This document shows positions 1 through 64,000 of a stretch of DNA of 64,000 nucleotides, in pieces. Source of the DNA: Dryococelus australis (Eukaryota; Arthropoda; Insecta; Phasmatodea; Phasmatidae); assembly GCA_029891345.1 (NCBI GenBank), contig CM056993.1, positions 224,573,924-224,637,923 on the forward strand, read 5' to 3'. The first letter of the stretch is position 1; each line of letters begins with the position of its first letter. The notes beneath the pieces were generated by a model. That model saw nothing but the letters and a program-made list of their open reading frames with translations. It did not search any database and was not told the DNA's origin. The translations under genes and the position numbers were made by a program.

Positions 1-168
1 TCCCCTGACCTTAATAACTTGGATTTCTGGTTGTGTGGACACCTGAAGGCTTTGGTGTATACAAGCCCCTTCACTGATGTACAGGCACTACAGGAACGTG
101 TCATCAATGCCTGCCTGCACATCCTAGAACAACCAGGAATGTTTCAAAGGGTGCGTGATTACTTGTGA
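1..168 (+). pseudogene. Mariner-like transposase, C-terminal 55 codons
   Basis: An open frame runs from base 1 to a TGA at 166-168. It begins SPDLNNLDFWLCGHLKAL, the segment around the third catalytic Asp of mariner/Tc1-superfamily transposases (consensus SPDLNPLDFWLWG). It continues through the usual helical tail (LQERVINACLHI) to a natural-looking end. The N-terminal helix-turn-helix and the first two catalytic Asp residues would lie upstream of the window, so activity cannot be judged. This stretch has no internal stop. The nearest relative in the window is the minus-strand copy at 35440-36200. I am confident of the superfamily, not of the subfamily. Confidence 0.8.
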
Positions 169-344
169 CATAGGGTACAAGGATGCATTACTGTGAACTG
201 ACGTCACACCGAGCACCTCCTGTATCAATGTTGAACAAGTGCTCCTAGATCTTACGGTATGGGTTTTCGGACCCATGTTAATTAGACTTTGTTTCTTGTT
301 TTGGTGCGTACTACCACCTAGCAAAATATGGAATACTTTTTTTT
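1..344 (+). mobile_element. Mariner-like element, 3' end only (copy A)
   Basis: The window opens inside a transposase-type coding sequence read on the plus strand. It is followed by an untranslated stretch and a right-hand terminal inverted repeat at about 235-344. That repeat (CCCATGTT, then a T-rich stretch, then GCAAAATATGGAATACTTT) recurs in inverted form at both ends of the element at 35169-36518, so both belong to one family. The 5' part lies outside the window. The family has unusually long TIRs of about 110 bp for a mariner of roughly 1.35 kb. Confidence 0.8.
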
Positions 345-878
345 CTTGGCATTTTGTATGTAATGAGATGCTCTGTACTTCATACTCTCGTGCGGCTATT
401 CGCTACAGTACTCGAAAGTCGAGAAACACTCATAATACATTACAACTGACCTGTTTCAATTTTCTCATTGAAATTAATGTTTATACAATATTATTTACAT
501 AAATAGTTTATAATACTTAAGAAAATAAATTTTTTTAAATAAAAGTATAGACACATATGAATACCTAATGCAAACATTACACATTTTTCAGCCGAAAGCA
601 TATGTTTTACAGCTCCAAATTCAATAAACATACTAATAAGGTATAACTAGAGCATGCTTCGAATAAAAAAATTATTTGGTGAAATACTAATTAAATATAA
701 AAGTACTTAATATCATTAAAATTAAATGTTATTAGTGCCAACACAACTGGGAACCCCCTCTGAAACTAGTACACACATGCAAAAGTGTTGCAAAATCAAA
801 AGTTACAAATGCAAAATTACCATACACAAAAAAAAAACAAACATTCACATAGAAACATAACATCGCAACAAACTTATA
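345..878. other. AT-rich stretch without a gene
   Basis: I see no coding sequence, RNA gene or clear terminal repeat here. From its position, the 3' LTR of the minus-strand gypsy element at 879-8174 should fall in this region or to its left. I could not recognise one, and part of it may have been displaced by the mariner copy at 1-344. Confidence 0.5.
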
Positions 879-1412
879 TTAAGAGGAGGAGGTGCCACTA
901 GAAACAACAGCTGCATGCTCTTGGCTAGAAGGTTGAATGGGTGGAGAGAGTTGCATAAATGCACATAACTTGGATTTCAACCAAAAAATTATAACAAATG
1001 CGATGAAACACACCGCGAGAGAAGACAGACTAATAGGAATTACATTCATGTGTTCAAGAGGTGGGGAAGGATGGGAATGAAGAAGTTGCATAATCTCACG
1101 GAAATTGGTGCCAAGGGGCTGGAAAGCCAGAAGAGAATCAAGTTATTTTATGGAAGAATCATTGGGAGAAAGATTAGGTAACTTTGGAATTTGGAACTAT
1201 GTGAGATTGGAAATGAGTTTAGGAAAATTAAGTACAGGAAGAGACAAATTGAAATTAATGGCGGAGTTGACTGGGCCAAAAGTCTTCAAATGAGGTCTGA
1301 CAATGTCGCAATATGAAGCAGTGCTGATAAGACTACTTTCAGACAACAATAGTATGAAGGGAGGTTGTGACTTTACATAAGAAAGTAACATTAATGGGGA
1401 ATTTTGTCGCAA
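879..1412 (-). pseudogene. Probable envelope C-terminal region of gypsy-1 (broken)
   Basis: On the minus strand, several short frames between 1412 and 879 read as the end of a membrane-anchored protein. The last frame (1091-879) has a hydrophobic stretch (SLSSLAVCFIAFVIIFWLK) ending in basic residues, then a short Ser/Pro-rich tail of about 30 residues. This fits the transmembrane anchor and cytoplasmic tail of a gypsy-type envelope, and it sits where envelope should be, downstream of integrase. Upstream parts are interrupted by stops. The assignment rests on position plus the membrane segment, not on a recognised envelope motif. Any other type I membrane protein fragment would look similar. 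Confidence 0.4.
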
Positions 1413-1514
1413 ACAGCCCGAGAGAGTGAATTTTTTTGTAGATAGGGTAAATCAAGAGATGCAAAAGATTTTTCACAAATGTCAAGGTGAGGTTTAGCAG
1501 ATAACAAATTGAAT

Positions 1515-1763
1515 TCACAACAAGCAACACGTGCATAAAATATTGAACGTCAGAACGACAAATGGTAATACCATAAGTTTTTCATTGGTAGAAAAAATAG
1601 CAGGAATGGGAGAAAAATATTTTATTTCTAAACTGACAATCAGAAAGTCTGAAACTTTGAATAACAAATATCTATTAATGTTGGGAAAAGGGCGCAAGAA
1701 GCAAAAAAAAAAAAAAAAACTGTTCCTTTTACAAATAAGGATATATTTTAGCAAGATAAACAC
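1515..1763 (-). pseudogene. Possible further envelope fragment of gypsy-1
   Basis: An 82-codon minus-strand frame lies between the foldback element and the better envelope-like tail at 879-1412. It is hydrophobic and Phe/Leu-rich at its start because of an A17 tract. The later part could be envelope ectodomain, but I recognise no motif. It is listed because of its position in the element. It may be chance. Confidence 0.2.
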
Positions 1764-1954
1764 AATTTACCATTAGATTAAATGGCAAAACAACATCAAC
1801 AACTAAATATAATAATAATAATTAGATTACAAGATCAAGACCTAATCACAAAAGAGTTTCACAACTGGAAATTACTCAGGAACCTGATCAGCTAAATACC
1901 CAAATAAATTAATAATACCCCCAAATTTACTGGATATTGAACACAAACCATTTA

Positions 1955-1957
<3 letters not shown>

Positions 1958-2024
<67 letters not shown>
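1958..2024. repeat. (TA)n microsatellite, left flank of foldback
   Basis: A nearly uninterrupted TA run of about 65 bases. The left arm of the foldback element starts directly at its right edge (ACAGGCTGTTCCTCAATC). A matching TA run borders the other arm at 3200-3250, as expected if the element inserted at TA or carries TA at its ends. Confidence 0.95.
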
Positions 2025-2025
<1 letters not shown>

Positions 2026-2028
<3 letters not shown>

Positions 2029-3199
2029 GCTGTTCCTCAATCTAACCGACAAACTTCGTAAGGTTATTCCTTATGCAAAAAAAAAGAAGAAAATATTTAG
2101 GGACTACTACCTAACCGAATATTAAAGGAGATATAAGTTCTTGAAATGTGAGATTTTGAAATTTATTTTTGCAAAACATCCGAGACAAAGTGAAATGAAA
2201 TTACAATTCTCCGATCATTGTTCTATATTAAAATGATCTTCAACTTACGAGCAGACACACTTTAATAACGTTCCCCTTAAACTAAATAACAGGGGTGGCC
2301 ACCCTCTTTTTCCTGGAAACTCGTTTACAGTCAGGAATTTTGAATTATTGAGGATGATTTATTGAGCAGAATGAAGTAAGTAACATAAATTGACCTCTTG
2401 TCGCAACTGCCGAGAACCCACGGTTTACGTGTAAAATGAAATGCACACGAAGATTCGTCTGCAGCTATTCAATGCCTAGCACATAGACAATAATTCCTTG
2501 TATTGTATGTTTGAATGGTATTGTTGCAAAATATCGTAAAATAAGTGAAATTAAATTACAATTTTTCGGAAAATTGTTATGTGACTGGGAACGTCAACCC
2601 GTGGTAATGCTTGCCCTCCCCCACCCACTTCGTTATGAAGAGAACAGGGGTGGCCACCCTCTTGTTGCATGCAACGTTTCTACCGTCAGGTATTATGAAC
2701 GTGTGATGCATGTTTATTGAGCAGCGGCTGTAGATATTATTACCTGTGTGCTAGGTACTCAATCGCTGCAGACGAAAATGTGTTTGCGTATTACACGTAA
2801 ACCATGGGTACTAAGTAGCTGCGACAAGAGGACATTTTGTATTTCTTATGCCATGCTGCTCATTAAATTATCAGCAATAGTTCGAAATTTCTGACTGTAA
2901 ACGAGTTGCCAGGAAAAAGAAGGTGGCCGCCCCTGTTATTTCGTTCACGGGGAACGTTATTAATATGTGTCTGCTCTTAAGTTGAAGAACCTATTAATGT
3001 AGAACAATTATCGGAGAGTTGTAATTTCATTTTACTTTGTTTCCGATATTTTCCAAAAATACGTTTCAAAATCTCACTTTTCAAGAACTCATAACTCCCT
3101 TAATATTTGGTTTAGGTTCTATGTGTCCTGTATATGTTTTACTTATTTTTATATAAGGAATCACCTTACGAAGTTTGTCGGTCTAATTGAGAAACATAC

Positions 3200-3206
<7 letters not shown>
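2026..3206. mobile_element. Foldback element, about 1.18 kb, with arms of about 450 bp
   Basis: The sequence from about 2026 to 2480 returns as its reverse complement from about 3206 to 2750, centred near 2615. Matching landmarks include the outer edge (CCGACAAACTTCGTAAGGT), the block AACAGGGGTGGCCACCCTCT (2288-2307) and the block GACCTCTTGTCGCA (about 2394). The arms are diverged but align along their whole length. A third, partial copy of the inner module lies in the loop (about 2515-2690, including the same GGGGTGGCCACCC block at 2643-2662). I see no coding capacity, so it is a non-autonomous element. It splits gypsy-1 between integrase and the envelope tail. Confidence 0.85.

Positions 3207-3250
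<44 letters not shown>
3200..3250. repeat. (TA)n microsatellite, right flank of foldback
   Basis: A TA run of about 50 bases immediately outside the right arm of the foldback element, the mirror of the run at 1958-2024. Confidence 0.95.
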
Positions 3251-3256
<6 letters not shown>

Positions 3257-3502
3257 AAAATTCAGAACACAAGATATTTTTGGCAAGACAAATAATGTAT
3301 TTACACTAGAAACAACCTAATTGAGTAAGTATTTCTCTTTGTTTAGTATCAGCATAGATTAGTAGCAACATAGTTTAGTAACGCTGATTTTTTTAAGTAT
3401 GAGCTCACAAACGACATGGATCCTAAAATTACTCGATTCAATGATTGATCAGTCCATAAACAAGAGGAATTCAGGATCTAGCAAGTAACTAAAGTTACTA
3501 AA

Positions 3503-4571
3503 TTATTTTAAGGAGTAAGAGTGCACTGCGTCTGCAGCTCCTATTTGTAGATGAAATCTTTTCAAATGCGAGACATGAGCTCTTGTTATAAATGCTCCTG
3601 AACTGGGATCAGCTAAAGCGGCAGTGATTGGCGTTAAAAAACATAGGATTTGATATGGGCCCGACCAATGGTAAGACATTTTTGCCATTTTTTTTACCAA
3701 ATGCTCTGCTGACAGGGTGTGATTTGCACAGAACAAGGTCACCTACATGAAAAGGGTTATCAATGTGACCGTTATTAAACTTCATACTCTTGAAATGTAC
3801 GTGCTTTAAATTCTTGAGGGTTGATGCCAAAAATCACGAACATCCTCATGATTGTTCAGCAACAAGTAATTTAGATGCCACAAAACTGAAAAAGTTTTAT
3901 TTGAGCAAAAGTAAACGTGAGATAAAATTGACTAGTTTTGTGAGATTCATGTTTGGAATAACTGAATGCAATTTGAAGTAAATATGTTTTTATCCAATTT
4001 GTCTGATCCGTCGCATGGAAAGCAATGAGTGCTGAACGAATTTTCGATTGAAGGATTCTCCGCATGCGAAGGAGGAGGATTGTATGGGGATAAAGTTATG
4101 TGGTATACGCCATGAGAAAAACACATGTTTTTAAACTGATGAGATGTAAAACTGTGTAACGTTATCACAAACAATAGATAAAGGAGTAGCAAAATTGTGA
4201 ATAATACATGCTTGAGGAGCAAGAATGGTGGAAATAGCATCAGCTTTCCTAAGTGGAATTAACAGTAGAAATTTAGCGAAAACATCAACACACACTAACA
4301 ACATGTTGTTGCACCATTTAATTCTATGAATTGGGCCAACAAAATCATTAAACCCTTTTTACATAGGTTTTGCAGCTACATCTGAAGACAGAAAACCTAA
4401 ATGTGTATTCTGAGCTGGTTTCCTCACAGCACGAATTTTGCGAAGTTTTACCAGCTCAGAGATTTCAGCATTAATTCGCTTGTAAATGAAGTGCTCTCCA
4501 ATAGCTTTAATATTTTTGTGTATACCCTGGTGAGCGCCAAGAGGTGATGAATGAAAATTCTCGAATAACAT
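3503..4571 (-). pseudogene. Gypsy-1 integrase (broken)
   Basis: Minus-strand frames give integrase pieces in order. The N-terminal zinc-binding region is at 4571-4359 (SPLGAHQGIHKNIKAIGEHF, the H...H part of the HHCC module). A poorly preserved core follows. The C-terminal domain at 3742-3503 has WSGPYQILCFL and AFITRAHVSHLKRFH, which match the gypsy W-x-GPY and V-x-x-LKxF pattern. Family members insert element cDNA into chromosomes. The catalytic D,D-35-E core is not readable in one frame and the N-terminal Cys pair is damaged, so this copy is inactive. Its place directly downstream of RT/RNase H is as expected. Confidence 0.7.
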
Positions 4572-5211
4572 AGCTTTTAGATGATCAGGTAATACAATAC
4601 GTGTCCTTTTGTAACGAGATCTGCAACAAAGGAGGTCTTTAGAAAGAAAATGCGGTTAAGGTTCAATACCTGATTTTGAATTTGAGGTGCTTTGATTCAA
4701 AATACCATATTTTTCTTGGTGTTATTTAATTTCTGTAAAAGGTAATCTAAAACTAGACAAAACACTGCAATTTGGAAGAACTTCAGATTCCAAATTGGTT
4801 CCATCAAACATACTAGACAGTGCATCTGCAACAACGTTTTGAGTTCATTTTATATGTTGAATTTTCAATTTTAAGGATTAATTTTAACAACCCAACTGCC
4901 AAAAATTTTCCAAGTGGGCGTGGGTGAGCCAAAAACGACGACAAAGTCTGGTTGTCGGTTCCTAGAAGAAATTCTGCATGCTCCAGATTTTGCCTAAATT
5001 AATCAATGGCAAAAGCTACAGCAAACATACCAACTTATAAATGGTGGAAGACGTTTTCTCTTATGGAGTAAGAGTCAGGAAGCAAATGCAATTGGCTGAC
5101 GATAGCTATCAATATCCTAAGCCAGGACAGTACCTATAGCTTAACTTGAAGCATCAGCTTGGAGGATAAATTCCTTACTAAAATATGTCATGTGTAACAT
5201 AGGAGGATGAA

Positions 5212-5929
5212 TTATATAATTTTTTGGTCGAAGGCCGTTTGCTGCTCTTCACCCCATTCAAATTTGACTGGTTTCTTTCTTAATTTATTCAGCAGTGCTG
5301 TTTGTTCAGCTAAGTTCCGAATAAATTTACCAAAAATTTGTATCATACCAATGCATCTTGCTATGCCTTTTACATCACGAGGTGGCGGAAAATCTCTGAA
5401 GGACTTAGTCCTTTCTGGATCAATAACAATCCCCCTTGAAAAAATCCTGTGTCCAAAAAATGAAATTCCTTGCACTGCAAACTTAACATTAGAAGGGCTT
5501 AACAGTGAGACCTGCTTTATCCAAACGAGTGAGTACTTCCTTTTGGTGATCTAAATCTTGTTCAAAACTGTTGGAGTAAATTACAAGATCATTCAGATAG
5601 ATGTAGACAAACTTGAGTTTAACATCATGAAAAATCATATTTAAAAGTCTGGTAAGTACTTGGGCACCTGTGGCCAAGCCAAACGGCACACAATTAAATT
5701 CATACATGTTCCAAGGAACTCAAAAACTGGTAAATGTTTTAGAATCTTTTGACAAATGTGTTTGGTGATAAGCTGCATTTAAATCAACAGTGGTAAAGAA
5801 TTTTGCTTTTCTAAACCGATTAAAAGCCGAATGGAGATCAGGAAGAGGTACTGATTCAATTTCAATATTTTTATAGATTTTATCGTAGTCCACAACTAAA
5901 CGATGTTTCCCAATGAGTTTTGGTATCAA
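5212..5929 (-). pseudogene. Gypsy-1 reverse transcriptase (broken)
   Basis: Three minus-strand frames cover the RT fingers, palm and thumb. 5929-5720 contains KHRLVVDYDKIYKNI and FFTTVDLNAAYHQ, the latter with the first catalytic Asp. 5707-5489 contains YEFNCVPFGLATGAQ and the active-site box, which reads YIYLNDLVIYS where the family has Y-x-D-D, so the first Asp of the pair is Asn. 5475-5212 is the thumb/connection (FFGHRIFSRGIVIDPERTK, then FEWGEEQQTAF). Stops separate the frames. The lost catalytic Asp and the stops mean the copy cannot polymerise. The family assignment to Ty3/gypsy is secure. Confidence 0.9.
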
Positions 5930-6191
5930 AATAGCTGGACCAGCTTATTGGGAAATAGACTATTCAATTAATCCTGTATCTGACAACTGCTTTACTTGCT
6001 TTCTTAAAATTTTTATCTGGAACAGTGCCAATCTATATGGATGACACTTGACATTTTTTCGCTTAGCAATTTTATCTCATATTATAACAATTTAGTAATG
6101 CCTAATAACTCATTGGTAAGGAACATAGAAAAACTTTAACACGATTTTTTAATAGCAGAATACTGCTATTCATTAATATGTTCAAAAGAAT

Positions 6192-6640
6192 CTACAATCT
6201 GGCTGGACTCTGCTTTACAATCAGGAGAAACATTTGGTTTTGGTTTATAGCCCACCAACGATATTTTTGTATTTGGAAGAAACTTAAAATAATATGCTCA
6301 TCTTGAATATCATGTATTAGAACAGTAGCAGCAATGAATTCTGAGCCCAAAATAAAATATAAACCAAGTCGTTTGGAAACTAGATATTTGTGTGCCCAAG
6401 TGGAATTGTCAAATTTCAACTTTACAGTGGCGCAAAAAGAAATTGCTAAAGCCTACCTTGATGCAGTGTAACATTGCACACCAGAAGGTTCAACAGACTT
6501 AACTAATTTAAATTATTAGAATTTCTCAAAAAGTCTTGCAGAAATAATGGTACGTGCAGATCCAGTGTCAACAAGAGCACTAACAGATAATGGCCCTAAG
6601 TTTACCTCAACATGTGGTGTCTTAACCTTCTGAATACCCA
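6192..6640 (-). pseudogene. Gypsy-1 aspartic protease region (broken)
   Basis: Around 6590-6545 on the minus strand the frame reads ALVDTGSARTII, which is the D-T-G active-site loop of retroviral-type aspartic proteases. The frame 6419-6192 downstream includes KRLGLYFILGSEFIAATVLI. This resembles the YxxLLGxDFL segment that follows the protease flap in gypsy elements. Stops interrupt the domain. It sits between the gag zinc knuckle and RT, as expected for the polyprotein. Confidence 0.65.
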
Positions 6641-6802
6641 CAACATTAGGGAAATTTACATGACATACTTCAAATTTTTTCTTGTTTGCATTGTGTTAAG
6701 GACCGAACAATTGTTGAAAATTCCTACAAAGGTTCACATTATTAAACAGGTGAGCATTTTATTGCAAACTGGCAAACTTGCCAGAATTACGAGAGAAACT
6801 GT

Positions 6803-7291
6803 TCACTTGTTGTCCCAGCATGGCCTGTTTTTAAAATTTATAACAGTGACCAATTGTGTGGCCTGGCATCTTACAATATCTACATGAAGGTTGGTTATCA
6901 CTGGCAAGAGAATCATAAGCTGAGGGGGATTTGTCATACTTTGGTTTCTGTGACTGCTCTTTTGTCGTAGTGACAGCATTGGTGGAATAATAATGAGGCT
7001 TTTTCTTACTGTCAGAACCACGAAATGACTTGTGTGGCCTAAAAATGTTTTTTCTCTTTTGGTCTGCATATCTTATATTCTGTGAATGCATACATGACCT
7101 ATCTAATTCAGAAAAGGGTTGGGTTTGGAAAAGAACACTAAACATGAACACTCTTGAGGTTCCAAGCCCTTTAGTATGGTATTGACCACTTCAGATTCCA
7201 GTAGATTTAAACATAAACTGATTAGAACCTCTTTAACACTGCTCACATATCCTGAAAGAGTCTCCTCAGGTACTTGTAAGCGAGTGAACAT
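6803..7291 (-). pseudogene. Gypsy-1 gag, nucleocapsid part with zinc knuckle
   Basis: The minus-strand frame 7151-6831 ends in CRYCKMPGHTIGHC, a C-X2-C-X4-H-X4-C retroviral zinc knuckle that binds element RNA. It is preceded by a basic, Ser/Lys-rich linker. The frame 7291-7103 just upstream (LSGYVSSVKEVLISLCLNL) resembles the last helices of a gag capsid-like domain. A frame change joins the two, so the copy is broken, although the knuckle itself is intact. Confidence 0.7.
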
Positions 7292-7547
7292 TCTCAGTTT
7301 TGCTACTGAGCACGCAAACTTGAGGGAATGAAAAAATGTATGTCAACATATTAGGCATCAAATGAAATGTGTTGTGTGGCTAAACTTGTCCGTTCACTCA
7401 GCAGACCTTGGGTAGAGACGAAAAATTACCCCAAGAAGTTGTGCCTCTGGCACGATTTTCTTCTTGGAGTTTGACAATGACTTTTAAAAACTCCAAAATT
7501 TAGAAACACTCAGACTATCAGTAGCAGGGATGTTACACAGCATGTTT

Positions 7548-8174
7548 TCAAGAGGGGGTGAGATATTTGACCAAAAACAGATGAAAGCATGCATGATTAT
7601 GAAGGTGAGATGTGCACATGTGTACTGGAGTCTGTGTGGGGATGGAAATAGTATGAGGTTTAGATGGGTGTTGTGTTTTGGATGGCAGCGGATAGAATGA
7701 TGTGTGAGGGTAGGGTGGAAATGGGTGTGCTGCCAACTGGGTTAACTGTGATTGATTGTGCAGTGACTGGTAGATAGTGTGAGGGTGGAGTAAGATATTA
7801 ACACTAGCAAAACTGATGGGTGACTGAGGTGATGAATGTGGTGGGAACCTCCTCTTTACTGTGATCAATGATGGAGAGTTACTCTATAATGGAAACAGCC
7901 TCAAAGAGTGACTGGGTCTGAGCCACAATGCTCTGAAGAGACTTTAATTGAATATCTGACAAATGCTCAGCAAATTTGCTACACGTTTTTGAGCACATCT
8001 TTTAAGGCGCACTAAACGACTCTTTATGGTGGGGTATGAGTAAGACATATCATCTTCACTTAGGGTGTCAAACAATTCTTCCAAAGAAATCATTTTTGTG
8101 GTGCAGGTACGATTCTCTGCATAAATGTCTACATATGCTAACATATCTACATAAATGGGGGCATTTGCATTCAA
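7548..8174 (-). pseudogene. Gypsy-1 gag N-terminal region (poorly conserved)
   Basis: Two minus-strand frames lie upstream of the capsid-like part. 8174-7944 is acidic then basic (SLEELFDTLSEDDMSYSYP, then KRCAQKRVANLL). 7868-7548 is rich in Pro, His and Ser (for example HPFPPYPHTSFYPLPSKTQH). Their position at the start of the element and their composition suggest the gag N-terminal part and a low-complexity linker. I recognise no conserved motif in them. A start codon at 8174 is plausible but not proven. Confidence 0.4.
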
Positions 8175-8465
8175 AGCAGCATGTAATTTACTTCTAAAAG
8201 CACCTGCTGTGTTTTCAGCTGCTTGTTCACCTCTGATGGTGCACTCATATTGACACTAATCCTTTAAGAGTAATTCTGGCACAATACCAAATGCCATGGT
8301 AACAAACACACAAAAAAATACACAAAAAACCATGAAAGTAATGTGTCGCATCGGGAGATGTTTGTAAAAATAATCGAAATAAAAAAAAAATGTCTGTATA
8401 GGTGTGAGCAGTACCTGTGGTCAGAGTGTTGAGTATTTGCAAATGTAGGACATTAATCATATTGC

Positions 8466-9048
8466 TGTGACCTCTTCTTAGGGAGCAGGCCACACATTAA
8501 CTGGGGGAAACAGGCGTAATTCAAAGGAGAAGCACTCGGATACAAAATACTACGTTTATTAAATACCAAAGTTACAATCTCGCCTCAACTAGGCGTCTCA
8601 ATCAACGATCTGCTTCTAGAATCAGTCAACAACAAGTAACAAGTAATCTCGATGGTTAACGTCTCACAATGGGGTGCTTATGCCCTTAATCTGCCTCAAA
8701 GTATCGTAACGTTAAATTAAGGCAAACTCTGTTCAGAGGGAGCTTAATGCCTTCAGAATTCCATTGCCATATTGTGCCTTTTGTCTCCCTACCAGGGAGC
8801 TCTCGTCGGGCATTGAAGGCAGACCACGGGCTGTGGTCCTCTCGTCTGGGCGTCCTCGAGTTGAGCCTCCGGCAGCGGCGGCAAGATGGCTCCCAGAGCC
8901 TCCATTGCTCTGAGCTTTTATAGTACCTTCCTGACCTGGTGCTCGATCCCTCGGTACGTGTTGTTTAAAACAATGGCTAGGCTGGCCGAGGTCGCTCTGC
9001 ACCTTGCCTCAGTGCGATGCTGAGAAACCCTCGCGGGAACCAGCCACA
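8466..9048 (-). repeat. LTR copy 1, 583 bp
   Basis: The sequence starts TGTGACCTC and ends CCAGCCACA, so it has TG...CA ends, and it recurs at 19176-19747 in the same orientation. On the minus strand it has LTR anatomy: a TATAAAAG box at 8922-8915, an AATAAA signal at 8560-8555, and a short remainder before the end. By eye roughly one position in ten differs between the two copies. It is the likely 3' LTR of the minus-strand element in 9049-19175. The flanking bases (ATTGC before this copy, TTATG after the other) do not form a clear target-site duplication. Confidence 0.75.
8915..8922 (-). promoter_or_regulatory. TATA box of LTR copy 1
   Basis: The minus strand reads GGTACTATAAAAGCTCAGAG. 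The same position in the second LTR reads TATAGAAG (19618-19611), one base changed. Its place 355-360 bases upstream of the AATAAA signal fits an LTR promoter. Confidence 0.6.
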
Positions 9049-10116
9049 GCAAGGCCCCTCTTCACGAACATTCAGGCGCCCTCGTCTGGAGCAAGGGGTC
9101 GAATGTTGCAGGGGATCGGCCGGGTCAGGTCAGGCGATCGGTCCAGGAAACGACGTTGCAACCTTGGGCCTGGTGGAGTCGTGGAGCCCGCGGGAAAGAG
9201 TTTTTGTATAGGCATGGTTTGAATAGGTATATATTTACTCTACGCTGTTTTACACTTTTTAAGATGGATAAGAAAGCACGGCGCTGTTGTCGACTGTTGG
9301 AATTTAAGAGCATTCTCCTACATTCCTCACCTAACGTGTTCGACGTCGTATTTAATGTTACAATTTTCAATTTCTAAGGGGGATATAATTTCAAAGCGGA
9401 GTCGAGCAGTACCTTCCCCATCAGGTTCAATATATATTCATATATATTATATATATATACATATACCTTCACAATGTGGTACGATTTTACATAATTCTGC
9501 GTGACATTCGTACTTACATACATGTTGTTGAAAATACTGGGTATATACATATACGAAATTATTCTAATTTAATAGTCGTATGACCAGAATTACTAATATT
9601 ATTGGGGCCTAGAGCTTATATTATGGCAACTCTCGCAGCACGGCTTTGTAATTTGCTGTCTGGCACATTCTGATGCACGAAAAAGGTACTGTGGCAAGGT
9701 GAGTGCGTAACTGCTGCACTCTACACTTTCTTTGTCGCTCAGAATGTGACTGCTGTTGCAACATTATGGTCAGTGCTTTTAACTTTGCCATATAGGCAGT
9801 GCTGTGTTTCACAATTGTCCATTGCGCTAAAGTATTTTTTGCTCGTCGTTAGCTGCCACACACATACACAAGTGCAACTATCACTTCATTGATACCACAC
9901 TTTCTTCTAAAATTTTACCTCCTAAGCGCCTCGAAGCACCCGAGTATTAAATTCTGTCTCCGGGTATGAACATGCTTTATACATTATATTTTATGTCAAC
10001 ACATTTAAGTACTCTCTGTTACGAATGGCATGAAATATTCCTCGCTTTCTGAACTGCAAAATGGAGGAGTTAACTTCTATCACTGAGCTGCCTGCCTTCG
10101 TAAAAATTGACTAACT
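9049..10116. other. Non-coding 3' part of gypsy-2
   Basis: No gene is visible between the envelope end and the LTR. There is a TA-rich patch at 9429-9465. On the minus strand the sequence next to the LTR is GAAGAGGGGCCTTGC. This contains a short purine run (GAAGAGGGG) that could be a degraded polypurine tract a few bases from the LTR start. Confidence 0.4.
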
Positions 10117-11831
10117 TTACGGGGGTGCTGCTTGTGCCATGTTATTCATTAATATAGCAATTCTTATTAGCATGTATATACCTGCTAATGCTACCATTAG
10201 AACTACGATGGTCGAAAAGCTGATATAGTTATAATATTCCTGAGATGGAATGGAGGACAGGTGTGTCTGGTGTACATTATAGTAGGGAGGTCTGCGTGAT
10301 GTATCTGCCACTGGTCATTACTAGTATCGTTTACGGAATAAAAGGAAATCCCTTCGCTTCCTTTCAACTGCTGTGCTTCAAACTCGTTGTTTTGCAACCG
10401 TTGTACAGGCAAGATCGTGTGTACCTTTCCTAATTGAGGACTCGTAATATCACAAATGTTGGTGACTTTATTAATAGTTGGATAATTGGATGTGATTTCA
10501 CAGCCACATGATACATTGACTTCTATGGTTCCGACCTTAGGGTTGGGAATAACTTTAGTGAGTGTCTTATTTGTACATCTGAATACCAGTTTGCCAGGCG
10601 AGTTTGTTATGATGTAGTGGTTGGCTTCAGTTGTGTGGACAAAGAGTGAATTCCCTGGCTCGCAGTTAAATTTCCAGTTTTGAAATAAACTTTCAAGATC
10701 TTGGAGATATATTGCGGCCTTCAAACAATTTTATTGGGAATTGTCAAATATTTGTTTAGAGAGGAAAAAAATGTCCTTGTTTTGTTCTGGGGTATCGTAA
10801 AGCTCCCTAGTTTCTTGCATGTTAATGTCAATTTGCTATAATGTTGGAAGGGGTTCCTACTGTGCAAGTCTGATTCTTATATTGGTACAGGACGTTCATG
10901 GAACGAAAATATTTCCAAATGCTTTTACTACTTTTCAAAGGGACCTGTACTTTAATTATCATTTGATTGGGTGATAGCATGCGTTCAGTTAATGGGCGAT
11001 GTGTATTATTTTAAAATTTGTGTTGTGGGAATACTTATTTCTCAGCCTAAGGAGTAGACCTGTTCCTGCAACTTAAGAAGGTCTGATTTTAATACTTCTT
11101 TAACACTGCTTCAAGTTGAAAAAATTTCTGTGGATATTGCTCTATGTATGTGGTAAGTCTGAATTTGTTAACGTCATTATTTCTTGTTTCCAGCACCATA
11201 CTAGTTAGTAATTGAGCTTGAATTTGCGATGACTCTATTTCTCTGTTTTGATTATTCATTTTACACGACATTGCCCCTATGTTTCTACGAAGACCATTTA
11301 CTTTATTGTCGACCTGGCCCTTTATTTCTTGAATGGTATGTATAATAATATTAAGGTTGTAATTGGTTGTGATGAAATTATTTTCCAAATCATATATTTG
11401 CAAGGATAAGGATTCTTCATTAGTGAGGATGGCTTTTAGTTATCGGGATGTGAGGCAACACATGTTGCGACATCTCCAAGGAAGGTAATACCACGTTTTA
11501 TTTTATTTGACAATGATACCTCTGCTATAAATTCTTGTACAATATTTTTAGCTATTTCGCTGAAATACTGGCGCAAATGCTCAGGGTTTTTGCAGACACT
11601 AGAGTTCCTGGTGGTACAGGCCTGGTGGTACCACACATCAATATTTCTGGGAGCGGCATGTTGGTGCAGAGGTATAGTGTAGGCCAATGGTATGGTTTCT
11701 CCGTATGCTATGTTTGGAGAAACTTCTTGAAAGTAGATGCCACTGTGTATCTTGAATAAGTGAGCTCCTATGGATGCTGACACAGTGTGGCATGTGATCA
11801 ACAGCAGCAACCCCATACTTGTCTTTCTCAT
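10117..11831 (-). pseudogene. Gypsy-2 envelope, baculovirus-F/errantivirus type (broken)
   Basis: The N-terminal frame (11831-11436, 131 codons) begins with a signal-peptide-like segment (MGLLLLITCHTVSAS). It has a basic cleavage site, KIKR, at residues 110-113, followed by a hydrophobic Gly/Phe/Leu-rich fusion-peptide-like segment. That layout is known from errantivirus and baculovirus F envelopes. After a stop, 11403-11089 is a helical, coiled-coil-like part. 10724-10203 is a Cys-bearing ectodomain. 10311-10117, in another frame, supplies the membrane anchor (STIVVLMVALAGIYMLIRI) and a short tail. Stops and a frame change near 10240 show the gene is dead. The product would be a membrane fusion glycoprotein. 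Confidence 0.75.
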
Positions 11832-12148
11832 TGCGGCATTCCGTTACCTGTAATACACATGATACTGTTAATACCTTATATTAGCAATTTTAATATTTCT
11901 TGTGTTAGCTGTATCTATCTTAGTTAACCCTCGTTTCCTAATTTCCATAGCAACAGTCGATGGATGTATCTGGTACGGGCCGTGATATTTCAGGGTCAGC
12001 ACCTTCTGTCTCGTATGGTTTTTCACCCATACAAATTAATCTATTTTGAAATTCATTTGGTCGAAATTTTCTGTCAAAAAGTTATTTTTGTATTTTTTTG
12101 GATTCGAGTAGGTTCACTCGAACCTGTTCGTGGTCTTGGTGCAATTAC

Positions 12149-13109
12149 TCACACCAGTCCTCTGCACGCTGTGAAAACGTATGGGCGACGACATGACGGC
12201 TGGACTGCCTCAACGCCGTGTGATAGGAAAAACGGGGAGAATTTTGTACTCCTATTTAGAGTAGAATTATAGTTGAAAACTATATATTGGACATATTCGT
12301 CCCAGTGTGTTTGGTCTTCATTGGCGCTTGCTGTGAGTTGCTGCGACAGAACCTTTTTAACCTGTTCGGTCAGCCCGTTACACACTGGGTTATATACTTT
12401 CGTTTGCAGTTTTTTTATTTGAAAATTTTGTAAAAGTTCAGTGATAAGCTCATTGTTGAAGGATGTTCCCCGATAAGTTAAAATGGATTTAGGACACCCG
12501 TATTGCAGAATACATCCTTGATAAACTTTGCATAAGTGTTAGCGTCTATAGATTTTACGGGTTTGGCTACCACATATCGCGTGAAAAATTGTGTCATCAC
12601 TAAGATGTATTTATTTCCCGATGCTGCTGTTTGTAGCAGGCCTTTGCATTCAGACCCCAAGAATGTAATAAGGGAGGGGCTTCAATGGGGGTCATGAGGC
12701 CTACGGGTTTCTGATTACTGTGTTTGACCTGGCACGTAGGGCTGTTTTTTATATATAGTTTTTAATGTCCTTAGCCATGCTGTCCCAATTGTATTGGTTT
12801 TCAATTTTTTTGTAACATTTTAAACTGGCCGAAATGCCCCCCACCTAACAACGTGTCGTGGTGAGCCGTAATAATATCTGGTACATAGTACTGCAGTACT
12901 AGAGTTAGACATTTTCCCCCGTGGTGGGTGTGCACTTTGTAATATATTTCGCAGTTTCCAGTGACGCCATACCGTATTGCTAAACTTATATATTTGGAAG
13001 TTGCATTTTGTGGATCTGTGAAGGCAGTTTTGAGTTGTGAACTGTGAGGAACATTGGCGTATTCCGCTAAAAATGACGACGATTGTACTTGTGTAATTGG
13101 TGTCAGCAA
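12149..13109 (-). pseudogene. Gypsy-2 integrase (broken)
   Basis: The minus-strand frame 13109-12801 ends in YYVPDIITAHHDTLLGGGHF, the H...H half of the HHCC zinc module. 12660-12478 carries the first part of the catalytic core (YILVMTQFFTRYVVAKPVKS, where the family has the first catalytic Asp at the L-V-x-x-D-x-FT position, here not Asp). 12385-12149 holds the end of the core (NGLTEQVKK, HWDEYVQYIVFNYNSTLNRS, STKFSPFFLSHG). The N-G-x-x-E-x-x-N helix and the P-F-x-L-x-x-G motif are typical of gypsy integrases. Stops separate the frames. Confidence 0.85.
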
Positions 13110-13342
13110 TAAGTGTGTATCATATTTGACCTTGATATATTCCTGGTCGTGTATGTCGATGGTGTGATATGCGGTTTGGAATTATTTATCGAAATTACAA
13201 TTTTGCATTGTAAATGCGGGTCGATACACGTTGACTTAATTTTATTTTCATTCCCTTCCATCATGTGTTTAATTTTCCTTTTACTATTTTTGGTTCGAAA
13301 TAATGCTAAGTTAGCGCTATTGCTAAATTTTGGATTCGGGTG

Positions 13343-14330
13343 TTATGTTCGGCCATTGTCTTCAAGTAGCGATGGCTGACGTGGTCTGTTTAGATTGTGA
13401 ATTTTCGTCCATATCGATATTGTTTGAAGTATAGCGCCTATTGCTGTCTGAGACGTGTCGAATGCTAGTATTGTATCTTGGTTCTCCTGAAACTTTGCTA
13501 ATATGGGCGGGCTTAGTAGGGCTGTTTTTAGGTTTCGAATGCTAACTGGTGTTCTTCTTTCCATAAGAATGGGGTTCATTCTTTGATTAATTCGGCAAGG
13601 GTTTAGACTAGTTTGGCATAGCTAAGTATTAACCTTCTTAATACGATGTTAATCCAAAAAATGCACATAACTATTTAAGGTTCTTTGGTGAAGCCATATG
13701 TTTTATTGCCTCGATTTTATCGGGGTCCATGCATATCCCTTCTGATGCTATATAGTGCCCTAATATTTTGATCTCTTGTTCCCCGAAGTGACAGTTTTTG
13801 GTGTTAATTTTTACATTATATTTACGTAATCTATCCATTACTTTTCGAATGTTGTCCATATATTCCTGAAAGTTATTGTCTGTAATAAAGATGTCTTCAA
13901 TATATGCTACTGCTGTGTTCCAATGGAGGGGCCCGACAATAATGTCCACAAGATTTTGAAAATAATTTGGGCTTGTGGTCAACCCCATATGCATACGGGC
14001 GTACTCGTATATTCCTACGCTGTCCACGCTAAAAGCGAGTTTATCTCTGTCTTGCTCCCTTACTGGGTTAGCTTAAAAACCGCTAAAAATATCTACAGAA
14101 GAAATATACTTGGAATTTTGCACTGTGTTAATTATATCTTCGGTTCTGAGGATGGGGTATTGAACCGTTTTTAGATGTTGGTTAAGTAGCCTAAAGTCTG
14201 TTAAGAATATTATGACACCCTAGCGTTTCTTTATTACAAGACTTGGTGTGGCATACGGGGATTCGGAAGGGGTGATTATCTGCGTGTCAAGCATCTGCTG
14301 GATCTGTTCCAGTACTTGTTCACGTAGTTG
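13343..14330 (-). pseudogene. Gypsy-2 reverse transcriptase/RNase H start (broken)
   Basis: Near 14160-14085 the minus strand reads LRTEDIINTVQNSKYISSVD, ending at the first catalytic Asp of the palm. The frame 14027-13671 continues (YEYARMHMGLTTSPNYFQNL) to the active-site box, which reads AVAYIEDIFITDN, so the first Asp of the Y-x-D-D pair is Glu. It then runs through the thumb (KILGHYIASEGICMDPDKIE). 13579-13343 holds the connection and the first RNase H Asp (ILAFDTSQTAIGAIL). A stop lies directly after the first palm Asp region. Substituted catalytic residues and stops show loss of function. Gypsy assignment is firm. Confidence 0.9.
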
Positions 14331-14629
14331 CGGACTTATTCTTTACGGTCTGATATGAATGGGTTTGTCAGTAGTTAATTATAATTTAATCTCATAGTCT
14401 TTCTTTGATGTTAGTTCAGTTATTTTGCTTGCGAAACAGTCTTTGTAAGTATCTAGTACTTCTCTTAATTGTTCTTTCATTTGTGAGGGCAATTTTTGAT
14501 TTATGCTACATGTAGTGGTCGTATCGCTTGGGTTGTAAATATTCAATTTTGTTAATGTAGTATTGAATACAATTATTGGTTTTGTAATACAATTGTTTTG
14601 TATTTATTGGAATTTTAATGACACTCTTT

Positions 14630-15001
14630 TTAATGATACGAGTGTACGTACATTATATCTTTGGTGACTACTGATACTAGGTCATATATTTTAATAAAAT
14701 CTACTCCCAATATAATGTCTAATTTTAAAATGTCAATGAGTAAGAAGTCTAGATTGAAGTTGTACCCCGCTATATTGATGTTGAGATTTGTTTCATATTT
14801 AGGTGGGTCAATGTCTGTCGTAGCGCCAACTAATGAAAACTGTTTCGTAACTGGTTGCTGGTTATGTTTGTTTACAAGAGTTGTGGCTATACAGGAACGC
14901 GAGCATCCTGTGTCAAGAAACGCGCTATATGACCTGCCCGCAAGCAGGACAAGGATGCGCGGCTTTGCCGTTTTACACGTATCTAGCGCGACATTCATCA
15001 T
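14630..15001 (-). pseudogene. Gypsy-2 aspartic protease
   Basis: A 123-codon minus-strand frame contains YSAFLDTGCSRSCIATTLVN, the D-T-G active-site loop of a retroviral-type protease. It then contains FLLIDILKLDIILGVDFIKI, the hydrophobic and L-G-x-D-F segment that follows in gypsy proteases. The domain reads in one frame and is the best preserved pol piece of the element. It overlaps the nucleocapsid frame upstream by about 29 bases in another frame, as seen where pol is reached by frameshifting. Here decay could equally explain the frame change. Confidence 0.8.
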
Positions 15002-15407
15002 TACCAGTTAGCGGGTCCTGTATGTTATTGTGTAGGTAAATGGCTCTGCGGCTCAGTTTCTTCATCATCGACACTTTTTTCGTGTTTGTGTTTTTGCAAA
15101 TATGTTGTGTGCTGTTACTACTAGTTATCAGGATGAGTAATTTTACTTCTGCTAATCCGAAATGTCTTTTGAACTTATTAAATCTGTCGTTTATATTTGT
15201 CTTGAAATACTCTGTTTGATTCGGCTCGATGGCTCGATGACCCTGGTAAAAACACAATGTGCACGTCATGGCATCCAGCAACCACGGTCCGATGAAGGCA
15301 GTAAGTGCACTAATGTCATGATCGCGCTGATGCATGAATTCTGTGGGCCCGACCTCGGCTTGCCCCGCTACTTCCGTGTTGTCTATGGTCTCGGCTTTCA
15401 CGGGCAC
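14973..15407 (-). pseudogene. Gypsy-2 gag C-terminal/nucleocapsid region
   Basis: A 144-codon minus-strand frame lies between the gag-like frames and protease. It contains CTLCFYQGHRAIEP, which keeps C-X2-C-X4-H of a retroviral zinc knuckle but lacks the final Cys. The rest is Lys/Asn-rich and not recognisable. Its position supports nucleocapsid. Confidence 0.5.
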
Positions 15408-15419
15408 CGTGTTATGGTG

Positions 15420-16842
15420 TCATGATGCAGTGTCCTTGTGTAGGGTGTCGGGATTCCCCTGTTTGTTCTGTGACCTGCAATTTGGTTCTTTGAAGGTGAT
15501 ACCTGACGACCTAGTATTTGGCAACCTTTTTGTAATTTGAATTTTCTGTTCCTGAGGTTGTTGAAAATTTACTGGTAGTGAGTTGAATTTGGTAATTTCC
15601 ACGTATGAACGCGTCGGAATCCTATTATTGAAAAGCTCCTCACAAGCGTTAGTTGCACGCCTGATTTTTGTTTCTGGTTTCACGTCTACCCTTGCCTTAC
15701 TTTGTTTTCTACTTTTGCCATTTTTACTTCTGGTTATGATATTATGACTTCTGCCATTAAGTTGGGGTGGTTTCTTTTAGCTGTAATGCGATTTTTTGTA
15801 AATACCATTTCCTCTACTTAAAGCCCCTGCCTATTTCTGATGGTAATATTTAGTTTGTGGCACCTTACTTATCGATTTGTCTGCGGGGGTGGAGCTTACC
15901 TTATGTAAGAGTTTTTTTGTTCAATATATTTAGGTGTTGAATAGTACTTTGTTCTTGTTTGCATGTGATTTTGGGCATTATTGTTTTGTGGGTGATATAT
16001 CTGGAAGTTGTTCGTTTTCTGAAAATTTCCGTTCTTTGGCGTTCTTTTGTTGTTTTGATGGGTGTCGAAAAATTTTGATTGCTTTTGGACGTATTCTTTG
16101 ACAATGATCACTGGTTGTTTGTAACACCCATATTTATTGTATTTTACGTACTGTGGGTTCTGTGTGTTGTGTCGTCTTTGTTGGTTTCTGTTGTTAAAGG
16201 GCTTTTGATTTTGGAGCGTGAAGTTTACAATTTCCTCCTTCAATTTTACCATTTCGGCCCTCAGAGAATCTGTTTTTGCATGGCTATGTTGGCCTGGAAT
16301 TGTTTGATTGTACTGGAACAATCCTACCTCTAATCTTTGTATGTTTGTAAGGAGGTCGTGTAAAATGTGTAATTTTTAAGACCTACTATCTTGTCCGCGA
16401 TGGACAGAAGTAGTGATCGCCACACAATAATGACTAATTCGGTGTATGTGACCATGGGGTTGTACTTTCGTCTGTAGAACAATAGGATTTCAATATTTGT
16501 TAGAGCACTTTCGTGCAGTTTTTGTTTTGTAGTGTATAGGAGATTCCTCAAGTGTTCTTCTTTGGCAGGTGTCAGGAAAGGTTTTTTCATTTTAGAAATT
16601 GTGTCATTCCATGTGAATTGTCCCGCATGACTCTGTAAATAATACTCCAATGTGTGCTTGGCTGGACCTATGAGATAATATTTCAGTCTGCGGAATTTTT
16701 CAGTGTCATCCCAGTTGTTATTTTCGGTCGCATTGTTGTATTGTTCCAGGAGTTCTGGCCATTTGTTACTACCATCGCCCGAAAATTTATTCACTGTCAT
16801 GCGATGTTGAACTGTTGCATTAATTGGTGGTAGGTTAACCAT
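15420..16842 (-). pseudogene. Gypsy-2 gag (broken)
   Basis: The frame 16842-16330 (170 codons, starting MVNLPPINATVQHRM) resembles a gypsy gag capsid domain. It has a SGDGSNKWPELLEQY segment, a KYYLIGPAKHTLEYYLQSHA segment and a Trp-containing helix (FTWNDTISKMKKPFL). The following frames at 16321-15896 and 15683-15420 are rich in Asn, Gln, Thr and Lys, as in gag linkers before the nucleocapsid. The ATG at 16842 is a plausible gag start because the capsid-like homology begins soon after it. Stops at 16330 and beyond break the gene. Confidence 0.65.
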
Positions 16843-19175
16843 GTTGTTTTCTTGTCTGTCTGTATTGGTGAGGCCAAAGGTGAGTTCTGAAATGTGTGTT
16901 CAGTGGTGAGTTCGTGTAAGTTTGAATATCCGTGTTCTGTTGTAGTGTCAATTTTTACTGGTGTTAAATAATATGTGTCTTGTTGTTCAATATTTTCATG
17001 TGAGGGTGGGGGTGTCGATGGCAGAAGGCCTCAATGTGTTATTTCTCTAATGAGGCTAAGAGTTAGACGTGTTGATGTTGTGTCAAATTTTTCTACTATG
17101 TCAGGGTTCTCTGTTAATAATTTTTCTGTAGACGCTATGAGTTGCTGGAATTTTTCTGTACTTGGTGTGATTTGATTTTGAAATATGTTTTGAGATTATG
17201 TTAAATAAATAGTTACATGTTTTAATATATTCCTGGCAGTCTTGGCAAGAGAGGTAGTGGGTTTATCTGTCATGTATTGTGTTTGTATTTAGCATGTGTA
17301 GCATGTGTGATACAATACTTAACACTAAAGCAAGATTTCTGCTATCTACTATTTCAACATTTGCCACACCATTGTGAAAATGTTCAATAAGCGAATGTTA
17401 AAGTACCGTCTGAAGAGTGGATCCATGTTTTAAACATGCATTCATTTCTTTAAGCAAGGCACACACACTTGACGTGTGCCCCCGTTGACACCTTCTCCTT
17501 AGTCCGTTTGCCTGCCACACCAGGTTCCGTAACATAGTGTGTGTGCGTGCTCTACGAGCGCAAGTGCAGTGCAGTGTGACAAGGAACGACACAGGTGTAG
17601 ATCAGAGTGGGCGTGACCATATGCGCGTGGCGCAGGAATCCGAAAGTAGACCTTGTGAGATTTCTGTTATTTAATTTGTGTAATAAAAGGGCAATGTAAG
17701 TTCACGCAAGAGGACACAACTAACAAAGACACCTGCCTTCGCAGTCCTAAATACGCCAGTGTTTTCAAAGTGTCTTTTTGTAATTTTCTGTAATGTTAAT
17801 TCATGTGACTTTCATCTCCACATAATTCATGCAGTGCAATGTTTTGTTATAATGAATAATATTTACAGGGTTAATTTTAGGAGCAACATGTAACAACTGG
17901 CACACAGGTTATGTGTCCGATTTGCAAATGTTGTGTGCCAGGAAGTAGTGCAGCGTGGGGTGCAAGCTCGCCAAGTCGGCCAGCACGCCACATGGAGAAA
18001 GTCAGTAGTCGATCGTCTTTGCAAGGATGTGCCACGGTCATATCGGGGCTCGTGTTTCGCGCGCTCGGGCACCCATTACTATGTTGGACTAATCATTTCA
18101 CAGTAATAGTTATTTTAGAATACCGGAACCTTTTCGTACTCAGCTGCCCGAGACTCCACCACCCTTCGCCCCTACCCAGTGCTTGCATCGCCTGGGTAGG
18201 CTTAAATTGTACTAAGTTATTTCATGTGACTACGTGTCTTTTGCATAGTATTACCCGATATGACGGGTTCGTAAGCAGCACCCAATGTAAGCTTTTCCCA
18301 ATCATGTAGTGAATATATCGCAATAGTGACGAGTTACCAAGTGTGGTTTATTTCCAGTTCGCCGCAAGGCATTTAAGGCACGGGCCTTATCCCGCCAATT
18401 TTCTGAAAGTGTAACTTACTGTGCAAGTATGACTGAAATGGTCACGAGTCGGCATAATAAGTTACAGTGCTTCGTATGGGCGTTTGGGGAGTCCAGATAT
18501 CCCACAATGCAACAAGTAAGTGAGTTATTCAGTCAGTATTTATTTTATTTTACGAGGAGACAACAACTGCACTTGGAGGCTTTGTTGTGGTCGTCGGCCG
18601 AATGACCCTGAGGAACGAGTGCACAAATGCTCTCCGACTTCACGATATTGTCAACCCAGCAATATCTGGCGTCCTGGGTAATTATCTCCACCGAGATTCC
18701 AAAACTATTTTCACCGCTCTTCACCTAACAAATATATTTATTGAACAACACCTTGGCACTAGTTGCAAGCCTCCGACACCTTGACCAACGTCAAAGGGCC
18801 TGCCCGAACTTCTGGCAGATCTCTACTGCTATTCTGACACCTTGACTAACGTCATACTATTCTAGAGCATAAATTGGGCTACTGTCCAGCCTGGTAGGTC
18901 TTTGTAACGTGGCACTTCATGCCCCCGTGCTCTGGTGCGACCGCGATTAATGTGCTGACTGACACAACATGCACTACCGTGAATGAGAGCTTACAATTCT
19001 TTTCAACATTTACTACTTCGGATACGTTGACCCTTTCTATTGGAGGGAATTTAAACCCTGAAGGCAAATAGACGGCGCTTCTCCTTATTACGCGTATCTC
19101 TACTTGATGTTTGCAAATTTAATTGAATTTTACTTTAAGGGGAGGGTGGGAGAGCCGAGCACCTCCACCTTTTGC
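16843..19175. other. Long leader of gypsy-2, or an unresolved insertion
   Basis: No convincing gene is seen in these 2.3 kb. The stretch 17400-18500 is less AT-rich than its surroundings and may be part of another element. A sequence at 17628-17644 looks like the 3' end of a tRNA on the minus strand (plus-strand TGGCGCAGGAATCCGAA). As a primer-binding site it would point the wrong way for gypsy-2. A purine-rich run lies at 19138-19157. Confidence 0.4.
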
Positions 19176-19747
19176 TGTGACCTCTCCTTAGGGAGCAGGC
19201 CACACATTAACTAAGGGGAACAGGGGTAGTTCAAAGGAAAAGTATTCGGATACAAAATACTACGTTTATTAAATACCAAAATTACAATCTCGCATCAACT
19301 AGCCTTCTCAATCAATGATCTGCTCCTACATTCAATCAACAATTAACAAGTAATCTCGATGGTTAACGTCTCACAATGGGGCGCTTATGCCCTTAATCTC
19401 TCTCAAAGTATAGTAATGTTAAACTAAGGCAAACTCTGCTCAGAGGGAGCTTAATGCCGTCAGAAGTCCCATACCATATTGCACCTTATGTCTCCCTACC
19501 AGGGAGCTCTCGTCGGGCATAGAAGGCGCGGTCCTCTGGTCTAGGCGTCCTTGAGTAGAGCCTCTGGCAGCGGCAGGCAAGATGGCTCCCAGAGCCTCCA
19601 TTGCTCTGAGCTTCTATAGTACCATCTTGACCTCGTGCTCGATCCCCCGGTATATGTTGTTTGAAACAATGGCTCGGCTGGCCGAGGTTGCTCTGCGCCT
19701 TGCCTCAGTGCGATGCTGAGCAACCCTTGCAGGTGCCAGCCGCCACA
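19176..19747 (-). repeat. LTR copy 2, 572 bp
   Basis: Same family as 8466-9048: starts TGTGACCTC and ends CCAGCCGCCACA. On the minus strand it has a TATAGAAG box at 19618-19611 and AATAAA at 19270-19265. It is the likely 5' LTR of gypsy-2. Several short indels separate it from copy 1. The bases just inside it on the minus strand (GCAAAAGGTGGAGGTGCTCG) do not form a primer-binding site I recognise. Confidence 0.75.
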
Positions 19748-21239
19748 TTATGACACCTTTCTTACCAACTTACAGCCTTCAGCTTCTCTGCAGTTGTACA
19801 ACACACCTACCATTTGCGTAGACTGTAGGCGACAGGAACAACAGCTAGATGACAGATTGTTCAACAAACCACACATATGTCACTTCAACACTTATTTTGC
19901 TAAAGGTCTACCGAAAGTACACTCAATTTGGTAAAAATTCAAATAAGTGTGTTTTATTGCAAATAATGAAACAGAAAATAGTGGAAGATTAATTTAAGAT
20001 ATTAATTATTCAATATTGGATTATTTGCAATTATCAAAATTAGTATTCATAGCATTCATATCAAACTAGTGTGAAGTGGCCGCAATCTCAGTAAATATCG
20101 CCTTGTGAAATGATAATTCTGGTATTCTTGTTAAATCAGGTATTTCACGTCTTTAAATTATTTTAAAAATATTTCTTCTTTACAAAATTAACTCAAATAA
20201 ATGCTCACACCTTGCTGGAGCATAAATATTTATCAATCGGGGATCATAGGTGTCAGTAAAATAATTAAGTCTTAGGCGTCAAACAAACAAGATAGCGTGG
20301 GCGTAGGGACATCGCAAAAATTGGTCGTCCACCATCAATACAAAGTTCATGCTAGAAGTATTTCTCAATAAAATCCTTAACTCACAAATTTAGTTCCAGG
20401 TCTCTGTTGAGAATAGCAGTAGAAAACTCTGGAGCTCTTCTTGACAGCTTACTGCAATTATTTCCTGGTTTAGGCTCACGGGCCTTGGCACAACGGCATG
20501 TCAAATTCTTTTAGGACCAAACGCGGGATACACGGAAGACTGATTAGAATTTACAATTAACAGGGTAAATATTTTATGCAGATCCTATTATGCTCTTGAT
20601 GCGACAATCCAGAATATTCTCATACATGATCTGACAATAATAATCGCAGCACTCGCGGGATTTCATTAGAAATATTAAAATACAGCTGACGTAGCAGTAG
20701 TTGTTCCTCGCCTAGCGCAGCGCGTAAGACACACGTTAGCTGTTATACAAGAAACAGGCATTGAAAGTGACACCAACAACTGACCAATCACAAGGCGGCT
20801 ACTTCGTCTCAAATCAACGAACTCATGTTGCTCCTGTCAATGGCCCACGGCCCTCCAGCTACTTTAATAAACACGATTTAAATAAGAAACAGTTAGAATA
20901 AATCAGCACACTTATTAAATTTGATAGTAAAAAAATAACTATTGCCATAAAAAATATGCAAACTCATCAAACAACATAATAAATAAAATTTCCATATATC
21001 CAACAAAATGGCATTAGCATTTCAATTGGACAGTCTGTAAAATGCATTATTAGTGAGATATTTTACCATGCATTACAGTAACACTCTTAACCTATCTTAA
21101 ATGTAAAAGCACAAAACTCTTATCAACACAATTTGTGTGCCCAAGTCCATAGGGGACACATGCAACAAACTTGCACAAAAAAATCTCATTATCTACAGCA
21201 AGAACTATTAGCTACTGCTACCAATTGTTACATAGCATC
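19748..21239. other. Region without a recognisable gene
   Basis: AT-rich, with a somewhat more GC-rich patch at 20400-20850. I find no coding frame with recognisable content and no terminal repeats. Confidence 0.5.
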
Positions 21240-21920
21240 TTCGTGTGGTGAACTTGAGCACTTATAGGTACGTTAGTCATATTCAAGAACGAAAGTTTTC
21301 GCCGTTAAAATGCTTTACTCGAATATGATGTGAAGGGGGGCGGGGGACAGTCCTGGAGGCGATCGACAATGCCCCGGGGGAAGAGGGGCAAGTAGTATTC
21401 CCGACCCCCCTACAACCACTTCCGGGGTGGGAGAGGTTTTGTGCCATGCTATAAGTTCGTGTTTACCATAAAAGTTGGGCTTGGATGTACCATAATTATA
21501 GAACACAAGTTAAAATACCTAGGGACAGGTGTTTTTCGTGAAAAGATCTCAAGACCAGTTGTGTTCTAAAAAGACTTTTGTTTATATGAACTTCGTGGTT
21601 TGATGATTTGAAATGTCATGTGCTTCAAGTGTCTGTCCGCGAATCAAATATGTACATGTCTTGTATACTCGCGGTCAATAACGAAAGGAATTTGTGGTTT
21701 TAAACATGTGATATAGAAGTCTAGCATGGCCATAAATATTTTTGCGAAAAACTCCTATATGTACATATACCATTTGTCACACACGGGCGTACCATAATTT
21801 TGGGATTCGTACGATAATTTCAAAAAGTGTACCATATTTTATCTGTGAGCTTCGGGCATTCCAACACACCCATTAATTTGGTCCGATGACTTACTCTTTA
21901 CGATTATATTATCAGTAACT

Positions 21921-22560
21921 TTTAAATGCTTACTATAATTTCCTTGGCTACCCGCAAGCATTCCGAAGTATGTAAGTTTGTATATTATGTTGAACTATTA
22001 GGTGATGGTTTAAGCCGCCACCAGAAATGTTGTCGGGAAGACTTAAATACTTACTATAATTTCCTTGGCTACTCGCAAGCATTCCGAAGTATGTAAGTTT
22101 GTATATTATATTGAACTATTAGGTGATGGTTTAGGCCGCCACCAAAAATGTAATCGGGAAGACTTTTACTGCCGCCATTTACGAATCGTTTGAGGTACGC
22201 TGTTGATGCTTGGTATGCAACTTTATTATGTGGAATACTAGGTTGTGGTTTCAGCCACCAAAAGAAATGTCATCAAGAAGATGTTTACGGTCGCTGTTTG
22301 CGTACAGTTTGAGATACACTATTGACACGTGTTACGCAACTTTATTATGTTGAACTCTAGGTTGTGGTTTAATATGCCAACAAAAATGTCATCGGGGATA
22401 TGTTTTGTGCTGCTATTTGCGAACTGTTTTAGATACACTGTTAGCACTTCCTACATTACTTTATTATCCTGAAATCTAGGTAGGGGTATATGCCACCAAC
22501 AGAAATGTCATCGGGAAGACATTTTCTTCCATCATTTGTGAACAGTTTGAGATGGAGTGT
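21921..22560. repeat. Tandem repeat, period about 118-120 bp, 5 or more copies
   Basis: The phrase around AGAAATGTCATCGGGAAGAC recurs at about 22018, 22137, 22257, 22376 and 22495. The first two units are nearly identical to each other (they share GGCTACYCGCAAGCATTCCG), which suggests a recent local duplication. The later ones are more diverged. Confidence 0.85.
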
Positions 22561-25526
22561 GGTGGTATATGTTGCCGATAAGTGTGAACGAGAACCTAGA
22601 TATATTTTTATTCATTGCAAATGTAACAAAAATAAAAATTTTCGACATTTACTTTATGGAAGACAAATGAGGCAAAAGAAAAGTGTGTCGAGAGTTGCGA
22701 GCGAGCGCCGATTGGCGTGAGCGAGCATATCGTGTAGTTATTGTACATGCTTCACCGATGGTGGTCTATCCCGTGGATTCCACGTGCCCGACCCCTGGTC
22801 TACACTATATTAAGAACTAAAGTTTGCACCACTAAATGCTTTATGCGAAAATGTTGAGGACGGGGAACATGCCTACAATGGATCGTTAGTGCCCCACGGG
22901 GAGATATGTAAGATATGAAAGTTTGCCCCATGAAACAATTTTTGGGAAAATGACGTGGTTGGGGAACAGGCCAAGGGGGATTTACATGGCCCTGGGGGAG
23001 AGTTGCAAGTTATGGTTGCTGTCCCCCATCATCCACTTCCAAGGTTAGTGGTTTTTGTGCCCCACAATTAAGAAGAAATTAAGACTGCCCTGTAAAATGC
23101 TTTACTCCAAAATGATAAGGAGGGGGTAATGGGCCTATGCTGGATTGATATTGCCCGGGGGAGAGGTGCGAGTTATTGTTTCTGGCCTTCCCTCCCACTC
23201 ACTTCCGGGGAATCAATAGTGCCCCATGAGGAAAGGGAACAGTTACAGTTACCAACCCCTTCCTGCCCAACTTCGAGGGGGGGGGGGGATGGTTGCCCCA
23301 CAATTAAGGTTTGTGTTTACCAAAAATGCTATTTTTGGGGAGCTGCTGTCGCCAAACCAAAAGGAGGGGTGTAAGACCTGTCTCCCATCCTTGTTCATTG
23401 CAATCCCCCCCCCCCCTAACAATTCTGGGAAGAGGTGCATATTGAATTTTCCCATATTCTGTATGGCCCCACTTTCATATATTTTACTCGCGGTTTTCCC
23501 AGGAGGTTTTTTTTTTTACCCCACCCTCACTTTATAGCAGGCTAGGCCCTTAGAATTTACCACTCTCAAAAATATCACCCCTCCCACCCTTTTTGGCCTT
23601 TGAAAAAGTCATGAGGCTCATTATTTAATGTATTTTGTCGGAATATGTTATTTTCCTTACTTTTTAAGCTCTTTATCACCCCTAAAACCGGTTCGGTCAC
23701 AGAAGGTTAGGCCCTTCGAACGTATACTTCATCCTCAAAATTTCCCGTCATACCACTTTTTTCGCCTTCAGAAAGAACTATTTGACTCAGTGTTTATCGT
23801 ACTTTCGTATAATTTGATACTTTACTTTCTTCTTAAGCGCTATATCCCCTAAAACCGGTTAAGCAATTTGGGCAACTTCCCCTACCATAAGTGCACACCA
23901 TAAGGTGTACCATAATTATGGTGCAATGTATCATAATTTCGGTATCTTGGACGCTAAATACGAAATTCTTACCATGATTGAATCTGCAAATGCCCAGCTT
24001 TCCAATAACCTATTGTAGGTTCATGTCGGACCAATCAATAGTTAACAATTATTATTAAATATTCCATAATTAGACCATAATTTGACAATTTTCTACCATT
24101 GCAAATGCGGTATGGGATGTGCGAGCGAGCGCCGATACGCGCAAGCGACCACATGCCGGAGTTCGCAGACAATACTGTGCCATGAATAAATTCTCGTACG
24201 ATTAGCTGCATCATCGACTGTGGCTGGGCACGCAGTTTCCTCGTGCCCACCCCTGGAATACACTATATTCAAGAAGACGAGTTTGAACCATTAAACTCTT
24301 CACGCGAAAATGGCGAAGAAGGGGTAACAAGCCTAGGGGAGATAGATAGTGTCCCAGGGAGAGAGGTGCAAGTTATTTTTGCCAACCCCCTCCCCTACTT
24401 CTGGGGGAGGGGTTTTTCTTATCATAGTAATCAAGGATAAAGTTTGCCCCCGTTAAACAATTTATGCAAAAATAGCGAGAAGGGAAGGAACGGATATAAG
24501 GGGAATCGATAGTGCCCCATGTAAAAAAAAGGGGTCAGTTATGTTTGCCCCTTCCACAACTTCCGGGGGGAGGGCTTTTTGTACGCCACAGTTAAGGTTC
24601 GTGTTAACCAAACATTGTATTAACGGGGGGCTGCTGTGGCGAAACCAAGAGGAGAGGGGGAAGCCGACCCCCTACACCGGTTTTCCATCCTTCCTCTTTT
24701 TCAAACCCACCTACCACCCAAATATCGCCACCTCCCCCCTGGGAGGAGATAGCCGAACAAGGTGGGCGTGTTTTGCATGTTCCCAAATTTATGTATGGCC
24801 CTACTTTCATATATTTTTCTCGTGGTTTCGCAGGAGGCTGTTTATGTTTACCCCACCCTCAAAAGACCATAGCAGGTTAGGCCCTTTGAACCTACCACCC
24901 TGCTCAAAAATTTTCCTCTCGCCCTTTATCGCCTTCGCAAATTGCTATATTGCTCATTTTTATTGTATTTTTTAAATTCGGTACTTACCTTTCTTTTCAA
25001 AACTCTATCCCCCGTAAAACAGGTTAGGCCCTTTGGTCTACTTCCCCTACCTTAAATGCATGCTATGATTTGTACCACAATTGTGGTACAAAGCTACCTT
25101 GATCCATTTTCGCATACCATGATTATGCACATAACGTACCACAATTTCGGTATTTCGTACGGTGATGTAGAAATTCATACCATATGTCGATCTGCACCTC
25201 CCCAGCTTTCCAATAAGCTAACATATGATCAAATCGAACAAATAGATCGCCCAAAATTTTACCATTTTCCCCATTGCAAGTGCAGGAGAGGATGTGCGAG
25301 CGAGCACTGATAGTTCGAGCGAGTACATGCCGGAATTCTCAGTCAACATTGTACCATAAATACAATTTCGTACGATTACGTGCTTCACTGATTGTGGCTT
25401 AGCTCGCATAATCCGCGTGCCCTTCCCTACTGGCACATAAATGTAAGGTGGGATAAAGACTCCCGTGTAGAGTAGGGATTTAATACTCAAAGGATAAATA
25501 ATGGCATGTGCCATGGTCCGTTCGAC

Positions 25527-25550
25527 GGGGGGGGGGGGGGGGGGGGGGGG
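25527..25550 (+). repeat. Poly-G tract of 24 bases
   Basis: An uninterrupted run of G within one of the G-rich subunits. It can form G-quadruplex structures and is prone to sequencing and assembly length error. Confidence 0.9.
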
Positions 25551-25740
25551 AGGGAGGAGTGTTTTCGTGCTCCTTTGCTATTCAAGAACGAAAGTTTGCG
25601 TAGTCAAACACTTTACGTCTAAACGGTACGAGGGAGGGTAACGGACCTAGGAAGGATCGATAGTGCCCAATGGGAAAATGAGTCAGTTATGGTTGCTTAC
25701 CGCTCCCCCACTTCTGGTAACAAGGCCCCTAAATTAGCTT

Positions 25741-26769
25741 TAGCCATTTTTAACCATAATTTAACCTGAGAGAGAAAGTCAAGTGTTTTACCGTATTGAG
25801 ACAGTAACATTTTTTCTGAACTATTTTCAAGATGTTTTATTTTTGAGAGAGCTGCGTAAATTTTAAGTGCATAAGTCAGACTGTTAATTAAGTGTCACGT
25901 AAGGATTTTGAAATATGACCGTTACCCATGACCACTTCCCAACGGCGGCATTGTTTAAACATAATTCATTTTCTTGCTCATTGCCATTTAGGGAATTTTG
26001 ATTTTTCTTTAATTATTTTTCCAGCTTATTTGAAACAGATATTTTGAATTTGCACATTTAGAATCTTTTGAATAAATAAGTTTATGCTGTATTTGTGACG
26101 CCTGACACTTCTTCACATTTTCAGTTGGAAATAATTAAATAAGTGCTTTAGTATGTGTATAGTTGTGTACATTAAGTTTCTCAGCTGTATGTGCGGCAAA
26201 TAATCGTTTGCTGGTAAAGAAGGTGGTGTTGTCAAAGCTGAGTTTCTACGCATCATACATACTGGGTCCTAAACTGAGCACAGCCGAGCATAAACATATT
26301 TCTTTGAAACAGTATTTATTTCATTTTATCCGCTCACTGAATCACAAGTATTGTCAACACATATAATATTCTATTTTGTCATGTGGTGCATAAATTAAAT
26401 TTCTGGATATTAAACTGAGTTGGCCTAGGTTATGTTTTGCACATTTTCAAAATAAAAAGTGGTCACTCCAACATACGGGCTATTATGATACTGTGTTTAC
26501 TCCAGAGGGCACTACACGTTACATTATTTTAAGAGTGCCGCGCACCACATTACAGTGTTACAATATTTATCGTTAACAAGCATGAAGATCAATCTTCTGC
26601 TGTAGGTAATTAAACAAACTTATACGATAAGAAAATTAAAAGAAGGCAGAAATATCACAATACTAAATAAGACTTTTATGTGTATTGGTTAACATTTGGC
26701 CTACTCATGCTTAAAAGCTCAAATAATGTTTGTACACAATCAACTGGGTATGTTGTGTGTGTAACTCAG
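25741..26769. other. AT-rich stretch without a gene
   Basis: Nothing recognisable on either strand apart from short chance frames. Confidence 0.5.
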
Positions 26770-26990
26770 TGAAACATTATTACTGTTTATAATTTAAGTC
26801 ATTGCCAGAAAACTTTTATGTCTAGAATATCTTTGTCTAAAAGCAGTAATGTGCAAATATCTGCACCATGTTATCGGCTACTTGTGGTTATTTGATTTAG
26901 CTTCGGTTTGTATTATTTGTTAGTATTATTCTATAAATAAACATGCTCTGGCAATAATTTAAATTATAAACAGTACTAAAGTATCACATG
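26770..26990. repeat. Small hairpin-forming repeat (MITE-like)
   Basis: TACTGTTTATAATTTAAGTC at about 26780 returns inverted (AATTTAAATTATAAACAGTA) near 26960-26980. Weaker matches extend the arms to about 50 bases. It is a short non-coding element or relic. Confidence 0.5.
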
Positions 26991-27013
26991 AAATAATTAA
27001 AACAATCGCGTTA

Positions 27014-27095
27014 TTCAAAGGAGATTTGAGTGCTAAGCCCTAAACACCAAGCTGCACGAACACATGTACCAACCCACTGAGCTACGCACACAACT
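27014..27095 (-). repeat. tRNA-like sequence, probable SINE or tRNA relic
   Basis: On the minus strand GTAGCTCAGTGGGTTGGTAC matches a polymerase III A box in a D-arm context. About 50 bases downstream GCACTCAAATCTCC resembles a B box. The acceptor stem and anticodon arm do not fold convincingly, so this is not called as a functional tRNA. Confidence 0.4.
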
Positions 27096-27540
27096 GGCAG
27101 CCTAACTGTGTATCAGGTTATATACGTGACAAAAAACATGGTTATCATCTTTTTTTTAAGATGTGTTTATTGTTTCATTATGACCGTGCGAGTAAATTGA
27201 AACGTTTCCCGTTACTTACACATACACTAATGTTCATTTTGTACATAAATACATTTTATGGAACCCGTAATATTTTCGTAAACGGACATATAGGCCTTGA
27301 TCTTGTTACTCAGGTGACCGTCATCTTGTCTGTCGCAGCTCAGTGCGTATATCAGAAACTTAGAACATGTTCTATTAAGTCAAGTGCCCAAAATTGCATT
27401 CAGATTGCTCAGTGAACATAGCCTTCCATTTCGAGTGCCTAGAAATTGATGGGAAATGCCGATTTGACGGCAAGGTCTAGGGACTTAAGGTGCGAAGCGT
27501 CATTAAGACGGTAGTGTCGCTATCTTGATGACATTTTTTT

Positions 27541-27605
27541 TTCCACCATTTTGCACCTGGGAGCCATCTTGGCAGCCTGTACGGCGTGCCCGCCATCTTG
27601 GTGGC
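27541..27605. repeat. Short repeat with GCCATCTTGG units
   Basis: GAGCCATCTTGGCAG and CCGCCATCTTGGTGG occur within about 50 bases, directly abutting the left end of the mariner-like element at 27606. The same decamer is arrayed at 46740-46830. Confidence 0.5.
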
Positions 27606-29045
27606 CACCCCTCGACAGTGCGTATGACGATATAATAAACACATTGATATTTTCTGGTTATTCGAGATCGCTGAAGAACAATGACGAAGCGAACTGCGCC
27701 GCCGCACGGAACTATGGGCAGACGTAGCACCATCCTGTAGAAACTGTAGCCATCCTGTAGCTGGTGTTTGTTTAATCAAATGCCAGCCTCAGACCGTGTT
27801 TTTTCATTTATTATGATATCAGGTGTTCAAATTAATGACCTTGTGCATTGATACATACTGTAAAGCGATTCTGAGCAGACATTATAGTGCATGCCGAATT
27901 TAATCTGGATATATCGCAAAAAGAGGTCGTCTTATACGGCCTTTCATGTCTTCAGCAGTCATCTGCTGGTCTTTGAGGACCGGTTGCTTTAATGTTCCTT
28001 ACATATACAAATCCATAGGCATTACATCTAGGGAATGTGCAGGCCATTTAGTGTTTCCAGACCGACCGATCCAACGATCACCGACAGTTATTTTCGTGCA
28101 AACGTAATTTTCTGTGTATAATGAGCAGGGCATCCGTCATATTGGAACCACATGGATTAAGTTACGTCCAGTGCGATGTCTTCCAATAATTACATCAGCA
28201 CTTGGAACTGTAACTAGTTGATGCTATTTAGTCTCCCGTCAATAAAATAGGGACCAATTAGGAGATTGTGTACAACACAGCACCCCATGTTTATAGACTA
28301 TGGTCTCCATTGATCCACTTCTCTCAGCCAGTGTGGGTTGTCAACTGACTAGTGGTGCACGTTGCGAAGGTTAATCTGCATAAGGTTTGTAAATGATGCT
28401 TCATCGGTGAACAAGATCTTGGACAGGAATGTGTCACGGGTTTGTAGTTTTTGTAGACACCATTCGGAAACCTTTACCCGATAATTTCCATGTAGCAGTT
28501 GATGAACTGAAATGTGTAAAAAGGTGCAGTTTGTTGCTATATAACGGCGTATTCGCAGAATACGCCGTTGACTAATCCCACTCTCATCTTCAAGCTTCCT
28601 CGTGCTAACATGTGGATTGTGTGCTACCACAGCTAAGCTGTTAAATTGCATTTCCCTCATCTGTCGCTGCTTTTCGTCGTTGGAGTTATTTACTTCTCAC
28701 ACTTCCAGTTTCTCGAAATGTTTTTATAATGTTGCAAAAACAGATCGTGCTGGTGTGGCACGATTAGAATATCTCTTAGCATACAATCGCACTGCTGTTC
28801 TAATGCTGCGGTGATATTCGCTATAAATTAAAATCATATCAATCATCATGGCTGTCGTGTGCATAGTACCAGTTCGAACAATGTCACGAAGAAGTTGTCT
28901 GATCGTTACTACAGCACAGCACAGACTAATTGCTCATTGTTCCGTGCGGCAGTGCAGTTTGCTTCGTCATTGACCTTCAGCAATCTTGAATGACTGGCAA
29001 ATGTCATCGTATTTATTGCATCTTAATACACACTATCGAGGGGTG
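27606..29045 (-). mobile_element. Mariner-like element with long TIRs (copy B), about 1.44 kb
   Basis: The left end (CACCCCTCGACAGTGCGTAT at 27606) matches the reverse complement of the right end (CACCCCTCGATAGTGTGTAT, ending at 29045). The similarity continues inward to about 27716 and 28938 through the block AATGACGAAGC.AACTGC, so the TIRs are about 110 bp. A transposase is encoded on the minus strand. The ends differ from those of the 35169 copy, so this is another family with the same architecture. I see no clear TA duplication at the edges. Confidence 0.8.
27940..28700 (-). pseudogene. Mariner-like transposase (broken)
   Basis: The minus-strand frame 28660-28349 contains the end of the DNA-binding part (HNPHVSTRKLEDESGISQRR, a helix-turn-helix segment). 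It then runs to the first catalytic Asp in SKILFTDEASFTN. Further along, in changing frames, I read a second-Asp segment near 28140 (YDGCPAHYT, family pattern D-G-A-P-A-H) and a third-Asp segment near 28030 (WPAHSLDVMPMDLY, family pattern SPD-x-x-P-x-D). The three Asp positions are still visible, but several stops and frame changes lie between them. The enzyme would cut and paste the element. Confidence 0.8.
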
Positions 29046-29633
29046 TTAATAAGTTATAATTCCATTAACTCATCACCATATGCACTGTAGAAGGGTGTAA
29101 AATATCGTTATTCCATTGAAATTAACGAAGTTGGCCTTTGTATCTTCTTTAACCGTCCACGGACGGGGAAATTACCACTATCAAGTTATTAGCACCTTAG
29201 TCCCAAGCAATTTTCGTCTGAAACATTTTCTTCTATTACTGAAAATGCCGGTGTTATTCAGATGGCCTGCCTTAGGTGCCTCACACGGTTTATCTCTGAA
29301 AAACAAGTTTCGCTGAGCAAAACATTTTATGATGGATGAATGTACAACTGGGAAACCACAATGATGTTGATATTAATAACAAATTTTACTAAGAAATCTC
29401 ACACTGCAGTTTCAGAAAATACAGCTGAAATACCCGGCATTGCCAGGTTGTAAAAGGGCAATGAGAAATATACGACGTCTTTATAAGGGTTGCGAGCCAA
29501 GTAGGGGGCTAGAGCCCAATTTGGCATACATATTATTTTAAGCTGGGTTCTGAAGGGCATATCTGACAAAATTGGTGGAGTTCCATCAAACACATACATA
29601 CAAAATTTGTCTTATACATATGTATATATATAT
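29046..29633. other. Region without a recognisable gene
   Basis: A minus-strand 66-codon frame at 29599-29399 has no recognisable motif. Nothing else is seen. Confidence 0.4.
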
Positions 29634-29914
29634 ATTAAAGCAGCATCGTAGAATTTCCATCTTGGTTTGAAACAGAACATTTCTTGGATGACGTTATCAA
29701 ACACATTGCTGCTGTGTCAAAGTGTCTCCCATAAAATGTGTTTATACACTTTTTTAAACTTATATATATCTGTAAATAGTGAGGTGTACTCGCAAGCTTT
29801 GTAAGACCAATCTTACAGTTTCATACATGATATCCACATTCAGTTTATTACTGAATTAATCCAAGAAATGTTCTGTTTCAAATCAAAATGGAAATTCTAC
29901 GATGCGGCTTTAAA
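29634..29914. mobile_element. MITE-like hairpin element, about 280 bp
   Basis: The left arm (29634-29692, containing CATCGTAGAATTTCCAT and GTTTGAAACAGAACATTTCT) returns almost perfectly inverted at 29860-29912. The arms are about 52-55 bp and border a TA-rich left flank. The low arm divergence suggests a fairly young insertion. No coding capacity. Confidence 0.85.
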
Positions 29915-30129
29915 ATATACCCTGGAAACATAAGTTAACCTTATATCCAGCTGTTGCTAAAAAAATAGCTATCACTACACTTTGAATGACTAAGTTTAAA
30001 TATTCATACTCCTTTTTTATTTTAAAAGCTTTTGTACTATGTAAAAATTACAAAATTGTTTTAATGGGATATTCTGGAAATATATTATATTACCATGATA
30101 CACGAAAATTATTCGTTTTCTTGAGGTGG

Positions 30130-30440
30130 TGGCTTTTGTGGTGCGAGTGTGTGAGTGATTGTGTTGGTGGAAATACTGGTAATCGGGAATTTAATGGTAA
30201 TTTTGGTGGTGCCGCTGGTGATGATTGTGGTCGTGATAATGTTGATTGTGTTGGTGATAATGGTTGTGCTTTCTTTGGAATAGTGGTGGTTGTGATTGTG
30301 TTGGTGACTGGTGGTTGCAATGGTGGTGAGTGGTGCTTATTGTGGTTGTGATTGTAGTGATTATGTTGGCGATGGTTATGCTGGTGATTGTGGTGATGGT
30401 TGTGATGACATTTGTGGTGATGATCGTGGTGGTGTTGGAC
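30130..30440. repeat. GGT/GTT-rich simple repeat
   Basis: A plus-strand run of GGTGRTTGTG-type units with no fixed period. It produces apparent long frames on both strands (Gly/Val/Cys-rich or His/Asn-rich), which I consider artefacts. It ends about 330 bases before the FBXL16 exon. Confidence 0.8.
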
Positions 30441-30770
30441 TGTAGAAGGAAAGTGGAATAGAATTTGCATGTCAGGTGTTCTTAAACACACTCTGTGTTC
30501 CAACATCATGTTTTTGTGCTAACAGCACTATCAACACTAACATGTGTATAATTTGAAGATAATCCACTTTTGATGTAATTAATATGTTTGAAACATTGTT
30601 ACACATCGTCTAGCCTAGTTTAAAGGCAATGTACTACACTATATGTGGAAGTATATTATTGTTATGTACTAGGATAGGCAATTTGAGAAGTGAGCATGTT
30701 GAGAGTGACAGTAGTGTTGGCACTGGGCGAGGCAGAAGACAGCAGGTAAGGTGAAGTGTATGGGTTACAG

Positions 30771-31062
30771 GCACTGTTCGAGCTGGAGCTGGCTGGCTGT
30801 AACGAGGTGACGGAGGCCGGGCTGTGGGCCTGCCTCACGCCGCGCATAGTCTCACTCACGCTCACTGACTGCATCAACGTGGCAGACGAGGCGGTGGGTG
30901 CCGTTGCGCAGCTGTTGCCCTCACTCTACGAGTTCTCGCTGCAGGCGTACCACGTCACTGACGCTGCGCTTGGCTACTTCTCGCCCAAGCAGAGCAACTC
31001 GCTCAGCATCCTGCGACTTCAGTCCTGCTGGGAGCTTACCAACCACGGCGTAGTCAATATCG
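30771..31062 (+). CDS. FBXL16: FBXL16 internal exon (leucine-rich repeats)
   Basis: A GC-rich 292-base exon with an AG acceptor (TGGGTTACAG, ending 30770) and a GTGAGT donor starting at 31063. It reads in phase 0 and ends in phase 1. The frame is open throughout and contains [41 protein letters not shown] and [15 protein letters not shown]. These match the leucine-rich repeats of F-box/LRR protein 16 as I know it from vertebrates and insects. Each repeat shows the L-x-x-C-x-x-(I/V)-T-x-x-G pattern. F-box LRR proteins are normally substrate adaptors of SCF ubiquitin ligases, although FBXL16 itself has been reported to behave atypically. No neighbouring exon is seen, so the adjacent introns are probably longer than 30 kb on both sides. 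No defects are visible. This is the only confident host gene part in the window. Confidence 0.93.
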
Positions 31063-31489
31063 GTGAGTATCCATCCTCATTACCTCACACTTCTCTGTCT
31101 TCATACTTCTGTAGCCTACTACATACATGTGTGTTTCCTAGGAGTGGGCTTCTTTCTCTCACGTCTTTATGAGGAACTCATTGCCCTTTTTTTTTTTAAG
31201 GAATATTGAAATATTTTATTATTAAATGGTAACAGATGTATAAATGTATTTATATTGGAATGTCATTGCATTTTGCCCATTCCTTGTTGTTACAACAACA
31301 TACAGCAATGGAAAAACTACATAGTGAGAAACGAAATTAGTTTTCTATTGTACTCACAGAAAACCGTTATAAATACGATAAAACAAAATTTTATTTTCGA
31401 GAATAGATGTGTAAATATATATGTATAATAGGTCATTAAAATCGAAAGTGGACAAAAAGTTATAAGCAGTAATATACCCTCTATTAACT
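31063..31489. other. Start of FBXL16 intron
   Basis: Intronic sequence following the GTGAGT donor, increasingly AT-rich. No further feature is seen. Confidence 0.6.
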
Positions 31490-32055
31490 GTAAAAACCTT
31501 TAAAACAAACCTTTTCATTATAAATGAACTAAAAAAAGAAAAATAGTTATAGTAGTTACAAAATTTGTAGAACTTGTAAGACGTGGTCGAGTAGCCGGAA
31601 TAACCTTTACTACAAACTATTATGTATATATCAATTTATATTGGATATATAAAAGCTTGGTGCAATATAGAACATTTACCTCATTTGTGTAAGCGAAGTA
31701 AGCACATATTTTGAGTTATAATCTTAAATTTTCTCAATATAAAATATATACCTCATCTGCATAATCATAGTAAGCACATATATTGCGTAAGGCTGTTAAC
31801 TATTCGCAATATAGAACGTATAACTTATTTGTGCAAGCTTAGGAAGAACATATCTTGCACAAGGCTCTTAAATATTAGTGCCAAGCTTTTATATACTAAA
31901 TATAAATTCATATAAATATAATTATTTATAGTAAAATTTATTACTGCTTATCAACCACGTCTTACAAGTTCTACAAATTCTGTACTGTCTATAATAATTT
32001 TTCTCTTGTTAGAGCATTTATAAATAAAAGGTTTGTTTTAAAATGTTTTTATATG
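31490..32055. mobile_element. Foldback element with internal tandem units, about 565 bp
   Basis: The left arm (about 31490-31592, with AAAACAAACCTTTT and AATTTGTAGAACTTGTAAGA) returns inverted at about 31960-32050. Just inside, TATATAAAAGCTTGG (31648) is mirrored by CCAAGCTTTTATATA (about 31885). The loop holds three units of about 75 bp starting near 31662, 31736 and 31806. These share CAATATA.AAC and GTAAGCACATAT. It lies in the FBXL16 intron, about 430 bases after the exon. No protein is encoded. Confidence 0.8.
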
Positions 32056-32056
32056 A

Positions 32057-32398
32057 TTGTATACTTTTCAATTTTTAGTCTTAACGTTATTTTTGTTTTT
32101 TGTTATATATGCAGACTATTTTTATATTAATTTATATATTCGTGAGACTAAAAATACTAAAAATGTGCACTTAAACACTGGTGACCCTATCCAAACTTTG
32201 GGCTGCAACCTGACAAAGAGTGATACAAAAAATATAGGTGAGACTGAAAAGACTAAATATGTGAGATTTAACAATGGTGGCCCCTTCCACACTTCGGGCT
32301 GCAACCTGACAAACAGTAATGCGCTGCAGGCAGACTGCATGCCAGTTCAATGTATAGAGGTCGGACAAACACCGTACATACAAATCAATTCAAGTTAA
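32057..32398 (+). CDS. Unrecognised small protein with an internal duplication
   Basis: A 113-codon frame with an ATG. Residues 1-20 are strongly hydrophobic (QFLVLTLFLFFVIYADYFY), like a signal peptide or membrane anchor. The rest contains two copies of a module of about 32 residues: the first with HLNTGDPIQTLGCNLTKSD, the second with RFNNGGPFHTSGCNLTNSN. The DNA is a tandem duplication of about 95 bases (32151-32245 and 32246-32340). Each module has one Cys in an N-glycosylation-like CNLT. The tail has two more Cys. I do not recognise it. It could be a chance frame over a duplicated sequence or a fragment of a mobile-element protein. The frame survived duplication without a shift, which is mild support for coding. 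Confidence 0.25.
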   Translation: MYTFQFLVLTLFLFFVIYADYFYINLYIRETKNTKNVHLNTGDPIQTLGCNLTKSDTKNIGETEKTKYVRFNNGGPFHTSGCNLTNSNALQADCMPVQCIEVGQTPYIQINSS

Positions 32399-32702
32399 AT
32401 AAAAGATTTTAATAAAAGAGGAAAAAAATAAAGAAAATTATAACTAATACCGGCTAGCCTTATGTTCTGAGCAGAACTAAGCCCGGTCTATTTCCTTCCA
32501 GTTAGTGATAAACAGAGAATAGCACTTCCCGATATATGATGACTACTATTTCTTCGCCCCACCTAACAATTCTCATTTTTTCTCATATTTTGTATCAATC
32601 TTCTTTGTTTTCAGTAGTTTTTTCGGTGACTAAATGCTTAAATTTTCTAGTTATTGAGAATTATTTTTATTTACTTTTTCTGTTTTTTATTTGTCAGTCT
32701 AA

Positions 32703-32915
32703 GGGTGCATTCAAAGTGGAGCGGCGAGCAGAGAGGAGAGCGGCGCGGTGACCAAAGAGGTGACGTGGGAAGGAATCCAACCAATTACACACCTCCTTCC
32801 TCGCCGCTCTCCTCGCTGCTCCACTATACGCACTTCCATTACTTTACATTGGTTTGATTCCGTCCCGCTTCACCTCTTTGCTCATCCCGCTGCTCTCCTC
32901 TCTGCACGCAGCTGC
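32703..32915. repeat. GC-rich inverted repeat with three pairing segments (MITE-like)
   Basis: The segment 32721-32763 (GCAGAGAGGAGAGCGGCG... CAAAGAGGTGA) is matched inverted at 32870-32915. In part, around GGAGCGGCGAG, it is also matched at about 32796-32826, so two alternative hairpins are possible. The left edge GGGTGCATTCAAAGTGGAGC resembles ends of some hAT-type MITEs, which is only a suggestion. Confidence 0.6.
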
Positions 32916-35168
32916 AATATAAACATAGACTCAAATATGTTAAGTTAGAATCTCTCTCACTGTTTTCGCTTTTAATTTATTTTCTCTCTGTTTCGTTTTC
33001 TTATAATTTAATTTGCCTATTCGGCGACTGGGTTACTTATTTCCAGATATATAGTGAGCTGTTGGCAAGTTGGTCACTGTAAGATTCCAGTCTCAGGAAG
33101 ACCAAGGCGGTTAATTTCAGTCCTTAAAGAAAATGGTTAAAGTTAGCTACATGTTAAAAATAAATGTGGTCTAAATAAAAGAGACAATAATTCTTCATTG
33201 CTTTCACAGTAAAGAAAAGTATTCAAATTTGCACTCTGTGATTATAACCTGTAACCTGCATTGGTGAAATGGTTTCAGCGATGTGATGCGTTATCGCACT
33301 GAAATTGTTTAAGCGGCCGTTTATAAAAAACTTTATTTAAAATTTATATTAATGCCAATTACACTTAAAACCTACATTAGTTTAGAATTTAACGTCAGCA
33401 AACTGAATAGATTTATTCACTATAGGCGCACCATTTATTGATAAAGAAGTACTCTCAAAATGAGATTTATAAATAACCATTTCGTTAGTACTATTCTGTC
33501 ACTATGTACACACGTGTACATAGAAGGAACTGTTTTGTAGATAAATTATTTATTTGAAAAAAAAAATACGTTTTTCTTCCCTTATATTCTTTAAGAATGT
33601 GTACATATATGTGAATACACACAATTGTAAGCCAATGTCAAATTTGGTAAGACCTGTTTTCTACATATAATATAGTTTTAATTTCAGTTTTTTGAGTGAC
33701 GATGTCATTCAAAGTATTAGAAAGAACATGTCTTAGGAATTAATATAGTTGATCAAATAAGCTTCTGAGAGACATTCTTTTGGAAAATGCTATTTGATGT
33801 ATTAAGGACATAGCCTACTAACAACGCCTCTCTTGAACCAGATTTGATGACAGCCAGCTTAACAATTTCCTAGAAATAAATCGTGCGCCTTAACCTTACT
33901 CGGTTAGTACTGTTTATTAAAAAAAAAACTGAAGAAAGTTAACTTCTCAAAAAACTAATTCAATGGTTATGTATATTTATATACAAAATTTAGTTCATAT
34001 TTAGTAAAATATTTGAAAACTTAAGCATGTCACCCACGTTTTCCAAAAGGCATAGGTTTTAAAAAACTGCACGTGGTCTAAATATTTATGAATTGCAGGT
34101 CACCGCCTAAATATACTAGCCTGTAAAAAAATCTCTTTGTAGACTCAATAAAGTGGTCCCTGAAGTTTAATACGGTTGGTTCTATCCCCCATAACGACAA
34201 AATATAGAGTTCATTAGTTAAATAAGAAAATATAATTATCAATAATTAGCTTACTTCCTTGTACATTTATATATTCAAGAAAATTTCGGTGTGACTTTGC
34301 ATTTTGAGGGCTCAGTTCAGCAGAACTTTCCACAGGATGCAGTGCTCATTGATACAGCAGTTCGTCACATATGATATATACCTGTAGGTACAAACTCTTG
34401 TGTAACTGCCTTCCAAAATTGCCGACGATTTAGGTTATTATTAAAAATAATTTTGCATTAACATTGTTTTTATTTCAGCACAAGAAGTTTGTTTTTATGC
34501 TACTCAATGATTCCCGAGATATCACTAATCACGTAAGATTGCAAAATTTGTTCTCCATTTTTAAAGTAAGTGACTTCTTAATGAAAATTATTTTCGTCGG
34601 ATTGCTGTAGAACTGCTTGCAGTTCAAAATATGTTTTACTGAGGTGATAAGTTACTAAGCTAAGATACAAAAGCTTATTTTGCAGATGCTTTCTGCCAGA
34701 ATGGCAGAATAAAGAAAGTTTTCAATTTGTATGTATTTTTTTTCACATAATAGGTCCTGCGATTGTACCAATTTGGGTTTTTATAGACATAATATTTTTA
34801 GTAATATGACATGTAATTAAAATTTCGAGGCTGCCATTTTGAATTGGAAATTGCTGTATCCATTAAGGATCCATAGTTCAGACAGAATGCCATAGTACTA
34901 TTTGTATGCCGAGTTTATTGGCATTCGTATATTTTTTTTCCAACTTTTCATTCAGACGGCGCTATATTACAAAACCGCAAAAAAAAAAAACGCCCCAAAT
35001 TAGCGAACTGGGTGCTTATAATATACACTTAAAGCATGTTAAGTTTGACTGAAGATGGTCAAATATTTTATTAGCTTAAGACACGTCTGCCTAAAATATT
35101 TTTAAAGTTGACATTTTGAAAACAAGATAATTGAGATTGGCTACTGTAACACTATACTGAATGTTAGG
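32916..35168. other. AT-rich stretch without a gene
   Basis: Probable FBXL16 intron. I see no coding segment, RNA gene or terminal repeats in these 2.2 kb. Confidence 0.5.
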
Positions 35169-36518
35169 AAAAAAAAGTAGTCCGTATTTTGCAAGGAGGT
35201 AGTAGCACCAAGAACCAGAAAAAAAGTCTAATAAACATGGGTTCGAAAACCCATACCATAAGAGCTATGAGCACGAGCTCATCATCGCTAAAGGATATGC
35301 TCAATGTGACGTCCATCCTTAGTAAGGCATCCTTGGGTTCCTACATCGTAACGAATTATGCATCCTTTGAAACACTCCTGGTCGGTCTCGGATGTGCCAG
35401 TAGGCATTGATGACGCGTTCCTGTAGTATCTGTACAACAAAGCCTTCAGATGTCCCACAACCAAAAATCCAAAAGATTAAGGTCAGGGAAATGTGACGGC
35501 CAACTTACTGAACCTCCCCGACCAATCCATTGCCCACTAAATATCTGTGTTAGGTGATTTCGGGCATTTCGGAGTAGGTGTCAGTGCTCCATCATCTATG
35601 AGCCACATCTCTAGCCTTTGAAGGCATGGCACTTCCTCCACCAAGACAGTCATTTAGTTTACTATGAAATCATGATATATTGCACCATTCAATATGTTTG
35701 GTAGTAAGTAAGGACCAATTAGTCTATCACCAACAATTCCTGCCCAGACGTTACTTGAATATCGGTGCCAATGCCTTGCTTCTTCAACTGCGTGAGGATT
35801 GTCTGGAGCACACACTTGTTTACTATGGATATTGATGATCCCATCTCTCGTGAAACCAGCGTTATATGTAAACAAAATCTTTGCTGTGAAAAGGTGGACC
35901 TTCACCACACCTTTGTAATAGCCAATGGCAGAACTCTAATCTGGCGGGTTGATCTTGTGGCTGAAGGGCTTGGACTCGCTGTACATGGCAGGGGTAAAGC
36001 AACTGTCCATGAAGGGTTGCCCAGACGAGAGGATGACTAACGCCTACAGCTTCTGTATACAGGACCTGGCCTCGACGTCTGCTTCCGTTTGCCAGACCGT
36101 AACAAAACATCATATCTGCCATATCAAGTGAGGAATAATAGGCCTCCATTATGCTGTAAGGACAGAGGTAAAGCGACAATGGTATTGCCAGTAAGACACA
36201 TTTGGTTCAATTACCCGTAGTAAGGACATTCACTTCACTTACTCAGAACTGTGAATTTCTGTAATATTTACTGTAGTCTGTGTACGCATCTGCTTCATGC
36301 GGACAAGCACTGAACACTGTGGTGTGTACCCGTTTGATAGCCACGATGAAGGTGAGCAAAGAGCTCACGTTACGGAAATATGCAGTTTCACAGTAGTGAT
36401 AGTGAACAAGTGCTCATAGCTGTTGAGGTATGGGTTTCAGGACCCATGTTTATTAAATATTTTTGTTGTTTTGGTGCATACTACCTCCTCGCAAAATATG
36501 GAGTACTTTTTTTTTTTT
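35169..36518 (-). mobile_element. Mariner-like element with TIRs of about 110 bp (copy C), about 1.35 kb
   Basis: The left end (A-run, GTAGTCCGTATTTTGCAAGG, then CATGGGTTCGAAAACCCATAC) is matched inverted by the right end (GTACTCCATATTTTGCGAGG on the minus strand, then a CATGGGTCCTGAAACCCATAC-like block). The TIRs span about 35169-35285 and 36405-36518. The transposase lies on the minus strand between them. Copy A at 1-344 is the same family. Both ends border homopolymer T/A runs, so exact termini and any TA duplication are unclear. Confidence 0.85.
35440..36200 (-). pseudogene. Mariner-like transposase (broken)
   Basis: The frame 35908-35654 reads KILFTYNAGFTRDGIINIHS, where the family has F-T-D-E at the first catalytic position (here Asn in place of the acidic residue). 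It continues through NVWAGIVGDRLIGPYLLP. The second-Asp region (IDDGA) lies near 35600. The third (FPDLNLLDFW) lies near 35490, followed by a deletion relative to copy A that removes the YTSPFTDVQ region. An N-terminal piece is at 36179-35862. The altered first catalytic residue, stops and deletion show it is dead. Confidence 0.85.
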
Positions 36519-37520
36519 CAAACACTTCGTATGCTCTATTATTGATAGTGTTAATCTTTTTTTCAAGGAGGCACTATTGAAAAAATTAATGAGGATATAA
36601 TATTAGAATTAAATTCTCACAACGTGTACTTGTTTAATACTTTGTGGGATAAAAGAGCATAAACAAGATTGAAAGCCCACGATTTTAAAAATAAGAACCC
36701 AGATAGCTAAAAAACTATATAAAAGTCGGGTGTCTTCCAAATTACTACTTGTGCTGAAATTTAAATGCAAACGTTTAAAAAAAACTTTTTTCGGGAATAT
36801 AAACAAGTACTCGCACACACACAAATTCACAATTAAAGGTAATCAATTAAGTCCTCCCGTCTTATGAGAATTTAAAAAAAATGCAATTATCTATATAGTA
36901 CACGATATCGGTTATAAATTCGTTGAATACGGTACAGGAAAGTGATATTCACAAAAAGCAATGTTCTGGTAGCGAAAAATTTTTTTTCCACACTCTTCAA
37001 AATTTCCGTAAGTAGTCGGAGTACTTTACGGAACTGTACCATTAATTTACAGAAAAGGTGTATTTGATAGTAAGCACGCAGAATAAACTTCACAATTTGT
37101 TGTCATGAACGTTACAGAAGAAACATGATAAAAAAAAAAACAGATTTATATATTTTTGGTCTCGAAAAAGATTGTAATAATTTTTTTTCCACATTCTCGA
37201 GAGCCTCCGCAGCTTGGACAGGAAGATGCCTCTCCTGTAAGTTTCCGTTCATTAAGTTGTGCAGTTACCTCCATACATTTGCAGAATTAGGATTACGACT
37301 GCAAAGGACGTGACTGTAAATTAACGGAGAAATGCGAATAATTTTCTCGCCAGTATTTGCCGTCATTCCATGTCTACTTATAAACAGTGCTTAAGACTTC
37401 TTTGACACGAGGCGGGTGCAACCCACGTCCTAATGTAGAGTCACACGCGCCCGGTGTACGTGTTCGGCGGCAACTCCCTCAGTAGTGCTGGTGTACCGAG
37501 AAGAGAGGCTGCCATACAGA
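36519..37520. other. Region without a recognisable gene
   Basis: AT-rich to 37370, then more GC-rich. Nothing could be assigned. Confidence 0.4.
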
Positions 37521-37521
37521 A

Positions 37522-37930
37522 GTGCCTTGTTGTGTGCTGAGCATTATGTGTGGTGAGACGCTGCAGGAATTTATGAAAGGAAAGGAAAGTTCTTTTTTGT
37601 ATCTACTTTTCCTGCGGAGGAAGAAAAAGTGTAGGGCTGTATGGGCGTATCCTATAACTGCGGAGAGACCTGTATTTGGGGCATCCAAAGGACTTTCTTA
37701 TCAGCTAAGAAACGACGAAGAGAAATTCTTTAATTATTTCCTTATGAGAATAGCTACATTTGCTGTGTCCGGGATTCTTCCTCTCGACTCAGGACGAACT
37801 TCTGCAGAAGCTGTTCTCACACCTTCAGAGATCCACAACGAACATGAGGGATTTCATCTCGCCTGAAGAACGTCTAGCTGTCACCTTGACGTTTGTAGTC
37901 AATTTTTACAACAATGTTCATTGATACTGC
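37522..37930 (+). pseudogene. PIF/Harbinger-type transposase N-terminus (fragment)
   Basis: The plus-strand frame contains RRKKKCRAVWAYPITAERP, then YQLRNDEEKFFNYFLMRIAT, which match the conserved start of PIF/Harbinger (ALP1/HARBI1-like) transposases (R-x-W-V-H-P-x-N-x-x-R... D-x-x-K-F-x-x-Y-F-R-M). After a frame change near 37830 the next family block, NMRDFISPEERLAVTLTF, follows. The DDE nuclease domain is not seen downstream. An unrelated Tc1-like sequence begins within 400 bases. This is probably a truncated element. An ATG at 37522 precedes the homology by about 20 residues, with no evidence that it is used. Confidence 0.7.
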
Positions 37931-38309
37931 AGAAGTTGAGAAATACAATTATGGTGAGTAAATAAAACTTATCTTTCAGTACTCAGCACATTAATATAAA
38001 TAATAACTTTATAGAGGACATACAGTTCTCCATGCCTCTGTGGTTATCACACATGGGTGTGAAGACGACATTTGCTGCCAATTCAAACACAAGACGTAGA
38101 CTAAGCAGCTGCGGGGGCAACCCCCGGCCACATCGAGTGGAAACGTCCATTAAGTCCTATGGTCAAAACATGTAGAAGTGCAGGAGCACACAATACAGAG
38201 AGCTGTTATACAATTCTCCGAAGAGGTGATAAAACGCCGCGGCAGAGGCAGTGAGAGTACAATCGGCGCTGGTGTCGAGTAAGAGCGACCAGAAAGGACG
38301 CCAGCCATC

Positions 38310-39120
38310 GACACCAAGTGCAGTGTCGGCAATGGGCATGTTTGAACGCGGCTTTACAGTGAGTCTGCACGACACAGTCCCGTCACTGCGACAAGACGTA
38401 CTCTCGTCTGGACAAACGCAGGCCGTATTTCACGTAGACACTGCCCTGAGTCACATAGTCGGGCAGTAGACAACGACGACATAGGGGCACAGAACTCGAT
38501 GTTCACTCTGCGGTCTCGTAGTAGCGACACAAGTGTCCGGAACACCATCCAGTAACCGCTGTGTCCTCTCTGCGTATTACGTTCAGCAGCGATCTACAGC
38601 CAAGCAAGTCGTTCGTGGTGCAGAGAACGTGTGCACAAGAGGAAGGAATGACGTGACATTGTCTTCTCCACTAATAACTCTTCACTTCAAGGCGCAGTGA
38701 AGGACACTGCACATCCGGTGTTACGATGTGCACTGTCATAACTAATGATTCCAGAAAGTGCCCGGTGTCTGTGCAAGGTTCACAGAGGGACCAGCGATAT
38801 GTACACGAGATCGTGGAGTCCCATTTCCTGCTACTGCGTAGTGACATTCTGCAGGACAGCGCTGGCCCTCATACCGCAGCCACGGTCCAGCAGGCTCTAC
38901 AAGGATGTACCTTAGCTTGCGAGGTGAACAGACTCTCGCCAGTAGAGCTCGTGTAGACGACGGATGGAGTCTACTACCTGTAACCATCCTTGTCGTGCTG
39001 CGTGCAGTAGAGGGACGTGGCTCAGGACTGCATACAGCACCTCTGTGACACCATGTGTCATCCAGTCACACCTGCCTGAACGCCTGTATCTTGTGAGATA
39101 GATAATTACCCTGTCGTGTA
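38310..39120 (+). pseudogene. Tc1-like transposase (heavily decayed)
   Basis: Successive plus-strand frames follow the Tc1 order. Near 38600 there is a TAKQVVRGAEN segment (family T-A-x-x-R-x-x-R-x-x-W-C). Near 38650 the first catalytic position reads DIVFSTNNSSL, where the family has V-x-F-S-D-E-S-x-F. 38726-38956 contains GSQRDQRYVHEIV and then ILQDSAGPHTAATVQQAL, where the family has Q-D-N-A-R-P-H, so the second Asp is kept. NRLSPVELV follows, corresponding to S-P-D-L-N-P-I-E-x-x-W with the Asp missing. C-terminal remnants run to about 39100. No TIRs were recognised. The sequence is GC-richer than its surroundings. Confidence 0.7.
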
Positions 39121-39399
39121 AACCCACATTACCAAGTGTTCGTGAGTCATCTTTAAAAACTGTATTTTTATAATTTGTTGTACTGCAGCAATGAATTAAA
39201 AGAAAGTTTACCTTTTTAAATCAGAGTTTTCTAATTTTCTTTCTTTTATTGCTTTTTCTCCAGTAGTGAAGTTAAACAAATGTGATATTCTAACTTAAAA
39301 AGCCGCTATTTGAAAACGTATTTACCTTAAAGTGATGGTGGTCAGATTTGTCTTTCAGGTTGTATTAGAATACGAAAGTTAATGCTAATTAAAACTACT

Positions 39400-39492
39400 T
39401 TATATATATTGATATATTTATGTATATAAATAAAAAAAAATATATAAATGGAAATATTTATATATAAATAAATAAATGAATATATAAATATA

Positions 39493-39588
<96 letters not shown>

Positions 39589-39590
39589 GC
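39400..39590. repeat. (TA)n/(TAAA)n low-complexity tract
   Basis: TATATAAATAAA-type units grade into a pure TA run of about 60 bases and a short CACACA. Apparent frames across it are artefacts. Confidence 0.95.
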
Positions 39591-40044
39591 TTGATTTAAA
39601 CTCCCATATGGTCGTGAGACATCTAGTGTAGCTTGATGAAGTTTAATTTAAAGCTCCTTTTGAAACAGTATTTTAAATTTCTTTGAAAATTATGATACCT
39701 GGTTGTTGTCAATATACATTAGAAGTGTGTCGAGTTTCGTATAATTAGATAAAAGTTTTGAGAAGTGTTTAAGATGACACATAAATACGTAAGTGTGTAC
39801 ACATTTTTCGACATTTGCATGATAATAACAGTATATATAATCAAGGTTATGAACAAGAAGTTGGGCCTACTGATATAACTAATGAGTCTAGTTATCTCTA
39901 CTTGGATGCAAATAATTTTTAGTGATGTTCTTGAAAGCTTAGATGGTAAGTGGGTCTTGCCGTCTCGTTGAAAGCAATATAATTTGAGATTAAACCAGAA
40001 ACACATGCAAAAGTAGTGCGAGAATTAAAAATACACACGTGTAT
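39591..40044. other. AT-rich stretch without a gene
   Basis: No supported feature. Confidence 0.5.
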
Positions 40045-40115
40045 TACCCGGGACTCGAACCCAGAAAACCTCGTACCATAAGCCAACATGCAGTCAACTG
40101 CTTCACGGAGGTCAG
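40045..40115 (-). repeat. tRNA-like sequence, probable SINE head
   Basis: On the minus strand GGGTTCGAGTCCCGGG at 40064-40049 is a near-perfect T-arm/B box. About 45 bases upstream GTGAAGCAGTTGACTGCATG can be an A box. The cloverleaf is not complete, so a tRNA-derived SINE is more likely than a gene. Confidence 0.5.
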
Positions 40116-41340
40116 AATTGGAGCGTTAACTTCGGATATGGTCTGTTTAATGTATTGAATGGCAGGGTGTAGTAACCTGAAATATTTTCAAAGCCGTAAT
40201 TTAAAGAATAAAGTGTATGAGCCACATAACACACGGGTGTTTACATGGCCTACTGAAACGCTATTTGTGTGAAGATCTTAGTGGAAATCAGTTGATTGGT
40301 TATTGAGATGGGGCATAAAACTGTATTTTCTCATGTAATAAAATCTCACAAATTTTCCAATAAAAACGGGAGTTTGTATACAATGCTTCTAATAGATACT
40401 TTTACCACAAAATATTTGGTCGAATTCGCTTAAATTATTGAATAAATATATACAAACTCATACGAAAACTTTATAGCAATCATTTTAATAAAACTGTATG
40501 TGATCCCACTTAAACCACGCAAGTATGAATGGTACTCTCTAGCACAAATTGCGTGAAAAATTTGGTGGAGATTCTTTGTATTGTTCCGGAAAGATGGTAA
40601 AATGTTCAATTTTCTTACCTGACACAGTTGTGAAAGGCTGGCAAATGAGGATTTCGGTATGAATAACTGATGCTTCAAATGAATACTGTTAGTGTACAAA
40701 ATTTGGTTTCTTTTTTAGAATCGTTGAATAAATTTCACACTAATATAAAAATTTATTACATTAATGCCATTAAAAAGGCATGTTGCGCTTAAAACATGTT
40801 AGTTTACTTAACATACTGTAGCACAACTTGTACTTAAAATTTGTTGGCAATCGGTTCATTATCCTCGAGAAATGGTATACAACTCAATTTTTCCCATCTA
40901 ACGATCTTCATAGATGGAGGCAAAAAGGTAACGTATCACATTAGACGACTGTTTTAGATACAGTATACAAATTCATGTTTAAATCGGTTTCTTAGTTTCG
41001 TAGATATAGCACACTATACTAAAATATTTTCGTATCAGCCATTCTGAAAATAAGTAGCCTCTCTGGTACACTAAAACATACTGATTAATAAAACCTACCA
41101 CAGTAAAACTTCTTCACCTAATTTGATATGACATAACATTTATTTCATGTTGCAGCTATCTTATAAAATTAGTAGAAATTTAGTTGTGTATATTTTATTT
41201 CTTGTTATCCTTTGACACAATACATTATAAATACAAGCAAAAGCAAAATGTACAGACTTTTTTTTTTGGTTGAAATACTGCAAAATCATTTACATTCGTA
41301 TAGGCTGCAAATATTTACATTGCAAACATGTCTTGTGTTT
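40116..41340. other. AT-rich stretch without a gene
   Basis: No recognisable coding or repeat feature. Confidence 0.5.
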
Positions 41341-41878
41341 TGTTACGCTAGCTTAGAATAGCATACAGCTTATTACTTCCTATCAGAAGTAGGGGTTTAT
41401 TGAACACCAATAACAAGCTCCAAGTTACACTACAATTGACTCACTGATTTATTGCTTCACAAATATTACAATTCTTTGCTACAAACAAAGATATCTTCTC
41501 GTACAAGTTAAGTTGGCTACTCAGTTATACCCTGACGAACAGTTATTGCTGAATGCAATTTATTACTTCAAAGTCTCTCTGATAATACTCATCGCGCCCT
41601 ACTCGTATGTCTGACAGCCCTGCCTAGTGCTTACGAAGGGATTTCACTCACCACTGTATAAGTTCAGAAGATAGCGTTCAGCGGACGTCAGGGACCCCGC
41701 TGAACTGTGTTGACCTCCGCTGCGCCTCGCCGTCGTGGTGTCCTGGTAACCCCACTCATGGGGAGGGTGTGGGGAGGGGGTAAGTATGTCCTCGCAACAC
41801 CCTCCAGCCTCTTATATACTCACGCACCTGCTAGCCTCTTTCTGCTTTGGCGCCGCTGCCCAGGGCGCCTTCGTAACA
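41341..41878 (-). repeat. Solo LTR, 538 bp, with a 4-bp target duplication
   Basis: The sequence has inverted ends TGTTACG...CGTAACA and is flanked on both sides by GTTT (41337-41340 and 41879-41882), the target-site duplication. On the minus strand it contains GAGTATATAAG (41821-41811) as a TATA box and AATAAA (41401-41396) near its end, with a GC-rich stretch between. No internal domain is present, so it most likely formed by recombination between two LTRs of a gypsy-type element. It is unrelated to the LTR at 8466-9048. Confidence 0.85.
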
Positions 41879-43772
41879 GTTTCTACAAAGCATCCGTAAA
41901 AAAGTATTTATTATGATTATTTCTGTAGTACTACAAGTAATTAGGGAATATTTTACATCTTACCGTGGAATATGTCAAAACAATGTTGGATTTTACTGTG
42001 GAAATTGAAATACATAAGACCTTTTATCTTTTTCATATAACAAGGTGTTATTAAATTAATATTTAGTTTGCTTTGATACAAGAACAATGATGGCAGCTGG
42101 TTTCCACAGCACTAATGGTAAAACTACACAAATATTTACTGTATAGATATTATACTTTATATGTAGGGAAATTTTGTTATGTGTTTATATTTATTAACAC
42201 AGTTATATTTAGTTTGCTTGAGCATAACATAAAAAATAAATGCATGCATCTACACTAATCATCAAAAGGTTTATGCGGAAGTATGTTCCAGATTTTTCTA
42301 AGATGTAAAAAAAGGTATAATAATTTTTTAAAAACTATTATGTTTCCTTCGTACAGGAAATAATCTTTGTCGGTGTATATATTGTGCAAGTAAAGTATTA
42401 TGCTCTGTTGATACGTCACGAATTATGCCTATTAACGAACACGGAGTTCATATTTATTTGATGTTCTTTAAAATAAGTCGAGTAATGAAATTACATCGTG
42501 GTTCTACAGTTGAAGTACACATGGCCTAGGTTATTGTCATATCTAGAAAATGCGTAGAAGCACAGTTGTGTTGCGAAAGCGGCAACACAATCCAATTTCC
42601 TCGCGACAAAAGCCCAACATGGCCTTGGCATGCCTGGCTCGTGCACACCTTAATTAAAACCAGCACAACTGCGCTTTCAACTGTCATCGCTGGCGCAGTC
42701 GTAGCCACGACAACTATAACGATTTCCAACGACCGATAAGCTGCTCATGACAAATGTCGAGGAAACGCAGCCAACCAGGTCGTCGACGCTGCCAACATTG
42801 TTATTTATTCTCTTTCCTTTCGCTGTCGCGTCTTACGCTGTACCATGCCCGCAGATACAACACACTGTTACTACTTTCTGCAGTGAGTGATAACAACTGT
42901 TATCAAAATGAAATTGAGACATAATTATCGCTACACTAAAGTTAAATACAAAGTGTTTACACGTTTATATCAACACCCTAAGTGATATCCAAAAGTAGTT
43001 CAGTAGTATAAATGCTTAGTTCTAAAATGTATAAGGCCAAACTTGGAAATCACGCTGTCACTTGATTAGTGTTTAGGACTAATGAAAAGATTGTTTAAAT
43101 TATGCCAAAATGTTTATTTTGTTTTTACGTCTACCCTACAATTATTTTACTGATAAAAATCTAAAGTATAACCAAAAAGAGTTTATTCGAACAACAAAAT
43201 AGCCTACAGAGTTAAATGGATTGGCTTCTAATGTAGCAACAACACAATCTGCTTTTTAGCACTTTCATCGCGATGAACCATTTATTGATAATTCCCTCCC
43301 GTGTTTTTAAAAGTCATGCACCTACCTTTTCGATTTAGTTCTTTACTTCAGTAAACAAGGAAACAAGGGCCATTAAATACAATATCCGTCTTTCCAAAAA
43401 CATATTTCGGCCGAATGATATCGTTCATCTATAAAATTCGTCCCTGAACACAATCAACTTACAAACACCAGCCACATGTACGACTAGCGATGCAGTTGCA
43501 CGTTAACATAACCACCCCCCCCCCTCCTCAACCACAGCAAACAGAAGGGACCAATAACAGACATTTGTCGTTACAGCTGGAGACTTCTGAGTGGACGATA
43601 AAATTGGATAAGTCACATGACGTAAGCAAAGTGCATCAGCCAATGAAGTGTTCATGTCTTCACAGGCAGGTGCAAAAATTCGCACCAAGCGTGTTGGAAA
43701 TAATGACTTTGGTTCACAATTTTACTCAGGGTCCAAAGAGTTAATAAACTACTACTTACAGTATATTTTAGG
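41879..43772. other. Region without a recognisable gene
   Basis: Mostly AT-rich, with a GC-richer patch at 42560-42870 and a C-run at 43515. No gene or element could be assigned. Confidence 0.4.
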
Positions 43773-45544
43773 CTAACATAATTTTTGAGAAAGAGATACA
43801 CTACAGTGTGAATGTTCTGTTGATGATTTCGGGATTGGGTCCAGTGAACGTCGCGATGGCGGCTCTGAAAGAATGAGTGGCTCTCGAGCATCAGTCTCAC
43901 CTTCTTCTTGGTACACAACCATCACTGTACCATAAAGAGTTCCCTTGCCATAAGGAGTATCCTCCTGAAAGTTTATATTGTCTGCTGCACAGTAAACAAA
44001 TCTTTCCTTAACCAATTCAGGAGGTATACATATACCTCCATTGGCTTCCATACGTCTTATTACTTCACTCGTTATCTGAGTTTCAGTATGTAGTAATTTA
44101 TTATATTCAATAGAAGAACCTAATCTCCGAAGAAACTGAATAAGGAATTTTCTCCTTGTTACTGAATTAACAGTATGTCACACAAATACTTGCAACAGCA
44201 TATCCCGTGTGCGAAGAACATTTTTTCCGCTTGTTGTGGTTGATAACATTTCATATACAAATATTTGCGTAAGTCGTTGCGCCTTGGTTGATGATTTAGT
44301 TTCTTGCTTTCCTTTACATTTCATATCCATCTGGCAATGTATGAACCATTTGAAGAAGAGATTAACTTCTTTGCTAATTATTTATTTTAAGTCAGCATTT
44401 TCAAGGGAACCATCGAATACCCATTTACCACATTTTGTAACCGATTATCGTAATATCTTAGCTGCATTAAGAAAGGTTTTTCATTTCTTTGCCAATGTCT
44501 TCATATTCATCTTCTGCATTGGCAAGACCAATATCGACCGTGGCTTTCAGAGTTATATGCTGCGGTTTGTTAACTTTTTTTAGGTTTGCTGAAAACTATG
44601 CCAACACTTTCAAGTTCCTCTTCCACGAGTTTTTTTCATTTGCTTTCGAGAACTTATTTGTGTTTCATTAATGCCATTATTTAGTGCTATGATGCGGTAC
44701 ACTTCTTCAACATCAGCCATCGTTGTAACTATACCTCCATGAAGAAAGTTATTTAAACTAGGTAAAAATTCAATATCAGTTGCACGCTTGTGTGTAGAAG
44801 ATATTCCGCACTTGGGTTCATCCTTGGATCTTAGCACATTTACAACATATTTGTTCAAACAGTCTTTGTGATATTAGATGTCTTTTGCGTGAGCATCTCC
44901 AGGGTCTATGCAGTCACTAAGGCGCACTTTAAATATTGCACTGTTAGACAAATCAACAGCTAACTTCAGACACTCACCACTTCTGTTCGTTGCTATGCTG
45001 TAGAGTCTTTTATTTCGTTTCGGCCCTTCATCACAAAATGAACAGTTACTTTTTTCATAGGTTGAAGTTTTTGATCTTAATGCATATTTCATCTCTTCAC
45101 GGGTAGATGTCGCTTCAGGTTCTTACTGTTGTGTCGCCTGCTTCCATTCTTTAAATAACTTTCTGCTACGTTACATAATATATTTATGTGTACAACTTTT
45201 GTACCAATATTTGTGCCACATAGCATTGGCTTCTTCTAGTTCCACCACACTGATATTTCCAAGTCTGCTACTAATATCCACACATACCGAATGTAACCAT
45301 TCTTCTTGTTTTTTTTCAAACAATGCAATAGTCTATTATAGTTTAACGGATTTACAAGATGTGATTTATTGCTAACTTGGCACGAAACACAAAGTTTAAA
45401 ATCGGTAATTAGTTTGCGTTTTTTTGCAGATGGAGGTAGATCTACCTTGAGACGCTGTCTCGTGAGTTGCGACTGAAGTTCCCAACGAAGAGACGTGCGC
45501 GCGGATATGCTGGCTATGTCAGGGCACACCCAAAGTACCAGCAT
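43773..45544 (-). pseudogene. Broken gene of an unnamed, probably mobile-element, protein family
   Basis: Minus-strand frames read in order. 45544-45236: basic, with PPSAKKRKLITDFKLCVSCQ. 45092-44874: NCSFCDEGPKRNKRLYSIAT, then, after a stop, YHKDCLNKYVVNVLRSKDE, giving a C-x-x-C...Y-H-x-x-C treble-clef-like zinc site. 44858-44610: helical, with FLPSLNNFLHGGIVTTMADV. Then poorly conserved pieces. 44051-43773: EANGGICIPPELVKERFVY and AADNINFQEDTPYGKGTLYG. The last motif (A-x-D-N-I-x-x-x-E-D-T) resembles a large family of uncharacterised proteins in cnidarians, fish and arthropods, some annotated as CXC-domain proteins. This is from memory and unchecked. Stops and frame changes show decay. Confidence 0.55.
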
Positions 45545-45952
45545 ATTTATTAATTTAGAATTGTGGTCTTTGAGATTTATTTACTATTCTGGAATTTCAT
45601 CATGCCTATAAGCATTCTGGTCTGTATGAGAAGTTCTGAGGAATACCGAATTTGATTTTTCCACTGCGTCAGGGCAAACTTGACCTTTATTTGATTCATT
45701 TTACTTTTCAAATTCGTATTTTACCGAGATTTTTATCAATATTTTAGGAAATAATGCAAAATGTGGTCTTATTTAATATCGAATTTTTGCACAACGTTTA
45801 AGTATATATCACTATTTTAAACTTTCAAATCAAAAACCTTTCCGGAGGGAAAACCTCTAGACCCACTATTATGTGTCATTCGGCGATTATATATCTTCGT
45901 GCACACTCTAAAGACGAGTTTTGCTCAAGTCTATGTCCCAATGATTCTATGA

Positions 45953-46520
45953 ATTTCGTACTTGAAAGCTACATCGCAACACATATATGATGTCAGATCG
46001 TCTGTGCCTACACTATTATATGCTTCCTACATGGCAAGTTTGCTGGGGCAGAGAAGCAATTGTTGGCCATATACTGAGTTGCCCTAACCCTGCAGTGCTT
46101 GCGTAGCATTTAAACTATTAACGTGCAAGTACGTCACGACTAGTAGTAGAATTGGACCGACTCTGGAGCAGCAGGATCCAGGATCGGAGCCGAAGTCAGT
46201 CAGTCACCATTTTGGAATTCCCTTTTTCGCTCAAAATTTCCCTTTTTTTAACTCAAAAACGACTAAAATAGCATAAAAATTTCCCGTTTTGCCTAAAAAA
46301 AAAAGTTTCCTTTTACCCTTAAAATATCTAAAAATTTCCCCTTTTCCCAGAGCAGGCGAGGGGTACTTATGACCTAGGGTCAGGGATCAGCGACCTAGAT
46401 GATGTGGATCAGTGACCCAGGGGTCAGGAGAGTAGAACCTTTGACCTTGGTCTTTGACCTTTGGCCTTGGAATTTCAAAAACAAAATATTAATTTCAAAA
46501 TTCACAAAAAATTCCCAATA
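45953..46520 (+). repeat. Inverted repeat arm L (partner at 53350-53890)
   Basis: From TTTCGTACTTGAAAGCTACA through AACGTGCAAGTACGTC, GGCGAGGGGTACTTATGACC, GTGACCCAGGGGTCAGGAGA and into the A-rich end, the segment is matched in inverted orientation by 53890 down to 53350. The arms are diverged with indels but co-linear over about 500 bases. They are 6.8 kb apart. They could be the ends of one large element or two independent copies of a repeat. Confidence 0.75.
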
Positions 46521-46734
46521 ATCCGAAAAAAAAACAAAAAAAAAAATGAAATTTAACTGTTAAAACACATCTAAACATTATTGAAAACTATTTTAAGATC
46601 TCATATTTTATTAAAACTTCAATTTCTGAAGGGTCCCCCACCCCAGTACCATGCCCAGCAGATGACTGACTTCCTCACCCCTATTCCCCTCTGCTATACT
46701 CATTCCGCCATGTTAACTTTTTGTTGATGTGTTT

Positions 46735-47100
46735 ATACATTACTAGAGGCCACCATCTTGGTAAGCGACCGCCATCTTGGTAGCTTACGACTATCTTGGT
46801 AGGCGACCACCATCTTGGTACACAACACATATCCACCATATTGGAAGCCAATGGCAATGACCCTTACCCATGACCTTGAAGGACTTTGAAAACAAAAAAA
46901 ACTTGTGAAAAATTGATTAAAGTCAGCAAAAATATTACACAACAGACTACTACCGCCATATTAGATGCACACGACCCTGGCCTTAACCCCATGACCTTGA
47001 ATGACCTGAAAATCAAAAGCCCTAGAATAAATACATAAAAGTCAGCAAGCATAGCACGTTACATACAACTACCACCATATTAGATGCAGGTGACCATGGT
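46735..47100. repeat. Tandem CCATCTTGGT units and flanking repeat
   Basis: Four units with the core CATCTTGGTA (one with TATCTTGG) follow at about 25-30 base spacing in 46745-46825, separated by AGCGACC/AGGCGACC. A looser module (CACCATATTAGATGCA plus TGACCTTGAA) recurs near 46835, 46950 and 47070. No coding content. Confidence 0.8.
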
Positions 47101-47684
47101 TGTTATGTTTATGTGACTAAAACCTCATATTAATCTGGCTACATGCACAAGTATATAATAATCATGACATAAATTTAAATTTCATTAATGCTAGGCCCTG
47201 GAGACATGGAATGTATGAGGACAGCTAAGACGATAATCATTCGTGCTCTTCTCAGACACCAATCCTCCTTACCAATCCTCACCAATATTCTCCAATCCTC
47301 CTAACAAATCCTCACCAATCCTCACTGATCCCAATCCTTCTATCAATCTCAAGCCTTACATGGGCTTGTAGACTGCCTCTATTCATATACATATGAATTA
47401 AACAATTTACATACTGTCTTCAAAATTTGCAAATGTCGGCAGAATTAATGTCTGTGTATGCAATCATCTATCCATGCATTTTTATACTAATTTCTTTATC
47501 ATCATTATATTTATATTCTTAATTTTTATAGACGAATGCTCATAGCACCCCTTAAAAGACGTAAGTTATAAAAGGATACGACATAAACATAATGAAAAAA
47601 AAAACATTATTTTATAATTATAATATATTATTATTTTGTAATTACATTTTCAAAAGAAAGCAGTTCATCACCTCTTCCATGTTA
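47101..47684. other. Region without a gene
   Basis: Contains a short CAATCCTC-rich stretch at 47260-47345. Nothing else is recognised. Confidence 0.4.
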
Positions 47685-48400
47685 GAGTAATTCCCAATGT
47701 TGTTGACTATCGAGCAAAGATCTAAGTCTGTCTTCAAGTTTGTTGGGATTTTCGGTAAAAATATGGTCAGTGTACTCGACCTCTTCTGCCTACTTCACAT
47801 TACTTGTCGAAGGAAACTCGTTAGTGAAATGTTTGGGGACGTCGAAGGAATCATCACCATCATCACTGCCAATACTGTCGTCATAGTCATCATCAATACT
47901 GTCTTCATGATCTTCACTTCCTGCTTCACCCTCAATATCAAGTCTACTTTTCTGTGTAGCAGGAGTGGTATGTTCGTCAGTATTTAGAACTGATGGTCGT
48001 TTATATTGAAGTTCGTCGACTTCACGCGGACATCTTGCAAGTATCTGTTCCGCACAAACCGACTGTCCTGCACTCAGTCCATCTCTAGCACTAACTGTCT
48101 CGTCATAACCGTCTGCGGAAACAGTACCTATCGATGCAGCAGGAGGTATTGATTATATCACCTGCGGAATCCCAGTAGACGAACGCTTGCAAATCTGACA
48201 TTCTTTCTTCATTGTATCATCTTGCAAAAGCTACGTGTGGCCATTGTCGTAATGCTTAATCCCGCGAAAAGGTCTCTTCGTGCATGCCATTCTCTCATGT
48301 CGTCTAGAATTTGACCATTGGTGAACATTCGATAGCAGAGACTACACTGGAGGCAACCAGATAGTGATGATACAGATCATAGTTCTATGTTAGTTGAGTT
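47685..48400 (-). pseudogene. Unnamed C2HC zinc-finger protein family, copy 1
   Basis: On the minus strand near 48345-48270 a finger is readable with one frame change: CSLCYRMFTN, then SNSRRHERMACTKRPF. This gives C-X2-C-X12-H-X4-C. Downstream come KHYDNGHT, then MKKECQICKRSSTGIP, then an acidic Asp/Glu tract (EDHEDSIDDDYDDS) with SFDVPKHFTNEFPSTSN. A Leu/Arg-rich end follows (NPNKLEDRLRSLLDSQQ), stopping near 47690. The same order of blocks is seen at 56721-57605 and 59099-60200, which supports one protein of about 240-290 residues. Its function is unknown. The finger and basic ends would suit DNA or RNA binding. Stops and the frame change make this copy inactive. Confidence 0.6.
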
Positions 48401-50847
48401 CAAAGGTAGACAATCATTCTCGCAATTTTGCGAGAGAGCGCTTCAAAATCGATATTTACCTCACAGAGTCGGAACATAAACTGTAATTTTTTCTACATTT
48501 TGGGGGTTCTTTTAGCAGTAAAGAGTCGAACTTGTGCCCACAAAAAAGAATTCCTCCCTATTACATTTATATGTAAAAAAATGAAAGCACTCTGACAAAA
48601 TGCAAATACTCATTCGACCAAGCAAATATGGAGGTACTACTTAATATGTAAGATATGAATATATACAATTTATTTCAATTTATTTTAATATAATTATGCA
48701 CATGTATAACTGTATGTATAACTGTACATATGTATAGGTGTGTAAATAATTAAATATAAAAAATTTATTTTAATTTATCTTATACATTATTGTTCTTATG
48801 TATAGTTATATAAGTATGTAAATATCAAATTACTTTCAATTCAATTTATATAAAACTATGTGCACATCAATATGGAAATATAAAATTATTTAAAATTTAA
48901 TTTATACATAATTATATAAATAGGTATATTAATATGTATAATTATTTACATGTGGTAAAATAAAATTCTTTCAATATATGTTATATATAATTATGTATAG
49001 CTGTAGGTATATAAATATGTAAATATAAAATTAATTTCAGTTTATTTTATTCATAATTATGTATAGGTATATATCATTGCACAAGATCAATTAGCCAGGA
49101 AAGAATTAGAAATAACCTATGTGACGCTAAATTGTAAAGTGTAGCTCATCTGGCTTCAAGAGGCTACATCCTGAAAAGGGGATTGATATAGCTGCTTAAT
49201 AATAATGGTAATAATATAAAAATGTAAAAGTATATGAATACGGAAAATTCTTTCAATATATCTTATTCATAATCATGTATAGCTATAGTTTGACAAATAT
49301 GTAGTCGTTCGAAGGAAGTGTAACATCTTCAATAGCTGAACTTGTTTTTAGTGAAATAGTTCTGCACCCCGTGTAACCGAGGCCAAACATTTGTCGAACA
49401 AGTTTAGTTGTCAAACAAAACGCAGTGAGCTTCCCAAACTGTGTTTATACTACTGCTTCAGGGACCTTCGTTTTTCAAGAAAATACATATGCACATATCG
49501 TCTTGCTGTGAAACCTGTAAGACACACAGGTCATTGGTACTCTGTCGACACTTGACCTCCATTTCCACCTTGGAAATGCCGTCACGCTCTTTCCATGCCT
49601 CTGTTAGTTTGTCAAACAGGTTATGCAGTATTTTACTCTATTGTTATATCTACTAATGAAGTCTTGGTTACAAATAATTCATCTGACTCCACGCTTCTTA
49701 GCTCAAAGAGGAGCTCTCCAATCTGAGATTCACTGGCACAAGAAATACAGCATTTTTATAATTTACTTATCCTGCAACACGGAACAGTTACATATACTGC
49801 TGAGTCAGCGATAGTTCTTCGGCTTCCTCATGAGAATTATTTTTTATGCACTACTGGCGTATTAGGCAAATCAAGCAAAATATGCAAGAAATGGTTCGTT
49901 ACGTTTTCATAACTATGCGTTCAGTTTAACCAGTTTCATGTGTTCAACATCCTTTCTATTCAATCATATCTGTAGTTAACCTTGTAGTATGTCAGCAAAT
50001 AATTACTTGCCAAACAACCGAGTATATATAAAGCTTTAATAAACATAATTAAAATGACTTATATTTCCATTACGTCAGCGACTATTTAAAAGCAAAATAT
50101 TGGCATAAAGTCATATTGCCGTACAATATTCAAGACATGTTTGAATTGATCATTTCGTTTATTAATTTACTGTTTTGTAGGTCTCAATTTGAAAGTCACC
50201 AGTTAGTTGTTCAGGTATCGTAATAAATATATAAATGGTCACTGCAAGATGTATTTTAAGTAACAGAAATTAATCATGTGTCTTTGGTATGACTGCAGTA
50301 GTTACGTAGATTATCAATACAATGTTGTCAATAATATAAAATTAGAATTGCGATTAGTATACAAAATATGCTAATTCGATCACGGCCTTAGCCTCAATAT
50401 ATCAACAGGGAAAAAGTAATTTCTCTGCATTTGATTTTTCATTCAGTTTCGAAAGCGAAGTGATTCAGTGTTGAGAGAGCACAAAAAATTAGAATGTTTT
50501 GCCAACGTTATTAATGTTATTACAACAGTATTTTTTTGTTATATTTGAACCGTCAGTAACTAATGTTCCTACTAATATAATACACTGCTAAGCTATCAAT
50601 GTTAATGCAAAATAAAGTACTTCTATAACGTTACCTCCCCACTGTACTGTCAACATTGAGCGGTTGCAGCAACATTACTTACAGACATTATTAACATCAA
50701 TAGTTCAATAATATATTTTCACTATAGTAACATTGTTCTTTATAAATGGTAACATTATTAAATTTATTATAAGAGTATTAATTTCAGGACGACATAAATG
50801 TTTAAAGATATTTATTAATAGTAAATTTTTTGTTGCAGGAGCCTTAG
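48401..50847. other. AT-rich stretch without a gene
   Basis: Long AT-rich region with several diverged ATGTATA/AATATAAAATT-type phrases at 48640-49060 (a loose local repeat). The frames at 49441-49814 have no recognisable content. Confidence 0.5.
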
Positions 50848-51171
50848 ACTATTTTTTTCTGTGAGGTTGACCTGCTTCAGGTAAACAGAAGTTCTTGGAG
50901 AGGTAGCGATGCTGAAGAAGCCTGTGCGTATACGGGACACGCTTTCTTCGTTCCTTACAGGACTTCCGTTGATGAAATATTGGTGGGTGCTACATGGAAG
51001 ACGCCTGGAGATAGGAGTGGAGCTGCATTATTAAGTGTCGACGAGCTGGGCCAAGTAGGCGAGCAGACTGTAATGGCCGCACGTGGCCTCGCCGAGAATG
51101 TTGCGACTCTACTAGCCATGTCCAGTAGCCATCTTCTCATCTCTCAGTCACCTCGCCAACACCACAAATAA
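50848..51171 (+). CDS. Possible exon of unknown protein
   Basis: An uninterrupted plus-strand frame of about 107 codons, GC-richer than its surroundings, ending in TAA at 51169-51171. It contains YRTSVDEILVGATWKTPGDR, then LLSVDELGQVGEQTVMAARG and LAENVATLLAMSSSHLLISQ, a mixed soluble-looking composition with helical segments. A strong acceptor-like site (GCTTTCTTCGTTCCTTACAG, ending 50960) lies within it, so an exon could start at 50961. No start codon with context is evident. I do not recognise the family. The antisense strand is also open for 61 codons, which weakens the case. It could be a terminal exon of a host gene or a piece of a mobile element. Confidence 0.3.
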   Translation, partial: TIFFCEVDLLQVNRSSWRGSDAEEACAYTGHAFFVPYRTSVDEILVGATWKTPGDRSGAALLSVDELGQVGEQTVMAARGLAENVATLLAMSSSHLLISQSPRQHHK

Positions 51172-51629
51172 TATGGACATTTGTTATAACTGAAAAATCT
51201 AAAACTTTGGAATAACAATAATACTTACCATTCCTCAATTTACTACTGTAGATTAGTTAGGAAATTAATTTCACTTTTAATATAATACAAAATTAGGTTT
51301 TGCCTGCGACTTTATCAGCGTGGAATTCGTGTTTACATTACAATATTTTTTTATAAGTTTTTAATAACCTTGGAGTTTTTACTATCAGTCGGCCGCGTCA
51401 ACATGAAATTTAGGCGCTTTTTAAAATATTTTTTGTATATAATACCCTTCGCCGTTTTTTCTCAATACAAACCTTGAACTCCCGTTTTATCCCTTTAGGG
51501 GCTGCATTTTGGAAAATTCCTCCACAGGGGCTTCCTACATTCCATAATTAAAGTTTCCTCCAAATATCAAGTTTGAAGGTAAATGGTTGAGGCTGAGCAT
51601 TAATCTGTCTGTCAGACAATTTTCTTATA
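51172..51629. other. Region without a gene
   Basis: AT-rich. Nothing recognised. Confidence 0.4.
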
Positions 51630-51662
51630 TATGTATGTATGTGTGTGTGTGTATATATATGT
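51628..51662. repeat. Short (ATGT)n/(TG)n/(TA)n microsatellite
   Basis: A run of ATGTATGTATG followed by TGTGTGTG and TATATATA. Confidence 0.85.
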
Positions 51663-51859
51663 GTCAATATGATAGTACGAGTCACGCAGCGGTACTGGAC
51701 AACTTTGATCTTTGACCCTTTGACATACTTTCGCGATGTATTTCTGGTGAAAGTGCAAATGCGAAATGCATTTGTTGCACAGGTATGACCTACTTCCTGA
51801 ACAGTGCATTTTTTGCACGTGCACTTCTGGTTGTAGATTTTTGCACATGCCTTTTTAGC

Positions 51860-52850
51860 ACATTCAATTCCGGTGCAGTGCACTTCCAGTTCGATTCCCG
51901 GTGAGGTTAATTTTCTAAAATGTTGAGTTCGATTCCCGCTTGGTTCGTTTCCAGTTTGGGATTCGATTCCCGTGCAAGACATTTAATTTATTTTTTAATT
52001 TTTGGACATCAGAAATGTTTGTTTTTGGAGTACCGGGTTCCGTTCTCCTCGCAAAGCATTTAATAATAATCTAATTTGTTTGGATTCCCGGGCAAGGAAT
52101 TTATATATTGGGTTAATTTTGGTCTTGTGAATTTATTATTGTGAGCTCGATTCCACAACAGTTTACTTAATTTTTATTATATTTTGTATTTGAGAATGTT
52201 TGAGAGTAGCGGGTTCTATTCCTGGACCAGACAATTTTTGTTATTGTGTAGTCACACATGTTGTCTCGTAGAGTGTTCACAAGTGAGGAGGAGTGGAGGG
52301 GAGAAAGCAGTGGTATTTACTTACGCAATCATACAGGCTGTCTCCTGGATGTTACCTCGTCGATTCGCTCCATCGACTGACGGAATACAAATGATGCACT
52401 GTGTGACTGATGGTCGGGATGAAGGGGGGAAGGGAAAATGCAGTTGCACATGTACTTTACCTATCCCCCTCTCCACCACCCCTTGTGGGACTGCTGGAGA
52501 TGTGAGGAGTTTGTTTGGCGGTCATCATGGGCTGGAGAGCTACCAGACTGGATAGCTTGGATGACAGGTGGGCGGAATGTTACAATTTATTTCCCAGGCA
52601 CAGTATGTATATATATATTATATATATAATATATATTATTATATATATATATTTGGAATGCTACTGGGGTCGAGTCCATGTTTGGAAACTTATTCTTTTA
52701 TTTATTTAGGTTGCTACCGAGTTCGATTTTCAGACAGGGTATGTTATTTATTAGTTCAATTTTTTTCGCAACCCCCTTGGGCTTTGTGGCATTACTGGTG
52801 TGGGGATAAATACCAGGTTCGACTGCCGTTCATGATAATTACATTATATT
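51860..52850. repeat. Degenerate array of GTTCGATTCCCG-containing units
   Basis: The motif GTTCGATTCCCG or a close variant recurs near 51890, 51928, 51962, 52040, 52083, 52149, 52211, 52668, 52715 and 52812. It is often followed by GCAAGACATTTAATTT-like sequence. The motif equals a tRNA T-arm/B box. Spacing is roughly 35-80 bases where the array is dense. A TA-rich patch (52605-52655) and a C-rich patch (52920-52960) interrupt or follow it. It may derive from a tRNA-type SINE by local amplification. Confidence 0.6.
52605..52655. repeat. (TA)n patch
   Basis: Short imperfect TA run inside the array. Confidence 0.85.
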
Positions 52851-53349
52851 TGTGCACTGGCACAATCATATGTGTTGATCCATCAACAGCCGAACCTCAG
52901 CTGAGGAGTGCAGCGGTATGCACTTCCCCACACCCCTCACCCAACCACCCTCCCCCTGTGGAAATACCAGACTTTTCAAGAATTTTTTGGCGCACTTTGT
53001 GGGACTGGTAGGTGGATTGATAATAGTATACCTATATTTTTGTGTGCTTTTGCACAACGAGAATAATAACACATCCTTTCTACTGCAATTAAATATTACA
53101 CATACTGTTACTGTAATAACACATTCACCCCATATGACAGACAGATCTCAAATAAACTCCTTTCGTACATAACAAAGGCGAACTATATCCGCAGCCATCT
53201 TGGACTGAGTTAACAGATATAGTGGTCGAATATTAGTAACAAAATATGCACTACATTTTTGAAAGCAGCCGACATCGGTTCGCAGTCAGTCTGTGAAGCA
53301 ACCCACATTGGATTGCAACCAGGATAAGGGACTATAGGATTAAGATGTT

Positions 53350-53890
53350 GGGCCTTGGATCCTTTTGGGATTTTTTGGAATTTTTTGCGAATTATTTATT
53401 AATTTTTTAATTTTTTAATTTTTTCATTTCCAAGGCTAATGGTCAAAGATCAATGTCAAAGGTCATAGGCTCTCCTCTCCTGACCCCTGGGTCACTGATC
53501 CCTGTCACCTGGGTCGATGATCCCTGACCCTGGACCACAAGTACCCCTCGCCTGATTTGGAAAAAATGGAAATTTTTAGGAAGTTGTAGGAGAAAAGGGG
53601 GATTTTTTTTTTTTTGGGTATTATAGTCGATTTTGGAAGTAAAAAGGGAAACTTTGAGAGAAAACTGAAAATTCCAACATGCTGCTTCAGAGTCAGTCAT
53701 ATCCTACTACTTGCACGTTAATAGCTGAAATGATAAGCCAGTACTACAGGGTTAGGTGAACTCAGTGTCATGCCAACAATTGCTCCCCTGTCCCCAGTAA
53801 ACTTGCCGGATAGGAAGAGTATAATAGCGCAGGCACAGACGATCTGACACGATGCATGTGTTGCGATGTTGATTTCAAGTACGAAATACA
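53350..53890 (-). repeat. Inverted repeat arm R (partner at 45953-46520)
   Basis: Reads inverted relative to arm L. Shared phrases include TCCTGACCCCTGGGTCACTG, AGTACCCCTCGCC, TTGCACGTTAATAG and the outer edge TTTCAAGTACGAAATACA. Spacing between shared phrases is kept apart from small indels. Confidence 0.75.
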
Positions 53891-54270
53891 TGCATGCTTA
53901 GCCTGACATCCTTGATAAAATGTTTATGTGATTTATCAGTTAAAATGTTAGCCTATGCAGATAACAATTAATGACATCATTCTTTGGAAGCATGCGGGAA
54001 CTTGTCAGTCATTCACAACACAGTTTGTACATCTGACGAGATTCACTTATATCACCTCGGGGTAAAATACACAGATAAATGAAAATGTGTTAATGGAATG
54101 AAAATGGACTTTGGTAGAGAGCGGGTTCTGTTAGGGAGAGAACGTGGTTACGCAAGTGTGCATGGAGTTGTAATTTTTACAACGTAGATATTATGCAAGT
54201 TTTCGAATAATCATTGCAAGTGTGTACATAGTCTTTGGGTGAAGAGTCAAGATGATTTTTGTTCTATAAT

Positions 54271-54357
54271 TACCCTCGATGGGGACTCGAAGCAGAGACT
54301 ACCTCCTCCCCTCATCGAACTGAAGTTCAACATCTTAACCCTACACCCTGTTGCTCA
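54271..54357 (-). repeat. tRNA-like sequence, probable SINE head
   Basis: The minus strand has GCTTCGAGTCCCC near its end (B box). About 50 bases upstream is GGTGTAGGGTTAAGATGTTG (A box-like). A second, weaker unit with GGTTCGAATTC follows at 54373-54430. The cloverleaf is not complete. Confidence 0.45.
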
Positions 54358-54589
54358 TATAAGTTGTTCTTAGGTGAATTCGAACCAAGGTCCAAATACC
54401 TTAACCCTAGACTTCCTCATTCATAGTAAGTCAGTTTTCAAATAAAAACTATTTTTTTTTGCCCTAAGGGGGTGATACCTTAAACCTATATTATCTTACC
54501 CATACCTAGTTGATTTGTGAATATAAACGATTTTTTCTCTTTTTGCCGTTAGGAGGACTCGGACATAGGTATGGCAGTTTAAAGATAAA

Positions 54590-55380
54590 GATGAAAACCT
54601 TTACCTCGCACTTGCCCCGCCCCTCAACTAAACCAACAAAAAAATCGGAAAACTAATTCTAAATATCGTGAAACATATAATGGCACCTCACAATACCCTT
54701 CCGCTCATCTCACCCCCCTTCCCAACCCAACACCACTACCAACACACCCACCCCTAACGGTAAACACTCCCAATCATAATATATTGACAAAATTCACCAA
54801 AAATCGAAAGAAACTAATAAATGTCTAGGACCATATGACATCACTGACTTCAACACTGAAGTTGTATGTTGGTTACCTTGACCATATCCTAGTGCTCAAG
54901 TCCTTAAAGGACTGTGAAAAGAAAAAAAATTAAAGAATCGCAAATATTAAAACCAATTTATAAAAATCTAAAAAATTATATTAGCTTACCCTACCCCTCG
55001 CCCACCCCACCAAAGCCCAACCAAAGCCCCATACCCACATCCACCCCTCCCCACTATAAAAATCGAGAAAAAACGAAAAATTGGAAAAATTGATTTGAAA
55101 AAATGTAAGAACATATAACGTTAACCTCGCACACATCCCACCACCCTCGTGTCATCCCCTCATCAACCCTCCTCCCGAATCATAAAAATTATCGAGAAAA
55201 ATCGCAAAAATGCCAAAAATCTAAAAATCGAGCGACATATAACGCTAACTTTTCACTCAACTCACTGACCTACCCTATACCACTTAACCAACCCCACACA
55301 CTCCCCAGTCATAAAAATCTAGAAAACAGTTCTAAAAATTGAAATAGATTAACAAAAAGGTAGGCTCAGACAACTATGTT
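54590..55380. repeat. Degenerate tandem repeat, period about 120-180 bp
   Basis: Units consist of a C-rich part (CACCCC/ACCCTCC) followed by ATAAAAATCGAGAAAA-like A-rich sequence and AACATATAACG. They are seen from about 54600, 54950, 55110 and 55245. A TGACCTTGACC/ATGTTGG module is interspersed (54870, 55380-55460, 55500-55550). Strand asymmetry is strong: the plus strand is almost free of G for long stretches. No coding content. Confidence 0.65.
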
Positions 55381-56699
55381 GGATAGAATTCATAAGACTC
55401 TCTGAACATATGTTGCTGACTCCGACCACCATGCTGGCTGTTGGTGATCTTGACCTTGGCCTCTATGTTTTTAGATACTAAAAATAAAAAAAAATATGTT
55501 AAAAATCGACGAATATAATCTGTTACTGTCTCCGACCACAATGTTAAATGTTGGCAGCCATAAACTTAACCCAAATTACCCTTATCTCGAAAAATCAAGA
55601 AAACATACAGGAAAAAATACAAAAATGTAAATAATTACAAGCATAATAATAAAAAAAAAACCAAACTGGCTGTGTGTGATCCCAAAGTTAGATTCTGGTA
55701 AATATGGCAGAGAGCAGCAACTTCCTAGTACGACAATTAGCACCTGACTGAACCCCCAACTCTGTATTTCATTGGCTATAAAGTCAAGCAAGCTTACATC
55801 GTCCAAAGTGAATTATTGACTTTATGTAGAACACATAACACCCCCTCCCTCCACCAATTCTCTCTCTGCATCATTCAACACTCCTCATGGTGGTCCATTT
55901 GTTTTGCCATTCGCTTAACATAGCTGAGCTACCATCATCAACATTTACACATGCCACCAATCCTTCTGTTGGTTCCTCCTCACCAACCCTTAACAAATAA
56001 CACACCTTAGCTCCTCCCTCCACCATCTACTAACCCCACGATTCTCCGCACCCTTTCTTTTCCCATAAACAAAAACCCAACCATTTCCAGAAGAGACTGA
56101 CTCAACCCAAGACTGCGTCCTGTCAAGACCAATTCCTGCATAAATTGCTAGAGCAGTGTCAAGACCCACCGACCAGACCACCCACCTATTCCAACAGTCG
56201 ATGACAACCAATCTCGAAAAAGTCACCTAATAGGAATATTGGCGCTATCCTCTTCGCACAAAAACTTCGCATAATCTTCGCAATACTTTGCAAATCTTCA
56301 CAGCATTTTCCAGCCAGAGCTGGCCATAGCAAAGTGTCATACCAAATGACCAGGCCTACTAAACAGTTGCGAAACATTCCTCAGAAATATTACCAAGTTC
56401 ATTTGTTTGCCTTATAGAACTCAAGCAAATTAAATGGACCCGAATAAGGCATAATACTTTAGATCCAAAATAGGTCTCCTCCTGCACACACATGCATAAT
56501 TTTGATCTAAAACAGACTCTCGCAATCGATTGTACACATCACTGAATTAATAGGTCTTTCAGAGAAGCAGAATGGACTGAATAAGAAATAAAATTACATT
56601 ATATGTATATATAATAATTTTTTTATTAAGTATATACATTCTATCACTGTAATTATTCCGTACTTTCAATCTTTATAAACAAATCAAATGTTTACATAT
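55381..56699. other. C-rich, gene-free stretch
   Basis: Low in G on the plus strand up to about 56200, with CCTCCCTCCACC-type phrases, then AT-rich. Minus-strand frames here (56226-55990, 56377-56186) show no recognisable motif. Confidence 0.4.
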
Positions 56700-56720
56700 C
56701 TAGGTTTGTAGCCAACAGTC

Positions 56721-57605
56721 TCAACTTATATAATTCCGATCCTTCAGTCCATTAATGATGGAAGATATCTCGTTAATGCGTTCGAAATCTCCATCTTATT
56801 GCAAAGCGATTAAATGTCTGAGTCTATCAACACGTTCATTCAGGTCTTCGGTAAACATGTAATCCTCATTAACAGCATCTTCAGTCTTCTCCATTTCGCT
56901 GTTTGCAGCAAATTAACGAGCGTTCTCGACGCCTTCTCTCATTTTCACACCACTTGTCGAAGGAAACCCGTTGGTTAAATTTGTGGGAATGTCGAAAGAA
57001 TCATCCTTCTCATGAGATACCTCATCAATACTGTCTTCATAGTCATTACCAGCAATGCTTTCTTCATGATCGTCTTCCTCCTGTTTCATCCTCAATATAA
57101 AGTTTACTTTCTTTTGCAGGAGTCGCATGATCAACAGCAGTAGTTCGAGCCGACAACCGTTTGTTTTGAATTTCGTCGACTTTACGCGAAAGTGTTGCAA
57201 GTGTACATCGCACACAAACAGACTCTACTGCACTCATTCCGTCTTAAGAATTAACTGCCTCTTCATTATCGCCTGATGAAGCACCTTCATTATCGCCACC
57301 GATGCAGCATTGGGCAATGGCAACATCGCTTTCTGGATCCCAGTAGACGAACACTTGCAGATCTCAATGTGTTCTTTCCATATATCGCCCTGCATAAACT
57401 GCACAGTACCAATGTCGTATTGATTCACCGCGAGAAAAGGACTCTTTGTTCAGGCGGTTCTCTCATGTTACCGAGAATGATAGTTTTTTCTGAAGATCTT
57501 TCCACGGTAGCAACCCTACTTTACACATAATTTTCCAGAAGTGGTAGAAGGTACATGCATAGAGGTAAGCTCCATAGTAGACTTCTTACAATTGTTAGCT
57601 TCCAT
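56721..57605 (-). pseudogene. Unnamed C2HC zinc-finger protein family, copy 2 (left arm)
   Basis: The minus strand starts ATG at 57605 (MEANNCKKSTMELTSMHVPS). It then has a damaged finger (CYRGKIF... HERTA, second and last Cys lost and a stop inside), VQFMQGDIWKEHIEICKCSS, an acidic tract (EDDHEESIAGNDYEDSIDE) with IPTNLTNGFPSTSGVKM, and the tail EDLNERVDRLRHLIALQ, ending in TGA at 56721-56723. The start is chosen because the arm-to-arm similarity keeps an ATG at the matching site (59099/59102) in copy 3. Stops occur at several places. Copy 2 preserves the N- and C-terminal ends best. Confidence 0.65.
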
Positions 57606-57672
57606 GTTATCCACGAAAAACTGACGTTCTTTCTACACTAGCAAACTGTGTACCTACTTCGCCAAGCTACTG

Positions 57673-57674
<2 letters not shown>

Positions 57675-57720
<46 letters not shown>
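57675..57720. repeat. (TA)n microsatellite in left palindrome arm
   Basis: A TA run of about 46 bases. The mirror position in the right arm (58990-59033) holds a short TA run and then (GA)n. Confidence 0.95.
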
Positions 57721-57725
<5 letters not shown>

Positions 57726-58989
57726 TACTAACATATTCCCTCAGTGCAATTTAAGTATTTTCGTGCGTCCAATCAACGAGACAATTTGTCTAGTTTTTTT
57801 ATTACAATACCATTCAGTTATATCCTCAACAGTTTTTTTAAGACCAGCTCTTTGCTCCGTTTGAACTCATGCTCTGCAAATGATCGATCCTGCTCTGCAA
57901 ATGCCCATAAATGACCACTCCTGCTCCGTAAATTACACCCAAATTACCCCTTAATAACTTATAAATGACCCCAAAATGCCCCTCAAAATAACCCCCAAAT
58001 GACTCTTAATGAAACCTTTTGCTGTGCAAATGACCTCTTCTGAACCAAAAATGACCCATCATGCTATGCAAATGACCCCTCATACTCTAAAAATAGCCAC
58101 TCCTGCTTCGCAAATGACCTCTTCTGCTCCCCAAATGATCCCTCGTGTTCTGCAAACAGCCCTCTCCTTCTCCAAAAATGACCCCTAATGACTCCTACAT
58201 GAACCCTAAATGAACCTTAAGTGACCCGTAAATGACTCCAAAATTACCTCTAAATGACTTATTGTCGTGCATGTGGTGCTAATGGCAGTGCTAAGTGTGG
58301 TGGCAAGTGCAGTGCTAAATGTGGTGCTAAGTGCGGTGCATAAGGGGTCAGTTGCGACACATGAGAGGTCCCTTAGGAGTCGTTTAGGGTTCATGTAGGA
58401 GTCATTAGGGGTTATTTTTAGACCAGGAGGGGGCTATTTGCTGTGCATGAAGGATAATTTTCAGAGCAAAAAGGGTCATTTTCGGGCCGTAAGGGGTCAT
58501 TTGGGGAGCAGAAGAGATCATTGAGGGGTCATTTTCGGTGCAGAAGTGGTAATTTATGGAACAGGAGGGATTTAGGGAGCAGGAGGGTTCATTTGCAGAG
58601 CAGAAGGTTTTTTTTTTTGCGGATCAGGAGAGATCATTTGTGAAGCAGGAGGGGTCACTTGCGGAACAGAAGGGGTCATTTGCAAAACTGGAATGGTCAT
58701 TAAGGTAATTTGGGGATCATTTAGGAATCATTTAGGGGTCTATCAGAAGACATTTAGGTGTACTTTAGGTGTCATATGCGGAGCACAAGCGGTCATTTAG
58801 GGGGCATTTGCGGAGAAGGATGGGTAATTTTCAGAGCATGGGTTCAAACTGAGCAAAGAACTTGTCTTCAAGAAACTTTTGAAGATGTAACACTGACTGG
58901 TATTGTGATCAAGGAACTAAATTACATGTCTTGTTGAAAGGATGCATAAAAATTATTAAATCCCACTGATGAAATATGTTAGTAAGTTT
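57721..58989. repeat. Palindrome core built of a minisatellite of about 24 bp
   Basis: From 57860 to 58260 the plus strand repeats GCAAATGACCCCTCCTGCTC-like units. From 58370 to 58850 it repeats their reverse complement (GGGGTCATTTGCGGAGCAG). The centre (58270-58345) is a separate short tandem of GTGGTGCTAAGTGCAGTGCTAA. The outer 140 bases of each half (57721-57860 and 58850-58989) are single-copy and pair with each other. No coding content. Confidence 0.9.
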
Positions 58990-58999
58990 ATATATATAT

Positions 59000-59003
<4 letters not shown>

Positions 59004-59034
<31 letters not shown>
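59004..59034. repeat. (GA)n microsatellite in right palindrome arm
   Basis: A GA run of about 30 bases at the site that mirrors the left-arm TA run. Confidence 0.95.
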
Positions 59035-59035
<1 letters not shown>

Positions 59036-59098
59036 AGTAGCTAGGCAAAGTAGATACACAATTTGCTACTGTAGAAAGAAATCAGTTTTTTCATTAAA

Positions 59099-60200
59099 AT
59101 GATGCAAGCTAATGATTTTATAGGCCGTTCACGGCAAAGGGAGCACTTTTTAAGGTCCTTATAAATTTTTCCTTTCATCAACTTCCCATCTTCCTGCTGC
59201 TTTTTAATATAACCATTGCAGAGTGACCAATAAACAAAGTGTATACATTTCACCATCATCAAATTTAATGCCTGAGGCTGCAATAAGATATATTTATTAG
59301 CGGTTAATGCCTGTTGGGAGGGCCTTAAAAAGTGTTCACTTTATCGTGAACAGCCTATACGAAGTATTTTTTTTAGATCTTACCTCTATGGACGTACCTT
59401 CTCCCACTACTGGAGAATTCCATATACAACAGTGTTGCTACTGTGGAAAGATCTTCTGCAACAGCTATCATTCTCGGTGACATGAGAGAACTGCTTGTAC
59501 GAAGAATCCTTTTCTCGCGATAAGGCATTGCTATATTAGTACCGTGCAGTTTATGCACGGAGATACATTCAAGGAACACATTGAGATCTGTAAGGGTTCG
59601 TCTACTGGGAGCCAGCAAGTGATGTTGCCAATGCCCCATGCTGCATCAGTGGGTACTGATTCGTCAGGCGATAATGATGAAACTGTTAATGCTAAAGATG
59701 GAATGAGTGTAGCGGAGTCTGTTTGAATGGAATGCACACTTTGTATGGAATGTAGACTTGCAAGACTTTCGCGTGAAGTCGACGAACTTCAAAATTTATG
59801 GTTGTTGTATTTAAATACTGATGAAGACCATGCGACCCCTACAAAAGAAAGCAAACATATTGAGAATGAAACAGGAGGTGAGAACGATTATGAAGACATC
59901 ATTGATGATAATGATTTTGAAGACAGTGTTAATGAAGTATCTAATGAGAAGGATGGTGGTTCTCTCAACGTTCCCACACATTTCACCAACGAGTTTCCTT
60001 CGACAAGTTATGTGAAAATGGTAGAAGGCGCGAGAACTCTCGTTAACTTGCTGCAACGAGTTAAATGAAGAAGGCAGAAGATGCAGATAATACTAACTAC
60101 ATGTTTATCGAAGACCCGAATGAACTTGTTGATAGACTAAGACATTTGATTGCTTAGCAAAAAGATGGAGAGTTTTCCTACATTAACTAGATATCTTCAT
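59099..60200 (+). pseudogene. Unnamed C2HC zinc-finger protein family, copy 3 (right arm)
   Basis: Begins at ATG 59099/59102 (MQAND) and is split by the MITE at 59121-59357. The frame resumes with TSMDVPSPTTGE. Near 59430 the finger CCYCGKIFCNSYHSR continues, after a TGA where the consensus has Arg, as HERTACTKNPF: C-X2-C-X12-H-X4-C. Then come VQFMHGDTFKEHIEICKGSS, a stop, CTLCMECRLARLSREVDELQ, an acidic tract (ENDYEDIIDDNDFEDSVNE) with FTNEFPSTSYVKMVEGA, and the tail DPNELVDRLRHLIA at about 60110-60160. Similarity to copy 2 fades near 60230. Several stops and the insertion show that it is dead. Confidence 0.65.
59121..59357. mobile_element. MITE, 237 bp, with TA target duplication
   Basis: Ends TAGGCCGTTCACGG and, inverted, TAGGCTGTTCACGA. 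The TIRs continue through CACTTTTTAAGG for about 35 bases. TA flanks both sides (59119-59120, 59358-59359), as for Tc1/mariner-type insertions. The uninterrupted left arm of the palindrome shows the empty site. No complete transposase is present. Confidence 0.85.
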
Positions 60201-60230
60201 TATATGTATTACACAGAGGAATGTGTAGTA

Positions 60231-61576
60231 ACTGTAACTTCACCACAATTTCCGTAACTTTATGAGAAGATTATGTGGTCAATTTTTTTGTTCATCAAAA
60301 TTTGCTTTAGGTTTACGGAATAATAAATATACAAAACTGACAGAACTATAGACATCAACTAATTATTTGGCTAATGATATTAGTACTATAATCGGATCAC
60401 GACTACAGGGCGGTATTTTTCATCTCGCCGTGAGCCGTGTATGTGTGAATAATATGTTCTGGAGAAAATTATTCAAAACCTAAATGTCAAATAAACGTAA
60501 GTTTTATTTTAATTGAAAATTGTATATTGATACAGTAGCTAAGTTGTTAGCTATGGTGGCGTGAATTATTTATACATATTGCGCGACCTAAAATCTGAAT
60601 CATGTAAGAGTAATTTATAAATAAAACTATAGAACTCAATTGAGATAGTTACAGAGCAAATTTCGACATTTGACAAGGTCAGTAAAAGATCTTGTTATAT
60701 ATCGCGCATTCCCATGGCTCTGGCTTCCACGCTAGCCAGAAAGCGAACACGTATGCAGACGGAATATTCCTGGCCCGGAGCCAAGAAGGCGATCGATTGG
60801 GCAATATCACGCTAAGGTTGCCTTGACCCCAAGCAAACCTCGCAATAATTTTTCACACAGGTCAACATAGTCCCAAATTATTCATGTTGACCATTTAAGA
60901 CCGATTTGCAGCATTATGTATATTAGTACTCTAATTATTTTACGAATTTTTTTCATTATGAATGCATGTATAATAGTGTCGGGCTCTGTACCAAGACTTA
61001 TATTTCTCTACCGAGACATACACCCCTGTTCGAATGATAATAATTCTCACGATAATAACTGTATGCGTTATATTCCTTGGCGAAAGGTTAGGTTTTGTGA
61101 GCCGAGCTGTAGAGAAGATGAGGTGTGTGGATGTAGATATGTGTGTGAGACATGAGGTGCAGGGCAGGTTCCCTTCGCTGTCAGGCCGCCCCCACAGCAG
61201 CTGTGTGGTGCAGGGGCACTGCGGCCTAACTTACAGTCGATCGATCGATCCACGCTCAAGTCGACCAGCACCGCGCCACCGCTGTTTTACCCGGCCAGCG
61301 TGGGTAGTATCACACAGTAACTTGCATTCTCTCTCCTCGAGTAGTTGTGAACAGAATGTGTATACAACACTTTGTGTCTGCATACACAGTAAGGCGTGGC
61401 ATTAGTGGAACATTATTTTAGCGACTGTATTTCTAAATTAATATCTTTATAAATTCTTTTTCTCGTATTTGGCTAAATTACAGAACCTCATAACTCCATA
61501 TGAGGGACATAATAGGGTACTAACTAAAGGAAAATAGTAGAGATAAGCTATTCTATCAGCAGAAAAACAGTCAAAA
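60231..61576. other. Region without a recognisable gene
   Basis: AT-rich except 61080-61410, which is GC-richer and includes ATCGATCGATC and C-rich phrases. The frames there have no recognisable motif. It may be part of an unidentified LTR or a host exon, but I cannot support either. Confidence 0.4.
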
Positions 61577-62364
61577 TACCGGATGTTCACAAAGGGTAAT
61601 AAACACCATAGTACGGGAAATTCGTACAAATCGAGCATATTTAACCATCCATAGTTAACCCTCTAATTGCAATGGCAATGCGCATGGGCGGATAGGCAAT
61701 CACAATAACTAACCTACAGGTAGTGCACTGAAATGACAATTTATTTACACATTCGGGCTGAAGGCATAAGGACAGAGTGTCTGTTCGATGTCTCTGTTCA
61801 AAGTGTGTGTTTAAACTCTCAACCACCGCCAGTCACACATGCCGTGCAGCGCTGAAGTATGTTGCAAAGCACATGTGTAAAGGTTCCCGTCGTATTGAGC
61901 TCATCCCTCGTGTCAAGTGGTGTGGCATACACCATCGATATGATGCTGCCCCACAGCCAGAAGTCAGGTGGTGTGATGTCAGGTGAGCGTGGTGGCCATG
62001 CTATGGAGCCTCCCCTACCTCTCCACCGGTTGGCACGTCTAGGTGCTGACGAACTGCATTGACACCACATAGCCTCACGAGCATCTAAAGGAACTTCCTC
62101 CAAGTGCTCCAGTAACACGTCCTGCAGGAACTGAAGATACGTAGCAGCTCCGAGACTGCGCCCGTGCGGTACTGAGCAGTGTTATCAGGCACGCAGACCT
62201 GCTCACAGACTGGGTACAATGCCAAATACACAAGGTTGCATACCCGCCCCTGTACAGTGTCACTGCCATTAGCAGGTTAGCTACGGCGTTAGACTAAGGG
62301 TTCCTTGATGAAATATGATCCATTTATACTACCTACCCAATTCATTTTTCGTGAACATCCGATA
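61577..62364 (-). mobile_element. Deleted mariner-like element, about 790 bp (copy D)
   Basis: The ends TACCGGATGTTCAC (61577) and, inverted, TATCGGATGTTCAC (ending 62364) form short TIRs with TA at both edges. The inside holds the C-terminal part of a mariner-like transposase on the minus strand. The length is about half that expected for an intact element, so the N-terminal half has been lost. Its TIRs differ from those of copies A to C. Confidence 0.8.
61819..62200 (-). pseudogene. Mariner-like transposase C-terminal part
   Basis: The minus-strand frame 62118-61819 contains RSPDITPPDFWLWGSIISMV, the block around the third catalytic Asp of mariner-like transposases, followed by YATPLDTRDEL. 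Just upstream (about 62040) NRWRGRGGSIAWPPRSPD fits the usual WIGRGGPxxWPPRSPD approach to that Asp. The first two catalytic regions are absent. It is clearly the same superfamily as copies A to C, but a distinct lineage judging by sequence and TIRs. Confidence 0.8.
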
Positions 62365-63371
62365 TAAAGCTTTTATACACAATCGTATATAGCTTTCATA
62401 CACAATCGAACATGTAAAAATATAAAACTTACGAGGTTTTGGAATTAAGCTACCAACACAGGCTTTACTAAACGCAACATTAAAGTCACACTATTCCCTG
62501 ACATTTTTTGAACTTTTCACAGAACCTTCTTATGTCCTGGAGGTTATACGCCTTTCATAAAAAGAAAGTTTGCCCAAAAATACTTTTAAAATCTATCATT
62601 TTCAAATAAATATACATAAATTACTAACATCAAGCGAAACATGAATTATGGCTGTATGTTTCAAGGATGTATTCATATTTACTGCATCATAAGCGAATTA
62701 AAATTTTTGATTAATTAATTAATTTAAAATGCATAGAAAATTAAAACTTACGAGACGTAATATTGAAAATCATTTACAGGTATCACATAACATATTGGCT
62801 AAGAGCCAATTGTCTTACAAAAAGAAGTAAATTATTAATTTTATTATTTTTAACGGTGAAGTGATGGCCAAGTGTATGTGGATTTTTCTAATAGCGTGAA
62901 CGCGAAGACAGCGACAACTAACGCTGTAATTTAGTCACGATTTCAACAGTCAATAACATATCACTAAAATCCTTCTTTCAGACGTTCACGGTGATATTTT
63001 CTCAAAGGTGATGACATGTCAGCCCACTTTATGTAAATAAAAGCTGATTAAAGGAAATATGTTCGAAAAAAAAATTTATAATTCATGTTGAAACGTTTAT
63101 AATTTTATGTCCGTAGAGGAGATTCAATACACCTTATTTCTTTGTGTCCTTACAACGTTTAAATGATACAGCTGTAAATTAAAAATGAATTAGTTATTAT
63201 TTCCTTTAAAAGATAGTGGTTTTGAAACTTATACTTAATCACTACGCCAGTTAATATACATAAAGGGGACTATGCAATCGAATAAATATTCAAAAACTGA
63301 AATGGAAATTGAAATAGAAACACTAGTGTGTTCTCTCAGCCAGCAAAATTTGTGGCAAACTAAACAGGTCT

Positions 63372-63444
<73 letters not shown>

Positions 63445-64000
63445 GATATTGATATAGCAATCACGAAACAAATCGTAGGGTAAGTGTTTTTTATTTTATC
63501 ATTTAATTTGGTCTCGCGAATTTTAAAATATGCGAACTAGAAGATTTTAGTTCCCTCTCAAGTATTAAAAAAAATTACTAGTTTCGAAGTCAAAAAGTCA
63601 AGTGTCGACAAAACACTCACGCCGTTTAGCTTGATAGTGGATAAACTAGAAGTGTTTTGGAAAAATAACTTATCAAGAATAGAAATGTTCATTTCACTTG
63701 TTATTTTGATATACTTCAAGGCCCTCTTAAAATTTATGTTATTGTTGGTTGTGCCTAGTTTCATCTTGATGTTTTTCCTCTAAAAGAGAAATTGTATGAA
63801 CTAACATAGAAAATGCAATACATAGGTATCGTTACAAGACGCCAGAGGGGCGTATCTGAGTTCGTGATGGATGGAAGTCTTAATAAAAATAATGCACCTA
63901 AATTTGATTTCAGTTTTTCACATAACTATTATTTACAGCCTTAATATATCTATATCCACTATAACTATTTTTATTTCTCAATAAACGCAGTTTGTAATGT
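62365..64000. other. AT-rich stretch without a gene
   Basis: No coding or RNA feature recognised. A (TA)n run lies at about 63377-63440. Confidence 0.5.
63377..63440. repeat. (TA)n microsatellite
   Basis: A pure TA run of about 63 bases. Confidence 0.95.

Follow-up and report, generated by a model that had tools for sequence, protein, structure and literature searches.

A 3.4-kb palindrome in the genome of the Lord Howe Island stick insect, Dryococelus australis, in which two copies of a repeat lie head-to-head, raises the question of whether such a structure is the unit of a mobile element, a local inverted duplication, or a form taken repeatedly by an otherwise single-armed repeat. It was analyzed within a stretch of 64,000 nucleotides of contig CM056993.1 (positions 224,573,924 to 224,637,923), hereafter called the window, and all coordinates given without a locus name are positions in this window.

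Architecture of the Palindrome

Self-comparison of the window yielded a single palindrome, confirming the original prediction that the gene arms, the collar, and the minisatellite core form one inverted structure. The outer arms, 56761–57572 and 60198–59376, aligned with 78.7% identity over 835 columns, and the inner block 57587–59120 paired with itself (57587–58236 with 58475–59120; 69.0% over 1575 columns), the E value being printed as 0.0 in both cases. From left to right, the left gene copy (56708–57623, minus strand) is followed by a (TA)24 microsatellite (57674–57721), the left collar (57722–57872, which agrees with the right collar in 120 of 151 columns), the left minisatellite made of 11/21-bp units (57873–58258), and a central tandem array of 12-bp units, the hinge (58259–58345). 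The right half comprises the inverted minisatellite (58346–58835), the right collar (58836–58990), a short TA run (from 58991) leading into (GA)15 at 59004–59033, the 5′ block (59034–59125, plus strand), which mirrors 57587–57673, a MITE (59126–59357), and the right gene copy (59358–60198, plus strand). No collar or core match was found in the window beyond the palindrome.

The mirror centre calculated from the coordinates of the 5′ block and collar (58353.5–58355) agrees with the predicted common centre near 58355. The centre of the innermost minisatellite lies at about 58296.5, and that of the outer arms, at about 58474–58479.5, is shifted because the right arm holds the MITE of about 232 bp. 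This MITE, bordered by TA when the sequence is read by eye, has no counterpart in the left arm; near-full-length relatives occur in four other repeat copies (L021, L022, L023, and L025), and L019 contains a 39-nt match. As had been claimed, the arms diverged independently, with private indels, different microsatellites at the mirror site, and the MITE on one side only.

Divergence between the arms is about 17–20%. In the first of four settings, it was 17% in the gene, 19% in the 5′ block, 20% in the collar, and 19% in the core, and the outer part did not differ significantly from the collar or core under any of the four (p 0.07–0.58). The idea of an inner foldback predating the gene arms was thus rejected. 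The raw identity of differently cut local alignments drops inward (82.7, 77.8, 76.6, and 73.7%), which would leave room for a somewhat older core.

The Arms Are Copies of a Dispersed Repeat

Both arms belong to a dispersed repeat of high copy number, as expected for the element-like repeat that had been proposed: a first look gave 6037 candidates genome-wide, and the non-self matches among the 40 that were scored are 76–82% identical, a range that also applies to the left gene copy. In the window, a third, older, single gene copy (47689–48400, minus strand) is 69–70% identical to both arms and differs by 31–35% from all 18 other copies compared. A total of 1.56 Gb of D. australis repeats is reported as unclassified in the part of the genome study cited here (PMC10268593), and the family may be one of these unnamed repeats. 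No description of it was found among the titles and opening lines of abstracts that were surveyed.

The 16 best other copies were fetched, with 9 kb each, and inspected for a second arm. The collar was present in 14 and a similar minisatellite in 13 (only 49 nt in L016), but an inverted second gene arm in none.

The outer ends of the palindrome were compared with these 16 copies by blastn. On the left, matches pass outward of 56684 in 14 copies (all except L024 and L026) and reach 54.6–54.8 kb in nine, with 60–72% identity there, in repeat-rich sequence; coverage from other copies reaches zero about 2.5 kb outward of 57100. The left family unit, with its 3′ region and repeat-rich tail (54637–56707, minus strand, outer limit approximate) lying outside the palindrome, extends beyond the limits first assigned to it. 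On the right, matches end at 60189–60235 in all 16 copies. The window arms therefore have unlike ends, at about 54.6 kb on the left and near 60.2 kb on the right, and constant outer termini were not found in the window. Outside 56761 and 60198, the similarity between the flanks is not significant (p 0.10). A candidate relative of the 3′ flank, located at 39.5 kb, was discarded, being AT-rich and without an adjoining gene match. A 12-bp direct match, CATTATATGTAT, occurs at 56597 and 60198, two places that do not mirror each other. Of 500 shuffles, 5 gave a match of this length, as did 21 of 1933 random window pairs; the search at the window palindrome brought no convincing target-site duplication. 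Together with the lack of an inverted second arm in the best copies, these ends do not support the palindrome as the element's unit.

Decay of the Former Gene

The majority frame of the family is open over 316 codons, and 18 close copies carry between zero and eight stops each, with seven family-frame stops in the left arm and six in the right. Because the majority frame is open while individual copies carry stops, both arms look dead, and, judged from sequence, the two "genes" look like dead copies rather than a working gene pair; the present structure is probably without coding function. Differences between the arms are flat by codon position (17.0, 17.1, and 18.7%). The dN/dS between the right arm and the third copy, 0.59 (0.37–0.92), lies below 1, which is what a founder lineage under selection would produce, and counts against the explanation favoured below. 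One codon is stopped in both arms (TAA at 57470, TGA at 59478), whereas most stops are private to one arm. That the gene was broken before duplication was considered from this shared stop and dropped, as, among 16 other copies, the same codon reads TGA in six, CGA in nine, and CAA in one.

An unnamed zinc-finger gene had been predicted on each arm. The gene copies are there, although they look dead, and the zinc finger consists of a C2H2/C2HC-like spacing seen by eye that did not reach the Pfam cut-off. The best Pfam result, obtained when a piece of the third copy was joined by hand, was sub-threshold (E 4.2e-4, 20.7 bits against a cut-off of 27); neither the arm pieces nor a 249-aa family ORF matched any family, and no C2H2/C2HC profile exceeded its curated cut-off in any of these queries. 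Protein searches with right-arm pieces gave no match at the limits set, and another protein search matched three proteins, all named Dryococelus australis. The best of four PDB sequences (E up to 1), LIC10831, with 3.7e-5 over 35 residues, was judged to be a chance match. A viral origin was rejected: its two matches, at 32% identity, were likewise put down to chance, and exact patterns had no match in the genome and viral contigs. No relative was found in the genome contigs by protein-alignment search, and neither Rfam families nor tRNAs were detected across the window.

Palindromes at Other Loci and Kinship of the Arms

The original prediction had called for a search for further palindromic copies, and one was found. 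On another chromosome, C17, locus L039 (around C17:81129300–81131100) is one palindrome spanning 99–3688 within a fetched stretch of 3701 bases. It contains both gene arms and a hinge like that of the window, and it runs to both edges of this stretch. Collars in opposite orientation were found near each other at 4 of the 39 other places that best matched the palindromic query, a proportion biased upward because the places were the best for such a query; besides L039, these are three places known by their coordinates only, C10:3083563–3084933, C2:170567483–170568437, and C7:108388150–108388936. For comparison, with 6037 copies in 3.415 Gb, each copy would be expected to have about 0.005 neighbours within 1.5 kb, which makes about 0.2 for 39 places, whatever the orientation. 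The palindrome is thus a form that a mobile-type repeat has taken more than once, and not a one-off accident. A single local inverted duplication, which was to be preferred if all other copies were single and unrelated to a palindrome, is overturned by the C17 locus, even though most sampled places do hold single copies.

The two window arms share 10 exclusive states, compared with a mean of 1.57 and with five in the next-highest pair. When the second palindrome was added, 9 and 12 exclusive states were shared within loci and 0–2 across them. The arms group within each locus (UFBoot 94 and 100), and the AU test rejected cross-locus pairings (p 9e-8 and 0.002). The private branch common to the window arms is short (0.016–0.018), and the raw distance from arm to partner (0.200) falls within that from arm to single copies (0.176–0.21). 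By tree and exclusive shared states, but not by raw distance, the window arms thus appear to be each other's closest relatives with 16 single copies sampled.

Origin of the Palindromes

The best explanation, to which we give about an even chance, is that fold-back duplication in the region of the minisatellite and hinge repeatedly converted a gene-bearing repeat into palindromes, either during its insertion or shortly afterwards. In the founder repeat, a protein gene of some 300 codons would have been preceded by the minisatellite and followed by a repeat-rich tail. One inserted copy would then have become a head-to-head palindrome, the turn lying in the minisatellite or the 12-bp hinge array and possibly arising when copying at the hinge primed itself or switched template. 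Palindromes would have formed separately at each locus, and both halves would afterwards have decayed largely neutrally. A fold-back or hairpin step has likewise been proposed for inverted duplications in humans and yeast (PMC3907307, PMC7467729), but the cases described in the parts of those reports cited here are copy-number variants and gross rearrangements, whereas here a dispersed repeat takes the form at more than one locus. Three subjects usually treated separately meet here: a high-copy repeat that once had its own gene, the growth of a minisatellite at the end of this repeat, and the recurrent formation of palindromes at that place.

An inherited foldback-type element, in which one founder palindrome spread as a palindrome and, with every move, gene conversion or hairpin copying homogenised its arms, is possible but doubtful; single-armed copies would then be deleted palindromes or the ancestral form. 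The hinge array is oriented alike at the centre of the window palindrome, at that of L039, and in L013, which also has an inverted outer-flank partner (3–1018 with 4358–3335, 69%), and a clade of all four palindromic arms was not rejected (AU 0.244). These observations agree with such an element, but the grouping of arms within loci, the absence of an inverted second gene arm in the 9 kb of each of the 16 best copies, the unlike ends, and the lack of a clear target-site duplication argue against it. Likeness between loci to the right of the hinge was also not significant (44 and 23 of 500 shuffles as good). The hinge score exceeded all 30 shuffles in three of the 16 fetched copies (L013, L021, and L023), and L021 and L023 have the hinge with no second arm seen; this, like the result to the right of the hinge, also weighs against the favoured fold-back explanation.

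The architecture itself resembles Tetris and Foldback. In Tetris of Drosophila virilis (PMC4079207), long inverted arms likewise combine an outer domain that is unique with tandem repeats further in, and they flank a small middle; no transposase was found in the copies covered by the cited part of that report. The Tetris copies described there have target-site duplications of 8–10 bp and no conserved ORF, whereas here the arms hold a former gene, no convincing duplication was seen, and most sampled copies are single-armed. Galileo also has very long, internally repetitive inverted arms, but is classified, in the parts of the reports cited, by a P-superfamily transposase (PMC3688188, PMC3573991), and no transposase or other enzyme was detected here in a Pfam search covering the family ORF. 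Long inverted repeats with internal tandem repeats and an inverted form at more than one locus are foldback-transposon features; with constant ends, target-site duplications, and an enzyme not found, membership in an FB/Galileo/Tetris-like group is unproven.

It is unlikely, though conceivable, that the mobile repeat arises in palindromic form, when an intermediate that is single-stranded or nicked folds at the 12-bp hinge array and copies its own arm. Each palindromic insertion would then begin with two identical outward-reading genes, and single-armed copies would be insertions without fold-back or with one arm lost. If palindromes are made at birth, the family would amount to a large set of natural experiments, open to dating, on how foldbacks are gained and lost, one other having been read and three being known by coordinates.

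Two independent insertions of one young subfamily that landed head-to-head seem quite unlikely. The star-like tree, the short private branch, and the raw distances would suit them if the insertions were near-simultaneous. So would parts of the minisatellite: compared in stretches of 60 nt, it is closest to its mirror partner in only 6 of 17 windows on the left and 8 of 22 on the right, and other copies are closer elsewhere. However, the innermost minisatellite is best matched by its mirror partner (53/60 versus 39), its right part matching the left half at 58435 in 51 of 60 positions against 40 for the best of 16 other copies. The exclusive states shared by the arms, and the recurrence of opposite collars well above the number of neighbours expected, also argue against this origin.

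A hairpin-RNA locus producing small RNAs against the gene family is highly improbable. As in the Drosophila hpRNA loci described in the cited part of PMC10317233, inverted copies of a multi-copy gene could form a long hairpin, and the folding energy of the inner 452 nt is −222.4 kcal/mol on the plus strand (z −14.5) and −189.6 on the minus strand (z −10.8). Unlike those loci, the arms show no sign of maintained pairing: plus-strand mismatches have no G-U bias (63 G-U, 74 A-C, p 0.39), the arms have diverged by 17–20%, and only two perfect runs of at least 21 nt occur, both outside the gene.

Finally, although the assembly was built from PacBio continuous long reads (PMC10268593) and fold-back read artefacts have been described (PMC12870357), as stated in the parts of these reports cited here, the chance of an artefact is negligible because the arms have diverged. 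The private indels, the one-arm MITE, and the second locus likewise argue against an artefact, and the structure is old, as predicted.

Architecture of the Palindrome

Self-alignment bore out the inverted structure originally predicted at 56700..60230, since both arms and the core paired in an imperfect palindrome (56761-57572 with 60198-59376, and 57587-59120 with itself). The order from the outside inwards was gene copy, 5' block, microsatellite, single-copy collar, minisatellite (11- and 21-bp units, in both halves, between collar and hinge), and a central hinge of 12-bp units at ~58259-58345. The MITE, predicted to sit in one arm only, was indeed restricted to the right arm (59126-59357, with TA on both sides), and near-full-length relatives of it were found in four of the 16 family loci fetched from elsewhere in the genome (L021, L022, L023, and L025). 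Under the first of four settings, divergence between the arms was 17% for the gene, 19% for both the 5' block and the core, and 20% for the collar. In none of the four settings was the divergence of the outer part significantly different from that of the collar or core (p 0.07-0.58). Arm identity dropped inward (82.7, 77.8, 76.6, and 73.7%), these being raw values from differently cut local alignments.

The Arms Belong to a Dispersed Repeat Family

The query 56700-57700 gave 6037 first-look candidates in the D. australis genome (3.42 Gb, scaffold N50 262.27 Mb, as given in an excerpt of PMC10268593). Forty candidates were scored and 41 matches listed, including the self match; among those listed, the 40 non-self matches were 76-82% identical and spread over many chromosomes. 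A protein search matched three hypothetical proteins, all from Dryococelus australis.

The 16 best other copies were fetched with ~6.5 kb of inward flank, and 12 of these also with outward flank. The collar was present in 14 of the 16 and the minisatellite in 13, with merely 49 nt in one of the latter. Left-arm homology extended outward beyond 56684 in 14/16 copies, and as far as 54.6-54.8 kb in nine, whereas right-arm homology ended at 60189-60235 in all 16. This unequal reach indicates that the window holds a long unit (~54.6-58.3 kb) facing, in head-to-head orientation, a shortened one (58.35-60.2 kb). The sequence upstream of the minisatellite was of one type in L011, L015, and L022 (partly L012) and of another in L021, L023, and L026, which suggests two or more types of head within the family. 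An older copy of the arm gene (47689-48400, minus strand) was solitary and 31-35% different from the 18 other copies compared; it is enclosed by an inverted pair of ~600 bp (45949-46529 and 53363-53891, 70.8%).

Among 18 close copies (the 16 fetched and both window arms), the majority frame was open for 316 codons, with a single stop in the whole frame, while individual copies carried 0-8 stops each and many indels. Arm-to-arm differences were flat across codon positions. The dN/dS of one arm against the other was 0.64 (0.40-1.10); for the right arm against the older solitary copy it was 0.59 (0.37-0.92). These results indicate that the family founder very likely encoded a protein of ~300 residues, and that the present copies decayed under little or no constraint, the genes now looking dead. 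A 249-aa ORF from one family copy had no Pfam match. The original label of zinc finger reflects a resemblance in residue spacing, by our own reading; profile hits were all sub-threshold.

The palindrome is probably now functionless. RNA pairing of the inner core was strong on both strands, and the outer core, one of the four segments in which + strand mismatches between the arms were counted, leaned to A-C (p 0.013). The balance of arm mismatches on the + strand (63 G-U versus 74 A-C, p 0.39) gave no sign of selection for hairpin RNA from that strand.

Recurrence of the Palindrome

A collar-core-collar stretch was used as genome query; 40 of 1624 candidates were scored and 119 matches listed, of which 44, reaching well into the right collar, were kept, corresponding to 40 places with the window among them. 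The remaining 75 rows were set aside; they comprised the mirror match of the window itself, duplicate left-collar rows, and matches to the minisatellite, including one that ends 2-3 nt inside the collar. Oppositely oriented collars were found at 4 of the 39 other places, with spans of 0.8-1.7 kb, a rate biased upward since these places were the top scorers for a palindromic query. Three of the four are known by coordinates alone; the fourth, L039 (C17:81128300-81132000), was read as sequence and forms one palindrome from 99 to 3688 (74.5%, 3680 columns) that carries both gene arms and both collars and reaches both edges of the fetched stretch. The search yielded a second palindrome, on chromosome C17, and the window palindrome is not unique in the genome.

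Among the 16 fetched copies, the palindrome is not the rule, a second inverted gene arm being absent from the 9 kb of every one. L025 had a 137-nt gene fragment further out, in the same orientation as the gene, L013 had its outer flank, without the gene, repeated in inverted orientation, and L026 had an inverted scrap of minisatellite. Separate self-palindromes were observed inward of four single copies (oriented coordinates: L016, 3620-4663; L017, 5506-5841; L018, 3582-3889; L019, 2844-3468), the longest with 1052 columns at 78.5%.

Origin of the Palindromes

In a tree of the window arms, the C17 arms, and the 16 single copies, the arms of each locus were sisters (UFBoot 94-95 for the window, 100 for C17), with shared branches of 0.016-0.018 and 0.024, respectively, and own end branches of 0.08-0.13. 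Exclusive shared states numbered 12 for the C17 pair, nine for the window pair (10 without the C17 arms in the set), and five for the next best pair, versus 0, 1, 0, and 2 for the four cross-locus pairs. AU tests rejected both cross-locus arm pairings (p 8.9e-8 and 0.002).

At the centre, the innermost left minisatellite matched its mirror partner at 53/60, versus 39 for the best other copy; the mirror partner was the best match in 6/17 left and 8/22 right minisatellite windows, other copies being better in the rest. The window hinge was 75% identical to that of L039 over 84 columns. In the same orientation, it scored 52.5 against L039 (shuffle maximum 26.5) and 43.5 against L013 (shuffle maximum 25.0). 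Reversed alignments also scored high (42.5 and 38.5, respectively), in our view because the minisatellites on either side mirror each other. Likeness just right of the hinge was not significant (44 and 23 of 500 shuffles equally good). These alignments demonstrate a hinge common to the window, L039, and L013, but not a common junction.

The within-locus grouping of arms, the common hinge region, the similar age across the palindrome, and the predominance of single copies in the sample are most simply accounted for by fold-back in place: a single unit would have folded back and been copied, at insertion or soon after, separately at each locus. Raw distances count against this reading, since the 0.200 that separates the window arms falls within the range of their distances from several single copies (0.176-0.21), owing to the long end branches. 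A possible alternative is a subfamily that is itself palindromic, with conversion keeping its arms alike; a clade of all four palindromic arms was not rejected by the AU test (p 0.244). Formation of inverted duplications by fold-back is reported in human and yeast (PMC3907307, PMC7467729).

The nearest architectural parallel to the palindrome lies in foldback elements, among them Tetris of Drosophila virilis, for which an excerpt of PMC4079207 gives arms of up to 1,735 bp, a flanking domain of up to 866 bp, and inner tandem repeats. Of the features that define foldback elements, no constant ends, no convincing target-site duplication and, in the 249-aa family ORF, no enzyme domain were found, and the palindrome is therefore not filed as one; it resembles a foldback element in look and possibly in working.

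Other Features of the Window

Direct repeats of ~585 bp (87.5%) at 8462-19741 bracket minus-strand ORFs, one of which matches RVT_1 (E 1.4e-13) and another, weakly, a gag profile (E 0.039, under the profile cut-off); this is a putative LTR-type element. The ORF at 30750-31169 has the look of a leucine-rich F-box gene exon; Pfam gave no hit of that kind. A further foldback was observed at 1958-3249, with inverted arms identical at 384/464 aligned bases and both ends marked by (TA)n, reminiscent of the TA-microsatellite-targeting elements described in PMC4486113.
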